A program made the translations under genes and the position numbers. DNA of 64,000 nucleotides, taken from contig NZ_CP036401.1 of assembly GCF_004322755.1 (NCBI RefSeq), positions 7,254,001-7,318,000 on the forward strand. The letters are read 5' to 3'. Positions 1-64,000 of the stretch are shown here, one piece after another. Below the pieces are notes generated by a model. The model worked only from the letters and a program-made list of their open reading frames with translations. It did not search any database and was not told the DNA's origin. How positions within the stretch are numbered: position 1 is the first letter of the stretch; each line of letters opens with the position of its first letter. Source of the DNA: Pseudoduganella albidiflava (GTDB lineage Bacteria; Pseudomonadota; Gammaproteobacteria; Burkholderiales; Burkholderiaceae_D).

Positions 1-513
1 CTGGCCAAGCGCACGGGCATCAGCAAGAGCGGCGTGTTCTCGCGGGTCGGTTCGCTGGAAACGCTGCAGGCCGCGGTGCTGGATGAATACGACCGCCGCT
101 TTGCGGAAGAAGTCTTCATGCCGTCGATGGCGGTACCGAAGGGCTTGCCGCGGCTGATCTCGCAAGTCAACCAATGGCTGAAGAAGATCGGCGACGAAGC
201 GCCGCGCGGCGCCTGCCTGTACACCGCGGGGGCCTTCGAATTCGACGACCTGGCCGGCCCGCTGCGCGATCGGCTGGAGCAGGGCGTGGCGCGCTGGCGC
301 GCATCGCTGCGCAAGACCGTGCTGCAGGCGATGGAAGCGGGGCACCTGCGGCCCGATACCGATCCCGAACAGCTCGTGTTTGAAATCTACAGCCTGATCA
401 TCGGCGTGATGCACGACGTGCGCTTCCTGCGCGACGACACGGCGCCGAAGCGCATGACCCGGGCCTTCAACCGCCTGATCTCGACCTACAAGAGTTTCAA
501 CGAAGTGGAATAA
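1..513 (+). CDS. TetR-family transcriptional regulator, 3' part
   Basis: The frame is open from the first base, so the start and most of the DNA-binding domain lie upstream of the window. The 170 residues present begin in the recognition helix of a TetR-type helix-turn-helix (LAKRTGISKSGVFSRVGS) and continue as an all-helical ligand-binding and dimerisation domain to a TAA stop at 511-513. TetR proteins are dimeric cytoplasmic repressors released by a small ligand. The ligand is not deducible here, and the target gene may be upstream and out of view. A perfect 22-nt palindrome lies 33 bp after the stop. Family call is secure from the helix-turn-helix; subfamily is not. Confidence 0.85.
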   Translation: MAKRTGISKSGVFSRVGSLETLQAAVLDEYDRRFAEEVFMPSMAVPKGLPRLISQVNQWLKKIGDEAPRGACLYTAGAFEFDDLAGPLRDRLEQGVARWRASLRKTVLQAMEAGHLRPDTDPEQLVFEIYSLIIGVMHDVRFLRDDTAPKRMTRAFNRLISTYKSFNEVE

Positions 514-546
514 GGCTCCGGCACGGGCTACGGAATGTCTGCCAAA

Positions 547-568
547 ATTTCGCACACCTGTGCGAAAT
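547..568. promoter_or_regulatory. Perfect 22-nt palindrome downstream of the TetR gene
   Basis: ATTTCGCACA-CC-TGTGCGAAAT, two perfect 10-nt arms with a 2-nt centre. It has the size and symmetry of a dimeric repressor operator. It has no T-tract, so it is not a normal intrinsic terminator. Whether the neighbouring TetR protein binds it is inference. Confidence 0.4.
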
Positions 569-589
569 AACGTGCCGGCAGACAGCATC

Positions 590-673
590 GGGCTGAAGAG
601 CGAGCTGAAGAACAAGCTGAAGAACGGGCTGGTAAGCGAGCCGGCAAGCGAGCTGCAAATCGCGCTGGAAATT
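590..673. repeat. 12-bp tandem repeat, seven degenerate copies
   Basis: Seven consecutive 12-bp units with consensus GAGCTGAAGAAC, starting at 590, 602, 614, 626, 638, 650 and 662. The period is exact while the sequence drifts. It lies in the gap 514-939, between the TetR stop and the small ORF at 713. Read in the frame of the preceding gene it would only extend that gene after its stop. One of ten similar tracts in this window. Confidence 0.85.
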
Positions 674-712
674 CAGCGAATAGTGAATCGATAACTGAAC
701 TGGGAGGTTGGG

Positions 713-823
713 ATGCTTGCACTCTGGTTGCTGGTCGTGCCCTTTGCCGGGCTCGTATGGTATGTTGTGGCCGACGCCGTGCGGCTCGTCCCGGACAGCA
801 ATGAGGATTTTTGCTTCTACTGA
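713..823 (+). CDS. Small membrane peptide, 36 residues, unrecognised
   Basis: ATG at 713 follows a strong ribosome binding site (GGGAGG at 702-707, 5-nt spacing) and runs to TGA at 821. The product starts MLALWLLVVPFAGLVWYVV, one transmembrane helix, followed by a short polar tail ending SNEDFCFY. Few charges in the helix and a conserved-looking acidic/aromatic tail argue for a real inner-membrane microprotein rather than a chance frame. No function is recognised. It is separated from the WavE-like gene by about 115 bp and could be in the same transcript. Confidence comes from the Shine-Dalgarno site and composition only. Confidence 0.55.
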   Translation: MLALWLLVVPFAGLVWYVVADAVRLVPDSNEDFCFY

Positions 824-939
824 GCCGCATTGCACATCGGTGGGGCACATGACCCTTGATGCTGCCGGCCGGGTGGCCCATTGCCGCGGCGGCCAGGCGC
901 GCCGCCCGAGAACACCGCGCGTCGCACCGAGGAGAAACC

Positions 940-2226
940 ATGCAAGAGAAAAAAGTGACCGTTCTCTTTACCGGCCAGCTGCGCGACAAGGCCCTGTTCG
1001 AACGCAGCCTGGCGGAACTCTCCGCCCAGCCATGCGTTACGGACATGGTGTTCTCGACCTGGGTCGACACCGCGCTGGAGCACAGCGAGTACCTGAAAAG
1101 CCTGGCAGAGCGTTACCAGCTGCGCGTTGTCACGGCGGTGGATCCGCGCCTGGCCTGCGACCGCTTCAATGGTTTCCGGCAGTCGATGACGCTGCGGCGC
1201 GGCCTGGAGGGGGCGACCGGAACGAGCCATGTCTTCAAGACCCGTACCGACTGCCATATCGATGCCGATGCGGTGACCTTCCTTGCACGCAAGGACAGCG
1301 GGATCATGGACCCCCAGGGTATCCATCTGCGGGTGTTCCGCGAGAAGGTCTCGGTGTTGTCGAGCTCCATGCTGGCGCCGTTCTATATCGATGACAAGCT
1401 GCTGTTCGGCCATCGCCAGGATTTGCTGAAGCTGTGCAGCCTGGACTTCGGCGAATACCGTTTCCCGGCCTCGGGAAAGAGCGCGCACTACCTGCGCTTC
1501 TATCCGCCGTTCCAGCCTCACTTCCCGCAATTCATGCACTTCGTGCAACACGAGATCTTCGCGACCGCGGTCAGCCAGAACGTGCGTGACCATGTGCTGC
1601 CGCTGCTGCTGGAACGGCGCGAATATGCGTTGCTGCTGGCGATCTACTACCGGATCGTCAGCGCCTTCTACTGCCTGGACTGGGGTGGCCACCGCTGCAC
1701 GTTCCAGGGCGTCCGGGCGGAGTGCGGCGACGGCAGCACGCCCTTCAAGCTGGACGCCGACCAGCAAAACTGCAGCAACGCGTTTTTTGCCCGGGCCAGC
1801 CGAGGTGATTTCGACAATGAGGAGTTGCGGCGCCTGGTGGGGGAGGCGGCCGCGGCGATCCAGTTCGTCGGCGACCTGCGCGACGTTGCCAACGGCGTGG
1901 ACTATGCGGCATTCTTCGCCGACGTGCGCCGCCAGGCCAAGGTGATGTTCAACTTCCAGGCGCATATCCACCAGGCCAAGCAGCTGATGAAGGATCCGGC
2001 GACCCTGCCCGATGCACTCAACCACCTGGGCGGGCTGCTGCCATGTGAACCGGACAATACGGAATTGCTCTACCTGATCGCCCTGTGCTACCGGGCCGCC
2101 CGCGACTATCCGCTGGCGGTCAAATACCTGGAGTTCACCCTCGATAGTGGTGCGGCCCATGATTCGCCGGCCGGCCACCTGCTGGCCGAAGTACGGCGCG
2201 AGCAGGCGGCAAGCCGGCAGGCCTGA
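940..2226 (+). CDS. WavE-like lipopolysaccharide/glycan synthesis protein with C-terminal TPR-like region
   Basis: The 428-residue cytoplasmic protein opens with a beta strand and loop, VTVLFTGQLRDKALF. Near residues 96-106 it has HVFKTRTDCHIDADA, the K-x-R-x-D feature I associate with the WavE family of LPS-core/O-antigen proteins. The last 80 residues are helical and TPR-like (LLYLIALCYRAARDYPLAVK). ATG at 940 was chosen over an upstream in-frame ATG at 856 because GAGGAGA sits just before it and the family-like strand begins directly after it. It probably transfers or modifies a surface sugar; donor and acceptor are unknown. It stands apart from the main glycan locus, converging on uvrA with a 34-bp gap. 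Confidence 0.6.
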   Translation: MQEKKVTVLFTGQLRDKALFERSLAELSAQPCVTDMVFSTWVDTALEHSEYLKSLAERYQLRVVTAVDPRLACDRFNGFRQSMTLRRGLEGATGTSHVFKTRTDCHIDADAVTFLARKDSGIMDPQGIHLRVFREKVSVLSSSMLAPFYIDDKLLFGHRQDLLKLCSLDFGEYRFPASGKSAHYLRFYPPFQPHFPQFMHFVQHEIFATAVSQNVRDHVLPLLLERREYALLLAIYYRIVSAFYCLDWGGHRCTFQGVRAECGDGSTPFKLDADQQNCSNAFFARASRGDFDNEELRRLVGEAAAAIQFVGDLRDVANGVDYAAFFADVRRQAKVMFNFQAHIHQAKQLMKDPATLPDALNHLGGLLPCEPDNTELLYLIALCYRAARDYPLAVKYLEFTLDSGAAHDSPAGHLLAEVRREQAASRQA

Positions 2227-2260
2227 AGGGTAATCTCTCCAGCGCTTGCTCCTCCAGCGC

Positions 2261-5113
<2,853 letters not shown>

Positions 5114-5292
5114 GTATGTATGTGCCTTGAGTATGCGAGGAAAAACGACAGGGACGGCCAACCTGAACTGTCACCCGCTTGGCGTGTGCGGCGTCCGGAG
5201 ACCAACCAAGCCACAATGCTGGCGTTCGATTCGATTTCAAGACCATTAGAACATTTTGATGCGGGTCAGGACGCGAACTAGCCGTGGCTGAT

Positions 5293-5318
5293 GAATACTG
5301 TATATAATACCAGTATTC
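5293..5318. promoter_or_regulatory. LexA-type SOS box between uvrA and ssb
   Basis: GAATACTG-N10-CAGTATTC, perfect 8-nt arms, containing the core CTGT-atataata-CCAG. This matches the enterobacterial LexA consensus CTGT-N8-ACAG except for one position. The AT-rich centre contains TATAAT at 5303-5308, so a bound repressor would cover a possible -10 element. The site lies about 180 bp from the uvrA start and 170 bp from the ssb start. SOS control of uvrA and ssb is established in E. coli; here it is inferred from the site. Confidence 0.85.
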
Positions 5319-5352
5319 AAAATCCGCTGCGCACCTCACGCGGAAATTTCCC

Positions 5353-5388
5353 GAACTTGCATCCGAAGTTGCATCCGAACTTACCCGG
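5353..5388. repeat. 12-bp tandem repeat, three copies, in the ssb leader region
   Basis: GAACTTGCATCC, GAAGTTGCATCC and GAACTTACCCGG are consecutive 12-bp units starting at 5353, 5365 and 5377, with a weak fourth at 5389. They lie in the 377-bp uvrA-ssb gap, between the LexA-type box and the ssb -10 element. No gene is seen here. Confidence 0.65.
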
Positions 5389-5450
5389 AATTACCTGGAA
5401 ATACCCCAAAATTCATCTGCCGTGTGGCCCGTGGTCCACAGGCGCTGTCT

Positions 5451-5456
5451 TATAAT
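5451..5456 (+). promoter_or_regulatory. Probable -10 element of the ssb promoter
   Basis: TATAAT preceded by TGTCT, 34 bp upstream of the ssb ATG. No good -35 hexamer is seen at 17 bp, so this may rely on the extended context. It is separate from the LexA-type box 135 bp upstream, which suggests that ssb has a constitutive promoter in addition to any SOS-controlled one. Confidence 0.5.
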
Positions 5457-5490
5457 GATCGTTTGCTAAATATTCACGCAGGAGTACTAC

Positions 5491-5991
5491 ATGGCATCTG
5501 TCAATAAAGTCATCATCGTCGGCAACCTGGGCCGCGATCCGGAGATCCGCTACATGCCGAGCGGCGATGCCATCGCCAACATTGCCGTTGCCACATCCTT
5601 CAAGTCGAAGGATCGCAACACGGGCGAACAGAAGGAAATCACCGAGTGGCACCGCATCTCGTTCTTCGGGCGCCTGGCGGAAATCGTCGGCCAGTACTTG
5701 AAGAAGGGTTCGTCGGTCTACGTCGAGGGCCGCCTGCAGACCCGCAAGTACACGGACAAGGATGGCGTTGAAAAATACGCCACCGACATCATCGCGCAGG
5801 AAATGCAGATGCTGGGCGGCCGCCAGGGCATGGGCGGCGGCGACGCCATGGGTGGCGACGACATGGGCGGCTACGATGCGCCGCCAAGCCGTCCGGCCCC
5901 GCGCCCGCAGCAGGCTGCCGCTCCGGCCCCACGGCCGGCACCGAAGCCGGCACCGAACTTCTCGGACATGGATGACGATATTCCGTTCTGA
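5491..5991 (+). CDS. ssb: Single-stranded DNA-binding protein
   Basis: The 166-residue SSB binds single-stranded DNA as a tetramer during replication, repair and recombination. The N-terminal OB fold ([20 protein letters not shown] to about residue 110) is canonical. It is followed by a Gly- and Pro/Ala-rich disordered linker and the acidic tip DMDDDIPF, which recruits partner proteins. ATG at 5491 has a good site (AGGAG, 7 nt upstream). A strong terminator follows within 30 bp, so it is probably transcribed alone. Confidence 0.98.
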
Positions 5992-6017
5992 TGTACCGAT
6001 AATTCTTTGCAGATCAC

Positions 6018-6049
6018 AGCCCGCTGTTCGAAAGAACAGCGGGCTTTTC
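6018..6049 (+). terminator. Intrinsic terminator of ssb
   Basis: A 12-bp perfect stem AGCCCGCTGTTC / GAACAGCGGGCT closed by a GAAA tetraloop and followed by TTTTCG. It is 26 bp after the ssb stop codon. Confidence 0.92.
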
Positions 6050-6081
6050 GTTATCGACATGGTTCTTTCAGTATTTCCTGA

Positions 6082-7059
6082 ATGACGACAAACGCATCGC
6101 TTGCCTCGCACCTGGACTGGTTGCAGGATGCCGGGATCATCACCCTGGCTCAGAAAGATATGGCAGTGATCCATCCTGGTGCGTGCCGGTTGCCCGAGGG
6201 GCGCGATGTCTGCCTCGCGTGGCTGGTCTCGAGCGGTATCCTCGACGATCCCGGGTTGCTGCGATCTTCCCGTCATGCTGCGGGCACCGGTACCGCCAGG
6301 CAGCGGGCCCAGTTGCAGGCTGCGATTGCCGGAGCCCTGTTTCAGCTCGCCGAACGCGAGAACGTGAACAAGCCCGCGCTGGACGCCTTGCTGTCCGCGC
6401 GGCTGATTACCCGGCCGGAACGCCATCGCGCCCTTGCTGCCAGCGATCCCTGCAGGAAGGTTGCCTCGACACCAGGGCGTGTGCTGTTGTGGATGGATTC
6501 AGCCGGGGTTCTCGGCCCCGGACGGCTCGAAGAAATCCGTTCCGCCAAGGGGCCGCACCGCACCGCTTCCCGTGCCGGTATCCTGGCCGACCTGGATAAC
6601 GCTATCAGCGACATGCGATGGAGCGCTCACGCAGGGCCGCACCTTCCCCAGGCGCCGCCAAATCCATGGCTGGGCTGGCTTGTGCCACCCGTACTCATGC
6701 TGCTCTTCATCGCTGCCGTCATGGGATTTTATGACCTGACGACGGCCGATCCGCTGCCCGAATGCTGGGATCCCATCGTGGTAGAGAAAGTCCAGGAGCG
6801 GCTGGCGAAGCGCGACATGTTTTGGCCTGGAAATGGCTGGGGCAAGCCGGACAAGCCCGCACCGGTCATACAGGAAATTATGGAAATCGGCCGTTCGGGC
6901 AAAGCACGCTCTCGTTCTCCCTGGAGACGTACATGCAAGGCCAGCATTATTGTCGGCAATACAAGCGGCAGGGATGGTAACGATCCAGGTTCTTTTTATT
7001 ACTTCACCATCGAACGTACGGACTTTGCGTGGGACGGTTTCAAAATGGCTGATTTCTAG
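6082..7059 (+). CDS. Unrecognised single-pass membrane protein, paralog of the next gene
   Basis: Function not recognised. The 325-residue product has an N-terminal cytoplasmic helical half starting LDWLQDAGIITLAQKDM, containing a later module VLLWMDSAGVLGPGRLEEIR. One transmembrane helix follows near residues 195-215 (PPVLMLLFIAAVMGFY), then an exported C-terminal domain with paired features (ECWDPIV.., RRTCKASIIV, FYYFTI). The same order of modules occurs in the neighbour at 7209, so the two arose by duplication. No convincing ribosome binding site precedes 6082, so the start is uncertain. The two conserved cysteines in the exported domain could form a disulfide. Confidence 0.6.
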   Translation: MTTNASLASHLDWLQDAGIITLAQKDMAVIHPGACRLPEGRDVCLAWLVSSGILDDPGLLRSSRHAAGTGTARQRAQLQAAIAGALFQLAERENVNKPALDALLSARLITRPERHRALAASDPCRKVASTPGRVLLWMDSAGVLGPGRLEEIRSAKGPHRTASRAGILADLDNAISDMRWSAHAGPHLPQAPPNPWLGWLVPPVLMLLFIAAVMGFYDLTTADPLPECWDPIVVEKVQERLAKRDMFWPGNGWGKPDKPAPVIQEIMEIGRSGKARSRSPWRRTCKASIIVGNTSGRDGNDPGSFYYFTIERTDFAWDGFKMADF

Positions 7060-7208
7060 AAGCCATGCTGGCGCGAACGCCGGCCCGGCAACGGGGAGGG
7101 AAGCCGGCTGTGAAGGTGATCTGATTCGCAACGGATGATGCCAGCGATCCCATGTTGTCGCGCAGAGCTGTCATTGTAAAATAAGCAATCTCACTTCACG
7201 CAAGTCTT

Positions 7209-8129
7209 GTGACCGTTACTTCTTCCACGCACCCACTGGATATCCTGCACGCGGCCGGCATCATCACCGCCGAGCACCGCAGGCGAGCCCTGGCCGATCC
7301 TTCCTATGACGAATTCCGGGTGAATCGAGGCCTGATCGATCCCCTGCTGTGGATGCGGGTGGATAACATCATCGACGAGCAGGTGCTGGAACAGGCCGAA
7401 GCACACGTGACAGCTACCTACACCGGCGACGAACGGGCGCGTTACCTGGAGGCGATCGAGGCAGCGCTCGGCCTGGTGTTGGAGAGCGACGAACTGCAGC
7501 GCGTCTGGTTCCGCCAGCTGCTCGGAGCGAAATGGATTACCCAGGATGAGTGCGACCGTGCGTTGGCAGCGATCGGGCCCGAAGAAACCGTCGCGAGGGG
7601 GCCGGGTGACCTGCTCGCGTGGATGGCTGGAAAAGGCATCGTCGGCCCGGACCGCCTGGCGAAGGTGCGGATTGCCGGCAATCCCGCCGGCGAGCCGAAA
7701 ATGGCTCGCATGCTGGAAAACCTGGAATGGGTCCTGCGCGAACCGGCACGGCGGCGGCGCAAGCGCGTGTTCAAGGTCGCAGGGGTGCTCGTCGCGGGGC
7801 TGTTGGCATGGGCGATCTTTCGGCCGGCCCCCGCGCCCGGCTGCTCGGAGGACAGTACACGGCGCACCATCGAGCAATTGTTGCTGGGCCCGGGCCTGGA
7901 CAAGATCGATGCGCCGGCACTTCGCAAACGCGTTTCCGAGCCAACGGTGAAGAGCCTCGACGAGGTTAGCTATGCCAGCACGACGCGTGTGCGTGCCTGC
8001 AAGGCTACCGTCGAGCTCGACGGCGAGCACGTTCCTTATATTTTCACCATTGCGCCGGCGGTGAAAGGCAAGAACGTTTTCGTTGTTTCGGGCTTCCAGC
8101 CGGCCACTCCAGAAGCTCGAAAAGAATGA
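7209..8129 (+). CDS. Unrecognised single-pass membrane protein, paralog of the preceding gene
   Basis: Function not recognised. The 306-residue product repeats the plan of the gene at 6082. It has LDILHAAGIITAEHRRRAL at the N-terminus and a middle module LLAWMAGKGIVGPDRLAKVR. A basic stop-transfer RRRRKR precedes one transmembrane helix near residues 190-207. The exported domain has GCSEDSTRRTIEQLL, RACKATVEL and YIFTI, equivalent to the cysteine and Y-x-FTI features of its paralog. The start used is GTG at 7209, and no strong ribosome binding site is visible. The stop lies just before a 15-bp tandem repeat tract. The gap to the paralog is 149 bp. Confidence 0.65.
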   Translation: MTVTSSTHPLDILHAAGIITAEHRRRALADPSYDEFRVNRGLIDPLLWMRVDNIIDEQVLEQAEAHVTATYTGDERARYLEAIEAALGLVLESDELQRVWFRQLLGAKWITQDECDRALAAIGPEETVARGPGDLLAWMAGKGIVGPDRLAKVRIAGNPAGEPKMARMLENLEWVLREPARRRRKRVFKVAGVLVAGLLAWAIFRPAPAPGCSEDSTRRTIEQLLLGPGLDKIDAPALRKRVSEPTVKSLDEVSYASTTRVRACKATVELDGEHVPYIFTIAPAVKGKNVFVVSGFQPATPEARKE

Positions 8130-8162
8130 CGAAAAACACTCCGCTCGCAGTGCTCCCTATTT

Positions 8163-8243
8163 GTCATTGGCCCTGCTTGTCATTGGCCCCGTAGTCATTG
8201 GTCCTATAGTCATTGGCCCCGTAGTCATTGCTGTAGTCATTGG
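8163..8243. repeat. 15-bp tandem repeat, six GTCATTGG units
   Basis: GTCATTGG starts at 8163, 8179, 8194, 8209, 8224 and 8236; the consensus unit is GTCATTGGCCCCGTA. It begins 33 bp after the stop of the membrane protein gene. A frame through it would read V-I-G-P-V repeats, but that frame overlaps the upstream gene and has no ribosome binding site, so I treat the tract as noncoding. Confidence 0.8.
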
Positions 8244-9023
8244 CGCCATTCGGCCACCACCTTCTTGCCATCCGCGCAACTAGTCCGCTTGTTTACAAGT
8301 CCGCCGCGAGCATGGTCATCTCGGCAGGCGCATCCTCAAGATGCCGCCGGCATGACTTTGGCCAGCCATCCCTTCGCCCATCGATAGCATTCCTGCATCA
8401 CCTGTGGGGCGTTCCGCCCGGCATCGTTGTGTCTATTTCCAGTTAACCGTGAATAGCGATTTGCCAGTGTCGATTTAGCGCAACGCCCGTGTCCTGGGCA
8501 AACGGGGAATAAGCGCCCGTTTACGTGACAGGCGAATGACATTTCGCCTCGTATCGCCGAATCGATTTCGCAGGACATTGATTTCAAAGGAAATTTTCAC
8601 CAGAGACGATAAGGTTGCACGTTCTTCAAGCACGGTCGTTAGCGGAAAAAAATATGCCCTGTGGAAATCTTCTCCGGTATAGTGGAGCCTGTTTCCGTCA
8701 GGCATTTCGTCACTGCGGAAGCAAGTTCGAAGGTTTAATCGGCGCCCCTCTCCGGTCGCCTTCGAAGTTGAGGGCATGAAATCTTGTTGCGTGCAAGTAA
8801 TAGCAAGACGAGTGCCCAGGCGAAATATTTGACGTGAATGTTGCCTCGCGGATCTAAAGTTCCGGGGTTGTTTGACGCTACAGCAGCAAGCAGTGGCTCA
8901 TCTGGTTCGTGCGGTTCGCGGTAATGCTCCGGGATCGACGGTCACGTTCAGGAATGCCGACACAGAGTCCGGCCATTTATTAACTAAGAATTCCGCAGCA
9001 TCGAAGTCATCAGGGAGAAACAG
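8244..9023. other. Long noncoding leader region upstream of the giant repeat protein
   Basis: About 780 bp without a supportable gene and visibly less GC-rich than its surroundings. Short frames on both strands lack ribosome binding sites and coding bias. The region ends with GGGAGAAAC, the ribosome binding site of the giant gene. It is likely to hold the promoter and a long 5' untranslated leader. The clearest structure in it is the inverted repeat at 8722-8770. Confidence 0.55.
8722..8770. promoter_or_regulatory. Inverted repeat in the leader of the giant repeat gene
   Basis: Arms CAAGTTCGAAGG (8722-8733) and CCTTCGAAGTTG (8759-8770) pair at 11 of 12 positions, enclosing a 25-nt GC-rich loop that can itself pair partly (CGGCG with CGACC-like sequence). 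No T-tract follows. It could be an RNA leader hairpin or a protein site; there is no direct evidence for either. Confidence 0.4.
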
Positions 9024-12000
9024 ATGAGCATCATCCAGAGCTTTACCACGTCGGCCGACATCCAGGCGCTAAGCACCAACTTTATCGCTAACAGCCTGAC
9101 CACGGCAGACATGGAGGTCATCACGGCCGGCCAGTTGTCGTGGATGACTTCGGCTCAAATCCGTGCCCTCACGAACACCAACATCGGCGCGCTCAATTCT
9201 GTCGCGTTGCCGGGCCTGACCACGGCACAAGCCGGCGCGCTGACCAGCACGCAAGTCGCCGCGCTGACGACCAGCAACCTGAAAGTCCTGGAAACCGCCG
9301 ACCTGCGCGCGATTTCCACCAATGCGCTCAATGCCATCGGTTCGAGCCACTTCACGGCACTGACTTCGACGCAAGTGGGCTCGCTGACGACCGCGCAGAT
9401 CGCCGGCCTGGACAGCTCGATCCTGTCCGGCGGCATCACGGCCAGCCATGCGGCAGGCCTGACCACCGCCCAGGCTGCAAGCCTGGGTTCGTCGCAACTG
9501 AACACCCTGTCCACCGCCGTGCTGTCGCAACTGACGACTAGCACGATTTCGGCCATCAGGACCAGCGCGCTGGCCGGCATGACCTCGGCACAACTCGATG
9601 CGCTCACCACCACCCAGCTGGCAGCCCTGACCAGCGCGCAAGCTGGCGCGCTGACCACCGACCAAGTGAATGCGCTGTCGAGCGATGTGCTGGCTGCCCT
9701 GGAATCGCAAGACCTGAAAGCACTGAAAGCGTCGGTGATCGGCCTGCTGAACAGCACGCAGCTGAGCGGCCTGACGACCACGCAAGTAGCCAGCCTGACC
9801 ACCGCGCAGATCGCCGCGATCGATGCTGGCGTGCTCGGCTCGTCCGCCTTCAACGCCGCCGATATCGTGGCACTGACCACCACCCAGGCAGGCGCACTGA
9901 CCAGCGAACAACTGGCCGCCCTTGGTTCGGACGCCCTGCAGGCACTGGAAACGGCTGACCTGCGCGCCATCAAGACGGCAGCCATCGCCGGCCTGACCTC
10001 GACGCAATTTGCCTTCCTCGGCTCGAACCAGGTGAACGCCCTGACCAGCGCGCAAATCGCCGCCCTGGGTTCGGACTACTCGCTGACCTCGGCGCAAGTG
10101 GCCGGCATGACGACCGCGCAAGCCGCAGCCCTGACCTCGGCCCAGTTGAATGCCATCGCTACCGCCGCACTGGCACAACTGAACACGGCTGCCGTTGCCG
10201 CACTGCGCACTGCCGCGATTGCCGGCATGACCTCGGCACAACTGGATGCGTTCACCACCTCCCAGATGGCCGCCCTGACCAGCGCACAAGCTGGCGCGCT
10301 GACCACCGACCAGGTGAATGCGCTGTCGAGCGACACCCTGGCAGCCCTGGAATCGCAAGACCTGAAAGCACTGAAAGCGTCGGTAATCGGCCTGCTGACC
10401 AGCGCGCAACTGAGCGGCCTGACGACCACCCAAGTGGCCAGCCTGACCACCGCCCAGATCGCCGCGATCGATGCGGATGCCTTCGGCTCGGCTGCTTTCA
10501 ACGCCGCCGATATCGCTGCACTGACCACCACCCAGGCAGGCTCGCTGACCAGCGAACAGCTGGCCGCCCTCGGCTCCGATGCCCTGCAGGCACTGGAAAC
10601 GGCTGACCTGCGTGCGCTCAAGACCTCGGCCATCGCCGGCCTGACGTCGACCCAGTTCGCCTTCCTCGGCTCGACCCAGGTGAATGCCTTGACCAGCGCG
10701 CAAATCGCCGCCCTGGGTTCGGATTACTCGCTGACGTCGGCACAAGTGGCCGGCATGACCACCGCGCAAGCCGCGGCAATGACCTCGGCCCAGCTGAACG
10801 CCATCGCTACCGCCGTACTGGCCCAATTGAACACCGCTGCCGTCGCAGCACTGCGCACTGGCGCGATCGCCGGCATGACCTCGGCACAACTGGATGCCTT
10901 CACCACCTCGCAGATGGCCGCCCTGACCAGCGCACAAGCTGGCGCGCTGACCACCGACCAGGTGAATGCGCTGTCGAGCGATACCCTGGCAGCCCTGGAA
11001 TCGCAAGACCTGAAGGCACTGAAAGCTTCCGTGATCGGCCTGCTGACCAGCGCGCAACTGAGCGGCCTGACGACCACGCAAATCGCCAGCCTGACCACCG
11101 CCCAGATCGCCGCGATCGATGCGGATGCCTTCGGCTCGGCTGCTTTCAACGCTGCCGATATCGTCGCCCTGACCACTACCCAGGCAGGCTCGCTGACCAG
11201 CGAACAACTGGCTGCCCTCGGTTCCGATGCCCTGCAGGCACTGGAAACGGCTGACCTGCGCGCCATCAAGACCTCGGCCATCGCCGGCCTGACCTCGACC
11301 CAGTTCGCCTTCCTCGGCTCGACCCAGGTGAATGCCCTGACCAGCGCGCAGATCGCCGCCCTGGGTTCGGATTACTCGCTGACGTCGGCACAAGTCGCAG
11401 GCATGACGACGGCGCAAGCCGCGGCCCTGACCTCGGCCCAGCTGAACGCCATCGCTACCGCTACGCTGGCCCAATTGAACACCGCTGCCGTCGCCGCACT
11501 GCGCACTGCCGCGATTGCCGCCATGACCTCGGCACAACTGGATGCGTTCACCACGACGCAGATGGTTGCCCTGACCAGCGCGCAAGCCGCTGCGCTGACC
11601 ACCGACCAGGTGAACGCGCTGTCGAGCGATGTGCTGGCTGCCCTGGAATCGCAAGACCTGAAGGCCCTGAAAGCTTCCGTGATCGGTCTGCTGACCAGCG
11701 CGCAACTGAGCGGCCTGACGACCACGCAAATCGCCAGCCTGACCACCGCCCAAATCGCCGCGATCGATGCGGATGTGTTCGGCTCGGCTGCCTTCAACGC
11801 CGCCGATATCGTCGCGCTGACCACCACCCAGGCGGGCTCGCTGACCAGTGAACAGCTGGCAGCCCTCGGTTCGGACGCTCTTCAGGCGCTGGAAACGGCT
11901 GACCTGCGCGCCATCAAGACTTCGGCCATCGCCGGCCTGACCTCGACGCAGTTCGCCTTCCTCGGCTCGACCCAGGTGAATGCCCTGACCAGCGCGCAGA

Positions 12001-15000
12001 TCGCCGCCCTGGGTTCGGACTACTCGCTGACGTCGGCACAAGTCGCCGGCATGACGACGGCGCAAGCCGCGGCCCTGACCTCGACCCAGCTGAACGCCAT
12101 CGCTACCGCAACGCTGGCCCAGCTGAACACCGCTGCCGTCGCCGCACTGCGCACTGCCGCGATTGCCGCCATGACCTCGGCACAACTGGATGCGTTCACC
12201 ACGACGCAGATGGTTGCCCTGACCAGCGCGCAAGCCGCTGCGCTGACCACCGACCAGGTGAACGCGCTGTCGAGCGATGTGCTGGCAGCACTGGAATCGC
12301 AAGACCTGAAGGCCCTGAAAGCTTCCGTGATCGGCCTGCTGACCAGCGCACAGCTGAGCGGCCTGACGACCACGCAAATCGCCAGCCTGACCACCGCCCA
12401 GATCGCCGCGATCGATGCGGATGCCTTCGGCTCGGCCGCCTTCAACGCCGCCGATATCGTCGCGCTGACCACCACCCAGGCAGGCTCGCTGACCAGCGAA
12501 CAACTGGCTGCCCTCGGTTCCGATGCCCTGCAGGCACTGGAAACGGCTGACCTGCGCGCCATCAAGACCTCGGCCATCGCCGGCCTGACCTCGACCCAGT
12601 TCGCCTTCCTCGGCTCGACCCAGGTGAATGCCCTGACCAGCGCGCAGATCGCCGCCCTGGGTTCGGATTACTCGCTGACGTCGACCCAGATCGCCGGCAT
12701 GACGACCGCGCAAGCCGCGGCCCTGACCTCGACCCAGCTGAACGCCATCGCTACCGCTACGCTGGCCCAGCTGAACACTGCTGCCGTCGCCGCACTGCGC
12801 ACTGCCGCGATTGCCGCCATGACCTCGGCACAACTGGATGCGTTCACCACGACGCAGATGGTTGCCCTGACCAGCGCGCAAGCCGCTGCGCTGACCACCG
12901 ACCAGGTGAACGCGCTGTCGAGCGATGTGCTGGCAGCACTGGAATCGCAAGACCTGAAGGCCCTGAAAGCTTCCGTGATCGGTCTGCTGACCAGCGCGCA
13001 ACTGAGCGGCCTGACGACCACGCAAATCGCCAGCCTGACCACCGCCCAGATCGCCGCGATCGATGCGGATGCCTTCGGCTCGGCCGCCTTCAACGCCGCC
13101 GATATCGTTGCCCTGACCACTACCCAGGCAGGCGCGCTGACCAGCGAACAGCTGGCAGCCCTCGGTTCGGACGCTCTCCAGGCACTGGAAACGGCTGACC
13201 TGCGCGCCATCAAGACCTCGGCCATCGCCGGCCTGACGTCGACGCAGTTCGCCTTCCTCGGCTCGAACCAGGTGAATGCCCTGACCAGCGCGCAAATCGC
13301 CGCCCTGGGTTCGGACTACTCGCTGACGTCGGCGCAAGTGGCCGGCATGACCACCGCGCAAGCCGCGGCAATGACCTCGGCCCAGCTGAACGCCATCGCT
13401 ACCGCTACGCTGGCCCAGCTGAATACCGCTGCCGTCGCCGCGCTGAAGACCAGCGCCATCGCCGGCATGACCTCGGCACAGCTGGATGCGTTCACCACGT
13501 CCCAGATGGTTGCCCTGACCAGCGCGCAAGCCGCTGCGCTGACCACCGACCAGGTGAACGCGCTGTCGAGCGATGTGCTGGCGGCCCTGGAATCGCAGGA
13601 TCTCAAGGCACTGAAGGCTTCGGTCTTCGGCCTGCTGAACAGCACGCAACTGAGCGGCCTGACGACCACGCAAGTGGCCAGCCTGACCACCGCCCAGATC
13701 GCCGCGATCGATGCGGGTGCCTTCGGTTCGTCGGCCTTCAACGCCGCCGATATCGCGGCCCTGACCACCACCCAGGCAGGCGCGCTGACCAGCAGCCAGC
13801 TGGCCGCCCTCGGTTCGGATGCACTGCAGGCGCTGGAAACGGCTGACCTGCGTGCCATCAAGACGGCGGCCATCGCCGGCCTGACGTCGACGCAATTTGC
13901 CTTCCTCGGCTCGAACCAGGTGAATGCCCTGACCAGCGCGCAAATCGCCGCCCTGGGTTCGGACTACTCGCTGACTTCGGCGCAAGTGGCCGGCATGACC
14001 ACCGCGCAAGCTGCGGCAATGACCTCGGCCCAGCTGAACGCCATCGCTACCGCTACGCTGGCCCAGCTGAACACGGCTGCCGTCGCCGCGCTGAAGACCA
14101 GCGCCATCGCCGGCATGACTTCGGCACAGCTGGATGCGTTCACCACGTCCCAGATGGTTGCCCTGACCAGCGCGCAAGCCGCTGCGCTGACCACCGACCA
14201 GGTGAACGCGCTGTCGAGCGATGTGCTGGCAGCACTGGAATCGCAGGATCTGAAGGCCCTGAAGGCTTCCGTGATCGGCCTGCTGAACAGCACGCAACTG
14301 AGCGGCCTGACGACCACGCAAGTGGCAAGCCTGACCACCGCCCAGATCGCTGCGATCGATGCGGGTGCCTTCGGTTCGTCGGCCTTCAACGCCGCCGATA
14401 TCGCGGCCCTGACCACTGCCCAGGCAGGCGCGCTGACCAGCGGCCAGCTGGCAGCCCTTGGTTCCGACGCTCTCCAGGCACTGGAAACGGCCGACCTGCG
14501 TGCCATCAAGACGGCGGCCATCGCCGGCCTGACGTCGACGCAGTTCGCCTTCCTCGGCTCGACCCAGGTGAATGCCCTGACCAGCGCGCAAATCGCCGCC
14601 CTGGGTTCGGACTACTCGCTGACGTCGGCGCAAGTGGCCGGCATGACCACCGCGCAAGCCGCGGCAATGACCTCGGCCCAGCTGAACGCCATCGCTACCG
14701 CTACGCTGGCCCAGCTGAACACCGCTGCCGTCGCCGCGCTGAAGACCAGCGCCATCGCCGGCATGACTTCGGCACAACTGGATGCGTTCACCACGTCCCA
14801 GATGGTTGCCCTGACCAGCGCGCAAGCCGCTGCGCTGACCACCGACCAGGTGAACGCGCTGTCGAGCGATGTGCTGGCGGCCCTGGAATCGCAGGATCTC
14901 AAGGCGCTGAAGGCTTCGGTCTTCGGCCTGCTGAACAGCACGCAACTGAGCGGCCTGACGACCACGCAAGTGGCCAGCCTGACCACCGCCCAGATCGCCG

Positions 15001-17816
15001 CGATCGATGCGGGTGCCTTCGGTTCGTCGGCCTTCAACGCCGCCGATATCGCGGCCCTGACCACCACCCAGGCAGGCGCGCTGACCAGCGGCCAGCTGGC
15101 CGCCCTCGGTTCGGATGCACTGCAGGCACTGGAAACGGCCGACCTGCGTGCCATCAGGACGTCGGCCATCGCCGGCCTGACGTCGACGCAGTTCGCGTTC
15201 CTCGGCACCACCCAGGTGAATGCCCTGACCAGCGCGCAGATCACCGCCCTGGGTTCGGACTACTCGCTGACGTCGACCCAGATCGCCGGCATGACGACGG
15301 CGCAAGCCGCGGCGATGACCTCGGCCCAGCTGAACGCCATTGCTACCGCTGTGCTGGCCCAGCTGAACACCGCTGCCGTCGCCGCGCTGAAGACCAGCGC
15401 CATCGCCGGCATGACCTCGGCACAACTGGATGCGTTCACCACGTCCCAGATGGTTGCCCTGACCAGCGCCCAAGCTGCCGCACTGACCACCGACCAGGTG
15501 AACGCGCTGTCGAGCGATGTGCTGGCCGCCCTGGAATCGCAGGATCTCAAGGCACTGAAGGCTTCGGTCTTCGGCCTGCTGAACAGCACGCAACTGAGCG
15601 GCCTGACGACCACGCAAGTGGCCAGCCTGACCACCGCCCAGATCGCTGCGATCGATGCGGGTGCCTTCGGTTCGTCGGCCTTCAACGCCGCCGATATCGT
15701 GGCCCTGACCACTGCCCAGGCAGGCGCGCTGACCAGCGGCCAGCTGGCAGCCCTGGGCTCCGATGCTCTCCAGGCACTGGAAACGGCCGACCTGCGTGCG
15801 CTGAAGACGGCGGCCATCGCCGGCCTGACGTCGACGCAGTTCGCGTTCCTCGGCACGAACCAGGTGAACGCCCTGAGCAGCGCGCAAATCGCTGCCATGG
15901 GTGCGGACTACTCGCTGACGTCGACCCAGATCGCCGGCATGTCGACCGCCCAGGCTGCCGTGATGACGTCGGCCCAGCTGAACGCCATCGCTACCGCTAC
16001 GCTGGCGCAAATGAACACCGCCGCGATCGCCGCCCTGAGGACCAATGCGATTGCGGGCATGACGTCGGCACAGCTGGATGCGTTCACCACGACGCAGATG
16101 GTTGCCCTGACCAGCGCGCAAGCTGCCGCGCTGACCACCAACCAGGCGAACGCGCTGTCGAGCGATGTCCTGGCGGCCCTGGAATCGCAGGACCTGAAGG
16201 CCCTGAAGGCTTCGATGTTCGGCCTGCTGACCAGCGCGCAACTGAGCGGCCTGACGACCACGCAAGTGGCCAGCCTGACCACCGCCCAGATCGCTGCGAT
16301 CGATGCGGGTGCCTTCGGCTCGTCGGCCTTCAACGCCGCCGATATCGCGGCACTGACCACTGCCCAGGCAGGCGCGCTGACCAGCAGCCAGGTTGCGGCG
16401 CTGGGTTCGGATGCCCTGCAGGCACTGGAAACGGCTGACCTGCGTGCACTGCGGACGGCAGCCATCGCCGGCCTGACCTCGACCCAGGTCACGGCGCTGA
16501 CGAGTGCGCAGTTCGGCGTCCTGACCAGCGCCCAGCTGGGTGGCCTGCAAGCGGCGACGCTGAGCGCGGCAGGTACCTTGCAGCTGGCTGGCCTGACCAC
16601 CGGCCAGGCAGCGGCCCTGTCGAGCAACCAGGTGCTGTCGCTGTCGTCGGCTGCACTGAGCGCACTGAGCACCGGTGCCATCGCTGCCCTGCGTACTACG
16701 GCGATCGCCGGCCTGAGCTCCGCCCAGTTCGACGTCTTCACCAGTACCCAGGTTGCCGCGCTGACCTCGCGCCAGGCCTCGGCGATCGTGGTGTCGCAGC
16801 TGAACGCGTTCTCCAGCGATATCCTGCAAGCACTGGAAACGCAAGACCTGCGTGCCCTGAGCACCGGCGTGATCGCAGCGCTGACCACTTCGCAAGTGTC
16901 GGCAATGACGAACTCGCAGGTAACGGCCCTGAGCACCAACCAGATCGTGGCACTGTCCACCAACTGGAATGCGTGGAACACCACGCAGCTGGCAGCGCTG
17001 ACGCCGGCACAACTGGGTCAGCTGACGCCGGTGGTGCTGGACCTCGATGGCAACGGCATCAGCACGGTCAGCGTGACCGCCGGTACCCGGTTCGACCTGG
17101 ATGCCGATGGCACGCAAGACCTGACCGGCTGGACCGGCAAGGGCGATGGCCTGCTGGTGCTGGATCGTAACGGCGACGGCACGATCAACGACGGCGGCGA
17201 ACTGTTCGGCAGCGCAACCACCCTGTCCGACGGCAGCAAGGCGGAAGATGGTTATGCGGCAATGCGTGACCTGGACAGCAACGGTGACGGCAAGCTGGAC
17301 GCCAGCGATACCGCCTTCGGCAAGCTGAGCGTGTGGGAAGACGGCAACGGCAACGGCATCACCGATGCCGGCGAGCTGACCAGCCTGGCGGACCGTGGCA
17401 TCGTGTCGCTGGACCTGAATGCCCAGACCACGCAGATCGACAGCAACGGCAACACGATCGGCCTGACGTCCGGCTTCACCACGGAAGATGGCCAGTCGCA
17501 TGACATGGCCGACGTGTGGTTCAGCACCACGGCAGCCGCGGCCACCAACCTGCGCAGCAATGTCAGCGGGCTGGCCCAGTCGATGTCGGCGTTCAACCAG
17601 GCAGCGGCACAACCGGTGACTGCGCCGGGTTCGCTGAAGCTGGACGGTGGCACCACCACCAACGCCCTGGCGGTCGGCATGGCCGATGCGATGCGCAACT
17701 TCGATGCCAACGGCAAACCGGTCGGTGCGCCGACCGCGATGGCGGGCAGCGAGGCGCTGGAGCTGAAGGCCCTGAACCGCGGCCAGTCGCAAGGCTACCT
17801 GGCGGCACCGAAGTAA
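9024..17816 (+). CDS. Giant type I secreted octad-repeat surface protein with Ca-binding C-terminus
   Basis: 2930 residues, no cysteine seen, dominated by Ala, Leu, Thr, Ser and Gln. The body is a chain of 8-residue units of the form L-T-S-A-Q-V-x-A, grouped into eleven 216-residue repeats (residues about 136-2510). The N-terminus (MSIIQSFTTSADIQAL) has no Sec signal. After residue 2670 the composition changes to an EF-hand/dockerin-like calcium region with DLDGNG, DLDADG, DRNGDG, DSNGDG and EDGNGNG. This domain is common at the C-termini of type I secretion substrates. The transporter and adaptor genes follow directly. ATG at 9024 has a good site (GGGAG). A role as S-layer, adhesin or matrix protein is inferred; secretion by the adjacent system is well supported. 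Confidence 0.88.
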   Translation: MSIIQSFTTSADIQALSTNFIANSLTTADMEVITAGQLSWMTSAQIRALTNTNIGALNSVALPGLTTAQAGALTSTQVAALTTSNLKVLETADLRAISTNALNAIGSSHFTALTSTQVGSLTTAQIAGLDSSILSGGITASHAAGLTTAQAASLGSSQLNTLSTAVLSQLTTSTISAIRTSALAGMTSAQLDALTTTQLAALTSAQAGALTTDQVNALSSDVLAALESQDLKALKASVIGLLNSTQLSGLTTTQVASLTTAQIAAIDAGVLGSSAFNAADIVALTTTQAGALTSEQLAALGSDALQALETADLRAIKTAAIAGLTSTQFAFLGSNQVNALTSAQIAALGSDYSLTSAQVAGMTTAQAAALTSAQLNAIATAALAQLNTAAVAALRTAAIAGMTSAQLDAFTTSQMAALTSAQAGALTTDQVNALSSDTLAALESQDLKALKASVIGLLTSAQLSGLTTTQVASLTTAQIAAIDADAFGSAAFNAADIAALTTTQAGSLTSEQLAALGSDALQALETADLRALKTSAIAGLTSTQFAFLGSTQVNALTSAQIAALGSDYSLTSAQVAGMTTAQAAAMTSAQLNAIATAVLAQLNTAAVAALRTGAIAGMTSAQLDAFTTSQMAALTSAQAGALTTDQVNALSSDTLAALESQDLKALKASVIGLLTSAQLSGLTTTQIASLTTAQIAAIDADAFGSAAFNAADIVALTTTQAGSLTSEQLAALGSDALQALETADLRAIKTSAIAGLTSTQFAFLGSTQVNALTSAQIAALGSDYSLTSAQVAGMTTAQAAALTSAQLNAIATATLAQLNTAAVAALRTAAIAAMTSAQLDAFTTTQMVALTSAQAAALTTDQVNALSSDVLAALESQDLKALKASVIGLLTSAQLSGLTTTQIASLTTAQIAAIDADVFGSAAFNAADIVALTTTQAGSLTSEQLAALGSDALQALETADLRAIKTSAIAGLTSTQFAFLGSTQVNALTSAQIAALGSDYSLTSAQVAGMTTAQAAALTSTQLNAIATATLAQLNTAAVAALRTAAIAAMTSAQLDAFTTTQMVALTSAQAAALTTDQVNALSSDVLAALESQDLKALKASVIGLLTSAQLSGLTTTQIASLTTAQIAAIDADAFGSAAFNAADIVALTTTQAGSLTSEQLAALGSDALQALETADLRAIKTSAIAGLTSTQFAFLGSTQVNALTSAQIAALGSDYSLTSTQIAGMTTAQAAALTSTQLNAIATATLAQLNTAAVAALRTAAIAAMTSAQLDAFTTTQMVALTSAQAAALTTDQVNALSSDVLAALESQDLKALKASVIGLLTSAQLSGLTTTQIASLTTAQIAAIDADAFGSAAFNAADIVALTTTQAGALTSEQLAALGSDALQALETADLRAIKTSAIAGLTSTQFAFLGSNQVNALTSAQIAALGSDYSLTSAQVAGMTTAQAAAMTSAQLNAIATATLAQLNTAAVAALKTSAIAGMTSAQLDAFTTSQMVALTSAQAAALTTDQVNALSSDVLAALESQDLKALKASVFGLLNSTQLSGLTTTQVASLTTAQIAAIDAGAFGSSAFNAADIAALTTTQAGALTSSQLAALGSDALQALETADLRAIKTAAIAGLTSTQFAFLGSNQVNALTSAQIAALGSDYSLTSAQVAGMTTAQAAAMTSAQLNAIATATLAQLNTAAVAALKTSAIAGMTSAQLDAFTTSQMVALTSAQAAALTTDQVNALSSDVLAALESQDLKALKASVIGLLNSTQLSGLTTTQVASLTTAQIAAIDAGAFGSSAFNAADIAALTTAQAGALTSGQLAALGSDALQALETADLRAIKTAAIAGLTSTQFAFLGSTQVNALTSAQIAALGSDYSLTSAQVAGMTTAQAAAMTSAQLNAIATATLAQLNTAAVAALKTSAIAGMTSAQLDAFTTSQMVALTSAQAAALTTDQVNALSSDVLAALESQDLKALKASVFGLLNSTQLSGLTTTQVASLTTAQIAAIDAGAFGSSAFNAADIAALTTTQAGALTSGQLAALGSDALQALETADLRAIRTSAIAGLTSTQFAFLGTTQVNALTSAQITALGSDYSLTSTQIAGMTTAQAAAMTSAQLNAIATAVLAQLNTAAVAALKTSAIAGMTSAQLDAFTTSQMVALTSAQAAALTTDQVNALSSDVLAALESQDLKALKASVFGLLNSTQLSGLTTTQVASLTTAQIAAIDAGAFGSSAFNAADIVALTTAQAGALTSGQLAALGSDALQALETADLRALKTAAIAGLTSTQFAFLGTNQVNALSSAQIAAMGADYSLTSTQIAGMSTAQAAVMTSAQLNAIATATLAQMNTAAIAALRTNAIAGMTSAQLDAFTTTQMVALTSAQAAALTTNQANALSSDVLAALESQDLKALKASMFGLLTSAQLSGLTTTQVASLTTAQIAAIDAGAFGSSAFNAADIAALTTAQAGALTSSQVAALGSDALQALETADLRALRTAAIAGLTSTQVTALTSAQFGVLTSAQLGGLQAATLSAAGTLQLAGLTTGQAAALSSNQVLSLSSAALSALSTGAIAALRTTAIAGLSSAQFDVFTSTQVAALTSRQASAIVVSQLNAFSSDILQALETQDLRALSTGVIAALTTSQVSAMTNSQVTALSTNQIVALSTNWNAWNTTQLAALTPAQLGQLTPVVLDLDGNGISTVSVTAGTRFDLDADGTQDLTGWTGKGDGLLVLDRNGDGTINDGGELFGSATTLSDGSKAEDGYAAMRDLDSNGDGKLDASDTAFGKLSVWEDGNGNGITDAGELTSLADRGIVSLDLNAQTTQIDSNGNTIGLTSGFTTEDGQSHDMADVWFSTTAAAATNLRSNVSGLAQSMSAFNQAAAQPVTAPGSLKLDGGTTTNALAVGMADAMRNFDANGKPVGAPTAMAGSEALELKALNRGQSQGYLAAPK
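9428..16555. repeat. 648-bp in-frame tandem repeat array, eleven units
   Basis: Unit boundaries recur exactly every 648 bp at 9428, 10076, 10724, 11372, 12020, 12668, 13316, 13964, 14612, 15260 and 15908. Each unit encodes 216 residues, that is 27 octads (25 of eight, one of ten, one of six). The first and last units are degenerate and the inner ones nearly identical. Two subtypes occur in blocks: units 2-6 carry LLTSAQ with GSAAFN, units 1 and 7-10 carry LLNSTQ with GSSAFN. Unit 11 is a hybrid. This block pattern suggests expansion by unequal crossover plus gene conversion. Confidence 0.95.
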
Positions 17817-17852
17817 AGGCAAGTACCGGAGGGCCGCAAGGCTCTCCTCGCG

Positions 17853-17887
17853 AAAAGCGGCATGACCCCGGTCTGCCGCTTTTTTTT
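17853..17887 (+). terminator. Intrinsic terminator after the giant repeat gene
   Basis: Perfect 10-bp arms AAAAGCGGCA / TGCCGCTTTT around an 11-nt loop, followed by a run of T. It lies 37 bp after the stop. It should separate the highly expressed substrate from the transporter genes, which begin 105 bp further on. Confidence 0.9.
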
Positions 17888-17992
17888 CGTTACCCCCGCA
17901 CGGACCGGTAATACTGCGCCGGTCCTGCAAGCCCTCCTGTAGAATCGCGACAGGTAAATTTGCTCGCCACAGGCGCTCCCATACCTCCACGC

Positions 17993-20131
17993 ATGCAATC
18001 AAAATTCCCCCATACGACCGTCCAGTGTCTGGCGGCCATCGCGCAGCATCATGGCTTGCCGGTCAATCCCGAGCGGTTGATCGACGAGTTCGCTCTTGGC
18101 GCCGAAGAGCCCGGCAATAACCTGATCATCCGCATGGCTGCCGACATCGGCATGAAGGCCAAAGCCTCACGGTTGAGCTGGCAGGGGTTGACCGCCCAGA
18201 CCGGTGTATTCCCCCTGATGGCGCGGCTGAGCGGTGGCCAGATGGTGATCATCGTGGGTGTGCGGGCCGAGCAGGAAGAAGTGGCGGTGCTCAATCCCGC
18301 CTCCGGCAATCCGGGGGTGGTCATGGTCAAGCGTGCCGACTTCAGCCAGCGCTGGGACGGCGAAGTCATCTTCATCAAGCGGCAGCACCGGCTGAGCGAC
18401 CCCAACCAGCCGTTCGGCCTGAGCTGGTTCCTGCCAGAAATCCTGAAGCAGAAGGCGGCCTTCCGCGACATCTTCATCGCCGCGATCGCCATGCACATCC
18501 TGTCGCTGGCCTCGCCGATGTTCTTCCAGCTGGTGATCGACAAGGTGCTGACGCACCAGAGCATCACCACGCTGTGGGTGCTGGCGATCGGCATCGTGAT
18601 GGCCCTGCTGTTCGAGGCCGTGCTCGGCTATGTGCGCCAGATGCTGACGCTGGCGGCCTCCAACAAGATCGACATGCGGCTGACGCGGCGCACCTTCGCC
18701 CAGCTGCTGGCATTGCCGATCGATTTCTTTGAAACGCAGACGGCCGGCATCATCACGCGCCACATGCAGCAGCTGGAAAAGATCCGCAGTTTCCTCACCG
18801 GCCGCCTGTTCATGACGGGCCTGGACCTGATCGCGCTGGTGATCTTCCTGCCGGTGCTGTTCTCGTATTCGTTCAAGCTGGCCATGCTGGTGCTGGGCTT
18901 CACGCTGCTGATCGCGCTGGTGGTCATGCTCATGGTGCCGCCGTTCCAGCGGCGCCTGCAGGAACTGTACAAGGCCGAGGGCATGCGCCAGGCCATGCTG
19001 GTGGAAACCATCCACGGCATGCGCACGGTGAAGGCGCTGGCGATCGAGCCGAACCAGCGCCGCGACTGGGACCAGCGCTCCGCCGAATCGATCACCATGC
19101 ACTACCGGGTCGGCCGCGTGTCGATCGCCGGCAACACGATCACGGACTTCCTCGGCAAGCTGTTGCCGGTGACGATCATCGTCATCGGTGCCCAGAGCGT
19201 GTTCGACCAGACGCTGACGGTGGGTGCGCTGATCGCCTTCCAGATGCTGTCGCAGCGTGTCACGCAGCCGCTGATCGCCCTCGTCGGCCTGGTCAACGAA
19301 TACCAGGAAACCGCGCTGTCCGTGAAGATGCTGGGCGAAGTGATGAACCGGGCGCCGGAAGGCCGCGCCGGCGCCGGCGGCCTGCGCCCGATCCTGAACG
19401 GCGAGATCAAGTTCGAGGACGTGACATTCCGCTATCCGGGCGGTCAGACCAACGCGCTCGACCGCACCGCCTTCACGATCAAGCCCGGCACCGTGGTCGG
19501 CATCGTCGGCCGCAGCGGCTCGGGCAAGACCACGCTGACCAAGGTCATCCAGGGCCTGTACGCGGTGCAGGACGGCATCGTGCGCTTCGACGGCATCGAT
19601 GCCCGCGAGATCGAGCTGTCGCACCTGCGCCGCCAGATCGGCGTGGTATTGCAGGAGAATTTCCTGTTCCGCGGCACCGTGCGCGAAAACCTCACCGTCA
19701 CCAAGCCGGACGCCACGTTCGAGGAAGTGATGGAAGCGGTGGCCGCGGCCGGCGCCGACGAGTTCATCGAGCGGCTGCCGCAGGGCTACGATACCTTGCT
19801 GGAAGAGAATGCGTCGAACCTGTCCGGCGGCCAGAAGCAGCGGCTGTCGATCGCCCGTTCGCTGCTGGCCAAGCCGCGCATCCTGATCCTGGACGAAGCG
19901 GCCAGCGCGCTGGATCCGGAAAGCGAAGCGATCTTCATCAAGAACCTGTCGAAGATCGCCATCGGCCGCACGGTCGTCATGATCTCGCACCGGCTCTCCA
20001 CGCTCGTCAACGCCGATTCCATCCTGGTCATGCAGCGCGGCCGGCTGGTCGATTCGGGCACCCATGAGCAACTGCTTCAAAGCAGCGATACATACCAGCA
20101 CTTATGGAACCAGCAAACAAGTCACCTTTGA
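17993..20131 (+). CDS. Type I secretion ABC transporter, HlyB/LapB type
   Basis: An inner-membrane ATPase of 712 residues that powers one-step export through a type I system. Residues 1-130 form a C39-like domain in which the catalytic cysteine position is not cysteine (HTTVQCLAAIAQHHG). It is therefore a substrate-binding, non-cleaving domain as in HlyB. The transmembrane domain spans about 150-430. The nucleotide-binding domain has Walker A GRSGSGKTT (about 505), signature LSGGQKQR (about 609), Walker B ILILDEAAS (about 630) and switch histidine ISHRLS (about 664). ATG at 17993 fits the family N-terminus better than a TTG 33 bp upstream. The adaptor gene overlaps its end by 28 bp. The obvious substrate is the giant protein just upstream. 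Confidence 0.95.
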   Translation: MQSKFPHTTVQCLAAIAQHHGLPVNPERLIDEFALGAEEPGNNLIIRMAADIGMKAKASRLSWQGLTAQTGVFPLMARLSGGQMVIIVGVRAEQEEVAVLNPASGNPGVVMVKRADFSQRWDGEVIFIKRQHRLSDPNQPFGLSWFLPEILKQKAAFRDIFIAAIAMHILSLASPMFFQLVIDKVLTHQSITTLWVLAIGIVMALLFEAVLGYVRQMLTLAASNKIDMRLTRRTFAQLLALPIDFFETQTAGIITRHMQQLEKIRSFLTGRLFMTGLDLIALVIFLPVLFSYSFKLAMLVLGFTLLIALVVMLMVPPFQRRLQELYKAEGMRQAMLVETIHGMRTVKALAIEPNQRRDWDQRSAESITMHYRVGRVSIAGNTITDFLGKLLPVTIIVIGAQSVFDQTLTVGALIAFQMLSQRVTQPLIALVGLVNEYQETALSVKMLGEVMNRAPEGRAGAGGLRPILNGEIKFEDVTFRYPGGQTNALDRTAFTIKPGTVVGIVGRSGSGKTTLTKVIQGLYAVQDGIVRFDGIDAREIELSHLRRQIGVVLQENFLFRGTVRENLTVTKPDATFEEVMEAVAAAGADEFIERLPQGYDTLLEENASNLSGGQKQRLSIARSLLAKPRILILDEAASALDPESEAIFIKNLSKIAIGRTVVMISHRLSTLVNADSILVMQRGRLVDSGTHEQLLQSSDTYQHLWNQQTSHL

Positions 20132-21447
20132 AGCAGGACAGGACCGAGATCGAGTACCTGCCGGATGCGGACGCGATCGAACGCGATCCGCTGCCGCCCT
20201 ACCTGCGCATGACCATCTGGCTGCTGGTCGCGGCGCTGGCCGTGTTCCTCGCGTGGGCCGCGCTGTCGAGCGTGGAGAAAGTGGTGGTGGCGCATGGCCG
20301 CCTGGTCACTCCGGAATCGAACATCGTGGTGCAACCGCTCGATACCTCGATCGTGCAGCGCATCGGCGTGCGCCCGGGCCAGGTGGTCCGCAAAGGCGAG
20401 CTGCTGGCGACGCTCGATCCCACCTTCGCACAGGCCGACGATGCCCAGCTGCGGGTGCGGCTGCTCAGCCTGGAAACCCAGGTCAGGCGCCTGGAAGCGG
20501 AACTCAATGGCGCGGCCGGCGTAGCCGGTGCCAGCGATGCCGATGCCGCGCTGCAGGCGCGCCTGGCCGCCGAGCGCCAGGCCAACTACGATGCGCAGCG
20601 CACCAAGCTGGACGAGAACATCGCCCGCCTGAAAGCCAGTATCGAGACCAACCGGCGCGATGAGCAGGTGCTGGTCGAACGCGTCAAGTCGCTGCGCGAA
20701 ATCGAGTCGATGCAGCAAAGCCTGATCGAAGCGAACTTCGGCGCGCGCATGCACCTGCTCGAAGCGCGCGACCGCCGGCTGGAAGTCGAGCGCCAGGCCA
20801 CGCTGTCGCGCAACAAGGATATCGAGATGTCGCGCGAGCTGGCCTCCGCCCAGGCCGAGCGTGCCGCGTTCGACAAGGGCTGGCGGCAGAAATCGCTGGA
20901 AGACCTGCTGAGCGCCTCGCGGGAACGCGACGGCCTGCGCGAGCAGCTGGCCAAGGCCGAGAAACGGCGCGAGCTGGTGCAGTTGCGCGCCCCCGCCGAT
21001 GCGGTAGTGCTCGAGGTGGGCAAGGTATCGCAGGGGTCCGTGGTGCAGGGCGCCGAGCAGATGTTCGTGCTGGTGCCGCTGAACGCGCCCCTGGAGGCGG
21101 AAGTGGAGATCGACTCGATGGACGTGGGCCAGCTCAAGCGGGGCGATCCGGTGCACGTGAAGTTCGACGCGTTTCCCTTCCAGAAGCACGGCGCCCTCGA
21201 CGGGCAGATCCGCACCATCAGCCAGGATTCGTTCAAGCGCGAACAGGTCGCGGCGGGCGAGGGCACCAACGCCTTCTACGTGGGCCGCGTGACCTTCAAG
21301 GGCCAGCTGCGCAACATGCCCACCGGCATACGGCTATTGCCCGGCATGACCGTCAGTGCCGAAATCGTGGTGGGCAAGCGCTCCGTGCTGTCCTACATCG
21401 TGTGGCCGCTGACGCGGGCGCTGGACGAATCGATCCGCGAGCCCTGA
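20104..21447 (+). CDS. HlyD-family type I secretion adaptor (membrane fusion protein)
   Basis: A 447-residue periplasmic adaptor linking the ABC transporter to a TolC-type outer-membrane channel. It has a short cytoplasmic N-terminus and one transmembrane helix near residues 36-58 (LLVAALAVFLAWAALSS). A split biotinyl-lipoyl domain begins VVVAHGRLVTPESN, followed by a long helical coiled-coil hairpin (about 100-290) and a beta-barrel domain. The C-terminus, LSYIVWPLTRALDESIREP, is typical of HlyD/LapC proteins. The start overlaps the transporter gene by 28 bp, implying coupled translation. No TolC gene is present nearby, so the channel must be encoded elsewhere. Confidence 0.95.
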   Translation: MEPANKSPLKQDRTEIEYLPDADAIERDPLPPYLRMTIWLLVAALAVFLAWAALSSVEKVVVAHGRLVTPESNIVVQPLDTSIVQRIGVRPGQVVRKGELLATLDPTFAQADDAQLRVRLLSLETQVRRLEAELNGAAGVAGASDADAALQARLAAERQANYDAQRTKLDENIARLKASIETNRRDEQVLVERVKSLREIESMQQSLIEANFGARMHLLEARDRRLEVERQATLSRNKDIEMSRELASAQAERAAFDKGWRQKSLEDLLSASRERDGLREQLAKAEKRRELVQLRAPADAVVLEVGKVSQGSVVQGAEQMFVLVPLNAPLEAEVEIDSMDVGQLKRGDPVHVKFDAFPFQKHGALDGQIRTISQDSFKREQVAAGEGTNAFYVGRVTFKGQLRNMPTGIRLLPGMTVSAEIVVGKRSVLSYIVWPLTRALDESIREP

Positions 21448-21489
21448 GCCCGGAGCCCGGAGCCTGGAGCCTGGAGCCCCGGGCCCTGA
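21441..21489. repeat. 7-bp tandem repeat starting on the adaptor stop codon
   Basis: Seven consecutive 7-bp units (GCCCTGA, GCCCGGA twice, GCCTGGA twice, GCCCCGG, GCCCTGA). The first unit contains the TGA stop of the HlyD-type gene, so the array looks like a duplication of the gene's last bases. It fills the 51-bp gap to the convergent GT41 gene. A weak hairpin CTCGCCC / GGGCGAG follows at 21491-21510. Confidence 0.8.
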
Positions 21490-21498
21490 GCTCGCCCA

Positions 21499-24285
21499 TC
21501 ACGGGGCGAGCAGGATCGTGTTCGCCTGCCGCACCACGGCGTGGATGCGTTCCAGCTCGTAGGCGCCGCGCTTGACTTCTTCGTGCGTGGCCGACAGGAA
21601 CATCAGCGCCGACACCAGCTTGCTGGTCAGCGATTCATGCAGCAGGGCGCGGTTGCGCGCATACACATCCTGCTGGTGCGCGTCGCACAGCAACTGCAGC
21701 CATTCCACCTGCGCCGCGATGCGGCCGTCCAGGCCTTTCGATGCCGGCACCGCGGCATAGTTCAGCGCCTGCGGCAGGTACACGCAGTCGGCCTGCGCCA
21801 GCACCGCCAGCCAGGTGGCCACTTCCGGCAACGCGGTATAGTCGCGGCCCAGGAAATGCCCGAAGCGCGGCCCGGCCAGCGCCTTGCGGAACAGCACGCC
21901 GCCAGGGCCGCCGGCGATATTCTGGCTGTTGGCCAGCATCAGGTCGCCCAGCGAGCGGCCGCCGATGCGTGTCTCGTTCGGGTACAGCGGGCCGTTGCCC
22001 TGTGCCGGCGCCAGGTAGTTGCCCTGTGCATCCATCTGCTGGGTCCACGAGGCAACCATGCCCACGTTCGGCTGGGTCGCCATGTAGCCCATCATCACCG
22101 CCAGCTTCTGCGGGTGGAACAGGTCGCCCGGCGGCAGCAGCGCGATGAATTCGCCCTGGGCGAACCGGTAGGCGTTCTGCAGGTTGGCAGCCGCGTCGAG
22201 GCCGGGCGCGCGCAGGTAGCGCAGCTGCGCGCTGCGGCCCAGCAGCGGTTCCAGCGCTTCGCCGAGCGCTTCGCCGCGCGACGCATCGCTGATGACGATT
22301 TCCAGCCGCGGCCAGCCCTGCTGGGCCAGCGCCGTGCCCAGGCTTTGCAGCACCGCCTCGCTGCCGCAGTCCTCGCCGGCGGCGATCAGCACGGAGACCA
22401 GCGGCAGGCGCACCGTGGCCGGTGCCGCTTCGGCGGCTGGCGCCGCCACGCGCCGGCCCAGCGCCACGCGCTCGTACGCGTCTTCCAGGTCGCGTGCGAA
22501 GCGGGGCGTATCGAACAGCGCGCAGCTCAGCCGGTTGTCCACCAGCTGCCGCTTCATCGCTTCCACGCGGGCCCGGTCGCCGGCCAGGCTGACCGCCTTT
22601 TCCTCGTAGTCGCGCAGGTTGAAGGTGACCAGTTCCGGCAGGTCGGCCGCGCGCAGCAGGCTGCCCGCCATGCGCGACGAGAACGTGCGGTCCGAGCAGG
22701 TCAGCACCGGCAGGCCGGCCCACAGCGCGTCGCTGGCCGTGGTGCCGCCGTTGAACGGGATCGTATCGAGGAACAGGTCGGCGACCTGGAAGCGCGCCAG
22801 GTAATCCGCCGGCAGCGCGCGGTCGGCGAAGTGCAGCCGGCTGGCGGGCACGCCGGCCAGCTCGGCCTGGCGCGCCAGGTTGGTGCGCACCTGTTCGTTG
22901 TCGCCCACCACCCACAGCACGCTGTCCGGCACGCGCCGCAGGATCGCCATCCAGGTCTGGAAGATCTCCTGGGTGATCTTGAAGTTGTTGTTGAAGGCGC
23001 AGAACACGAACGCCTCTTCCGGCAGGCCGCAGCCGGCGCGGGTGGGGCGCGCGCCGATCCGGCGTTCGCGGTCGTTGACCTGGAAGGTGCGCGGCATGTG
23101 CAGCGGCTTCTCGGTAAAGTAGGGCTCCAGCTCGGGCGGCAGCACGAACGGATCGGCGATCACGTAGTCGACCTGGGGCAGCGCCGTGGTACCCGGCAGG
23201 CCCAGCCACGTGATCTGTACCGGCGCCGGCCGGTACGACAGGATGTTGGGCCGCGCGCCCAGCGTCAGGCCGTGCAGGTCGACCAGGATGTCGATCTCGT
23301 GCGAGCGGATCAGCCGCGCCGCTTCTTCGTCAGTCAGGTCATGGATGCGCACATGCTGGTCGAAGCCGGCCACCACGCGGGCGCGCAGCGGCGAGCCATC
23401 GTCGTTGCTCCAGTCGAAGCCGAACACTTCGACGCGGGCGCGGTCGTGCAAGCCATACAGCTCGGCGGTGAGGATCGATACCGCATGCGAGCAAAAGTCT
23501 GAAGACAGGTAACCCACGCGCAGGCGCGTGTGTTCGTAGCCGGCAGGGCCGGACAGCTGCGGCACATCCTGGATCACCTTGTCGCGCACGAAACGCTGGG
23601 CCGAGGCCAGCTGCATGGCCGGATCGCCCGAACCGCTCAGCATGCCCAGCGCCGACGTGGCGGCCATCAGCTCGGCCTCGGGCACGCCGCTGGCGCTGCT
23701 GCTGAACACGGGCCACTTGCACTGCTTCTGGCGCAGGTGCACCCAGTGCGTGATCACGTCCGGCTGGCGCGCATCGAGGTGCAGGCTGCGCGTGAGGGCA
23801 TCCTCGGCGGCCGGGTAATCGCGCTGGATCTCCAGCAGCCGGCCGATATTGTTCAGTGCCTGGACCAGGAACGCGCGCTCCGCCGCGTTGGCCGGATCCG
23901 CATAGCCGACCACCACGCGCCACGCATCGAGCGCCTCCTGCGGGCGCTTGGTCCGTTCCAGCAGCGTGCCCAGGTTGAGGTGCCCTTCGGAAAAGCGCGG
24001 ATGGTGCGCGATGGCGCTGCGGTAGGCCGACTCCGCCCCGGCGCTGTCGCCGCGTGCATTGAGCGCGATCGCCAGGTTGAACCAGGCGGCATAGGCCAGC
24101 GGCGACGGCGGCCCGGCCAGCCAGTCGCGATACAGCTGGATCGCCGTGTCCTGGTGCCCGTTCTGGTGCAGCTCGTGGGTCACCTGGAACAGGTCGACCA
24201 GCGGCAGCGTGCCCTGGGCAACGCCACGGCGGGCCTGTTCCAGGGCCCTGGCGAGTTCGGAGGAGATGCTTGCTGGATTTGCCAT
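21499..24285 (-). CDS. TPR-GT41 (SPINDLY/OGT-type) glycosyltransferase with C-terminal GT2-like domain
   Basis: A cytoplasmic 928-residue protein. The first 180 residues are TPR repeats (AYAAWFNLAIALNARGD, SEGHLNLGTLLERTKRPQEA). A GT41 catalytic region follows, about 250-620, with RVGYLSSDFCSHAV, ILVDLHGLTLGARPNIL, QITWLGLPGTT, FCAFNNNFKI and PFNGGTTASDALWAGLPVL. The last 280 residues look like a GT-A/GT2 domain (LVSVLIAAGED, FIALLPPGDLFHPQKL). GT41 enzymes transfer GlcNAc or another sugar to protein Ser, Thr or Asn. The gene converges on the type I secretion operon and is divergent from pseB. A likely acceptor is a surface protein such as flagellin or the adjacent giant protein. Start at 24285 (MANPASISSELA) was preferred; no clear ribosome binding site. 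Confidence 0.88.
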   Translation of the reverse strand: MANPASISSELARALEQARRGVAQGTLPLVDLFQVTHELHQNGHQDTAIQLYRDWLAGPPSPLAYAAWFNLAIALNARGDSAGAESAYRSAIAHHPRFSEGHLNLGTLLERTKRPQEALDAWRVVVGYADPANAAERAFLVQALNNIGRLLEIQRDYPAAEDALTRSLHLDARQPDVITHWVHLRQKQCKWPVFSSSASGVPEAELMAATSALGMLSGSGDPAMQLASAQRFVRDKVIQDVPQLSGPAGYEHTRLRVGYLSSDFCSHAVSILTAELYGLHDRARVEVFGFDWSNDDGSPLRARVVAGFDQHVRIHDLTDEEAARLIRSHEIDILVDLHGLTLGARPNILSYRPAPVQITWLGLPGTTALPQVDYVIADPFVLPPELEPYFTEKPLHMPRTFQVNDRERRIGARPTRAGCGLPEEAFVFCAFNNNFKITQEIFQTWMAILRRVPDSVLWVVGDNEQVRTNLARQAELAGVPASRLHFADRALPADYLARFQVADLFLDTIPFNGGTTASDALWAGLPVLTCSDRTFSSRMAGSLLRAADLPELVTFNLRDYEEKAVSLAGDRARVEAMKRQLVDNRLSCALFDTPRFARDLEDAYERVALGRRVAAPAAEAAPATVRLPLVSVLIAAGEDCGSEAVLQSLGTALAQQGWPRLEIVISDASRGEALGEALEPLLGRSAQLRYLRAPGLDAAANLQNAYRFAQGEFIALLPPGDLFHPQKLAVMMGYMATQPNVGMVASWTQQMDAQGNYLAPAQGNGPLYPNETRIGGRSLGDLMLANSQNIAGGPGGVLFRKALAGPRFGHFLGRDYTALPEVATWLAVLAQADCVYLPQALNYAAVPASKGLDGRIAAQVEWLQLLCDAHQQDVYARNRALLHESLTSKLVSALMFLSATHEEVKRGAYELERIHAVVRQANTILLAP

Positions 24286-24418
24286 GATCGACGGTCGAAG
24301 TTGGGAAAGGAACCCGCGCCATTCTAGCGATAAAAGACCCGGCATGGCGGCGCGGCACCGCGGCACGCGGTGGTCATCGCATTCGCGGATTCGCCCGCGC
24401 TTTCACCAGCGCATCGGC

Positions 24419-24490
24419 CACCTCATCCGCCACCTCATTCGCCACCTGATTTGCCACCTGATTCGCCGCCTGATTCGCCACCTCGTTTGC
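24419..24490. repeat. 12-bp tandem repeat, six copies, in the GT41-pseB intergenic region
   Basis: Units CACCTCATCCGC, CACCTCATTCGC, CACCTGATTTGC, CACCTGATTCGC, CGCCTGATTCGC and CACCTCGTTTGC run without interruption from 24419. The 393-bp gap 24286-24678 holds this tract, a small hairpin (TCCGCC 24600-24605 with GGCGGA 24614-24619) and a possible -10, CATAAT, at 24628-24633. Both divergent promoters must be here. No gene is seen. Confidence 0.85.
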
Positions 24491-24636
24491 CCCCTTTGTC
24501 AGCGCGCCAATGTACCGGCTCCTGCTGGCCCATCCATCAATTGTCATATTGATCTCATCTGCGGCAATCGGGTGAACAGTGCACTGCTTGCACGCTTGTT
24601 CCGCCTACCGTGCGGCGGATCGAGGGGGCATAATAG

Positions 24637-26827
<2,191 letters not shown>

Positions 26828-26831
<4 letters not shown>

Positions 26832-27580
26832 GCCTGTCCGCGAAGAAACTGGCTGCGACGAAACTGGCCGTGACGAAACTGGCCGTGACGAAACTGGCCG
26901 TGATTCCGGCGCGGGGCGGCAGCAAGCGTATTCCGCGCAAGAACATCAAGCCGTTCGCCGGCCAGCCGATGATCGCGTACGCCATCGGCGCGGCGCGCGA
27001 CAGCGGCGTGTTCGACCGCATCATCGTCTCCACCGACGACGCCGAGATCGCCACCGTCGCGCGCGCCCATGGCGCCGAAGTGCCGTTCCTGCGCGCGCCC
27101 GAACTGGCCGACGACCATGCCGGCACCGTGCCCGTGATCGCCGATGCGATCCGGCGCTGCACGGAAGCCGGCTGGCATGCGGACCTGGTGTGCTGCATCT
27201 ATCCGGGCGTGCCGCTGCTGCAGCCGCAGGATTTGCGCGATGCGCTGGCGCTGCTGGACGACGCCGCCGCCGCGTATGCCTTCACCGTCAGCCCGTTCCC
27301 CGCCGCCGTGCAGCGCGCCCTGAAGCGCGGCGCCGGCGGCGCCATGGCGCCATTCTTTCCGGAGCACGTGCACACCCGCAGCCAGGACCTGGAACCCGGC
27401 TATTACGATGCCGGCCAGTTCTACTGGGGCCGCAGCGGCGCGTGGCTGGCCGGCCAGTCGCCGCACCAGCAGGGCCGCGGCCTGGTGATCCCGGCGTGGC
27501 GCGCCATCGATATCGACACGCCCGAGGACTGGCAACGCGCCGAGCTGGCCTTCCGTGCCGCGCAACAGCCGGCGCGCTGA
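26828..27580 (+). CDS. pseF: Pseudaminic acid cytidylyltransferase with repeat-extended N-terminus
   Basis: PseF activates pseudaminic acid with CTP to CMP-pseudaminate. The 250-residue protein has the cytidylyltransferase signature AVIPARGGSKRIPRKNIKPF and the downstream YDAGQFYWG and IDIDTPEDW motifs of the family. Unusually, the signature begins near residue 24. The segment before it encodes K-L-A-V-T repeats from a 15-bp tandem tract, so the extra residues come from duplication of the first codons. The start ATG overlaps the pseC stop (ATGA). The gene ends in TGATG with pseG. Confidence 0.94.
26843..26902. repeat. In-frame 15-bp tandem repeat at the 5' end of pseF
   Basis: Four consecutive 15-bp units, the last three identical (ACGAAACTGGCCGTG) and the first degenerate (AAGAAACTGGCTGCG). 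They encode K-L-A-V-T repeats ahead of the catalytic signature. Because the period is a multiple of three, copy changes would keep the frame. Confidence 0.95.
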
Positions 27581-29091
27581 TGGACATCGTCTTCCGCGCC
27601 GACGCCTCGCTGCAGATCGGCAGCGGCCACCTGATGCGCTGCCTGACGCTGGCGGACCAGCTGCGCGCCGAGGGCGCGCGCACCACGTTCGTCTGCCGTG
27701 AACATGCGGGCCACCTGTGCGACCTGGTCGTCGCGCGCGGCCATGCCGTGGCGCGGCTGCCCGTCCATGCCACGCAGGCCGGCGGCGCGGCGTACGACCA
27801 GTGGCTGGGCGCACCCTGGCAGCAGGACGCCGCCGAGACGGCCGCCGCGCTGCCCGGCCGCCCTGACTGGCTGGTGGCCGACCACTACGCGATCGATGCG
27901 CGCTGGGAGGCGGCATTGCGGCCCGCCGTGGATCGCCTGATGGTGATCGACGACCTGGCCGACCGCCCGCACGACTGCGACCTGCTGCTCGACCAGAACC
28001 TGGCGGCGCGCATGGAACGGCGCTACGACGGCCTGCTGCCCTCGGACGCGGTGCTGCTGGCCGGGCCGCATTACGCGCTGCTGCGCCCCGAGTTCGCCGC
28101 CGCCCGTGCCGCCCTGCGCGTGCGCGACGGCCAGGTGCGCCGGCTGTTCCTCTTCATCGGCGGCGCCGACGCCGACGACTACACCGGCCAGGCGCTGCGC
28201 GAGGCTGCGCGGCACCCCGGCCTGGCCACCGACGTGGTGGTCGGCGGCGCCTATCCGCACCATGAGCAGCTGGCGCGCCACTGCGCGGCATTGCCGGGAA
28301 CGCGGCTGCATCGCGGCGTGGACAACATGGCCGAGCTGATGGCGGCAGCCGACCTGGCCATCGGCGCGGGCGGCGGCGCCATGTGGGAGCGTGCCTGCGT
28401 CGGCCTGCCGAGCCTGGTGATCGCCGTGGCGGCGAACCAGCAGGCTGGCTGCGCGGCCATGGCGCGGCAGGGTCATGTGCTGTACCTGGGTGAAGGCCCG
28501 GCCGCATTGGCCACGCTGCCGGCGGCCCTGCAACTGGCGCTGGCCGCGCCGGAACTGCTGGCCCACATGGAACAGGGCAGCCTGGCGCTGGTCGATGGCC
28601 GCGGCGCGGGGCGCGTGGCGCGGCAGATGCGCCAGCTCGGCAACGCCGCGCAGCTGGGCCTGCGCCCGGCCACGGCCGGCGACTGCGACCCCGTCTGGCA
28701 CTGGCGCAATGCCGAGACCGTGCGGCGCTTTTCCACCAGCAGCGCCGTCATCCCGCTGGAGCAGCACCGCGCCTGGTTCGCCGCCACCCTGGCCGACCCG
28801 GCACGGCAGCTGCTCGTCGGCGAAATCGGCGGGCGCGCCGCCGGTATCCTGCGTTATGATCGTGCCGATGCGAAGGCGACCGTATCGGTTTACCTGACGC
28901 CCGATTTCATCGGCCAGGGCATCGGCGCGGCGCTCATTGCCGCCGGCAGCGACTGGGTGCGCCAGCACTGGCCACAAGTGGCTACCATCGAGGCTGTGGT
29001 ACTGCCCGGCAATCGCGCTTCGGCCCGCGCATTCGAAGCCGCCGGCTATGCCGAACAACTGAACATTCTTGCACTACGCATCCGGGACTAA
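27580..29091 (+). CDS. pseG: PseG-PseH fusion: UDP-sugar hydrolase plus N-acetyltransferase
   Basis: The 503-residue protein joins two steps of pseudaminate synthesis. Residues 1-340 are PseG, which removes UDP from UDP-2,4-diacetamido-trideoxy-altrose. It starts MDIVFRADASLQIGSGHLMR and has the catalytic His17 in GSGHLMRC, plus the GT-B-like motif LAIGAGGGAMWERACVGLPS. Residues about 350-503 are a GNAT acetyltransferase of PseH type (LGLRPATAGDCDPVW to FEAAGYAEQLNILALRIRD, with the acetyl-CoA loop IGQGIGAAL). PseH acetylates the C4 amine before PseG acts, so the fusion covers consecutive steps. No separate pseH exists in the operon. ATG at 27580 overlaps the pseF stop by one base. Confidence 0.93.
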   Translation: MDIVFRADASLQIGSGHLMRCLTLADQLRAEGARTTFVCREHAGHLCDLVVARGHAVARLPVHATQAGGAAYDQWLGAPWQQDAAETAAALPGRPDWLVADHYAIDARWEAALRPAVDRLMVIDDLADRPHDCDLLLDQNLAARMERRYDGLLPSDAVLLAGPHYALLRPEFAAARAALRVRDGQVRRLFLFIGGADADDYTGQALREAARHPGLATDVVVGGAYPHHEQLARHCAALPGTRLHRGVDNMAELMAAADLAIGAGGGAMWERACVGLPSLVIAVAANQQAGCAAMARQGHVLYLGEGPAALATLPAALQLALAAPELLAHMEQGSLALVDGRGAGRVARQMRQLGNAAQLGLRPATAGDCDPVWHWRNAETVRRFSTSSAVIPLEQHRAWFAATLADPARQLLVGEIGGRAAGILRYDRADAKATVSVYLTPDFIGQGIGAALIAAGSDWVRQHWPQVATIEAVVLPGNRASARAFEAAGYAEQLNILALRIRD

Positions 29092-29093
29092 CC

Positions 29094-30137
29094 ATGCTCA
29101 TCGCCAACCGACCCATCGGCCAGGACGCGCCGCCCTTCATCATTGCCGAGATGTCCGGCAACCATAACCAGTCGCTCGACCGGGCGCTGGAAATCGTCGA
29201 CGCCGCCGGGCGCGCCGGTGCCCACGCGCTGAAGATCCAGACCTACACGGCCGACACGATGACGCTGGACGTGGAAGCACCCGATTTCGTCATCAACGAC
29301 GCCAAGTCGCTGTGGAACGGCCGCAAGCTGTACGACCTGTACCACGAGGCGCACACGCCGTGGGAATGGCATGCGCCGATCTTCGAACGGGCCCGCCAGC
29401 ACGGCATGATCCCGTTCAGCACGCCGTTCGACGATAGCGCGGTCGACTTCCTGGAAAGCCTCGACGTGGCCTTCTACAAGATCGCCTCGTTCGAGAACAC
29501 CGACCTGCCGCTGATCCGCCGCGTGGCGAAGACAGGCAAGCCGATGATCATCTCGACCGGCATGGCGTCGGTGGCCGAGCTCGATGAAACGGTGCGCACC
29601 GCGCGCGAAGCCGGCTGCCGCGACCTGGTGCTGCTGAAGTGCACCAGTACCTATCCGGCCACGCCGGCCAACACCAACATTCTCACCATTCCGCACATGC
29701 GCGACCTGTTCGGCTGCGAGATCGGCCTGTCCGACCATACGATGGGCGTCGGCGTATCGGTGGCGGCGGTGGCGCTGGGCGCAACGGTGATCGAAAAGCA
29801 CTTCACGCTGGACCGTGCCGCCGGCGGCGTCGATTCCACGTTCTCGCTGGAGCCGCACGAGCTGCAGGCGCTGGTGGTGGAAACGGAACGGGCCTGGCAG
29901 GCGTTGGGCCGCGTCAGCTACGGCGCCTCGTGCGCCGAGCAGCCGTCGCTGCAATTCCGCCGCTCGCTGTATGCCAGCGCCGACATCGCGGCCGGCGAGC
30001 CGTTGACGGCGGCCAACGTGCGCGCCATCCGGCCGGGCATGGGCCTGAAGCCGAAGCACCTGGAAGCGGTGCTGGCACGCAAGGCCAAGGTGGCGATCCG
30101 CCGCGGCACGGCATTGAACTGGGACTTGCTGGATTAA
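29094..30137 (+). CDS. pseI: Pseudaminic acid synthase
   Basis: PseI condenses the hexose product of PseG with phosphoenolpyruvate to give pseudaminic acid. The 347-residue NeuB-family TIM barrel begins PPFIIAEMSGNHNQSLDRAL. It has KIQTYTADTMTLD (the PseI form of the KxQ motif), CTSTYPATP and GLSDHTMG. The C-terminal SAF (antifreeze-like) domain runs from about residue 285 (RRSLYASADIAAGEPLTAANV). The start is 3 bp after the pseG stop. The sequence is of the PseI class rather than NeuB or LegI, judged by the NHNQ and TYPATP signatures. Confidence 0.95.
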   Translation: MLIANRPIGQDAPPFIIAEMSGNHNQSLDRALEIVDAAGRAGAHALKIQTYTADTMTLDVEAPDFVINDAKSLWNGRKLYDLYHEAHTPWEWHAPIFERARQHGMIPFSTPFDDSAVDFLESLDVAFYKIASFENTDLPLIRRVAKTGKPMIISTGMASVAELDETVRTAREAGCRDLVLLKCTSTYPATPANTNILTIPHMRDLFGCEIGLSDHTMGVGVSVAAVALGATVIEKHFTLDRAAGGVDSTFSLEPHELQALVVETERAWQALGRVSYGASCAEQPSLQFRRSLYASADIAAGEPLTAANVRAIRPGMGLKPKHLEAVLARKAKVAIRRGTALNWDLLD

Positions 30138-30145
30138 GGAAAACC

Positions 30146-30760
30146 ATGCAACGCATCTGTATCCTCGACTATGGCTCCGGCAACGTGAAGTCGGTCTACA
30201 ACCTGTTTTCCGAAGTGTCGGGCAACGTGACGGTCTCGAACGCGCCGGCCGACATCGAAGCGGCCAGCCACATCGTGCTGCCCGGCGTGGGCGCATTCGG
30301 CGCGGCCATGCGCCGCATCGGCGAAACGCTGCCGCTGGACGTGCTGGAGCGCGTGGTGCGCGAGCAGGGCAAGCCCTTCCTCGGCATCTGCGTGGGCATG
30401 CAGGTGCTGGCCGACACCGGCCACGAGTTCGGCGAAACACCCGGCCTGGGCTGGATCGGCGGCACGGTGCGCCAGCTGCAGCCGGGCACGTTCCCGTTGC
30501 CGCACATCGGCTGGAACAATATCGACATCCGTCAGCCCAGCCCGCTGCTGGAAGGCCTGGACCACGCGCCGGACTTCTACTACGTGCACAGTTTCGCCTT
30601 CGATGCGGCCGACCCCGCCGACGTGCTGGCCACCACCGACTACGGCCAGCAATTCACCGGCGTGGTCGGGCGCGGCAACATCTACGGCGTGCAGTTCCAT
30701 CCCGAAAAAAGCCAGCGCGCCGGCATGCGGCTGGTGAAGAACTTCCTGGCGATCCCATGA
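30146..30760 (+). CDS. hisH: HisH-like glutamine amidotransferase of a sugar-amidation system
   Basis: A class I glutaminase domain protein of 204 residues. The catalytic cysteine is in FLGICVGMQVL (about residue 82) and the His-Glu pair in QFHPEKSQRAG, so the triad is intact. In histidine synthesis HisH feeds ammonia to HisF. In surface-glycan loci HisH/HisF homologs instead supply ammonia to a WbpG/PseA-type amidotransferase, which makes acetamidino groups. The second role fits here: the partner hisF overlaps by ATGA, pseA follows, and no other his gene is present. The ribosome binding site AAGGA lies 7 nt upstream. Confidence 0.9.
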   Translation: MQRICILDYGSGNVKSVYNLFSEVSGNVTVSNAPADIEAASHIVLPGVGAFGAAMRRIGETLPLDVLERVVREQGKPFLGICVGMQVLADTGHEFGETPGLGWIGGTVRQLQPGTFPLPHIGWNNIDIRQPSPLLEGLDHAPDFYYVHSFAFDAADPADVLATTDYGQQFTGVVGRGNIYGVQFHPEKSQRAGMRLVKNFLAIP

Positions 30761-31566
30761 AAAAACAACGCGTGATTCCCGTGCTGTTCCTGCGCAACGG
30801 CTTCCTCGTGCAGAGCAAGCAGTTCAAGCGCTACCAGAACCTGGGCAACCCGGTCACCGCCGTCAAGCGCCTGTCGGAGTGGGGCTCGGATGAACTGGTC
30901 TATCTCGACATTTCGCGCGACGACACCTACGACATGCGCCGTGACGACCTCGGCCATGCCAACCGCAGCAGCGTGCTCGACATCATCGAGGACGTGTCGA
31001 AGCACGCCTTCATGCCGATCACGGTTGGCGGCCGCATCCGCACGATGCGCGATATCGAGCAGCGCCTCGCGCTGGGGGCCGACAAGATCTCGATCAACAC
31101 GCAGGCGCTCGACCAGCCAGGCTTCATCACCGAGGCGGCACGCGAGTTCGGCGCGCAGTGCGTGGTGGTGTCGATCGACGTGCGCCTGGAAGAAGATGGC
31201 GTGCACCGGGTGCGCCGCGACGGCAACCGCGAAGCCACCGAATGGACCGCCGTGGAGTGGGCGAAACGGGTGGAAGCGCTGGGCGCCGGCGAGATCCTGC
31301 TCAATTCGATCGACCGCGACGGCATGAAGACTGGCTACGACCTGCCGCTGCTGGACGCCGTCAGCAGCGCCGTGCGCATTCCCGTGATCGGCTGCGGCGG
31401 CGTCGGCGAGTGGGAACACCTGGCCGAGGGCCTGCGGCAGACCAGGGTCGATGCGGTCGCCGCGGGCAACATCTTTCACTACAGCGACCAGAGCGTTTTC
31501 CTGGCGCGCAAACATTTGTACGGCGCCGGCCTGAACGTGCGGTCGCCGGAGCTGCTGGACATTTGA
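30757..31566 (+). CDS. hisF: HisF-like cyclase subunit of a sugar-amidation system
   Basis: A 269-residue TIM-barrel partner of the HisH-like glutaminase. It keeps the HisF core (VIPVLFLRNGFLVQ, PITVGGRIRTMRDIEQRLALGADKISIN, NSIDRDGMKTGYDLPLL, PVIGCGGVGEWEHL). The first Asp of classical HisF, in the CLDVKDG motif, is replaced here by LFLRNG. That change is typical of the glycan-locus HisF group and suggests it no longer makes imidazole glycerol phosphate. It probably channels ammonia to PseA. The start overlaps hisH by 4 bp. Confidence 0.9.
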   Translation: MKKQRVIPVLFLRNGFLVQSKQFKRYQNLGNPVTAVKRLSEWGSDELVYLDISRDDTYDMRRDDLGHANRSSVLDIIEDVSKHAFMPITVGGRIRTMRDIEQRLALGADKISINTQALDQPGFITEAAREFGAQCVVVSIDVRLEEDGVHRVRRDGNREATEWTAVEWAKRVEALGAGEILLNSIDRDGMKTGYDLPLLDAVSSAVRIPVIGCGGVGEWEHLAEGLRQTRVDAVAAGNIFHYSDQSVFLARKHLYGAGLNVRSPELLDI

Positions 31567-31576
31567 GGAGAGCGAC

Positions 31577-32779
31577 ATGAACTACCGCCGCATGCAGTAT
31601 TGCGCCCGCTGCACGTATCCGTTCGTCACCGTCAACCTGGCGATCGACGATGAAGGCGTTTGCGCCAGCTGCCGTACCGCCGAGGAATTCGACAAGCTGA
31701 CGCCGGAGTTCTGGGCCCACCGCCGCGCCGTGTTCGAAAAGAATGTCGAGGCGATGCGCAAGGACCGCCGCTCCGATTACGACTGCATCATCCCCGTCAG
31801 CGGCGGCAAGGACAGTTATTTCCAGACCCACATCATGGTCAAGGAATATGGCCTGAAGCCCCTGCTGGTCACTTACCACGGCAATAACTACCTGCCGGAG
31901 GGGAACTACAACCGCGACCGCATGCGCGAGGTGTTCGATTGCGATCACCTGGTGATGGGCCCCAGCGTCGAGGTGCTGAAGAAGCTGAACCGGCTGTGCT
32001 TCCGCAAGATGGGCGACATGAACTGGCACGCCCACTGCGGCATCTTCACGTTCCCGATCCAGATGGCGGTGAAGTTCGACATCAACCTGATGGTGTGGGG
32101 CGAGATCGCCTGGGATATCTCGGGCATGTACGAGCCCGATGACTTCGTCGAGTTCTCGGCGCGGGTGCGCCACGAGCATGGCCTGCGCGGTTTCGAGTGG
32201 TACGACATGCTGAACGACCCGCAGGAGCCGCTGAAGGAAAACGACCTGCTGTGGGCCAAGTACCCGAGCGACGACCAGATCCTGAAGACGGGCGTGCGCG
32301 GCCTGTACATCGGCAACTTCTTCAAGTGGGATCCGTACAAGCACACCCAGCTGATGAAGGACCTGTACGGCTGGAAGGAATCGGAACGGCCGTTCGACCG
32401 CACCTATCGCCGCGCCTCGAACCTGGACGACCGCTACGAGAACGGCATCCACGACCTGCTCAAGTTCGTCAAGTTCGGCTATGGCCGCGGCTCCGACCAC
32501 AGCTCGAAGGACGTGCGCACCGGCTACATGACGCGCGAGGAAGCGATCGAAATGGTGCGCAAGTACGACCACGTGGTGTCCGACGACCTGTACTACTGGC
32601 TCGACTATGTGAACATGACGGAAGAGGAATTCTGGCGTACCGCCGACAGGTTCCGTGATCCGCGCGTGTGGTGGATCGAAAACGGCAAGTGGTACAAGGA
32701 CAATATCTGGGGCGATTCGTCGGCCTACGGCGAAGTCCACCTGTCGCTCGAAGAACAGAAGCGTTACCAGCGCGGCTGA
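31577..32779 (+). CDS. pseA: N-acetyl sugar amidotransferase (PseA/WbpG type)
   Basis: A 400-residue PP-loop ATPase that adenylates an N-acetyl group and replaces its oxygen with ammonia, giving an acetamidino sugar such as Pse5Ac7Am. The ATP PP-loop PVSGGKDSY is at residues 73-81. Paired cysteines CARC (9-12) and CASC (29-32) form a probable zinc site. The start has a strong ribosome binding site (GAGGAG). With hisH and hisF just upstream it forms the three-gene amidation set known from Pseudomonas O-antigen (wbpG-hisH-hisF). Whether the substrate is pseudaminate or its CMP form is not visible from sequence. Confidence 0.93.
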   Translation: MNYRRMQYCARCTYPFVTVNLAIDDEGVCASCRTAEEFDKLTPEFWAHRRAVFEKNVEAMRKDRRSDYDCIIPVSGGKDSYFQTHIMVKEYGLKPLLVTYHGNNYLPEGNYNRDRMREVFDCDHLVMGPSVEVLKKLNRLCFRKMGDMNWHAHCGIFTFPIQMAVKFDINLMVWGEIAWDISGMYEPDDFVEFSARVRHEHGLRGFEWYDMLNDPQEPLKENDLLWAKYPSDDQILKTGVRGLYIGNFFKWDPYKHTQLMKDLYGWKESERPFDRTYRRASNLDDRYENGIHDLLKFVKFGYGRGSDHSSKDVRTGYMTREEAIEMVRKYDHVVSDDLYYWLDYVNMTEEEFWRTADRFRDPRVWWIENGKWYKDNIWGDSSAYGEVHLSLEEQKRYQRG

Positions 32780-33678
32780 TGGGGCTGATGGATATGGCAG
32801 CCCTCGTCACCGTCGGCGTGCCGGCCTGGAGCCGGCGCGAAGCGCTGCACGCCGTGCTGGCGGACATGGTCGCCACCGGCCTGCACACCGAGCCGGCCGT
32901 GCGCATCCTCGTCATCGACGACGACTCGCCGGACGGCAGCTTCGACGCGGTGCGCCATTTCGATGGCCAGGGCAATATCAGCGTGCGCAAGAACGCCGAG
33001 CGCCAGGGTTTTCGCGGCAATTTCATCCGGCTGATCGAGCAATGCGAGACCGAGTACCTGCTGTATTCGTGCGACGACGATTTCGTGGTGACCCCTGGCG
33101 TGGTGCGGCTGCTGGAATACCTGAAGACGACACCCACGCCGCCGGCATTGATTTCCAGCCTGTTCTACGACAAGGGCCAGGTGTACCGGGCCAACGACAG
33201 CCAGGTGCTGCCGATTCCGCTGGAGGAATACCGGCACTGCTGCGCCCACATGCCGGGCCTGGTGCTGAACGCGCGGCTGGCCAGGGCCATCGTGCCGCGC
33301 ATCGAGCCCTTCCTGCGCGATCCGCGCAACGCCTATCCGCAATGCTGCGTGGCCCTGCTGTTGCTGCTGTTCGGCTACCCCGGCATCTACCTGCCGGTCG
33401 AGCTGGTGCGCACGGGGTTCGACCTCGCTTCCGGTATCGAAGGCTATGCCACGGTGGCGCAGCGCTGGGACCAGTTCCTGTTCTTCGATGAACTGCTGGG
33501 CCACCTGGCCGGCAGCATCACCGACGCCGACGCCGCCGCGCGTGCCCGCTACCTGCTGGAGCGGCACCGCGCCAGCCTGTTCCTCACGCTCGGCTCGGGC
33601 ATCGGCCACGAACGCCCCGACCTGGGGCAGGCTTACCTGGACGGCGCGGCGGCCTGGCTGCGCCGGCAGGGCGCTTAA
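32779..33678 (+). CDS. Family 2 glycosyltransferase
   Basis: A cytoplasmic GT-A-fold transferase of 299 residues. The N-terminus ALVTVGVPAWSRREAL and the ILVIDDDSPDGS strand-loop are those of GT2 enzymes. LYSCDDDFVVT (about residues 95-105) supplies the metal-binding D-x-D. Donor and acceptor are unknown; in this operon the natural donor would be CMP-pseudaminate or a related sugar. ATG at 32779 overlaps the pseA stop (TGATG); in-frame ATGs 3 and 5 codons later are possible. It is the last gene of the rightward operon, and its TAA overlaps the TAA of the convergent operon. Confidence 0.82.
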   Translation: MGLMDMAALVTVGVPAWSRREALHAVLADMVATGLHTEPAVRILVIDDDSPDGSFDAVRHFDGQGNISVRKNAERQGFRGNFIRLIEQCETEYLLYSCDDDFVVTPGVVRLLEYLKTTPTPPALISSLFYDKGQVYRANDSQVLPIPLEEYRHCCAHMPGLVLNARLARAIVPRIEPFLRDPRNAYPQCCVALLLLLFGYPGIYLPVELVRTGFDLASGIEGYATVAQRWDQFLFFDELLGHLAGSITDADAAARARYLLERHRASLFLTLGSGIGHERPDLGQAYLDGAAAWLRRQGA

Positions 33679-34769
33679 GCCCTTCCCGGATCGTTCTTCA
33701 GTTCATCGCATTCGGCCGCCAGCGTGCGGGCCACCTGCTCCAGGAAGCCTGGCGCCGCGGGTGCCTGCGCCGGTGCCGCGGCGGTCTCCGGCACACCGGG
33801 ATCGGTGGCCCCATCCTGCGCCACGAACGCGCGGCGGAATTCCTCCATCACGTGGGACACACCCCGTTCCGACGCGTCGCGCAGGTTCGATTCCAGGTAC
33901 TGGCCGAACGAGGCGGCCGAGCTGATGATCTCGTAGCTGGGGAAGTAGTACACATGGCCGTGACGCTTCGCGGCGGCGCCGCAGACGGCGCGCAGCACGC
34001 TCTTCGAATACGTGGACGCCACGATGACGCTGTCCTCGCCGTGCGTGGCCACCAGGTGCACGGGACTGACCGTGATGATCCAGCGCATGGCCGGATTGAT
34101 GTCCGCCGCGAGCGCGATGGCCGCTTCCAGGTCGGCCAGGATTTCCGGATACTCGAAGTTGACCGGCAGGTGCGTGGCGGGATCGAAGGTGCCGGCCACG
34201 GTGCCCGGACAGACCGGGTAGACGATATGGTCCCGCGCATCGACCCATGCTTCGGTCAGCCCCAGCGTGAACACGAAAGTATCGCTCTCGGCCAGCATGC
34301 GGCGCACCGCGGCCAGGTGGAAGGCACGGTCCAGGCGCGCCTCCGCGGCGCTGTCGAAACCGCCGGGCCGCACGTGGGGGCGCAGCAGGTCGAACACCTT
34401 GCCGTCCACTTCCTCGAAGGCGTGGATGGCCGGCCGGCGTTCCAGCGCTTCCTCGAACAGCTGGCGCAACTGGCGCACCGTGTACAGGTTGCCGTAGCGT
34501 GCCGAGAATTCGTGGTAGCCGTGCGCCTGCTTTTCTTCGGGCGTGAAATAGTCCGGCGCCTGTTCGGCGAAGAACGGCGTCAGCCCCAGCGACGGCAGCC
34601 AGCGCATCAGGTTGCTGGCGAAGCAGCTGCCGGCCGTGGCGATGCGGTTGGCCGCCGTCAGGAAGCGCGGCGTGTCGGCGGTGAACTCCACGTTGTACCA
34701 GCTCTTGCGGGCCACCGCGCGGTTCCAGAACGCCCGCTCGGGCTGCTGTTTGTAGGGGTGCGCGCTCAC
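33675..34769 (-). CDS. GSCFA-domain protein
   Basis: A 364-residue protein with the GSCFA family motif at residues 47-51 (AGSCFASNLMRWL) and further family features (TFVFTLGLTEAW, WIITVSPVHLVATH). GSCFA proteins are an SGNH-hydrolase-like group often found in surface polysaccharide loci; a role in sugar O-acylation or deacylation is plausible but unproven. The start is GTG at 34769, overlapping the upstream stop as GTGA. The last 40 residues are Ala/Pro-rich and low complexity. It is the last gene of the leftward operon and its stop overlaps the stop of the opposite operon. Confidence 0.82.
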   Translation of the reverse strand: MSAHPYKQQPERAFWNRAVARKSWYNVEFTADTPRFLTAANRIATAGSCFASNLMRWLPSLGLTPFFAEQAPDYFTPEEKQAHGYHEFSARYGNLYTVRQLRQLFEEALERRPAIHAFEEVDGKVFDLLRPHVRPGGFDSAAEARLDRAFHLAAVRRMLAESDTFVFTLGLTEAWVDARDHIVYPVCPGTVAGTFDPATHLPVNFEYPEILADLEAAIALAADINPAMRWIITVSPVHLVATHGEDSVIVASTYSKSVLRAVCGAAAKRHGHVYYFPSYEIISSAASFGQYLESNLRDASERGVSHVMEEFRRAFVAQDGATDPGVPETAAAPAQAPAAPGFLEQVARTLAAECDELKNDPGRA

Positions 34770-35563
34770 AGGACTCCCAATGCTTGCAGGATCAAGGTGC
34801 CGTACGGGCCGTTGGCATGGGTTGCCTCGCGCCAGTACGGCCTGGCCAGGTAGCCGTTGTCGCATGCCGCGGCCGGCGCGCCGATGATGTCGACGCCCAC
34901 CGCGCGCAGGCGCTCTTCCACCACGCGGCAATAGACCGAATACACCTTCAGCCGCAGCAGCGCGGGCGCCACCGGATAGCGCTCGAACAGCGGGCCGAAG
35001 ATTTCCGGATCGCCCTTCACCTGTGCTTCGTCCTCGATCGGCGGCGGTGGCAGGATGTGCAGCACGCGCTGGCCGGCAAACGCCAGTTTCAGCACGCGGC
35101 AATACACCTCCGGGCGCCAGGCCAGGTCGGCCATCTTGCGTTCGATGACGGCCAGCGGCACGATCTGGCGCGGCACCGGCGCGGGGCAGGGCGCATCGTC
35201 CGGCGTGCGCAGGAAGTCGAACGGTACCGGGTGGTCCGCGATCGAGAAGGCCGAGTGCTCGTTGCCGAAGAAGACCGAGCAGATCGTCACCGGCCCCGCG
35301 CCCAGCAAGGCAAGGGCGGCGCGCAGCTGGGCCGCATACGCCGGGCTCATCGAAAAGCCTTCGCGGTCGTATTTCATCACCAGCGACGGCGCGCCGGCCA
35401 GCGGCATCACGAACACCAGGTGCGCCTGCTGCGCCTCGAGCACGAACTCGTGCACGCTGAACAGCCCATCTTCCGAAGGCACCTGGCGCGCCGTGCCCAG
35501 TTCGCGCGCGGCATCCAGCAATGCCACCAGGTGGCTGTCGCCAAGGATCAGGTACCGGTTCAT
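34766..35563 (-). CDS. SGNH-like hydrolase-fold protein, unassigned
   Basis: A 265-residue protein beginning MNRYLILGDSHLVALL. The GDSH block has the position and form of the first block of SGNH/GDSL hydrolases, but a clear C-terminal D-x-x-H block is not obvious, so catalysis is uncertain. ATG at 35563 overlaps the upstream epimerase stop (ATGA), and its own stop overlaps the GSCFA start. The pairing with a GSCFA protein suggests that both act on the same glycan, perhaps adding or removing an acyl group. No closer assignment is possible by eye. Confidence 0.65.
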   Translation of the reverse strand: MNRYLILGDSHLVALLDAARELGTARQVPSEDGLFSVHEFVLEAQQAHLVFVMPLAGAPSLVMKYDREGFSMSPAYAAQLRAALALLGAGPVTICSVFFGNEHSAFSIADHPVPFDFLRTPDDAPCPAPVPRQIVPLAVIERKMADLAWRPEVYCRVLKLAFAGQRVLHILPPPPIEDEAQVKGDPEIFGPLFERYPVAPALLRLKVYSVYCRVVEERLRAVGVDIIGAPAAACDNGYLARPYWREATHANGPYGTLILQALGVL

Positions 35564-36456
35564 GGCGCCGCCTCGGCCGCCAGCGTGGCGCGGATGCCGT
35601 CGGCCAGGCCGACCCGGGGTTGCCAGCCGGGCAGCAGCCGGTAGCTGTGCCACGGTTCCATCACTTCGCGGGGGCGGTACGGGCGGCCTCCCCAGTCGAT
35701 GTTCAGGGCCTGGCCACTGGCCTGTTCGTAGACGCGGGCCAGCTCCTGCAAGGGCAGCGGGGCGCCCGACGAGACCGCGTACTCTTCGATGCCGGCCACG
35801 GCGCCGGAGGCCAGGCGCCCGGCGGCCAGCACGAAGGCGTCGATCACGTCATCGATATGGACCAGGTCGATCCGCTGCTGGCCGGGCGACATCGCCAGCG
35901 CCTCGCCGGAAGCGCCGATGCGCTTGAACAGGTGCAGGAGCTTCGGCCGCCGGTCGCCGGGGCCATAGGTATCGAACAGCTTCAGCGTGATCACGCGCAT
36001 GTCCAGCGCTTCCGCATAGAAGCGCAGCACGGCGTCGAAGGCCTGCTTGAGCGCCGCGTACAGGCACACCGGGCTGTAGGGCTGGTCTTCGTAGTGCTGC
36101 CACGAGGTGCCGGTATTGACGAGGTGGCGCACGCCGGCCTGGGCCATCGCTTCGGCCAGCTGGGTCGAGAACAGCACGTTGGCGCGCACCAGCGGTTCCA
36201 CGTCGGCGGGGGTGTGCTGGGCCAGGAACAGCGAGGCGAGATGAAACACGGTATCCGGCGCGACGGCACGCAGGATGCGGATCAGGTCTTCGGTACTGCC
36301 GTCGTGCCGGTGCACGTGCAGGGCGCCCGCGTCATCCGCGGGCGGCACCGAGTCCGGCCGCAGCACGACATGCACCTGCCAGCCATCGGCCAGCAGCCGG
36401 CGCACCAGGTGGCCGCCGATGAAACCGCTGGCGCCGGTGACGAGGGCGGTGCTCAT
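35560..36456 (-). CDS. NAD-dependent sugar epimerase/reductase
   Basis: A 298-residue extended short-chain dehydrogenase with TGASGFIGGHLVRRL at the N-terminus and the catalytic Y-x-x-x-K in CLYAALKQAF. It sits after rfbF, rfbG, rfbH and a 3,5-epimerase-like gene. In that position it is the candidate 4-ketoreductase that completes a CDP-3,6-dideoxyhexose, equivalent to AscF in the CDP-ascarylose pathway of Yersinia. An alternative is a reductase for an unrelated deoxysugar. The start at 36456 was chosen because it gives the canonical N-terminus and an ATGA overlap with the gene before it. Confidence 0.83.
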   Translation of the reverse strand: MSTALVTGASGFIGGHLVRRLLADGWQVHVVLRPDSVPPADDAGALHVHRHDGSTEDLIRILRAVAPDTVFHLASLFLAQHTPADVEPLVRANVLFSTQLAEAMAQAGVRHLVNTGTSWQHYEDQPYSPVCLYAALKQAFDAVLRFYAEALDMRVITLKLFDTYGPGDRRPKLLHLFKRIGASGEALAMSPGQQRIDLVHIDDVIDAFVLAAGRLASGAVAGIEEYAVSSGAPLPLQELARVYEQASGQALNIDWGGRPYRPREVMEPWHSYRLLPGWQPRVGLADGIRATLAAEAAP

Positions 36457-36995
36457 GCGGCGAAGGGACTGTCGAAGTCCGCCAGCGTGGGGAAGGTGCG
36501 GTCGCGCGGCGACAGCAGCGGGGCGCTGTCCGGCCAGTCGATGCCGGCCGAATTCCACAGCACGCCGCCATCGTGCGCCGGGGCATACGTGGACGTCACC
36601 TTGTACACCATCAGCGCCTGTTCGCTCAGCGTATAGAAGCCATGGGCCAGCCCGGCCGGCAGGTACAGCATGTTGCCGGCCTCGCCGCTCAGCTCCAGGG
36701 CCAGGTGCCGGCCGTAGGTGGGCGAGCCGCGCCGCAAGTCCAGCGCGGCGTCCAGCACGCGGCCCTGCGGGCAGTACACCAGCTTGGCGTGATCGTGCGG
36801 CGGCACCTGGAAGTGCAGGCCGCGCAGCACGCCCTGCTGCGAGATCGAGTAGTACTCTTCGGCGAAATCGGTGCGCAGCCCGGCATCGCGGAACACGTCT
36901 TCATGGAAGACCTTGGTAAAGCTGCCGCGCTCGTCGCGCCGCACGATCGGGCGCAGCTCGAAGCAGCCGGGGATAGAGGTGGGCAGGATATCCAT
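36453..36995 (-). CDS. RmlC-like 3,5-epimerase (cupin)
   Basis: A 180-residue cupin of the dTDP-4-dehydrorhamnose 3,5-epimerase family: the start MDILPTSIPGCFELRPIVRR, the active-site block EYYSISQQGVLRGLHFQ, and YLPAGLAHGFYTLSE. Despite the family name the substrate is probably not dTDP-linked, because no rmlA, rmlB or rmlD is present and the neighbours make a CDP-sugar. The likely role is epimerisation of CDP-4-keto-3,6-dideoxyglucose (AscE-like). It lies 18 bp after the preceding gene's stop and overlaps the reductase by 4 bp. Confidence 0.86.
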   Translation of the reverse strand: MDILPTSIPGCFELRPIVRRDERGSFTKVFHEDVFRDAGLRTDFAEEYYSISQQGVLRGLHFQVPPHDHAKLVYCPQGRVLDAALDLRRGSPTYGRHLALELSGEAGNMLYLPAGLAHGFYTLSEQALMVYKVTSTYAPAHDGGVLWNSAGIDWPDSAPLLSPRDRTFPTLADFDSPFAA

Positions 36996-37013
36996 GTCGT
37001 GTAGGGAGCCGGT

Positions 37014-37772
37014 TCAGTAGGGCAGCTGGTCGGCCAGCAGCACCTGCGGATGGGCGATCACCCGCTCGGCGTTGCGTGCAAAGCGGGCCAGCATCAATGC
37101 CTGCAGCCGCTCGCAGCAGAAGGCCAGGCTGCGTTCCAGGTAGCCTTCGCGTGGAATGAAATGCTCGCGATGGAAGCGTTCGGCCACCGCTTCGAGCGCA
37201 TCGGTGATTTCGATGAACCAGGCGGCCGGGATGAAGCTCACGGTGGGTGCCGGGATGAAGACAGTGCCGCTCAGGTAGTGGGCCGCTTCTTCGCTGCCCA
37301 CGTAGCCCATCTCGACCGCCAGGCCGAAGAAGATCAGCAGGTCGCGCACGTTGCCGTTGCCATTCGACGCGTATTGCACCAGCAGGCTGCGGCGGAAATC
37401 GAACGGCGCGCCGATGATCGGGGTCTGGCCATCGCCGATGAAATGCTGCGCTGTCAGCTGCGGCACGATCGACGGCGGCGCGTAGTAGTTGAAGCCGCGC
37501 AGTTCGCCCACCGGCGCGGCCAGCGCAAAGCGGCGGTAATGGCAAAAGCCGACGAAGCCGGTACCGCCGGCGGCGCGCAGCTGGTCGCGGATCAGGTACA
37601 GGGCAACGTACTCGCCCAGGTACTGGTTCTTGAATGCCAGGTCCGGATGGCTGACGCTGAGGGCGATGCCGCGTTCCGGCACGTAGTCGCCGGTACCGAT
37701 CATCGTCATGAAGTCCGGCAGCTGCCAGCCGAACGGCTGGTGGGCGATGCAGTAGAACGGCGGCATGCTCAT
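37014..37772 (-). CDS. DUF4422-like putative glycosyltransferase
   Basis: A 252-residue protein. FYCIAHQPFGWQLPDFM at the N-terminus and GFVGFCHYRRFAL near residue 80 resemble the DUF4422 family, whose members lie in capsule and O-antigen loci and are thought to be glycosyltransferases. The match is by eye and partial. It overlaps rfbH by one base (TGATG), so it is translated with the CDP-dideoxysugar enzymes and may transfer that sugar. Start is ATG 37772; an in-frame ATG lies two codons later. Confidence 0.6.
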   Translation of the reverse strand: MSMPPFYCIAHQPFGWQLPDFMTMIGTGDYVPERGIALSVSHPDLAFKNQYLGEYVALYLIRDQLRAAGGTGFVGFCHYRRFALAAPVGELRGFNYYAPPSIVPQLTAQHFIGDGQTPIIGAPFDFRRSLLVQYASNGNGNVRDLLIFFGLAVEMGYVGSEEAAHYLSGTVFIPAPTVSFIPAAWFIEITDALEAVAERFHREHFIPREGYLERSLAFCCERLQALMLARFARNAERVIAHPQVLLADQLPY

Positions 37773-39097
37773 CAGAAGTTCACGCCGAAATAGGCTTCCA
37801 GCTTCTCGACCACGTAGTCGAGCATCTCGCGCGTCAGGCCCGGGTAGACGCCGACCCAGAAGGTGTCGTTCATCACGCGGTCGGTATTGGCCAGCTCGCC
37901 CGATACGCGGTAGGTGCGCCCGGTCATGTAGGGCTGGCGCGTCAGGTTGCCGGCGAACAGCAGCCGCGTGCCGATCTTGTGCTGGTCCAGGTAGGTGAGC
38001 AGGTCCACCCGGGACGTATTCGCTTCCGGCTTCAGCGTCATCGGGAAGCCGAACCAGGAAGGATCGGAGTGCTCGGTCGCTTCCGGCAGGATCAGGAATT
38101 CGCTGCACGACTGCAGCCGCTCCTTCAGGTAGGCGAAGTTGTCCTTGCGGGCCTGGATGAAGCCGGCCGCGCGGTCGATCTGGGCCAGGCCGCAGGCCGC
38201 CTGCATGTCGGTGATCTTCAGGTTGTAGCCCAGGTGGCTGTAGGTGTACTTGTGGTCGTACCCTTCCGGCAGCGTGCCCAGCTTCCAGCAGAAGCGCTTG
38301 CCGCAGGTGTTGTCCTTGCCGGGCGGGCAGTAGCAATCGCGGCCCCAGTCGCGGAACGACTCGGCGATCTGCTTCAGCTCGTAGTTGTCGGTGAACACGG
38401 CTCCGCCTTCGCCCATCGTGATGTGGTGCGCCGGGTAGAACGACATGGTGCCGATGTCGCCGAAGGTGCCCACCATCTTGCCATGGTAGGTCGAGCCGAG
38501 CGCGTCGCAGCAATCCTCGATCAGCCACAGCTTGTACTTCTTGCACAGCGCCGTGATGACGTCCAGGTTGTACGGATTGCCCAGCGTGTGGGCCAGCATG
38601 ATCGCCTTGGTCTTCGGCGAGATCGCCGCTTCCAGCTGCGTCACGTCGATGTTGTAGGTGCCCAGTTCCACGTCGACGAACACCGGCACGGCGCCGAACT
38701 GGATGATCGGGTTGACGGTGGTGGGGAACCCCGCCGCCACGCCGATCACTTCGTCGCCCTGGCGGATCGCGCGCTCGCCCAGCTTCGGCGACGTGAGCGT
38801 GTTGAACGCCACCAAGTTGGCCGACGAGCCGGAATTGACGGTGATCAGGTGCTGCACGCCGATCAGCTTGGCCAGCCTGGCCTCGAACAGGTCGTTGAAG
38901 CGGCCCGTGGTCAGCCAGGCATCCAGCGACGCTTCCACCATCAGTTCCATTTCCGGCGCGCCGACCACCTTGCCGGCCGGCGGGATCACTGTCACCCCCG
39001 GTTCGAACGGCTTCGGCTGGCTGGCCAGGGCGCCGTACTGCGCCACCAGCGCGATGATCTGCTCGCGCAGTTGTTCCTTGTTCTGTGGGTCACTCAT
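37772..39097 (-). CDS. rfbH: CDP-4-keto-6-deoxyglucose 3-dehydratase (E1, RfbH/DdhC/AscC)
   Basis: This PMP and [2Fe-2S] enzyme removes the C3 hydroxyl of CDP-4-keto-6-deoxyglucose. The 441-residue protein has the E1 cluster signature exactly: C197-X57-C255-X1-C257-X7-C265. The usual PLP lysine is replaced by histidine in [14 protein letters not shown] (residues 219-232), as expected for a dehydratase rather than an aminotransferase. E1 needs an iron-sulfur flavoprotein reductase (E3: AscD/DdhD/RfbI), and none is encoded in this window. The start overlaps the end of rfbG by 8 bp, where a 12-bp tandem repeat lies. Confidence 0.95.
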
Positions 39098-40244
39098 GGT
39101 TGTTCTCTTGGTTATGCGAAGTGTCTTGCGAAGTGTGCTGCGAGGTGTTTTGAGAAGCGTCCTGCAAAGTGTCCTGCAAAGCGTCCTGATACGCGGCGAT
39201 CTGCGCCAGCGTGAAGCCACGCATGTCCTGCCCGGCGGCATGGGCCTTGTGCCACGCCACGATCCGGTCGATGGCCTGGCCCAGCGTCCAGCGCGGTTGC
39301 CAGCCCAGGCGGCTGCGCGCCTTGGAGCAGTCGAGCTTCAGGTAATGCGCCTCGTGCGGCTGGGGCGCGCTGTCCAGCTCCCAGGCGGCGCCGGCGCCCC
39401 AGCTGCCGCACAGGCGCTCGACGATCCACTGCACCGGCTGCGCGTCGACATCCTGCGGGCCGAAATTGAAGCCTTCGGCGCAGGCCGGTCCATCCTGGTA
39501 CAGCCGCTCGGCCAGCGCCAGGTAGCCGGACAACGGCTCAAGCACGTGCTGCCATGGCCGGATCGCATGCGGGCTGCGGATGCGTACCGGCCGGCCGGCG
39601 GCGATGGCGCGCACCATGTCCGGGATCAGCCGGTCTTCGGCCCAGTCGCCGCCGCCGATCACGTTGCCGGCGCGGCCGGAGCCGAGCGCCACGCCGTGTT
39701 CCTTGTAGCGCTCCGGGTTGAAGAACGAGGAGCGGTAGGCGCTGGTGACGAGTTCGGCGCAGCCCTTGCTGTTGCTGTACGGGTCATAGCCGCCCATCGC
39801 CTCGTTTTCGCGATAGCCCCACGGCCACTCGCGGTTCTCATAGCATTTGTCGCTGGTGACATTGACCACGGCGCGCACGCCCGGCGTGGCGCGCACCGCC
39901 TCGAACAGGTGCACCAGGCCCATCACGTTGGTCGCATAGGTTTCCACCGGGTGCGCATACGAGTAGCGCACCAGCGCCTGCGCCGCCATGTGGATCACGA
40001 TGTCGGGCCGGGCCGCCGCCAGCGCGCCGCGCAGCGCCTCGGCATCGCGGATATCGCCCGCCAGGGATTCCATGCCGGCCGCCACGCCCGCCACGTCGAA
40101 CAGGCTGGGCTGGCTGGGCGGGGCCAGCGCGAAGCCGGTGACGTGCGCGCCGAGCGATTGCAGCCAGAGGCTCAGCCAGCTCCCCTTGAAGCCCGTGTGG
40201 CCGGTGAGGAAGACGCGCTTGCCGCGCCAGAAACCGGGATTCAT
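39090..40244 (-). CDS. rfbG: CDP-glucose 4,6-dehydratase with repeat-derived C-terminal tail
   Basis: RfbG converts CDP-glucose to CDP-4-keto-6-deoxyglucose. The 384-residue short-chain dehydrogenase-type protein has the N-terminal nucleotide site [13 protein letters not shown] and the catalytic Y-x-x-x-K in [13 protein letters not shown]. It also has the [17 protein letters not shown] block typical of this enzyme. The last 30 residues are a low-complexity S/T-x-Q-D/N repeat encoded by a 12-bp tandem tract and are not part of the fold. The gene overlaps rfbF (ATGA) and rfbH (8 bp). Confidence 0.95.
39118..39189. repeat. 12-bp tandem repeat encoding the C-terminal tail of rfbG
   Basis: Six consecutive 12-bp units on the plus strand (GAAGTGTCTTGC, GAAGTGTGCTGC, GAGGTGTTTTGA, GAAGCGTCCTGC, AAAGTGTCCTGC, AAAGCGTCCTGA). 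On the coding strand they give T/S-S/L-Q-D/N/H tetrapeptides. The tract ends about 20 bp before the rfbH start codon, so it also occupies the rfbH translation initiation region. Confidence 0.9.
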
Positions 40245-41014
40245 GGCCACCGCTTCCACGGCGCCCGGCCGCTTTGCCACAGCTCTTCCAGGTGGATCTT
40301 GTCGCGCAGCGTATCCATCGGCTGCCAGAAGCCGGCGTGGAAGAAGGCGTCGATCTGGCCATCGCGCGCCAGTCCCTCCATCGGTTCCTTTTCCCAGATC
40401 GTGGCATCGGCGTCGACATAGTCGATCGCCTTCGGCGACAGCACGAAGAAGCCGCCGTTGATCCAGTTGCCGTCGCCCTGCGGTTTTTCCTTGAAGCGCA
40501 CGATGCGGCTGCCGTCGATCTCGATGGCGCCGAAGCGGCCGGGTGGCTGCACGGCCGTCATCGTCGCCAGCTTGCCGTGGCTGCGGTGGAAGGCGATCGA
40601 GGCGGCCACGTCGACGTCCGACACGCCGTCGCCATAGGTGAAGCAGAACGCTTCCTCGTGCTCGACGAATTTCTTGATGCGCTTCAGGCGGCCGCCCGTC
40701 ATGCTGTCGTCGCCCGTGTCGACCACCGTGACCCGCCACGGCTCGGCATTGCGGGTATGCACTTCCACGCTGTTGGCCTGCATGTCGAAGGTGACGTCGG
40801 AGGTGTGCAGGAAGTAGTTGGCGAAGAATTCCTTGATCACGTAGCCCTTGTAGCCGCAGCAGATGACGAAATCGTTGATGCCGTGCGCCGAGTAGCTCTT
40901 CATGATGTGCCACAGGATCGGCTTGCCGCCGATTTCCACCATGGGCTTCGGACGGACACTGGTTTCTTCGCTGAGCCGGGTGCCCAGGCCGCCGGCAAGG
41001 ATGACTGCTTTCAT
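40241..41014 (-). CDS. rfbF: Glucose-1-phosphate cytidylyltransferase
   Basis: RfbF makes CDP-glucose from CTP and glucose-1-phosphate, the first step to CDP-3,6-dideoxyhexoses. The 257-residue nucleotidyltransferase has [18 protein letters not shown] followed by [16 protein letters not shown]. Family motifs YGDGVSDVD and [13 protein letters not shown] are also present. The start at 41014 was preferred over a second in-frame ATG five codons upstream because it begins the conserved strand. It overlaps rfbG (ATGA) and starts 12 bp after the upstream gene's stop. Length is normal. Confidence 0.95.
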
Positions 41015-41025
41015 GTTGGCTGCTC

Positions 41026-42732
41026 TCAAAGATAGGCGCGCAGCGGTGCCGCATCGCGGAAGGCGCCGGCATAGGCGGCGAATTGCTGCAGCTTGAACGC
41101 ATGCAGGTTGGCCGGGTCGCTGGCGAAGCCCTCCATGCGGAACAGGATTTCCTCGACGGCGCCACGGGGGATGATGTCGGTGTTGGCGATCACTGCCTCG
41201 TACTTGGCCAGCGCTTCCGGGATCGGGTTCAGGATCGGCACGTTATTGCGCAGGAATTCCAGCTCCGCCGTGGTGGGCGCGTCGTACATCAGGCACAGGT
41301 CGATCTCGGCGGCGAACTGCGACAGCGGCTTGCGCATGTTCGCGGCCAGCGTGTCGGCCGGGATGCCGGTGGCTTCGGCCACCATCTCGTACATCGAGTG
41401 GCCGGGCCGGCTGCGCACTTCCAGCGCCACGCCATGGCGGCGGCACCAGTCCGCCACCAGGCGGATACCGTCCATGAACGGCTGCCACGCGCCCACCAGC
41501 GCGCCGTTCAGGGTCAGCGCGTTCAGCAGCAGGCCCACGGTGCGCAGCCCGTGCGGCAGCACCGTGGCGGCCGACAGCGTTTCCGGGAAGGCCACCTTGT
41601 ATTGGGCCACGCGGCGGCCGGCGCCGTCGTTCAGGCTGGCCCCCTGCACCGGATGGACCAGGCAGCTGACATTGTCGGCGCTGAACTGGATATCGGCGAT
41701 CGTCTTCGAATGGGGGAAGAACAGCACGGGGATGCCTTCCGCATCGGCATAGGCGATCAGCGGGCCGTGGAAACCGGCGTCGTGGTCGCACAGCAGCATC
41801 TTGCGCGGCTTGCGGCCGGCAAAGAAGTCGTGCAGCAGCAGGTAGGTGAGCAGCTGGGATTCGTACAGGCTGGTCAGCTGCACTGCCTGCCGTTCGCGGT
41901 AGGTGGCGACCCGGATGTACGGCGCCAGCACGGCGTCGATGCGCGCCTGCACATGCGGCAGCAGCAGGTTGAGGGTATTGCGCACGTTTTCCGGCACGAT
42001 GCGCAGCAGGTCCTGCTTGCGGCCCAGCCCTACGTGGTGGGCGGCCGGCACCGGTGTATCCCAGTACTTGGCGCGGATATTGATGATGCTCCGGCCGCTG
42101 GCCGCCAGTTCCTGTTCCAGCATGGGCACGTCGTGCATGCAGGTGGGCAGGTGGGTCAGCAGGTCCCAGCGCTCGCTGCGATCGCCCAGCGCCAGCAGCC
42201 CGGGCAGCGCATCGGTTTCATCGGCGCGGGGTTCGTAGGAAAAGGCTTCCAGCGCGATGCCGGCGCGCGACAGCGCTTCCAGCACGCACAGGGCCGGCAC
42301 GAACGACGGCCAGAAGAAATTGGCCGGGTTGTCGTTCACCAGCACCATGGCCTTGCTCGTGCCGAACAGGCTGGCGTAGCGGGCGGCGATATGCTCGCCC
42401 AGCGCCGTGTACCAGCGCAGGGCGACCAGCAGGTAATACCAGTTCAGGTGCAGCCAGGCGAAGCTGCGCACGCCCGGCAGGATCGGGCCGAACAGCTGGA
42501 ACAGGTCGGCCTCGATCGCCAGTGCCTGTTCGCGGCTGCCGTTGTGCAGGTCGGGGAAGGTGGGCGCACGCGGAAAGTCGATGTATTCGGCCTGCGCCAG
42601 GCCGGCCACTTTCAGCTCGTCGAGCAGGGAGGGATCGAAGCAGGCGACGCGGCAGCCGGAACCCAGGCGGCCCACGGTGTTGACGGCGCCGGGAATGTCC
42701 AGCGAATTGAGTACGATGACGACGTGATCCAT
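41026..42732 (-). CDS. Unrecognised 568-residue protein, possible GT-B transferase
   Basis: No confident family assignment. The protein is cytoplasmic, with no signal peptide or membrane helix. It has alternating strand-helix character suggestive of a two-domain GT-B fold. Segments such as [33 protein letters not shown] and [16 protein letters not shown] recall capsule and CDP-glycerol-type transferases, but key motifs cannot be matched with certainty. It lies between a methyltransferase and rfbF in the leftward operon, so a glycan role is likely. The ATG at 42732 is 12 bp from the previous stop. Confidence 0.55.
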
Positions 42733-42744
42733 CTGCCTGCCTGG

Positions 42745-43527
42745 TCAGCGCTTGAGGACGATTCCCTGGCCGGTCGGCAGTGGGAAGGTGCGGTAGTTGC
42801 GCTCGGCGAACCAGGCATCCTCGGCAATCTTCTGCAGGCGATACTGGCCACTCCATTCATAGTCGTCGAGAATGATCATGCCGCCCGGAACCACCCGGTC
42901 GAACAGGGCATCGAGCACGGCGATCTCGAATTCGGCGCTGTTCAGGTCGATATGCAGCAGGGCGATGCGTTCCGGCGAATTGCCTTCCAGCGATTGCGGC
43001 AGCAGGCCCTGCACCAGGCGCACATTGTCGTAGCCGGCGAAGCGCTGCTGGATCTCCTGGTACAGGCCGGTAGTCTGCCCTTCGAAGGCATGGTGCTCGA
43101 CGGGGTTGTAGTCGAACGTGTCGTAGCCCCAGAAGGTCTTGTCGAAGTTTTCCTTGCCGAAGTAGTCGACGATGGTCTTGATGCTGGTGCCGCGGTACAC
43201 CCCGCACTCGACGAAATCGCCGTCGATCTGGGCGCAATGGAAGGCTGCGCAGGCAAGGATGTAGCGGCGCCAGGCGATCGCGCGGTCGGCATCGTTCTGG
43301 CAGTTGTTTTCCCAGGCGGCGACGAAGCGCTTGTCCTCGAACGGCGAATTGCTCTTGCCCCAGGTGAACAGGTTATCGCCCAGGTAGGTGCCGGGCACGC
43401 ACAGTGCCTGCGCTTCCTGCATCAGGGCATAGAAGCGCTGGGGATCGGTGAGGCCCCATACCGTGCGGACCATGAAGTTGAGGACGCGTTCGGGATGTTC
43501 GATGGGCGTGAATGGCGGCAGGATCAT
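42745..43527 (-). CDS. TylF/MycF-like SAM-dependent sugar O-methyltransferase
   Basis: A 260-residue class I methyltransferase. GDFVECGVYRGTSIKTIV is the SAM-binding motif in the form used by the TylF (macrocin O-methyltransferase) family. IALLHIDLNSAEFEIAVLDAL supplies the metal-binding acidic residues and GGMIILDDYEWSGQ the post-motif. It probably methylates a sugar hydroxyl of the surface glycan. It is the first gene of the leftward operon, which runs from here to 33675 with mostly overlapping junctions. The start at 43527 gives MILPPFTPIEH; an upstream in-frame ATG is less likely. Confidence 0.85.
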   Translation of the reverse strand: MILPPFTPIEHPERVLNFMVRTVWGLTDPQRFYALMQEAQALCVPGTYLGDNLFTWGKSNSPFEDKRFVAAWENNCQNDADRAIAWRRYILACAAFHCAQIDGDFVECGVYRGTSIKTIVDYFGKENFDKTFWGYDTFDYNPVEHHAFEGQTTGLYQEIQQRFAGYDNVRLVQGLLPQSLEGNSPERIALLHIDLNSAEFEIAVLDALFDRVVPGGMIILDDYEWSGQYRLQKIAEDAWFAERNYRTFPLPTGQGIVLKR

Positions 43528-43605
43528 GGGGCTCTTTCGACGCGGAGTAGGGCACACGGCCGGTACCGCTGATTAGTTTTCTTGTGGCAAGTATTCTAAG
43601 CGATA

Positions 43606-43641
43606 ACACTGGGCAATACACTGGGCAATACACTGGCGATT
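43606..43641. repeat. 12-bp tandem repeat, three copies
   Basis: ACACTGGGCAAT twice without change (43606, 43618), then ACACTGGCGATT (43630), with a weak fourth copy GCATTGGGCTAC. It lies about 80 bp upstream of the methyltransferase start, in the operon's probable promoter region. Confidence 0.85.
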
Positions 43642-43696
43642 GCATTGGGCTACAAAACGCCGGGCGATGGCACTGGCAACATCACCAGGCGAATAA

Positions 43697-43726
43697 ACAG
43701 TCACCTGGCAAACAGTCACCTGGCGG
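43697..43726. repeat. 15-bp direct repeat, two copies
   Basis: ACAGTCACCTGGCAA followed directly by ACAGTCACCTGGCGG. It lies between the 12-bp tract at 43606 and the end of the second GT41 gene. Confidence 0.8.
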
Positions 43727-43857
43727 CTCGGCCGGCCCTGCCTGTACGGTCATTCCACTATACGCCGCTTTGATACCGCACAAAACAGCGCACAAAAGGG
43801 GATTCACCCCTCATACCGCCTGCCGAGCACGCTAGTCGCACCGGTGCGAACTTCCTT

Positions 43858-46362
43858 TCAGGCCGCTACCGCCCGCACCATGTACTGGTAGGGCAGCGCA
43901 TCCTGCTGGGCCAGTGCCGGATCGGTGCCGGCCACGGCGGCCAGTTGGCCGATCGCGGCAAGCACGGCCGGCGTGGGCTGGTGCGCGTGCACCGCCGTCA
44001 TCTCCACCACGGCAAAGCCGCATTCGCGCAGCAGCGCGGCCACCGAGGCGCGCGTGAACAGGTGCAGGCTGCGGCGCTCCGGCACGCCGCCGGCCTGGTA
44101 GTGGAAATTGCCGGAAGCGAGCAGCGACTGCAACAGCCAGTTCTGCGCATTGTTCACGCAGGCGATCACTTCGACCCGGCCCAGCGCCTGGCGGCGCAGC
44201 TGGTGCAGGAAAGCCCAGGGATCGCGCAGCCGTTCCAGCGTTTCCGGGAACAGCCAGCACTGGGCGGGCGCGGCCTGCCGCCAGTGCTCGTCGGCCATCG
44301 CTTCGGGGTCGGCAACGATGCGCGCCGTCTCCCAGCCATCTGCCGCGGCATCGCCGGCGATCGCGGTGAAATGCGAGTGCGGTTCGCGCGCGCGCCATGC
44401 CTGGGCCAGCGTGGCACCGCCGACCTCGACGACGCTGTGCATGCCCGGCCGCATCAGCGCCAGCATGCTGTTCTGCTGCACGCTGAGCTGGCCCGGCGAC
44501 GGTTCCGGCACCGCGTGCGCGCGGATCGGATCCGGTTCGTCCGACAGCGGCACGCCGGCCGGGCGCTTCACCACCGTGGCCAGCAGGTCTTCGTAGTCGC
44601 GCACGAAGCGGGGCGTGTCGAACAGCGGGCTGGCATCGCGGTTGGCGGCCAGGCGGGCACGCAGGCCGGCCATGCGCGCCGGGTCGGTAGCCAGTGCCAC
44701 GGCGGTTTCCTCGTAGTCCGCCAGCGCATGCGTGACCAGTTCCGGCAGGCCCACCGCATGCAGCAGGCTGCCCGCCATGCGCGAACAGAAGGTCTGGCCG
44801 GCCCAGGTCAGCACGGGCAGGCCCGCCCACAGCGCGTCGCTGGCCGTGGTGCCGCCGTTGAAGGGATGCGTGTCGAGGAACAGGTCGGCCAGCCGGAAGC
44901 GCGCCAGGTAGTCGGCCGGCGCCACGCGGCTGGCGAACAGCAGCCGGTCGCTGTCGACACCGCGTGTCTGTGCCTCGCGCAGCAGGTTGGCGCGCGTGGC
45001 GTCGGAGTCGGCCACGATCCACAGCACGCTGTCCGGCACCCGCTGCAGGATGCGCATCCAGGCGCCGAACACCTCGGGGGTGATCTTGAAGTTGCTGTTG
45101 AACGAACAGAACACGAAGCGGTCCGGCGGCAGGCCGCTGGCCGCGCGGTCGACCGTGGCGCCGATGGCGCGCTGGCGGTCGTTGACCTGGAACGTGTGCG
45201 GCATGCGCAGCGGCTGTTCGGTGAAGTGCGGCTCGAGTTCGGGCGGCAGCACGAAGGCATCGGCCACCACGTGGTCGACGCCGGGAATCGCCGTCGGGCC
45301 GGGAAACCCCAGCCAGGTCAGCTGCACCGGCGCCGGACGCCAGCCGAGGATTTCCGGCCGCGCGCCCAGGGTCAGGCCATGCAGGTCGACCAGCACGTCG
45401 ATCTCGTGCGAGCGGATGCAGCGCGCGGCTTCCTCGTCGCTCATGCGGTCGATGCGGATGTAATGGTCCATCGCCCCCACCACGCGGGCACGCAGCGGCG
45501 AATTGTCCTCGCGGCTCCAGGAAAAGGCGTAGACCTCGACGCGCGAGCGGTCGTGCAGTTCGTACAGTTCGGCGGTGAGGATCGACACCGCGTGCGAGCA
45601 CAGGTCGGACGACAGGTAGCCGATGCGGACGCGCTTGTGCGGATAGCCTTCCGGCGGTGCCAGCGCGGCGCCGGCTTCGGCCACTTTCTCGGCGATGAAG
45701 TGGCGCGACGCCGCCAGCTGACCGGCCGGATCGCCCGACGCGCCCAGCATGGCCAGCGCGGAGGTGTGGCGCCGCATCATGTCCAGCGAGACGCCGCCGA
45801 ACGGCTGGTACACGGGCCAGCGGCACAGCTTCTGGCGCAGGTGCACCCAGTGCGTGATGACGTTCGGCTGGTCCGGGTCCAGTTCCAGGCTGCGCGTGAG
45901 GATGTCCTCGGCCTCGGGCAGGCGCCTGAGGATTTCCAGCAGGCGGCCCAGGTTGTTCAGTGCCTGCAGGTGCAGCTTCGGCTGGGCAGCCAGGTTCGGC
46001 CCATCGGCCAGGATGGCCTGCCAGGCGGCCAGCGCGTCGTCCGGCCGGCCGAGGCGTTCGTACAGCGTGCCCAGGTTCAGGCGCGCCTCGATGAAGCGGG
46101 GATTCGCGGAGATCGCCTTGATATAGGCGCGCTCGGCGCTGGTGTCGTTGCCCACGCCGCTGTAGGCGATCGCCAGGTTGAACCACACGGCATAGGCCAG
46201 CGGCGAACGGGTATGCTCCAGCCATGCCTCGTACAGCCGGATCGCCGCGTGCGGCGCCCCTTCATCGATCAGCGTTTGCGCCCCCTGGAACAGTTCCCCG
46301 AGCGGCAGCACGCCCCGTTCGGCCTGGCGGAACAATGCTTCGGGAGTCGCGGCTACGCTCAT
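43858..46362 (-). CDS. TPR-GT41 (SPINDLY/OGT-type) glycosyltransferase with C-terminal methyltransferase-like domain
   Basis: An 834-residue paralog of the gene at 21499. Residues about 10-180 are TPRs (AYAVWFNLAIAYSGVGND, IEARLNLGTLYERLGRPDDA). Residues about 250-600 are the GT41 region with RIGYLSSDLCSHAV, VLVDLHGLTLGARPEIL, QLTWLGFPGPT, FCSFNSNFKI and PFNGGTTASDALWAGLPVL. The last 190 residues differ from the paralog: HSVVEVGGATLAQAWRARE and a following WLFPETLERLRDPWAFL block look like a class I methyltransferase used in glycan loci. It may therefore both glycosylate and methylate, or recruit a sugar substrate. Start at 46362 (MSVAATPEALFRQAERG); no strong ribosome binding site. Confidence 0.87.
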   Translation of the reverse strand: MSVAATPEALFRQAERGVLPLGELFQGAQTLIDEGAPHAAIRLYEAWLEHTRSPLAYAVWFNLAIAYSGVGNDTSAERAYIKAISANPRFIEARLNLGTLYERLGRPDDALAAWQAILADGPNLAAQPKLHLQALNNLGRLLEILRRLPEAEDILTRSLELDPDQPNVITHWVHLRQKLCRWPVYQPFGGVSLDMMRRHTSALAMLGASGDPAGQLAASRHFIAEKVAEAGAALAPPEGYPHKRVRIGYLSSDLCSHAVSILTAELYELHDRSRVEVYAFSWSREDNSPLRARVVGAMDHYIRIDRMSDEEAARCIRSHEIDVLVDLHGLTLGARPEILGWRPAPVQLTWLGFPGPTAIPGVDHVVADAFVLPPELEPHFTEQPLRMPHTFQVNDRQRAIGATVDRAASGLPPDRFVFCSFNSNFKITPEVFGAWMRILQRVPDSVLWIVADSDATRANLLREAQTRGVDSDRLLFASRVAPADYLARFRLADLFLDTHPFNGGTTASDALWAGLPVLTWAGQTFCSRMAGSLLHAVGLPELVTHALADYEETAVALATDPARMAGLRARLAANRDASPLFDTPRFVRDYEDLLATVVKRPAGVPLSDEPDPIRAHAVPEPSPGQLSVQQNSMLALMRPGMHSVVEVGGATLAQAWRAREPHSHFTAIAGDAAADGWETARIVADPEAMADEHWRQAAPAQCWLFPETLERLRDPWAFLHQLRRQALGRVEVIACVNNAQNWLLQSLLASGNFHYQAGGVPERRSLHLFTRASVAALLRECGFAVVEMTAVHAHQPTPAVLAAIGQLAAVAGTDPALAQQDALPYQYMVRAVAA

Positions 46363-46525
46363 CTGTGGTGGTGTCTCTCGAGTCGGCGGTAAGTGAAGCG
46401 TAATCGTACTCGGGAGACGGTGGCGCCAGCGTGGATTTCGTGGTGTTTTGGCAACTTCGCCGTCCTGCGGCGCGGCTCCGCCGAACTCGGTAAGATGAGG
46501 TACCCCGACGCATACCGATATCGCC

Positions 46526-47383
46526 ATGCTCCACACCCCACCCGATTTCACGCCCCTGATCGATCCGCCAGCCAGCACATCGCGGCACGCCGACGCACCG
46601 CTGACGTTCATTTACCATCGCGGCAAGCTGCTGTTGCGCGGCACGGAACCCGGCGCTACCCCCGAGCTGGCGCTGCCTGCCGATCCGGCCAGGCTGCTGG
46701 ACCTTCCGCCCGACCGGCTGCACGCCGTCGGCCTGTGGCGCGGGCGCTATTGCCAGGCCGCCTGGGTGGACGACGATGCGCTGCCCGGCGACGGCTACGC
46801 CTGGCATGGCCTGCGCACGCTGTTCGGCATCGCCGACGACGGCTTCATCGGCCTGGCGGGGCGGGCCAGCCAGATCGCCGAGTGGGCGCGCACGCACCGT
46901 TACTGCGGCGTGTGCGCGACGCCGATGGCGCGTGCCACGGGCGAGCGCGCGTACAAGTGTGGCGCCTGCGGATACACCGCCTATCCGCAGATCTGTCCCG
47001 CCATGATGGTGCTGATCCGCAAGGGCGAGCAGGTGCTGCTGGCGCTGCATACGAACTCGCCGGTGCGCCGCTACACGGCGCTCGCTGGTTTCCTCGAGGC
47101 CGGCGAATCGATCGAGGAGGCGGTGCACCGCGAGGTGTACGAGGAAGTGGGACTCCGCGTGCACAACCTGCGGTACTTCGACAGCCAGTCGTGGCCGTTC
47201 CCGAACTCGCTGATGATCGCGTTTACCGCGGATTACCTCGACGGCGACATCCGCGTCGACCCGGCCGAGATCGAGGATGCGCGCTGGTTCGGGCCGGACG
47301 ACGCATGGCCCGACACGCCGCCCGGTGTCTCGATCGCCAGCGCGCTGCTGGCGGCCCACCGCCCCGGCAAGGATGGCCGGTGA
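46526..47383 (+). CDS. nudC: NADH pyrophosphatase / RNA-decapping Nudix hydrolase
   Basis: NudC hydrolyses NAD(H) and removes NAD caps from RNA 5' ends. The 285-residue protein has the zinc ribbon YCGVCATPM with YKCGACGYTAYPQ. The Nudix box is of the form G-x5-E-x7-REVYEEVG near residues 190-212. The diagnostic NudC motif after it, SQSWPFPNSLM, has serine in place of the usual proline. The N-terminal part is divergent, as is common. It is separated from the GT41 gene by a 163-bp divergent promoter region and followed by folE after 56 bp. Confidence 0.94.
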   Translation: MLHTPPDFTPLIDPPASTSRHADAPLTFIYHRGKLLLRGTEPGATPELALPADPARLLDLPPDRLHAVGLWRGRYCQAAWVDDDALPGDGYAWHGLRTLFGIADDGFIGLAGRASQIAEWARTHRYCGVCATPMARATGERAYKCGACGYTAYPQICPAMMVLIRKGEQVLLALHTNSPVRRYTALAGFLEAGESIEEAVHREVYEEVGLRVHNLRYFDSQSWPFPNSLMIAFTADYLDGDIRVDPAEIEDARWFGPDDAWPDTPPGVSIASALLAAHRPGKDGR

Positions 47384-47439
47384 AGAGCGGCTATTTTATG
47401 TATACTGGCGGATACCCTTTCATTTGAGCAGCATTCATC

Positions 47440-48003
47440 ATGTCCAAAGACTCTTTTTCCGACCATGACTGGCGCCGATTCCTGACCTCGCTGGGCGAGA
47501 ATCCGGACCGTCCGGGCCTGGCGGAAACCCCGCACCGCGTGGCCAAGGCCTGGAAGCACTGGACCTCCGGCTACGACCAGGATCCGGTCGAACTGCTGAA
47601 GGCGTTCGAAGATGGCGCGGAGGAATACAACGAGCTGATCGTCGTGCGCAACATTCCCGTGTACAGCCATTGCGAACACCACCTGGCGCCATTCTTCGGC
47701 AAGGCCACCGTCGGCTATCTGCCGAACGGCAAGATCGTCGGCCTGTCGAAACTGACCCGCCTGGTCGACTGCTTCGCCAAGCGGTTGCAGGTGCAGGAGC
47801 GCATGACGGTGCAGATCGCCAATACGCTGATGGAAGTGCTGGAACCGAAGGCCGTGGGCGTGGTGGTGAAATGCCGCCACATGTGCATGGAAAGCCGCGG
47901 CATCCGCACCCCCGGCGAGGAAACCATCACGTCGGCCATGCTGGGTGAACTGCAGCCGAACCTGGCCTTGCGCACCGAGTTCCTGGCGCTGGCGCGGGAC
48001 TGA
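47440..48003 (+). CDS. folE: GTP cyclohydrolase I
   Basis: FolE opens the ring of GTP to make dihydroneopterin triphosphate, the first step to folate. The 187-residue protein has the zinc and catalytic blocks PVYSHCEHHLAPFFGKA and VVKCRHMCMESRGI, as well as LSKLTRLVDCFAKRLQVQE and the TSAMLG end block. It is a compact form without a long N-terminal extension. TATACT at about 47400, at the end of nudC, may serve as a -10. Its 3' side faces a convergent lipoprotein gene across a strongly structured repeat element. Confidence 0.96.
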   Translation: MSKDSFSDHDWRRFLTSLGENPDRPGLAETPHRVAKAWKHWTSGYDQDPVELLKAFEDGAEEYNELIVVRNIPVYSHCEHHLAPFFGKATVGYLPNGKIVGLSKLTRLVDCFAKRLQVQERMTVQIANTLMEVLEPKAVGVVVKCRHMCMESRGIRTPGEETITSAMLGELQPNLALRTEFLALARD

Positions 48004-48081
48004 AGACCGGGACGGACCTTGTTTCTTAGGGAATTTTCGTAAAAGCAGGTCTGTCTGATGCGCTTAGTTAAGCGTTACCCG

Positions 48082-48315
48082 GCGCCTTGGAGGCGCATAC
48101 ATTCACCCCCAACAGCGAAGGGCTGGGGTCAGGAGGGAGTGCTGGCCTGCATGCCAGCACCGTTCCGCAGGCGCGAAGCATGCTTCGCGAAACCCCTGCT
48201 TCACCCCGGCGGGGCGTAGTCGGGGTTTCAAGGAGCATCGCTCCTTGCCGACGTAGCGGTACTGGCCTGCGAGCGAGTACTCCTCCCTGACCCCGGAACT
48301 TGCACTTGGGGTGGG
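48082..48315. repeat. Multi-hairpin inverted-repeat element between convergent genes
   Basis: The 361-bp gap between folE and the lipoprotein gene holds a nested structure. Outer arms are CACCCCCAA (48104) with TTGGGGTG (48306), and GGGGTCAGGAGGGA (48125-48138) with TCCTCCCTGACCCC (48281-48294). Inside are GTGCTGGC/GCCAGCAC (48139-48160) and the perfect 18-nt palindrome CGCGAAGCATGCTTCGCG (48172-48189). AAACCCC/GGGGTTT (48190-48228) and CAAGGAGC/GCTCCTTG (48229-48247) follow. A separate stem GCGCCT-TGG-AGGCGC at 48082-48096 precedes it. No gene is seen. It looks like a mobile REP/MITE-type or structured RNA element and may stop transcription from both sides. Confidence 0.75.
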
Positions 48316-48364
48316 CGGCATTCGGGTACGTCCCCATTTTCTCGGCAACGCATTTTCTTGCCAA

Positions 48365-48763
48365 CTATTTCTCGCCCGCTTCGTTGAAAGTGATCTCGTC
48401 GATTTCCGCCCGGAAATCTCCCACTTTCGTGCCCGTTGCCGGCCCTTCCGTGGAGACCAGCGAACACGTTTGCGTTTCCACGTGCCATACCTGGCTGCCG
48501 GCGCGTAGCGCCCACTGGTTGTCGCCCTCGCTGAACAGTTCCACGGTCGTGTCTTCCAGCGGCAGTTCGGCCAGGTCGATGCGCCGCTGGCACTCGGGCA
48601 GCCGCGTGGCCATCAGCACGAAGCGGCCTTCCTCGCTCCAGAAATGGTCTTGCTGGCGGCGCACCGTCAATGTGTGTTCCTGGGTGCTGTCCGCGTAATA
48701 GGTGGCGGAATCGTTGTAGCAGCCGGCCAGCAGCAGCGGGGTCAGCAGAATCAGCTTGCGCAT
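48365..48763 (-). CDS. Small predicted lipoprotein
   Basis: A 132-residue product with a lipoprotein signal peptide MRKLILLTPLLLAGC, so Cys15 would be lipidated after cleavage. The mature part is polar (YNDSATYYADSTQEHTLTV onward), has a second pair of cysteines (PECQRR and TQTCSL) that may form a disulfide, and ends EITFNEAGEK. The family is not recognised. The start at 48763 was chosen for the signal peptide and an AGGA site about 12 nt upstream. It is divergent from the hybrid kinase gene across a 121-bp gap. Confidence 0.75.
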   Translation of the reverse strand: MRKLILLTPLLLAGCYNDSATYYADSTQEHTLTVRRQQDHFWSEEGRFVLMATRLPECQRRIDLAELPLEDTTVELFSEGDNQWALRAGSQVWHVETQTCSLVSTEGPATGTKVGDFRAEIDEITFNEAGEK

Positions 48764-48884
48764 CGGAGTAGTCCTGGCGGGGTGGTTGTCCGGCCGATTA
48801 TAGCCATGCGCGCACAATTGCCCAACCGGGCAGCATTCGTTGCACTTAGGATAAACTTGCCCTTTTCCCGTCCAGTTCGCGCAT

Positions 48885-51800
48885 ATGCCCCACACCCGCA
48901 TCGACGACCAGAGTTTTCGCCGTATCCTGTTCCGCAACATCACGCTGCCGCTGGGTGCCGGCATCGTCAGCGCCGCCGTTTTCATCGCCGTCTTCGCCTA
49001 TCTGCTGAATGCGCTGACCCTGGTCGAGCATTCCGAACGGGTGGTCGGCAATGCCCAGGAAATGCGCAAGCTGGCTGTCGACATGGAAACCGGCATGCGC
49101 GGCTACCTGCTGACCGGCGAGGAATCGTTCCTGGCGCCCTATAAACTGGCCCGGCCGAAGTTCGACACGTCATTGAAAACGCTGATGGAGCTGGTGGCCG
49201 ACAATCCCGCCCAGGTCGACCGGCTGCGCAATATCCGCGCCCAGCAGGCCCAATGGGAACGCGCGGCGCAGGAAATGATCGACCTGCGAAAGAATGGCGG
49301 CGACTACCTGTCGACGGTGCGGGCGCAGCGGGGCAAGATCGAATTCGATGAATTGCGCTCGCTGTTCATCGCCTTCATTGCCGACGAAGACCGGCTGCGG
49401 TCCGAGCGCAACCGCGATGCCAAGAGCGTCACCTACATCACGGTGGTGGGCTTTCTCACCATCAGCCTGGTGCTCAGCGGCTTCCTGGCCTGGTTCGGCC
49501 GCAAGGAGCTGATGCGCCTGTCCGATGCGTATAACGAGGCGCTGAAGGAGCAGGGCAAGCATGCCGAACGCGTGCAGCGGCAGTCGTGGATGCGCTCGGG
49601 CCAGAGCCAGATGGCGGAGCAGGGCATCGGCCAGATGTCGACGCCGGCATTGTCGACGGCGATGCTGCATTTCCTGGCGCGCTACCTGGACGTGGTGGTA
49701 GGCGCGATGTACGTGCGCGAGCCGGATGGCTTGCTGCGCCGCACCGCCGCGTTCGGTTTCTCGGCCGAGGACGAGGAACGCGGCCGCCTTCTGGCGCCGG
49801 ACGAAGGCGTGGTCGGCCAGGCCGCGCAGATGCGCCGCCTGATTCACCTGGAAAACCTGCCGCCCGATTACCTGAAGCTGTCCTCCGCACTGGGCAGCGC
49901 CACGCCCACCCAGGTGCTGGTGCTGCCGGTGACCAGCGATGGCCGCGTCAACGGCGTGATCGAGCTGGGCTTCCTGCACCCCGTGGGCGAAAAGGAAACC
50001 GAATTCCTCAACCTGGTGGCGGACAATATCGGCACCGCCATCGAAGCCACGCTGGCACGCCAGCGGATGCAGGAATTGCTGGTGGAAACCCAGCAGCTGA
50101 ACGAGGAACTGCAGGTGCAGCAGGAAGAATTGCGCACCGCCAACGAAGAGCTGGAAGAGCAGTCGCGCGTGCTGGAAGAATCGCAGGCCAGCCTGGAAAA
50201 CCAGAAGGCGGAACTGGAGCAGACCAACGAGCAGCTGGCCGAGCAGGCCGTGGCGCTGGACCAGAAGAACACCGCGCTGAACGATGCCCAGACCCAGCTG
50301 GAAGAACGGGCGCGCGACCTGGAGCGCGCCAGCCAGTACAAGTCGCAGTTCCTGGCCAATATGTCGCACGAGCTGCGCACACCGCTGAACAGCTCGCTGA
50401 TCCTGGCCAAGCTGCTGGCCGACAATTCCCAGGGCAACCTGGACGAGGAACAGGTGCGTTTCGCGCAAACCATCTACTCGGCCGGCAACGACCTGCTGAA
50501 CCTGATCAACGACATCCTCGACATTTCCAAGGTCGAGGCGGGCAAGCTGGAGCTCAATCCGGAAGAGCTGCGCCTGCAGCAGGTGATGGAAGGCTTGCGC
50601 CGCACCTTCGAACCGCTGGCCCGGCAAAAGGGTCTCGGCTTTGCGCTGGAGCTGCAGCCTGGCCTGCCGGACACCGTGTACACCGATTGCCAGCGCCTCG
50701 AACAGATCTTGAAGAACCTGCTGTCCAACGCGCTGAAATTCACCGACCAGGGCGCCGTCACGCTGCGCGTGGAACCGGGGCCGAATGGCCAGGTGCGCTT
50801 CGCGGTCACGGATACCGGTATCGGCATCCGCGAAGACCAGCACGAAACGATCTTCGGCGCCTTCCAGCAGGCCGATGGCACCACCAGCCGCAAGTACGGC
50901 GGCACGGGCCTGGGCCTGTCGATCTCGCGCGACCTGGCCACGCTGCTGGGCGGCACGATCACGCTGGACAGCACGGTGGGCCAGGGCAGTACCTTCACGC
51001 TGACGCTGCCGATGCAGTGGTCGGCACCGCCGCACCGGGTATCGTCGTCGCTGTCGCCGGCCGCGGCGCCGGCCACGCTGCCGGTGGCGCCGCCGGCCAT
51101 GCCCCTGGCTTCCCCGCCCGCCGGCGTGCCGTCCCCGGCGCCGGCACCGGTGCAGCGGGCGTTCGAGGACGACCGCGACCGGGAAGCGCCGCCGGAGCGC
51201 AGGCTGCTGGTGATCGAGGACGAGCCGGCGTTCGCGCGCATCCTGTACGACCTGGCCCACGAAATGGATTACCGCTGCCTGGTGGCATTCGCGGCGGACG
51301 AAGGCTTGCAGATGGCCGAGCAATACCAGCCGACCGCGATCCTGCTCGATATCCGCCTGCCGGACCGTTCCGGCCTCTCCGTGCTGCAGCTGCTGAAGGA
51401 TAACCCGCGCACCCGCCATATCCCGGTGCACGTGGTATCGGCCTCCGATGCCGGCGAGGCGGCGCTGCACATGGGCGCGGTGGGCTTCGCGCTGAAACCC
51501 ACCACGCGCGAGGAATTGCGCGAAGTGTTTGCACGCCTGGAGCAGAAATTCACCCAGAAGATCAAGCGCATCCTGCTCGTCGAGGACGACGCGCGCCAGC
51601 GCGACAGCGTGGTGCAGCTGATTTCCGACGAGGATATCGAGATCGAAGCGGTGGCCTCCGGCGAGGAAGCGCTCGCGCTGCTGGAGAAGACGGTGTTCGA
51701 CTGCATGATCATCGACCTGAAGCTGCCGGACATGCAGGGCAACGAACTGCTGCAGCGCATGTCGCGCGAGGAGATCGCCTCGTTCCCGCCGGTGATCGTG

Positions 51801-52379
51801 TACACCGGCCGCAACCTCACGCGCGCCGAGGAAGCGGACCTGCACAAGTATTCGCGCTCGATCATCATCAAGGGCGCCCGCTCGCCGGAGCGCCTGCTGG
51901 ACGAGGTGACGCTGTTCCTGCACAAGGTGGAGTCCGAGCTGTCGTCCGAGCGCCAGACCATGCTGAAGACGGTGCGCTCGCGCGACCGGGTGTTCGAAGG
52001 CCGCCGCATCCTGCTGGTGGATGACGACGTGCGCAACATCTTCGCGCTCACCTCGGCGCTGGAGCACAAGGGCGCGATCGTGGAGATCGGCCGCAACGGC
52101 TTCGAGGCGCTGGAAAAACTCGACCAGGTGCAGGACATCGACCTGGTGCTGATGGACGTGATGATGCCGGGCATGGACGGGCTGGAAGCCACCCGCCGCA
52201 TCCGCGCCGATGGCCGCTGGAACCGCCTGCCGATCATCGCCATCACGGCCAAGGCGATGAAGGATGACCAGGAGCAGTGCCTGGCCGCCGGCGCCAACGA
52301 TTACCTGGCCAAGCCGATCGACCTGTCGCGCCTGTACTCGCTGCTGCGGGTGTGGATGCCTGCGCTGGACCGCATCTGA
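48885..52379 (+). CDS. CHASE3-GAF hybrid histidine kinase with three receiver domains
   Basis: An inner-membrane sensor kinase of 1164 residues. Two transmembrane helices (about 20-43 and 186-208) flank a CHASE3 sensor domain ([19 protein letters not shown]). A GAF domain (about 245-390) and a long coiled coil follow. HisKA has the phospho-acceptor His495 in [12 protein letters not shown], and the ATPase has DTGIGI and GGTGLGLSI. An Ala/Pro linker leads to three receiver domains with acceptor Asp in [16 protein letters not shown] and [12 protein letters not shown]. Multi-receiver output with cheR and cheB next door points to a phosphorelay feeding a chemosensory-like or developmental pathway. 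The ligand is unknown. Confidence 0.95.
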
Positions 52380-52390
52380 GGATGACGCCG

Positions 52391-53224
52391 ATGCAGCCAG
52401 TCCGCCCACCTCAGAGCGATACCGACATCGAGCTGAAAATGCTGATGGAGACGATCTACCTGAAGTACAGCTACGACTTCCGCGACTACACCGGGGCATC
52501 GCAGAAGCGGCGCGTGCTCCATGCGATGCGCGAGATGAACTGCGCCACGATCTCGCAGCTGCAATCGCGCGTGCTGCATGAGCCGGCCGCGTTTTCCGAG
52601 CTGCTGCAGTACCTCACGATCCCGGTCACGGAGATGTTCCGCGACCCCACCTACTTCGCCGCGCTGCGCGAGCACGTGATGCCGGTGCTGTCCACCTATC
52701 CGTCGCTGAAGATCTGGGTGGCCGGCTGCAGCACCGGCGAGGAAGTGTTTTCGCTGGCGATCCTGCTGAAGGAAGAAGGCCTGCTGGAACGCAGTATCAT
52801 CTACGCCACCGACATCAATCCGCAGTCGCTGGAAAAGGCCAAGAAAGGGGTTTTCCCGCTGGAGAACATGCGCGCCTACACGGAAAACTACCAGGCCGCC
52901 GGCGGGCGGCGCGCCTTTTCGGATTACTACACGGCGGCGTACAATGCCGCCTTGTTCGACCGTTCGCTGGCGGAGAACGTGACGTTCGCGGACCATAGCC
53001 TGGCCACCGACGCGGTGTTCGCGGAAACGCAGTTCATCAGTTGCCGCAACGTGATGATCTACTTTAAGAAGAAGCTGCAGGAGCGCGCGCTGGGCCTGTT
53101 CCACGAGTCGCTGTGCCGGCGCGGCTTCCTGGGCCTGGGCAGCAAGGAAAGCATCGACTTTTCCGCCTATGGTCCGCTGTTCGAACCGGTCGTCAAGCGC
53201 GAGCGGCTGTTCAGGAAACTGTAA
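52391..53224 (+). CDS. cheR: CheR-type protein methyltransferase
   Basis: A 277-residue SAM-dependent methyltransferase that normally methylates glutamates of chemoreceptors. It has the N-terminal helical domain and then VAGCSTGEEVFSLAILL (SAM motif, usually GEEPYS; here GEEVFS), IYATDINPQSLEKAK and FISCRNVMIYFKKK. ATG at 52391 has GAGG 9 nt upstream; another ATG at 52382 is too close to that site. It follows the hybrid kinase by 11 bp. No chemoreceptor gene is in the window, so the methylated partner may be elsewhere or may be the kinase. Confidence 0.93.
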   Translation: MQPVRPPQSDTDIELKMLMETIYLKYSYDFRDYTGASQKRRVLHAMREMNCATISQLQSRVLHEPAAFSELLQYLTIPVTEMFRDPTYFAALREHVMPVLSTYPSLKIWVAGCSTGEEVFSLAILLKEEGLLERSIIYATDINPQSLEKAKKGVFPLENMRAYTENYQAAGGRRAFSDYYTAAYNAALFDRSLAENVTFADHSLATDAVFAETQFISCRNVMIYFKKKLQERALGLFHESLCRRGFLGLGSKESIDFSAYGPLFEPVVKRERLFRKL

Positions 53225-53287
53225 TGGACGGCGCCCAGAATGGATGACGGCACGAATGGTTGACGGAACCAATGGATGACGGCAGCA
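53224..53287. repeat. 16-bp tandem repeat spanning the cheR stop and the cheB start
   Basis: ATGG recurs at exactly 53224, 53240, 53256, 53272 and 53288. The four 16-bp units between are ATGGACGGCGCCCAGA, ATGGATGACGGCACGA, ATGGTTGACGGAACCA and ATGGATGACGGCAGCA. The first unit starts on the last base of the cheR stop codon and the fifth ATG is the cheB start. Because 16 is not a multiple of three, successive ATGs are in different frames. Confidence 0.92.
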
Positions 53288-53896
53288 ATGGCTGATGATG
53301 TCCTCGCGCTGGCACTGGCGGGACGCCGCTTCGAAGCGATCGTCATCGGCGCTTCCGCCGGCGGCGTCAATGCGCTGATCGAGATCCTGCCCGGGCTGCC
53401 ACGCGAGTTTCCCTACCCGGTGCTGACGGTGCTGCACGTGATGCGGGCGCGCCCGAACCAGCTGGTGGAAGTGTTCAGCCAGCGCCTGGCCATGCGGGTG
53501 GAAGAAGCGGCGGACAAGGGGGAACCGAAGGCCGGTACGCTGTATTTCGCGCCGGCCGATTACCACCTGTCGATCGAGGCCGACCGGGTGTTCTCGCTGA
53601 GCCTCGAACCGCCGGTGCATTTTGCCCGGCCAGCGATCGACATCACGATGGAAACGGCGGCCGACGTGTACGGCCCGCGGTTGATGGGCATCCTGCTCAC
53701 CGGCGCCAACCAGGATGGCGCCGCGGGCCTGGCCGCGATCGGCGCGGCGGGCGGGCTGACGGTGGTGCAGGACCCGGCGGAAGCGCAAGTGAGCGTGATG
53801 CCGAACGAAGCGATCCGGCTGCGCACGCCGGACCTGGTGCTGCCGCTACGCGATATCCGCAGGCTGCTGCAACTGTCGATGGAGAAAGAGCAATGA
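53288..53896 (+). CDS. cheB: CheB-type methylesterase domain protein without receiver
   Basis: A 202-residue protein consisting only of the CheB C-terminal esterase domain. The catalytic triad is visible: Ser in IGASAGGVNALIEIL, His in VLHVMRARPNQL, Asp in LLTGANQDGAAG. Canonical CheB has an N-terminal receiver that restrains this domain; here it is absent, so activity must be set by other means, perhaps by one of the kinases. The start lies at the end of a 16-bp tandem repeat that supplies several ATGs. The one at 53288 (or 53276, same frame) gives the proper N-terminus. It overlaps the possible early start of the next gene. Confidence 0.9.
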   Translation: MADDVLALALAGRRFEAIVIGASAGGVNALIEILPGLPREFPYPVLTVLHVMRARPNQLVEVFSQRLAMRVEEAADKGEPKAGTLYFAPADYHLSIEADRVFSLSLEPPVHFARPAIDITMETAADVYGPRLMGILLTGANQDGAAGLAAIGAAGGLTVVQDPAEAQVSVMPNEAIRLRTPDLVLPLRDIRRLLQLSMEKEQ

Positions 53897-53922
53897 ATAG
53901 TGTGCCCAACAAGGAGTGCAGC

Positions 53923-55137
53923 ATGGGATTGATGAGCAGCTCGGTTGGAATCCCCGCGGAGAGGGGCACCGGTAGCGTGACGAAGCTCCTGATCGTCGAC
54001 GACTTGCCGGAGAACCTGCGGGCCCTGAACGCCATCATCCGGGCCGACAACCGCGCCGTGTACCAGGCCATGTCCGGCGAAGAGGCGCTGGCGCTGCTGC
54101 TCGAACACGACTTCGCGCTGGCCATCCTGGACGTGCAGATGCCGGGCATGGATGGCTTCGAGCTGGCCGAACTGATGCGCGGCACGGACAAGACCCGCCA
54201 TATCCCGATCGTGTTCGTCAGCGCGGCCGGCAAGGAACTCAATTACGCGTTCAAGGGCTATGAAACGGGCGCCGTCGATTTCCTCTACAAGCCGCTCGAT
54301 CCGGACGCCGTGCGCAGCAAGGTCAACGTGTTCGTCGACCTGCATTGCCAGCGGATGGAGATCCGCCGCCGCGTCGAGGAACAGCATGCCACGATGAACG
54401 AACTGCGCGCCGCCCAGGAAGAACTGCGCTACGCGCTGCGCATGCGCGACGAATTCATGTCGATGGTGGCGCACGAACTGAGGACGCCGCTGAACACGCT
54501 GTTCCTGGGTACGCAGATGCGCAAGATGCAGCTCGAACGGGGCAACCTCGAAGCGTTCGGCAAGGAAGCGCTGGAAAAGATGGTGGAGGGCGACGGCCGC
54601 CAGATCCAGGCGATGATCCGCCTGATCGACGACATGCTGGACGTATCGCGCATCCGCAGCGGCGTGCTGTCGATCCGCCCCGCCTGGACCGAGCTGCAGG
54701 CCATGCTGCGCCGGCTCACGGGCGACCTGGCGCGCCAGGCGCAGGACGCCGGCACCACGTTCGAGCTGGACGCGCCCGACACCGTGAGCGGCTGGTGGGA
54801 CGAGTTCCGCATCGAGCAGGTGATCGTCAACCTGCTGACCAACGGGCTGCGCTACGGCGGTGGCAAGCCGGTGCGCATCCGCCTCTCGGCCACCGAAACC
54901 GAGGCCCGCATCGACGTGATCGACCAGGGTGCCGGCATCGACGAGGCGATGCAGGCCCGTATCTTCCTGCCCTACGAGCGGGGCGCCGGCAATGGCGTGC
55001 CGTCCGGCCTGGGCCTGGGGCTGTACATCTCGCGGCAACTCGCCGAGGCGCACCACGGCACGCTGACGGTGGCCAGCCGGCCGGGCGAGGGCTCCGTGTT
55101 CACGCTGGTGCTGCCGCGCGAGGAACGGCCGGCCTGA
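53923..55137 (+). CDS. Receiver-histidine kinase hybrid protein
   Basis: A soluble 404-residue protein with an N-terminal receiver domain (KLLIVDDLPENLRAL, acceptor Asp in LAILDVQMPGMDG, then KPLD). A coiled coil and HisKA follow, with the phospho-acceptor His in [13 protein letters not shown] near residue 184. A HATPase_c domain completes it (NLLTNGLRYGGG, DQGAGI, GLGLGLYIS). It has no membrane segment. ATG at 53923 has AAGGAG 6 nt upstream; an earlier in-frame ATG at 53893 overlaps the cheB stop (ATGA) and is possible. The receiver is probably phosphorylated by the upstream kinase, making this a second tier of a relay. Confidence 0.92.
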   Translation: MGLMSSSVGIPAERGTGSVTKLLIVDDLPENLRALNAIIRADNRAVYQAMSGEEALALLLEHDFALAILDVQMPGMDGFELAELMRGTDKTRHIPIVFVSAAGKELNYAFKGYETGAVDFLYKPLDPDAVRSKVNVFVDLHCQRMEIRRRVEEQHATMNELRAAQEELRYALRMRDEFMSMVAHELRTPLNTLFLGTQMRKMQLERGNLEAFGKEALEKMVEGDGRQIQAMIRLIDDMLDVSRIRSGVLSIRPAWTELQAMLRRLTGDLARQAQDAGTTFELDAPDTVSGWWDEFRIEQVIVNLLTNGLRYGGGKPVRIRLSATETEARIDVIDQGAGIDEAMQARIFLPYERGAGNGVPSGLGLGLYISRQLAEAHHGTLTVASRPGEGSVFTLVLPREERPA

Positions 55138-55227
55138 ACGATTTCCCGAGGCGACCGCGCCGCCGGTTCTTTCGTGCTGACGCCTTTTACCGCCTTTCGT
55201 ACAATGCATGGCGAAGGAGGGCGCACG

Positions 55228-55689
55228 GTGAAACGCGATTGGCCCATCGATGGCGACAGGCGGGAATGGCTGGTACGGCGCAACTGTTCGCTGACGCCGC
55301 GCCAGACCGTGGCCGTGTGGGCCGCGCTGCTCGGGCTGTCGCTGGGCGTGGGCCTGTTCTTCACGCTGCAGGGCGCCTGGTACGTGCTGGTATTTTCCGT
55401 GCTGGAAATGATCGCCGTCACCGCCGCCTTTATCGTCTACAGCCGGCATGCCACCGATTGCGACCGCATCGTCCACGAGCATGACATGCTGTTCGTGGAA
55501 AAGGTGCGCGGCGGCCGCGCCTCCACCATCCAGCTCGACCCCTGCTGGGTGCGCATCGAAGCGCCGCAACGGCGGCGCGACCCGATCCGGCTCGTCGCGC
55601 GCGGCGTTACCGTCGACGTCGGCACCTGGCTGCCCGAGGAAGCGCGGCGCGCGCTGGCGCGGGAATTGCGCGAACAGCTCGCGCAATAA
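55228..55689 (+). CDS. DUF2244 membrane protein
   Basis: A 153-residue inner-membrane protein of the DUF2244 family, function unknown. The N-terminus RREWLVRRNCSLTPRQ leads into two transmembrane helices (about residues 30-50 and 55-73: VAVWAALLGLSLGVGLFF and YVLVFSVLEMIAVTAAFIVY). A cytoplasmic tail follows with WVRIEAPQRRRDPIRLVARG. GTG at 55228 has a strong ribosome binding site (AAGGAGG, 7-nt spacing) and is preferred over an ATG further upstream. TACAAT at 55200-55205 is a candidate -10. A GGGGTCAGACCCC repeat element follows the stop at once. Confidence 0.85.
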   Translation: MKRDWPIDGDRREWLVRRNCSLTPRQTVAVWAALLGLSLGVGLFFTLQGAWYVLVFSVLEMIAVTAAFIVYSRHATDCDRIVHEHDMLFVEKVRGGRASTIQLDPCWVRIEAPQRRRDPIRLVARGVTVDVGTWLPEEARRALARELREQLAQ

Positions 55690-55693
55690 GCAT

Positions 55694-55787
55694 CCCTGAC
55701 CCCGTATTTCCCACAACCGGGGTCAGACCCCGTTTTCAGGAAATTATTGCCAAAAACCGGGGTCTGACCCCGGTTTGAGGAAACTCG
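55694..55787. repeat. GGGGTCAGACCCC-type palindromic repeat element
   Basis: Two palindromes, CCGGGGTCAGACCCCG (55717-55732) and the 19-nt ACCGGGGTCTGACCCCGGT (55756-55774), plus a half copy CTGACCCCG at 55696. They are joined by similar spacers (TTTTCAGGAAATTATTGCC and TTTGAGGAAACT). It is a REP-like extragenic element between DUF2244 and the convergent ompW gene. It may be a terminator in both directions. Related palindromes occur at the start of soxX. Confidence 0.8.
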
Positions 55788-55897
55788 ATTTTCGTCCCAG
55801 ATATCTGTAAAAAAACCTGCCGCTGGCGAACCGGGGGCAGGCAAAGGCTTGGAGATACGCCAGGTTGAAACGCTGTATTCGCCTCCTCAGCGCCTTC

Positions 55898-56521
55898 TCA
55901 GAAGCGGTAGCCGATGCCGGCGCCGAACAGCACCGGGTCGACCTTGACCTTGCTGGCTTTCACGCCGCCGATCAGCACATCGCTGCGCAGCCGCACCTTC
56001 TTCACATCCACGTTCAGCGACCAGTTCCGGTCGAGCTTGAAGTCGATGCCGGCCTGCGCCGCCAGGCCGATGCTGTCGTGCTCCAGGCTGCCCTGGCCGT
56101 CCAGCAGCCTGTTCTTCGAGAAGGTGGTCCAGTTGAGGCCCAGGCCCACATAGGGGCTCACGGTGCTATCCGGGGTGAAGTGGTACTGCGCCAGCAGCGT
56201 GGGCGGCAGGTGCCTGAAGGTGCCGATGGCCTGCCCGTCGAGATACACCTCGTGCTTCTGCGGCCAGGTGAGCACCAGTTCGGCCGCGAAGTGCGGCGTG
56301 AAAAAGTAGGCAATGTCGAGTTCGGGAATTGTCCTGCTTTCGACACCGATGCGATCGGCCGCGCCGCTGCCGGCAACCGGGCTGGATTTGTCGGACGGAT
56401 CGATGTGCACGGCGCGGGCGCGCACCAGCCAGTTTGCCGACGTGTCCCGCGATTGGGCGATGGCCGGGCTGGCGAGCATGGCGGCCGTGATGGCGATGAT
56501 GCCGAGAATGGCTTTTTTCAT
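55898..56521 (-). CDS. ompW: OmpW-family outer-membrane protein
   Basis: A 207-residue eight-stranded beta-barrel porin. The signal peptide MKKAILGIIAITAAMLASPAIA is cleaved before QSRDTSANW. OmpW features are present: NWLVRARAVHIDPSD, IPELDIAYFFTPHFAAEL, PPTLLAQYHF, SPYVGLGLNWTTF and the C-terminal barrel end GAGIGYRF with terminal Phe. OmpW proteins admit small hydrophobic molecules. The start has GAGGAAG upstream. It is divergent from the iorA-like gene with 159 bp between them. Confidence 0.95.
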   Translation of the reverse strand: MKKAILGIIAITAAMLASPAIAQSRDTSANWLVRARAVHIDPSDKSSPVAGSGAADRIGVESRTIPELDIAYFFTPHFAAELVLTWPQKHEVYLDGQAIGTFRHLPPTLLAQYHFTPDSTVSPYVGLGLNWTTFSKNRLLDGQGSLEHDSIGLAAQAGIDFKLDRNWSLNVDVKKVRLRSDVLIGGVKASKVKVDPVLFGAGIGYRF

Positions 56522-56680
56522 GATGCTTCCTCTTTGTTTTCACTGTGATGGCGGCGCCAGTGTAGGGAAGCTCATCTGTAAAAACTTTGATACAAGTCAA
56601 AATTGCCGGAACGAATACAGATAGGTAAAAACCAAGTAATATATTTCCGCTGCGCACCCAACCTCTTCAGGAGAACAGAC

Positions 56681-57181
56681 ATGAAGCTGAACGTCAACGG
56701 ACAGGTCCGCGAATTCCAGGCGGAAGACGATACACCGCTGTTGTGGGTGCTGCGCGAGCAGCTCGGCCTGACCGGCACCAAGTACGGCTGCGGCATTGCC
56801 CAGTGCGGCGCCTGCACCGTGCACATCGATGGCGAAGCGATGCGCAGCTGCGTGCGGCCCGTGTCCACCGTGACGGAGCAGATGAAGATCGTCACCATCG
56901 AAGGCCTGTCGCCGGATGGCTCGCACCCGGTGCAGAAAGCCTGGGCCGCGCTGGACGTGCCGCAATGCGGCTTTTGCCAGAGCGGCATGATCATGGCCGC
57001 CACCGCGCTGCTGAAGGAAAAACCCAGGCCCACCGATGCCGACATCGACATGGCGATGACCAACATCTGCCGCTGCGGCACCTATAACCGGGTGCGCAAG
57101 GCGATCCACGTGGTGGCGCGCGGCGGCGATCCGAAGAGCGCCGGCCTGGCCATCGAACACCGCGAAGGGAGCAAGGCATGA
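56681..57181 (+). CDS. iorA: Molybdenum hydroxylase small subunit, [2Fe-2S] (IorA type)
   Basis: The 166-residue iron-sulfur subunit passes electrons from a molybdopterin hydroxylase. The plant-type cluster cysteines are in [17 protein letters not shown] and MRSC. The second cluster cysteines are in CGFCQSGM and CRCGTY. The organisation is that of isoquinoline 1-oxidoreductase alpha and related small subunits. There is no FAD subunit in the operon, so electrons probably go to a cytochrome. ATG at 56681 has AGGAGA upstream. It overlaps the large subunit by ATGA. The actual substrate is unknown: aldehydes or N-heterocycles are the usual choices. Confidence 0.93.
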
Positions 57182-59361
57182 GCGCCATCGACACCCGCCT
57201 CGCCAGCCCTGCCAGCCCGGCGCGCCGCCGCTTCCTGGGCCAGTCCGCCGGCCTCGTCGTCGCCTTCCACATCCCGTTCGCCGCGCAGGCACGGGCCGCG
57301 CAGTCGCCGGAAGTCAACGCCTGGGTGGTCGTGAAACCGGACGACACGATCATCATCCGCATCGCCCGCTCCGAGATGGGGCAGGGCACCCTGACCGGCC
57401 TGGCGCAACTGGTGGCCGAAGAGCTGGACGCCGACTGGAGCAAGGTCACCACGGAATACCCGACACCGGGAGCGAACCTGGCCCGCCAGCGCGTATGGGG
57501 CAGCTTCTCGACCGGGGGCAGCAATGGCGTGCGCGGCTCGCATGAGTACGTGCGCAAGGGCGGCGCCGCCGCGCGCATGATGCTGGTGCAGGCGGCGGCC
57601 GCGCAGTGGGGCGTGCCGGCCAGCGAGTGCAGCGCCGCAAGCAGCGTGATCACGCATGCACCGAGCGGCCGCACCGTCACGTACGGCAAGGTGGCCGAGG
57701 CGGCCGGCAAGCTGGAAGCGCCCAAGGACATCGCGGTCAAGGACCCGAAAGACTGGAAGATCGCCGGCAAGCGCCTCGCGCGCCTGGACACGGTCGACAA
57801 GACCACCGGCAAGCAGGTCTACGGCATGGATTTGACGATGCCCGGCATGCTGAACGCGGCGATCAAGGATTGCCCGGTATTCGGCGGCAAGGTGAAAAGC
57901 TTCAATGCCGATGCGATCAAGGACAAGCCGGGCGTGAAGAAGGTGCTGCAGGTGGGCGACTCCGCCGTGGCCGTGGTGGCCGATACCTGGTGGCGTGCCA
58001 AGACCGCGCTCGACGCGCTGCCGATCGAGTGGGACAAGGGCCCCAACGCCAGCCTGTCCAGCAAGGACGTGGCGGCCACGCTGAAGGCCGGGCTGGATGC
58101 GCCGGAAGCGGCGGTGGGCAATGCGAACGGCGATGCGAAGGCGGCGCTGGCCGGCGCGGCGCGGCGCATCGAGGCCGTGTATTCGTATCCGCACCAGAAC
58201 CACGCAACGATGGAGACCATGAATGCCACCGCGCGCTGGACGCCGGAGCGCTGCGAGGTGTGGACGCCCACGCAGAACGGCGAAGCGGCGCTGGCTGCCG
58301 CATCCGAAGCGGCCGGCCTGCCGCAGGACAAGTGCGACGTTTACAAGATCCACCTGGGCGGCGGCTTCGGCCGGCGCGGCGCGGTGCATGACTGGGTGCG
58401 CCAGACGGTGCAGATCGCCAGGGAGATGCCCGGTACGCCGGTCAAGCTGATCTGGACCCGCGAGGAAGACATGCTGCACGGCCGCTACCACCCGGTCACG
58501 CAGTGCAAGCTGACGGCCGGGCTGGACAAGCAGGGCAACCTCACGGCGCTGCACATGCGCATCTCGGGCCAGTCGATCGTGGCGGCCCTGTTCCCCGGCA
58601 ATGTGAAGAACGGCAAGGATGGCGCCGTGTTCCAGGGGCTGAATGCGCCGGGCACGGACGCGTCGATCGGCTACACGGTGCCGAACCTGCTGGTCGACCA
58701 TGCGATGCGCAACCCGCCGGTGCCGCCGGGCTTCTGGCGCGGCGTCAACCTGAACCAGAACGCCATCTACCTGGAATGCTTCATCGACGAGATCGCGCAC
58801 GCCACGAAGCAGGACCCGCTGGCATTGCGCCGGAAGCTGATGAAGGACAGCCCGAAGCACCTGGCCGTGCTGAACGCGGTGGCCGAGCGGATCGGCTGGC
58901 AAAAGAAACCGAAGAAAGGCGTCTACCGCGGGCTGGCGCAAACCCATGGCTTCGGCAGCTACGTGGCCGCCTGCGCCGAAGTCTCGGTGGACAAGGACGG
59001 CAAGCTGAAGATCCACCGCATCGTGGCGGCCACGGACCCGGGCCACGCCGTGAACCCGCAGCAGATCGAAGCGCAGGTGGAAGGCTCGTTCGTGTACGGC
59101 CTGTCGGCCGCGCTGTACGGCGAGTGCACGGTGAAGGATGGGCAGATGGAACAGGCCAACTTCGACACCTACCAGGTGATGAAGATGGACGAGATGCCGG
59201 CGGTGGAGACCATCATCCTGCCTTCCGGCGGTTTCTGGGGCGGCGTGGGCGAACCGACGATCGCCGTGGCGGCACCGGCCGTGCTGAACGCGATCTTCGC
59301 CGCCACCGGCAAGCGGATCCGCGACCTGCCGCTGAAGAACCACAGCCTCAAGAAAGCATAG
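57178..59361 (+). CDS. iorB: Molybdopterin-binding hydroxylase large subunit (IorB type), Tat-exported
   Basis: The 727-residue catalytic subunit begins with a Tat signal, [20 protein letters not shown] then AAQARAA, so the enzyme works in the periplasm. Molybdopterin-cytosine-dinucleotide contacts typical of the family are visible ([61 protein letters not shown]). Like IorB it is a two-subunit form with the small iron-sulfur partner. It overlaps iorA by 4 bp and is followed 37 bp later by the sox genes; periplasmic cytochromes there could accept its electrons, but that is inference. Confidence 0.93.
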
Positions 59362-59398
59362 CGTGCGATGGCCTGAGGCCAGGGGGAGCATGACGGCA

Positions 59399-59872
59399 AT
59401 GACCGAGGGGACTGACCCCGATACTGTTGCCGCTTCCCCGTGGCTGGCAACGGTGGCCAGGGGTCTGTCCCCGGTGTTGTTGGCGCTGGCATCCCATGCC
59501 CAAGCGCTCGACGGCATCCCGAACCCGCTGCCCGGCGCCACGGCAGGCGATCCCCAGCGCGGCCGCGCCATCGTGGCCGACCGCCATGTGGGCCTCTGCC
59601 TGCTGTGCCACTCGGCGCCGATACCCGAGGAGCGCTTCCAGGGCGACCTGGCGCCGAGCCTGGCCGGCGCCGGCGCGCGCTGGACAGTCCCGCAACTGCG
59701 CCTGCGCATCGCGGACTCCTCGCGCCTGAATCCGCAAACGATCATGCCCTCCTACTTCCGCACCGAAGGGCTGGCACGCGTGGCGCCTGCCCATGCGGGC
59801 AAGACGATCCTGAGCGCCCAGCAAATCGAGGATGTCGTAGCCTACCTGTCCACGCTGAAGGACACGCCATGA
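59399..59872 (+). CDS. soxX: Sulfur-oxidation cytochrome SoxX
   Basis: SoxX is the monoheme partner of SoxA in the SoxXA complex, which links sulfur compounds to SoxY. The 157-residue product has the heme site CLLCH in VGLCLLCHSAPIPEERF. The SoxX-type middle LAPSLAGAGARW and RLNPQTIMPSYF supply the Met ligand, and QQIEDVVAYLSTL ends it. The signal region is odd: residues before ALASHAQA are encoded by two GGGG-CTG-CCCC palindromes, and no basic n-region is visible. ATG 59399 has GGGGGAG 10 nt upstream; ATG 59390 is also possible. It overlaps soxY by ATGA. Confidence 0.88.
   Translation: MTEGTDPDTVAASPWLATVARGLSPVLLALASHAQALDGIPNPLPGATAGDPQRGRAIVADRHVGLCLLCHSAPIPEERFQGDLAPSLAGAGARWTVPQLRLRIADSSRLNPQTIMPSYFRTEGLARVAPAHAGKTILSAQQIEDVVAYLSTLKDTP
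59407..59474. repeat. Pair of GGGG-N5-CCCC palindromes inside the 5' end of soxX
   Basis: GGGGACTGACCCCG at 59407-59420 and GGGGTCTGTCCCCGG at 59460-59474. They have the same core as the extragenic element at 55694-55787 (GGGGTCTGACCCC), but here they lie inside the coding sequence for the signal-peptide region. Confidence 0.7.
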
Positions 59873-60327
59873 ACCAGCCGCCAGACCTCTATCGCCGCCA
59901 GTTGCTGGCCGCCGGCACGCTGCTGGTATTGGTGCGCCCGGCGGCCGCCACGCCGCAACAGATGGCTTCCGCGATTTCGGCTTACACGGGCAACAAGCTG
60001 CCGCAAACCGGCCGCGTGACGTTCGAGATCGCCCAGCTGATCGACAACGGCAATGCGGTGCCGGTCACGGTCCGCGTCGACAGCCCGCTCACGCCGCAGG
60101 ATCACGTGACCGGCATCGCCATCTTCAACGAAAAGAATCCGGAAACCGACGTGGTGAAGTTTACGCTGGGACCGCGTGCGGGCAAGGCGCAGGTATCGAC
60201 CCGCATTCGCCTGGCCACATCGCAGAAACTGGTGGCCGTGGCGAAGATGAGCGACGGCAGCTGCTGGCAGCAAACGGTGGACGTGATCGTCACGCTGGCG
60301 GCCTGCATCGAAGGGGAGGCGACGTAA
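59869..60327 (+). CDS. soxY: Sulfur carrier protein SoxY, atypical C-terminus
   Basis: SoxY carries sulfur intermediates on a cysteine of its C-terminal swinging arm, in complex with SoxZ. The 152-residue protein begins with a Tat-type signal (LYRRQLLAAGTLLVLVRPAAA). It has the SoxY immunoglobulin-like core (VTFEIAQLIDNGNAVPVTV, DHVTGIAIFNEKNPE, SCWQQTVDVIV). The expected end, GGCGG, is replaced by TLAACIEGEAT: the cysteine is kept but the glycine arm is not. It overlaps soxX and soxZ. Sulfur carriage is likely but the handling may differ from classical Sox. Confidence 0.88.
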   Translation: MNQPPDLYRRQLLAAGTLLVLVRPAAATPQQMASAISAYTGNKLPQTGRVTFEIAQLIDNGNAVPVTVRVDSPLTPQDHVTGIAIFNEKNPETDVVKFTLGPRAGKAQVSTRIRLATSQKLVAVAKMSDGSCWQQTVDVIVTLAACIEGEAT

Positions 60328-60650
60328 TGGCCAGGGCGCTGATCCACATGCCGAAGACGGCGCGGGCGGGCGAGGTGATCGAGATTCGCGCGCTGATCTC
60401 GCATCCGATGGAGTCGGGCTATCGTCCGGGGGCCGATGGCAAGGCGGTACCGCAGGACATCATCCGCCAGTTCACCTGCAAGTACGAGGGCGAGCAGGTG
60501 TTCGCCGCCGAGCTGCATCCGGCGATCGCCGCCAATCCGTACATCGCGTTTTTCACGGTGGCGACGGTGAGCGGGACGCTGGAGTTCACCTGGAGCGGCG
60601 ACAACGGCTTTTCGCAGACCGAGCGCATGGCGCTCGCCGTCACGCCATGA
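60327..60650 (+). CDS. soxZ: SoxZ, partner of the SoxY carrier
   Basis: A 107-residue immunoglobulin-like protein that forms the SoxYZ heterodimer. It has the family blocks ARALIHMPKTARAGEVIEI, ALISHPMESGYR, FTCKYEGEQVFAAELHPAI and FFTVATVSGTLEFTWSGDNG. There is no signal peptide, which is normal: SoxZ is exported with SoxY through the Tat pathway. The start overlaps the soxY stop (TAATG) and the end overlaps soxA (ATGA). Confidence 0.95.
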   Translation: MARALIHMPKTARAGEVIEIRALISHPMESGYRPGADGKAVPQDIIRQFTCKYEGEQVFAAELHPAIAANPYIAFFTVATVSGTLEFTWSGDNGFSQTERMALAVTP

Positions 60651-61432
60651 GGGCCATGAAGGCGATGAAGCCCGCGGCGGCCGCGCTGCTTGTGATGACA
60701 CTGGCGGCGCTGGCCGCATCGGCACAGGCGTTTGCACCAGACCTGCGCAAGTCCGGCTCCGAGTTCATGGGCGAGTCCACCCGCGCGATGCAGCGCGACG
60801 ATACGCAAAATCCCGCGATGCTATGGGTAGCGAACGGGGAGGCAGCCTGGAATGCGGGCGCGAAAAACAGCTGCGCCTCGTGCCACGGCGAAGCGAAGGC
60901 CAGCATGCGCGGCGTGGCGGCGCGCTTTCCCGCGTTCGACAAGGCGGCGGGGCGCGTGATCACGCTGGGCCAGCGTATCGAACAGTGCCGGGTCGGCAAG
61001 CAGGGCTTGCCGGCATCGAAACCCGATGCGGACGAATTGCTGGCGCTGCAGTCGTACATCGCGCTGCAATCGCGCGGCATGCCTGTCGCGCCGCCGCGCG
61101 ATGCCGGGACGCGGGCTTCGGCTGAACGGGGCAGGCAACTGTTCAACCAGCGCATCGGCCAGCTGAACATGTCCTGCGCGCAGTGCCACGACGCCAACTG
61201 GGGCCGCAAGCTGGCCGGCGCCACGATCCCGCAAGGCCATGCCAACGCCTATCCGATCTACCGGCTCGAATGGCAGGGCATGGGCAGCCTGCAGCGGCGG
61301 CTGCGCAATTGCATGACGGGCGTGCGGGCCGCCGTGCCGCCGCCCGATGCGCAAGACCTGGTGGACCTGGAAGCATGGCTGGCCTTGCGCGCGGAAGGCA
61401 TGACGATGGAATCCCCGGGAGTACGACCATGA
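60647..61432 (+). CDS. soxA: Diheme cytochrome SoxA
   Basis: SoxA forms the SoxXA heterodimer that attaches thiosulfate or sulfide oxidatively to SoxY. The 261-residue protein has a Sec signal peptide (KPAAAALLVMTLAALAASAQA). Two heme sites are present: CASCH near 76-80 and CAQCH near 177-181. The conserved active-site cysteine ligand is in QRRLRNCMTGVRA near residue 222. Retention of both hemes marks the diheme SoxA class. It overlaps soxZ and the next cytochrome gene by 4 bp each. Confidence 0.95.
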   Translation: MRAMKAMKPAAAALLVMTLAALAASAQAFAPDLRKSGSEFMGESTRAMQRDDTQNPAMLWVANGEAAWNAGAKNSCASCHGEAKASMRGVAARFPAFDKAAGRVITLGQRIEQCRVGKQGLPASKPDADELLALQSYIALQSRGMPVAPPRDAGTRASAERGRQLFNQRIGQLNMSCAQCHDANWGRKLAGATIPQGHANAYPIYRLEWQGMGSLQRRLRNCMTGVRAAVPPPDAQDLVDLEAWLALRAEGMTMESPGVRP

Positions 61433-61758
61433 AGAACCTGAGAGCGAAGTTGCTTGTGCTCGTGCCGGCGATGGTGCTGGCGCCGCTGTGCGCGCCGGCC
61501 ATCGCGGCCGGGCCGGTGAGCGCCGGCGAGCGGCTGGCCGCCACCTGCACCGCGTGCCACGCCACGCGCAACACCATTGGCGCAAACTTGCCACCGCTGG
61601 CTGGCCAGCCGAAGGAAACGCTGCTGGCCAGCCTGAAGGCCTTCAAGGAAGGCAGCCGCCCCGCCACCATCATGACCCAGCTGGCCAGGGGTTACACGGA
61701 TGAACAGCTCGAGCAGGTGGCCGCGTGGTTCGCGGTACAGAAGGGAGACCGTCCATGA
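61429..61758 (+). CDS. Small monoheme cytochrome c, partner of the FccB/SoxF flavoprotein
   Basis: A 109-residue periplasmic class I cytochrome c. The signal peptide MKNLRAKLLVLVPAMVLAPL is followed by the heme site CTACH near residue 39 and a Met ligand candidate in PATIMTQLARGYTDEQL. The C-terminal helix is LEQVAAWFAVQ. By position and sequence it is the cytochrome subunit (FccA/SoxE-like) that takes electrons from the flavoprotein encoded next. It overlaps soxA and the flavoprotein gene by ATGA at each end. Confidence 0.9.
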   Translation: MKNLRAKLLVLVPAMVLAPLCAPAIAAGPVSAGERLAATCTACHATRNTIGANLPPLAGQPKETLLASLKAFKEGSRPATIMTQLARGYTDEQLEQVAAWFAVQKGDRP

Positions 61759-63011
61759 AGCGCCGCGACCTGCTGCAGGCGGCCGGCGCGGCGGTCGTGC
61801 TGGCCGGCTGCGCCGGCGTGGCGCCGCGTGCCAGGGCGCGCGTGGTCGTCATCGGTGGCGGCTACGGCGGCGCGGCCGCGGCGCGCTACGTGCGGCTGTG
61901 GAGCGGCGGCGAAGTGGACGTGACGCTGGTGGAGCCGAATCCGGCCTTCATCTCGTGTCCGCTGTCGAACCTGGTGCTGGGCGGCTCGCGCCGCATCGGC
62001 GACCTGACGCATGGCTACGGCGCGCTGGAGTCGCGCCACGGTATCCGCATCGTGCGCGACAGCGCCACCGGCATCGACATCGACAAGCGCACGGTGACAC
62101 TGGCCAGCGGCGACCGGCTGGCCTACGACCGCCTGATCGTTGCGCCCGGCATCGAGTTCCTGTTCGGCGAGCTGCCGGGGATGACGGCCGACGGCCCGAT
62201 CCTGCATGCGTGGAAGGCGGGGGCGCAGACCGTCGCGCTGCGCGCCCGGCTGGAAGCCATGCCGGACGGCGGCGTGTACGCGCTGACCGTGCCGCCAGCG
62301 CCCTACCGCTGCCCGCCCGGCCCCTATGAACGGGCATGCCAGGTGGCGCATTACTTCAGCCGCCACAAGCCGCGCGCGAAAGTCCTGCTGCTCGACGCGA
62401 ACGAGGACGTGGTGTCGAAAGGGCCGCTGTTCAAGAAAATCTGGAAGGAACGGTATGGCGGCATCGTCGAGTACCGGCCCGGCTTTCGCACGGTGGAAAT
62501 CGATGCGGCCGGCAGAACCGCCATCTCGGAACTGGGTGAAAAGGTGCAGGCGGATGTGCTGAACGTGATTCCACCGCATCGCGCCGGCGCGATCGCCTCG
62601 GGTGCCGGCCTCGCCAACGTGAACGGGCGCTGGTGCGAAGTCGATTTTCTCACGTTCGAATCGGCGCGGGCGCCCAACGTGCACGTGATCGGCGACGCGA
62701 TCCAGACCGCGCCGCTGATGCCCAAGTCGGCCCACATGACAAACCAGCACGCCAAGGTCTGCGCCGCCGCGGTGGTGGACTTGCTGGCCGGCCGCGCGCC
62801 GAATCCCGCGCCGGTGCTGACCAACACCTGCTACAGCTTCGTGTCGGACCGGGACGTGATCCATGTCGCGTCGGTCCATGCCTGGGATGCGGCGAAGAAG
62901 ACGCTGCTGGTGGTGCCGGGATCCGGCGGCCTGTCGAAAGAAGCGAACGCGCTGGAGGGCGCGTATGCCGAGAGCTGGGCCGCCACTATCTGGGCCGACA
63001 CGCTGGGGTGA
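61755..63011 (+). CDS. fccB: Flavocytochrome c sulfide dehydrogenase flavoprotein (FccB/SoxF)
   Basis: The FAD subunit of sulfide dehydrogenase oxidises sulfide to sulfur and passes electrons to cytochrome c. The 418-residue protein begins with a twin-arginine-type signal, MKRRDLLQAAGAAVVLAGC. The FAD site VVVIGGGYGGAAAARYV follows. The redox-active cysteines of the family are visible in YRCPPGPYERA and TNTCYSFV. FAD and NAD-type features continue with VHVIGDAIQTAPLMPKSAHM. It ends the sox operon. With SoxXYZA but no SoxB or SoxCD, the operon suits sulfide or organosulfur-derived sulfur oxidation rather than complete thiosulfate oxidation. Confidence 0.94.
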   Translation: MKRRDLLQAAGAAVVLAGCAGVAPRARARVVVIGGGYGGAAAARYVRLWSGGEVDVTLVEPNPAFISCPLSNLVLGGSRRIGDLTHGYGALESRHGIRIVRDSATGIDIDKRTVTLASGDRLAYDRLIVAPGIEFLFGELPGMTADGPILHAWKAGAQTVALRARLEAMPDGGVYALTVPPAPYRCPPGPYERACQVAHYFSRHKPRAKVLLLDANEDVVSKGPLFKKIWKERYGGIVEYRPGFRTVEIDAAGRTAISELGEKVQADVLNVIPPHRAGAIASGAGLANVNGRWCEVDFLTFESARAPNVHVIGDAIQTAPLMPKSAHMTNQHAKVCAAAVVDLLAGRAPNPAPVLTNTCYSFVSDRDVIHVASVHAWDAAKKTLLVVPGSGGLSKEANALEGAYAESWAATIWADTLG

Positions 63012-63040
63012 CCGGCGGCAGGCGCGGTGTGGCTTGGGTA

Positions 63041-63046
63041 TAATCG
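63041..63046 (+). promoter_or_regulatory. Probable -10 element upstream of the ygjV-like gene
   Basis: TATAAT, 27 bp upstream of the ATG at 63073, preceded by TTGGG. No clear -35 hexamer is seen. It begins 30 bp after the fccB stop, indicating that the next gene has its own promoter. Confidence 0.5.
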
Positions 63047-63072
63047 CCAGCCGCTTTTCACTTCCTGTTTCA

Positions 63073-63585
63073 ATGTCCATCGACTGGTTCTCTCCGGCGC
63101 AATGCGTCGGCTACGTTGCGTTCGTGCTCGGCGTCGGCTCCTTCCTGCAGACCGACGACCGCCGCTTCAAGTTGTTCATGGCCGGCGAATGCCTGGCCTA
63201 CGTGGTCCACTTCACGCTGCTCGGCAACCCGACCGCCGTGGCCAGTTCGACGATGTCGCTATTGCGGTCCCTGCTGGCACTGCGCACCCGCTCCGTGTGG
63301 GTCGCCCTGGCGGTGGTGGCGATCAATATCTGTCTCGGCCTGTATTTCGCGAAGCAGCCCAGCGACTGGCTGCCACTGGGCGCTTCGTGCCTGGGTACGC
63401 TGGCGCTGTTCCTGCTGGAGGGCATTCCGATGCGGCTGGTGATGCTGGTCGGGACCATCTTCTGGATCGCCAATAACGTGATTTCCGGCTCGATCGGGGG
63501 CACGGCGCTGGAAGTGGTGATCGCCGTGGTCAACCTGGTCACCATTGCGCGGATGGTGCGGCAAAGGGCGGCGGCAAGCGCCTGA
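63073..63585 (+). CDS. YgjV-family inner-membrane protein
   Basis: A 170-residue polytopic membrane protein of the YgjV family, function unknown. It has about five to six transmembrane helices in a short chain (SPAQCVGYVAFVLGVGSFLQ; YVVHFTLLG; VALAVVAINICLGLYF; LGTLALFLLEGI; LVMLVGTIFWIANNVISGS; VVIAVVNLVTIARM). The family pattern Q-T-D-D-R-R-F-K after the first helix and GEC-AYVVHF are present. No strong ribosome binding site precedes ATG 63073; the upstream TATAAT suggests a short leader. Confidence 0.85.
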   Translation: MSIDWFSPAQCVGYVAFVLGVGSFLQTDDRRFKLFMAGECLAYVVHFTLLGNPTAVASSTMSLLRSLLALRTRSVWVALAVVAINICLGLYFAKQPSDWLPLGASCLGTLALFLLEGIPMRLVMLVGTIFWIANNVISGSIGGTALEVVIAVVNLVTIARMVRQRAAASA

Positions 63586-63669
63586 TACCCTTCTTCATGT
63601 TGCCTGGCGTCAATGAGCGTCAGGAACTGCTGTGTAAATATTGCTTCTCGTTATTAACGGGAGGCAAAC

Positions 63670-64000
63670 ATGGACAGGCTTCTTCAGCAGCGCCCCGGCC
63701 TGGCTGACACACTGGCACCGATGCCGGACCCGGTAGCCGGCCGGCCGATGCAAGCGGCATCGTTCCGCAATGCCGACGCCTGGCTACCGGGCGCGTTGCG
63801 GCACAGTCCACCGCCCGCACTGCCATCCTGCTCCGTGGTGCAGGTGGAAAGTGCCGGCAATCGCCCCCTCGTCACGATCCCGCGTGGCACCGAGCTGACC
63901 ACGAAGGCGCAGCCGGCGTGCCGCTTCCGCACCATCTACGACGTGGCGGTCGCACCCCTCGCGATTGCCACCGCCCGCTTCGTGCCGTGCGTGGACATGC
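63670..64000 (+). CDS. tssF: TssF-like type VI secretion baseplate protein, 5' part
   Basis: The gene runs off the window end; 110 codons are visible. ATG at 63670 has a strong ribosome binding site (GGGAGG, 5-6 nt upstream), so this is a real start. The segment PSCSVVQVES, then VTIPRGTELTTKA and CRFRTIYDVAVAPLAIATARF, matches the TssF (ImpG/VasA) region where P-R-G-T and CRFRT-Y-V-PL are diagnostic. PRGT lies at residues 71-74, earlier than I expect for TssF (about 105-115), and the usual N-terminal helical part is missing or altered. It may be an atypical or reduced TssF. Other T6SS genes are not in view. Confidence 0.72.
   Translation, partial: MDRLLQQRPGLADTLAPMPDPVAGRPMQAASFRNADAWLPGALRHSPPPALPSCSVVQVESAGNRPLVTIPRGTELTTKAQPACRFRTIYDVAVAPLAIATARFVPCVDM

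Follow-up and report, generated by a model that had tools for sequence, protein, structure and literature searches.

Background

Serine-rich repeat glycoproteins of Gram-positives are Ser/Thr-rich, repetitive surface glycoproteins that come with their own glycosyltransferases and exporter. Among systems with a GT41 enzyme, HMW1 and HMW1C pair a large exoprotein with an adjoining cytoplasmic glycosyltransferase, and HMW1 is reported to be two-partner secreted and N-glycosylated. FrpC carries a self-processing module whose cleavage site is Asp414-Pro415 (PMC7078468). For repeats of eight residues (octads) the closest entries are PF20080 (ALTTAQ repeat, ALTTAQ_rpt), itself the name for a 38-position repeat, and PDB 9zem (HeliScrew4), a solved 120-residue chain of similar octads. 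Among open-licence PMC articles we found neither a paper on the ALTTAQ repeat or HeliScrew4 nor one joining type I secretion, O-GlcNAc transferase or O-linked glycosylation, and a repeat protein, a result that holds for that collection and does not show absence from print.

Here, we compare these systems with a locus in Pseudoduganella albidiflava, using a 64,000-nucleotide stretch of its genome (hereafter the window) in which a giant octad-repeat protein is followed by an exporter and by genes for sugar transfer and sugar-nucleotide synthesis (Table 1). We read its product as a type I-secreted alpha-solenoid rod with O-linked sugar close to where each helix begins, and give this reading a probability of roughly 0.6. 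Computation supports the repeat, its predicted fold, its period and its gene linkage; new here are the 3.4-octad turn, by which the nesting of the repeats can be explained, and the repeated association of an octad giant with an OGT-like enzyme and a type I exporter. If our reading is right, the protein would resemble the serine-rich repeat glycoproteins, with a different repeat, exporter and enzymes. With HMW1/HMW1C it shares the large exoprotein adjoining a GT41 enzyme, but here the exporter is of type I and the enzyme bears TPRs. A two-partner glycoadhesin of the HMW1/HMW1C type would have many sequons, but only 6 N-x-S/T sequons occur in 2668 residues of the octad protein, against 660 Ser/Thr.

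Table 1. Features of the locus, in window coordinates.
Feature	Position	Strand	Basis
Octad-repeat giant protein, 2930 aa	9024..17816	+	Open ORF, PF20080, octad segmentation
Octad chain, residues 25-2668	9096..17027	+	Segmentation; PF20080 in 84 stretches
Ten near-identical 648-bp units, 27 octads each	9819..16298	+	Unit comparison
FrpC self-processing-module-like domain, residues 2669-2833, Thr-Pro replacing Asp-Pro	17028..17522	+	Sequence and fold match, alignment
C-terminal tail, low model confidence; putative type I signal site	17523..17813	+	AlphaFold2 confidence
ABC exporter with C39-like domain, HlyB type	17960..20131	+	Profile matches
HlyD-type periplasmic adaptor	20104..21447	+	Profile matches
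TPR + GT41 + GT2 glycosyltransferase, OGT-like	21499..24366	-	Profiles, solved relatives
PseB, PseC, PseF, PseG (fused to PseH-like part below cut-off), PseI	24679..30137	+	NCBIfam
WbuZ/HisF-like protein (below cut-off) and WbuX amidotransferase (over cut-off)	30757..32779	+	Profiles
NAD-dependent epimerase/dehydratase and RmlC-type epimerase	35560..36995	-	Profiles
RfbH-like dehydratase	37772..39241	-	Profile
Glucose-1-phosphate cytidylyltransferase (RfbF)	40241..41029	-	Profile
Second TPR + GT41 glycosyltransferase	43858..46611	-	Profile

The octad repeat, its family and its predicted fold

The octad reading frame is open, with a Shine-Dalgarno-like AGGGAG immediately 5' of its ATG. Residue identity within the protein is 0.30 at a lag of 8, 0.25 at 16 and 0.76 at 216, against 0.07-0.14 at other lags below 20. 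Segmentation yields 331 octads from residue 25 to residue 2667, with 307 of the 330 steps exactly 8 residues long, eleven of 10 residues and ten of 6, so that one 10- and one 6-residue step per unit give 25 x 8 + 10 + 6 = 216 residues, or 27 octads. These measures bear out both the nested 8- and 216-residue repeats of a 2930-residue protein and the 27 octads per unit proposed in a preliminary description made from the sequence. Its count of eleven 648-bp units holds in part: ten consecutive units share 85-97% DNA and 87-99% protein identity, whereas an eleventh in-phase interval opens with the same landmark octad yet is only 32-35% identical to them in protein, and the figure of eleven therefore counts landmarks, not full copies. 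Synonymous differences outnumber nonsynonymous ones in 9 of 9 neighboring pairs among the ten units, which suggests selection on the protein sequence of the repeat units. An antisense open frame of 2977 codons (9069-18002, minus strand) spans the whole repeat, probably as a side effect of the repetitive, GC-rich coding sequence, and tandem 15-bp units of GTCATTGGCCCCGTA lie upstream of the octad gene at 8163-8244.

The octads match PF20080 at 1451 bits over 84 stretches (curated cut-off, 26.4 bits), and 9zem matches the octad protein with an E value of 7e-11; because of these two matches the earlier view that the octads belong to no named family falls. HeliScrew4 consists of the same kind of octads but is shorter, with mostly Pro at position 3, and what is added here beyond the PF20080 name is the period, the predicted fold, and the linkage to an exporter and a glycosyltransferase. 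Of 60 genomes searched, 35 carry the repeat, namely that of the window and 34 of the 35 further members of the genus, against 0 of 24 from the order's other families. A contig search gave 32 named loci with the repeat, mostly in Burkholderiales but also in Azospirillum, Nitrospirillum, Methylobacter and a Geobacteraceae MAG. Tandem pairs of octad genes are seen in 10 of the 32 (L023, L025, L028, L029, L031, L033, L035, L037, L041, L044).

AlphaFold2, which may over-regularise repeats, returned a chain of short helices both for residues 1-620 (mean pLDDT 90.8) and for the last octads (blocks mostly above 90), each octad forming one helix of 5-6 residues. The helix begins at octad position 3, which makes position 2 the N-cap. 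The models thus favor the proposed short-helix solenoid over an RTX beta-roll and agree with the proposed Thr/Ser capping box, while the supposed two-turn helices shrink to about one and a half turns, still one per octad. The octad L-T-[ST]-x-Q-[ILV]-x-A would accordingly be predicted to fold as a single very short alpha-helix in which hydrophobic residues at positions 1 and 6 would make the core, position 2 would cap the helix, and Gln or Asp at position 5 would close the capping box.

A proposed superhelical period of about 3.4 octads

Long repeats in relatives are not always of 216 residues, the leading lags being 136, 192, 219, 272, 355, 491 and 574 residues, among others. Expressed in octads, 17, 24, 27 and 44 are the commonest best lags, followed closely by 10, 34 and 51. 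Family-wide, most long units span 10, 17, 24, 27 or 44 octads, and all of these values lie close to an integer multiple of 3.4. Averaged over 35 proteins, the hydropathy spectrum peaks at 0.294 cycles per octad, a period of 3.40. The best octad lag falls within the set {7, 10, 17, 24, 27, 34, 41, 44, 51, 58} in 81 of 95 octad ORFs or fragments, against a mean of 16.5 and a maximum of 27 when octads were shuffled within each protein. By group, it does so in 33 of 34 named relatives and in the window protein, P0001, the 35 proteins that had been seen when the set was defined, and in 42 of 54 genus fragments and 5 of 6 fragments from a family of another class in the same phylum (f62); since these last two came later they are the fairer test, with no group fully independent owing to shared ancestry.

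We read this, from lags and spectra, as a superhelix that turns once every 3.4 octads or so (27 residues), by which the 27-octad unit of the window would make about 8 turns. The nested periods can then be explained, because unit lengths sit near whole numbers of turns. Counting against this, P0001 itself has its spectral maxima away from 0.294, at 0.408 for hydropathy and 0.186 for charge; within its unit, however, lags of 17 and 10 octads score best. The chain would be a long screw-like rod, and units held near whole turns (10, 17, 24 and 27 octads for 3, 5, 7 and 8 turns) would bring the same residues round to one face. If true, this would be a natural 8-residue alpha-solenoid with a superhelical geometry readable from sequence alone.

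Octad Ser/Thr as candidate sugar acceptors

The preliminary description stressed Ser/Thr at octad position 2, but position 3 carries the conserved Ser/Thr more often, in 289 of 330 octads of the window protein. Over 8917 octads from 39 proteins, Ser/Thr makes up 87.7% of position 3 (98-100% in several proteins) and 64.2% of the N-cap position 2. The OGT-like GT41 enzymes encoded nearby would add sugar to these residues in the cytoplasm, here chiefly at position 3. Three related GT41-free genomes (family f66, G263 among them) provide a contrast that is small and drawn from a single genus: in their 31-32 octads, position 3 is Pro in 55-59% and Ser/Thr in just 3-13%, while position 2 is still Ser/Thr in 66-72% and position 5 still Gln in 69-77%. 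This points to position 3 as a candidate acceptor. Pro-type chains of this kind (31-32 octads, LTPEQIAA-like, HeliScrew4-like in sequence) lie within proteins of 3.5-4.2 kilo-residues in f66 (L104, L101, L102).

Conservation at position 3 could instead serve only to pack the screw or to form its hydrogen bonds. Helices often begin with Ser/Thr, and position 2 is more variable than position 3, which would fit such a role. Yet both HeliScrew4 and the f66 octads have mostly Pro at position 3 with positions 2 and 5 retained, and the Pro in HeliScrew4 implies that an octad repeat seemingly has no need of Ser/Thr there, which leaves packing as an unlikely sole cause, though one with some weight. The acceptor position, if any, would vary, since several f62 proteins have Ser/Thr at positions 2 to 4 and the Azospirillum and Nitrospirillum octads have it led by positions 2 and 4.

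Linkage of octad genes to GT41 glycosyltransferases

The GT41 protein of 21499-24366, encoded convergently with the HlyD gene, scores 269.2 bits against a GT41 cut-off of 25, with TPR hits; its best solved relatives are XcOGT (2jlb, E 1.5e-85) and human OGT, with SPINDLY as another. Across 40 genus genomes, counting that of the window, GT41 was found in 38 and the C-terminal module of the octad protein in 39; G009 had neither and G006 (83% complete) the module only. In all 38 GT41-bearing genomes a listed GT41 and a listed module hit are no more than 25 kb apart, in 28 no more than 5 kb, and 68 of the 76 GT41 genes in the genus lie within 25 kb of such a hit. For seven single-contig genomes the chance of such proximity was 1-11% per genome, and it was seen in 7 of 7. 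Of 37 genus regions, which had been fetched because GT41 and module lay close, 28 have GT41 directly after the octad gene and in the same orientation.

Beyond the genus, octads and GT41 occur together in 9 of the 32 named loci, and GT41 is present somewhere in 30 of 31 of their genomes. All 11 octad genomes listed for f62 have GT41, genomes there without a match being mostly unlisted. Five f62 genomes were inspected: the octad gene, HlyD, ABC and GT41 stand side by side in four, and the fifth has the octad gene with GT41. As an FrpC-like module was not detected in the inspected f62 genomes, the GT41 linkage follows the octads. At L097 1251-12596, also in f62, a 3781-residue open frame with several GT41 domains is oriented divergently to an octad gene.

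Among genes that might supply the sugar donor, PseB, PseC, PseF, PseG and PseI (NCBIfam), WbuX, RfbF, RfbH and an RmlC-type epimerase are all over their own cut-offs in the window, but the pseudaminic part is not general: of 40 genus genomes just 4 have PseI-type NeuB, two of them next to octads (the window's and G005), whereas RfbF- and RfbH-like genes are present in 17 and 12 of the 37 regions.

These same genes allow for an octad rod that is type I-secreted and unglycosylated, with GT41 and the sugar genes serving a separate glycan (lipopolysaccharide or capsule) or other proteins and merely sharing a cell-surface island. The Pse, WbuX, RfbF and RfbH families also serve O-antigens, and many genomes carry GT41 without octads: in the phylum, GT41 is present in 85 of 249 genomes, most lacking a PF20080 match, which counts against a glycosylation linkage. 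However, the solved relatives of the window GT41 are OGT-type protein glycosyltransferases, the enzyme gene directly follows the octad gene in most of the genus regions, and the linkage recurs in f62, where the sugar-nucleotide genes of the window were undetected in the fetched stretches. Flagellin, the other usual target considered, lies about 256 kb away if the contig is circular and 1.1 Mb away otherwise. On this evidence we consider an unglycosylated rod improbable, somewhat more so than packing as the cause of the conserved position 3.

For the glycosylated rod, we infer export by this transporter, glycosylation with its site and donor, and a surface role. More tentatively, and with doubt outweighing confidence, this may be a widespread and so far unrecognised protein glycosylation of Gram-negatives, in which OGT-type GT41 enzymes would coat almost all octads of giant, type I-secreted alpha-screws close to where the helix starts and the 3.4-octad turn would arrange the sugars in helical stripes, as a counterpart of the serine-rich repeat glycoproteins. 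If true, a repeat family that has little beyond a name would gain a function, and bacterial OGT-like enzymes a concrete candidate substrate.

Probable export and the C-terminal module

HlyB/HlyD-type genes lie directly downstream of the octad gene, the adaptor scoring 314.8 against a TIGR01843 cut-off of 208.65 and the ABC protein 641.2 with TIGR01846, under its 725.55. The same pair occurs in 13 of the 37 genus regions, with 75-82% identity for ABC and 58-68% for HlyD. The first 40 residues of the octad protein hold no strongly hydrophobic stretch, so a Sec signal is unlikely, and gene context argues for export by the adjacent system, through which the exoprotein would leave already sugar-coated. 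Type I export might be impeded if the chain were already folded or carried sugar, which counts against the glycosylated rod.

The preliminary description likened the C-terminus to secretion-linked calcium-binding sequence; its fold is of the FrpC self-processing type, not RTX, and an RTX protein was rejected because the nonapeptide GGxGxD has 0 matches in the octad protein. Residues 2669-2833 match the FrpC module in sequence (E 1e-35) and fold (6sjw, TMt 0.82), while octads replace the other parts of FrpC and Asp-Pro is missing. An FrpC-like clip-and-link protein, which cuts itself at this module and cross-links to neighbors, would account for both matches but is highly improbable, because FrpC is cut at Asp-Pro (PMC7078468) and all 27 aligned proteins have Ser or Thr in front of that invariant Pro (Thr in the window protein), so that autocleavage is not expected. 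The module is probably a calcium-binding domain that would fold outside after export, leaving the rod to act as a surface or matrix glycoprotein. The same genome holds a second FrpC-module-like domain, 43% identical, in a 1282-residue open frame (L002, G000:C1:3652943-3653482).
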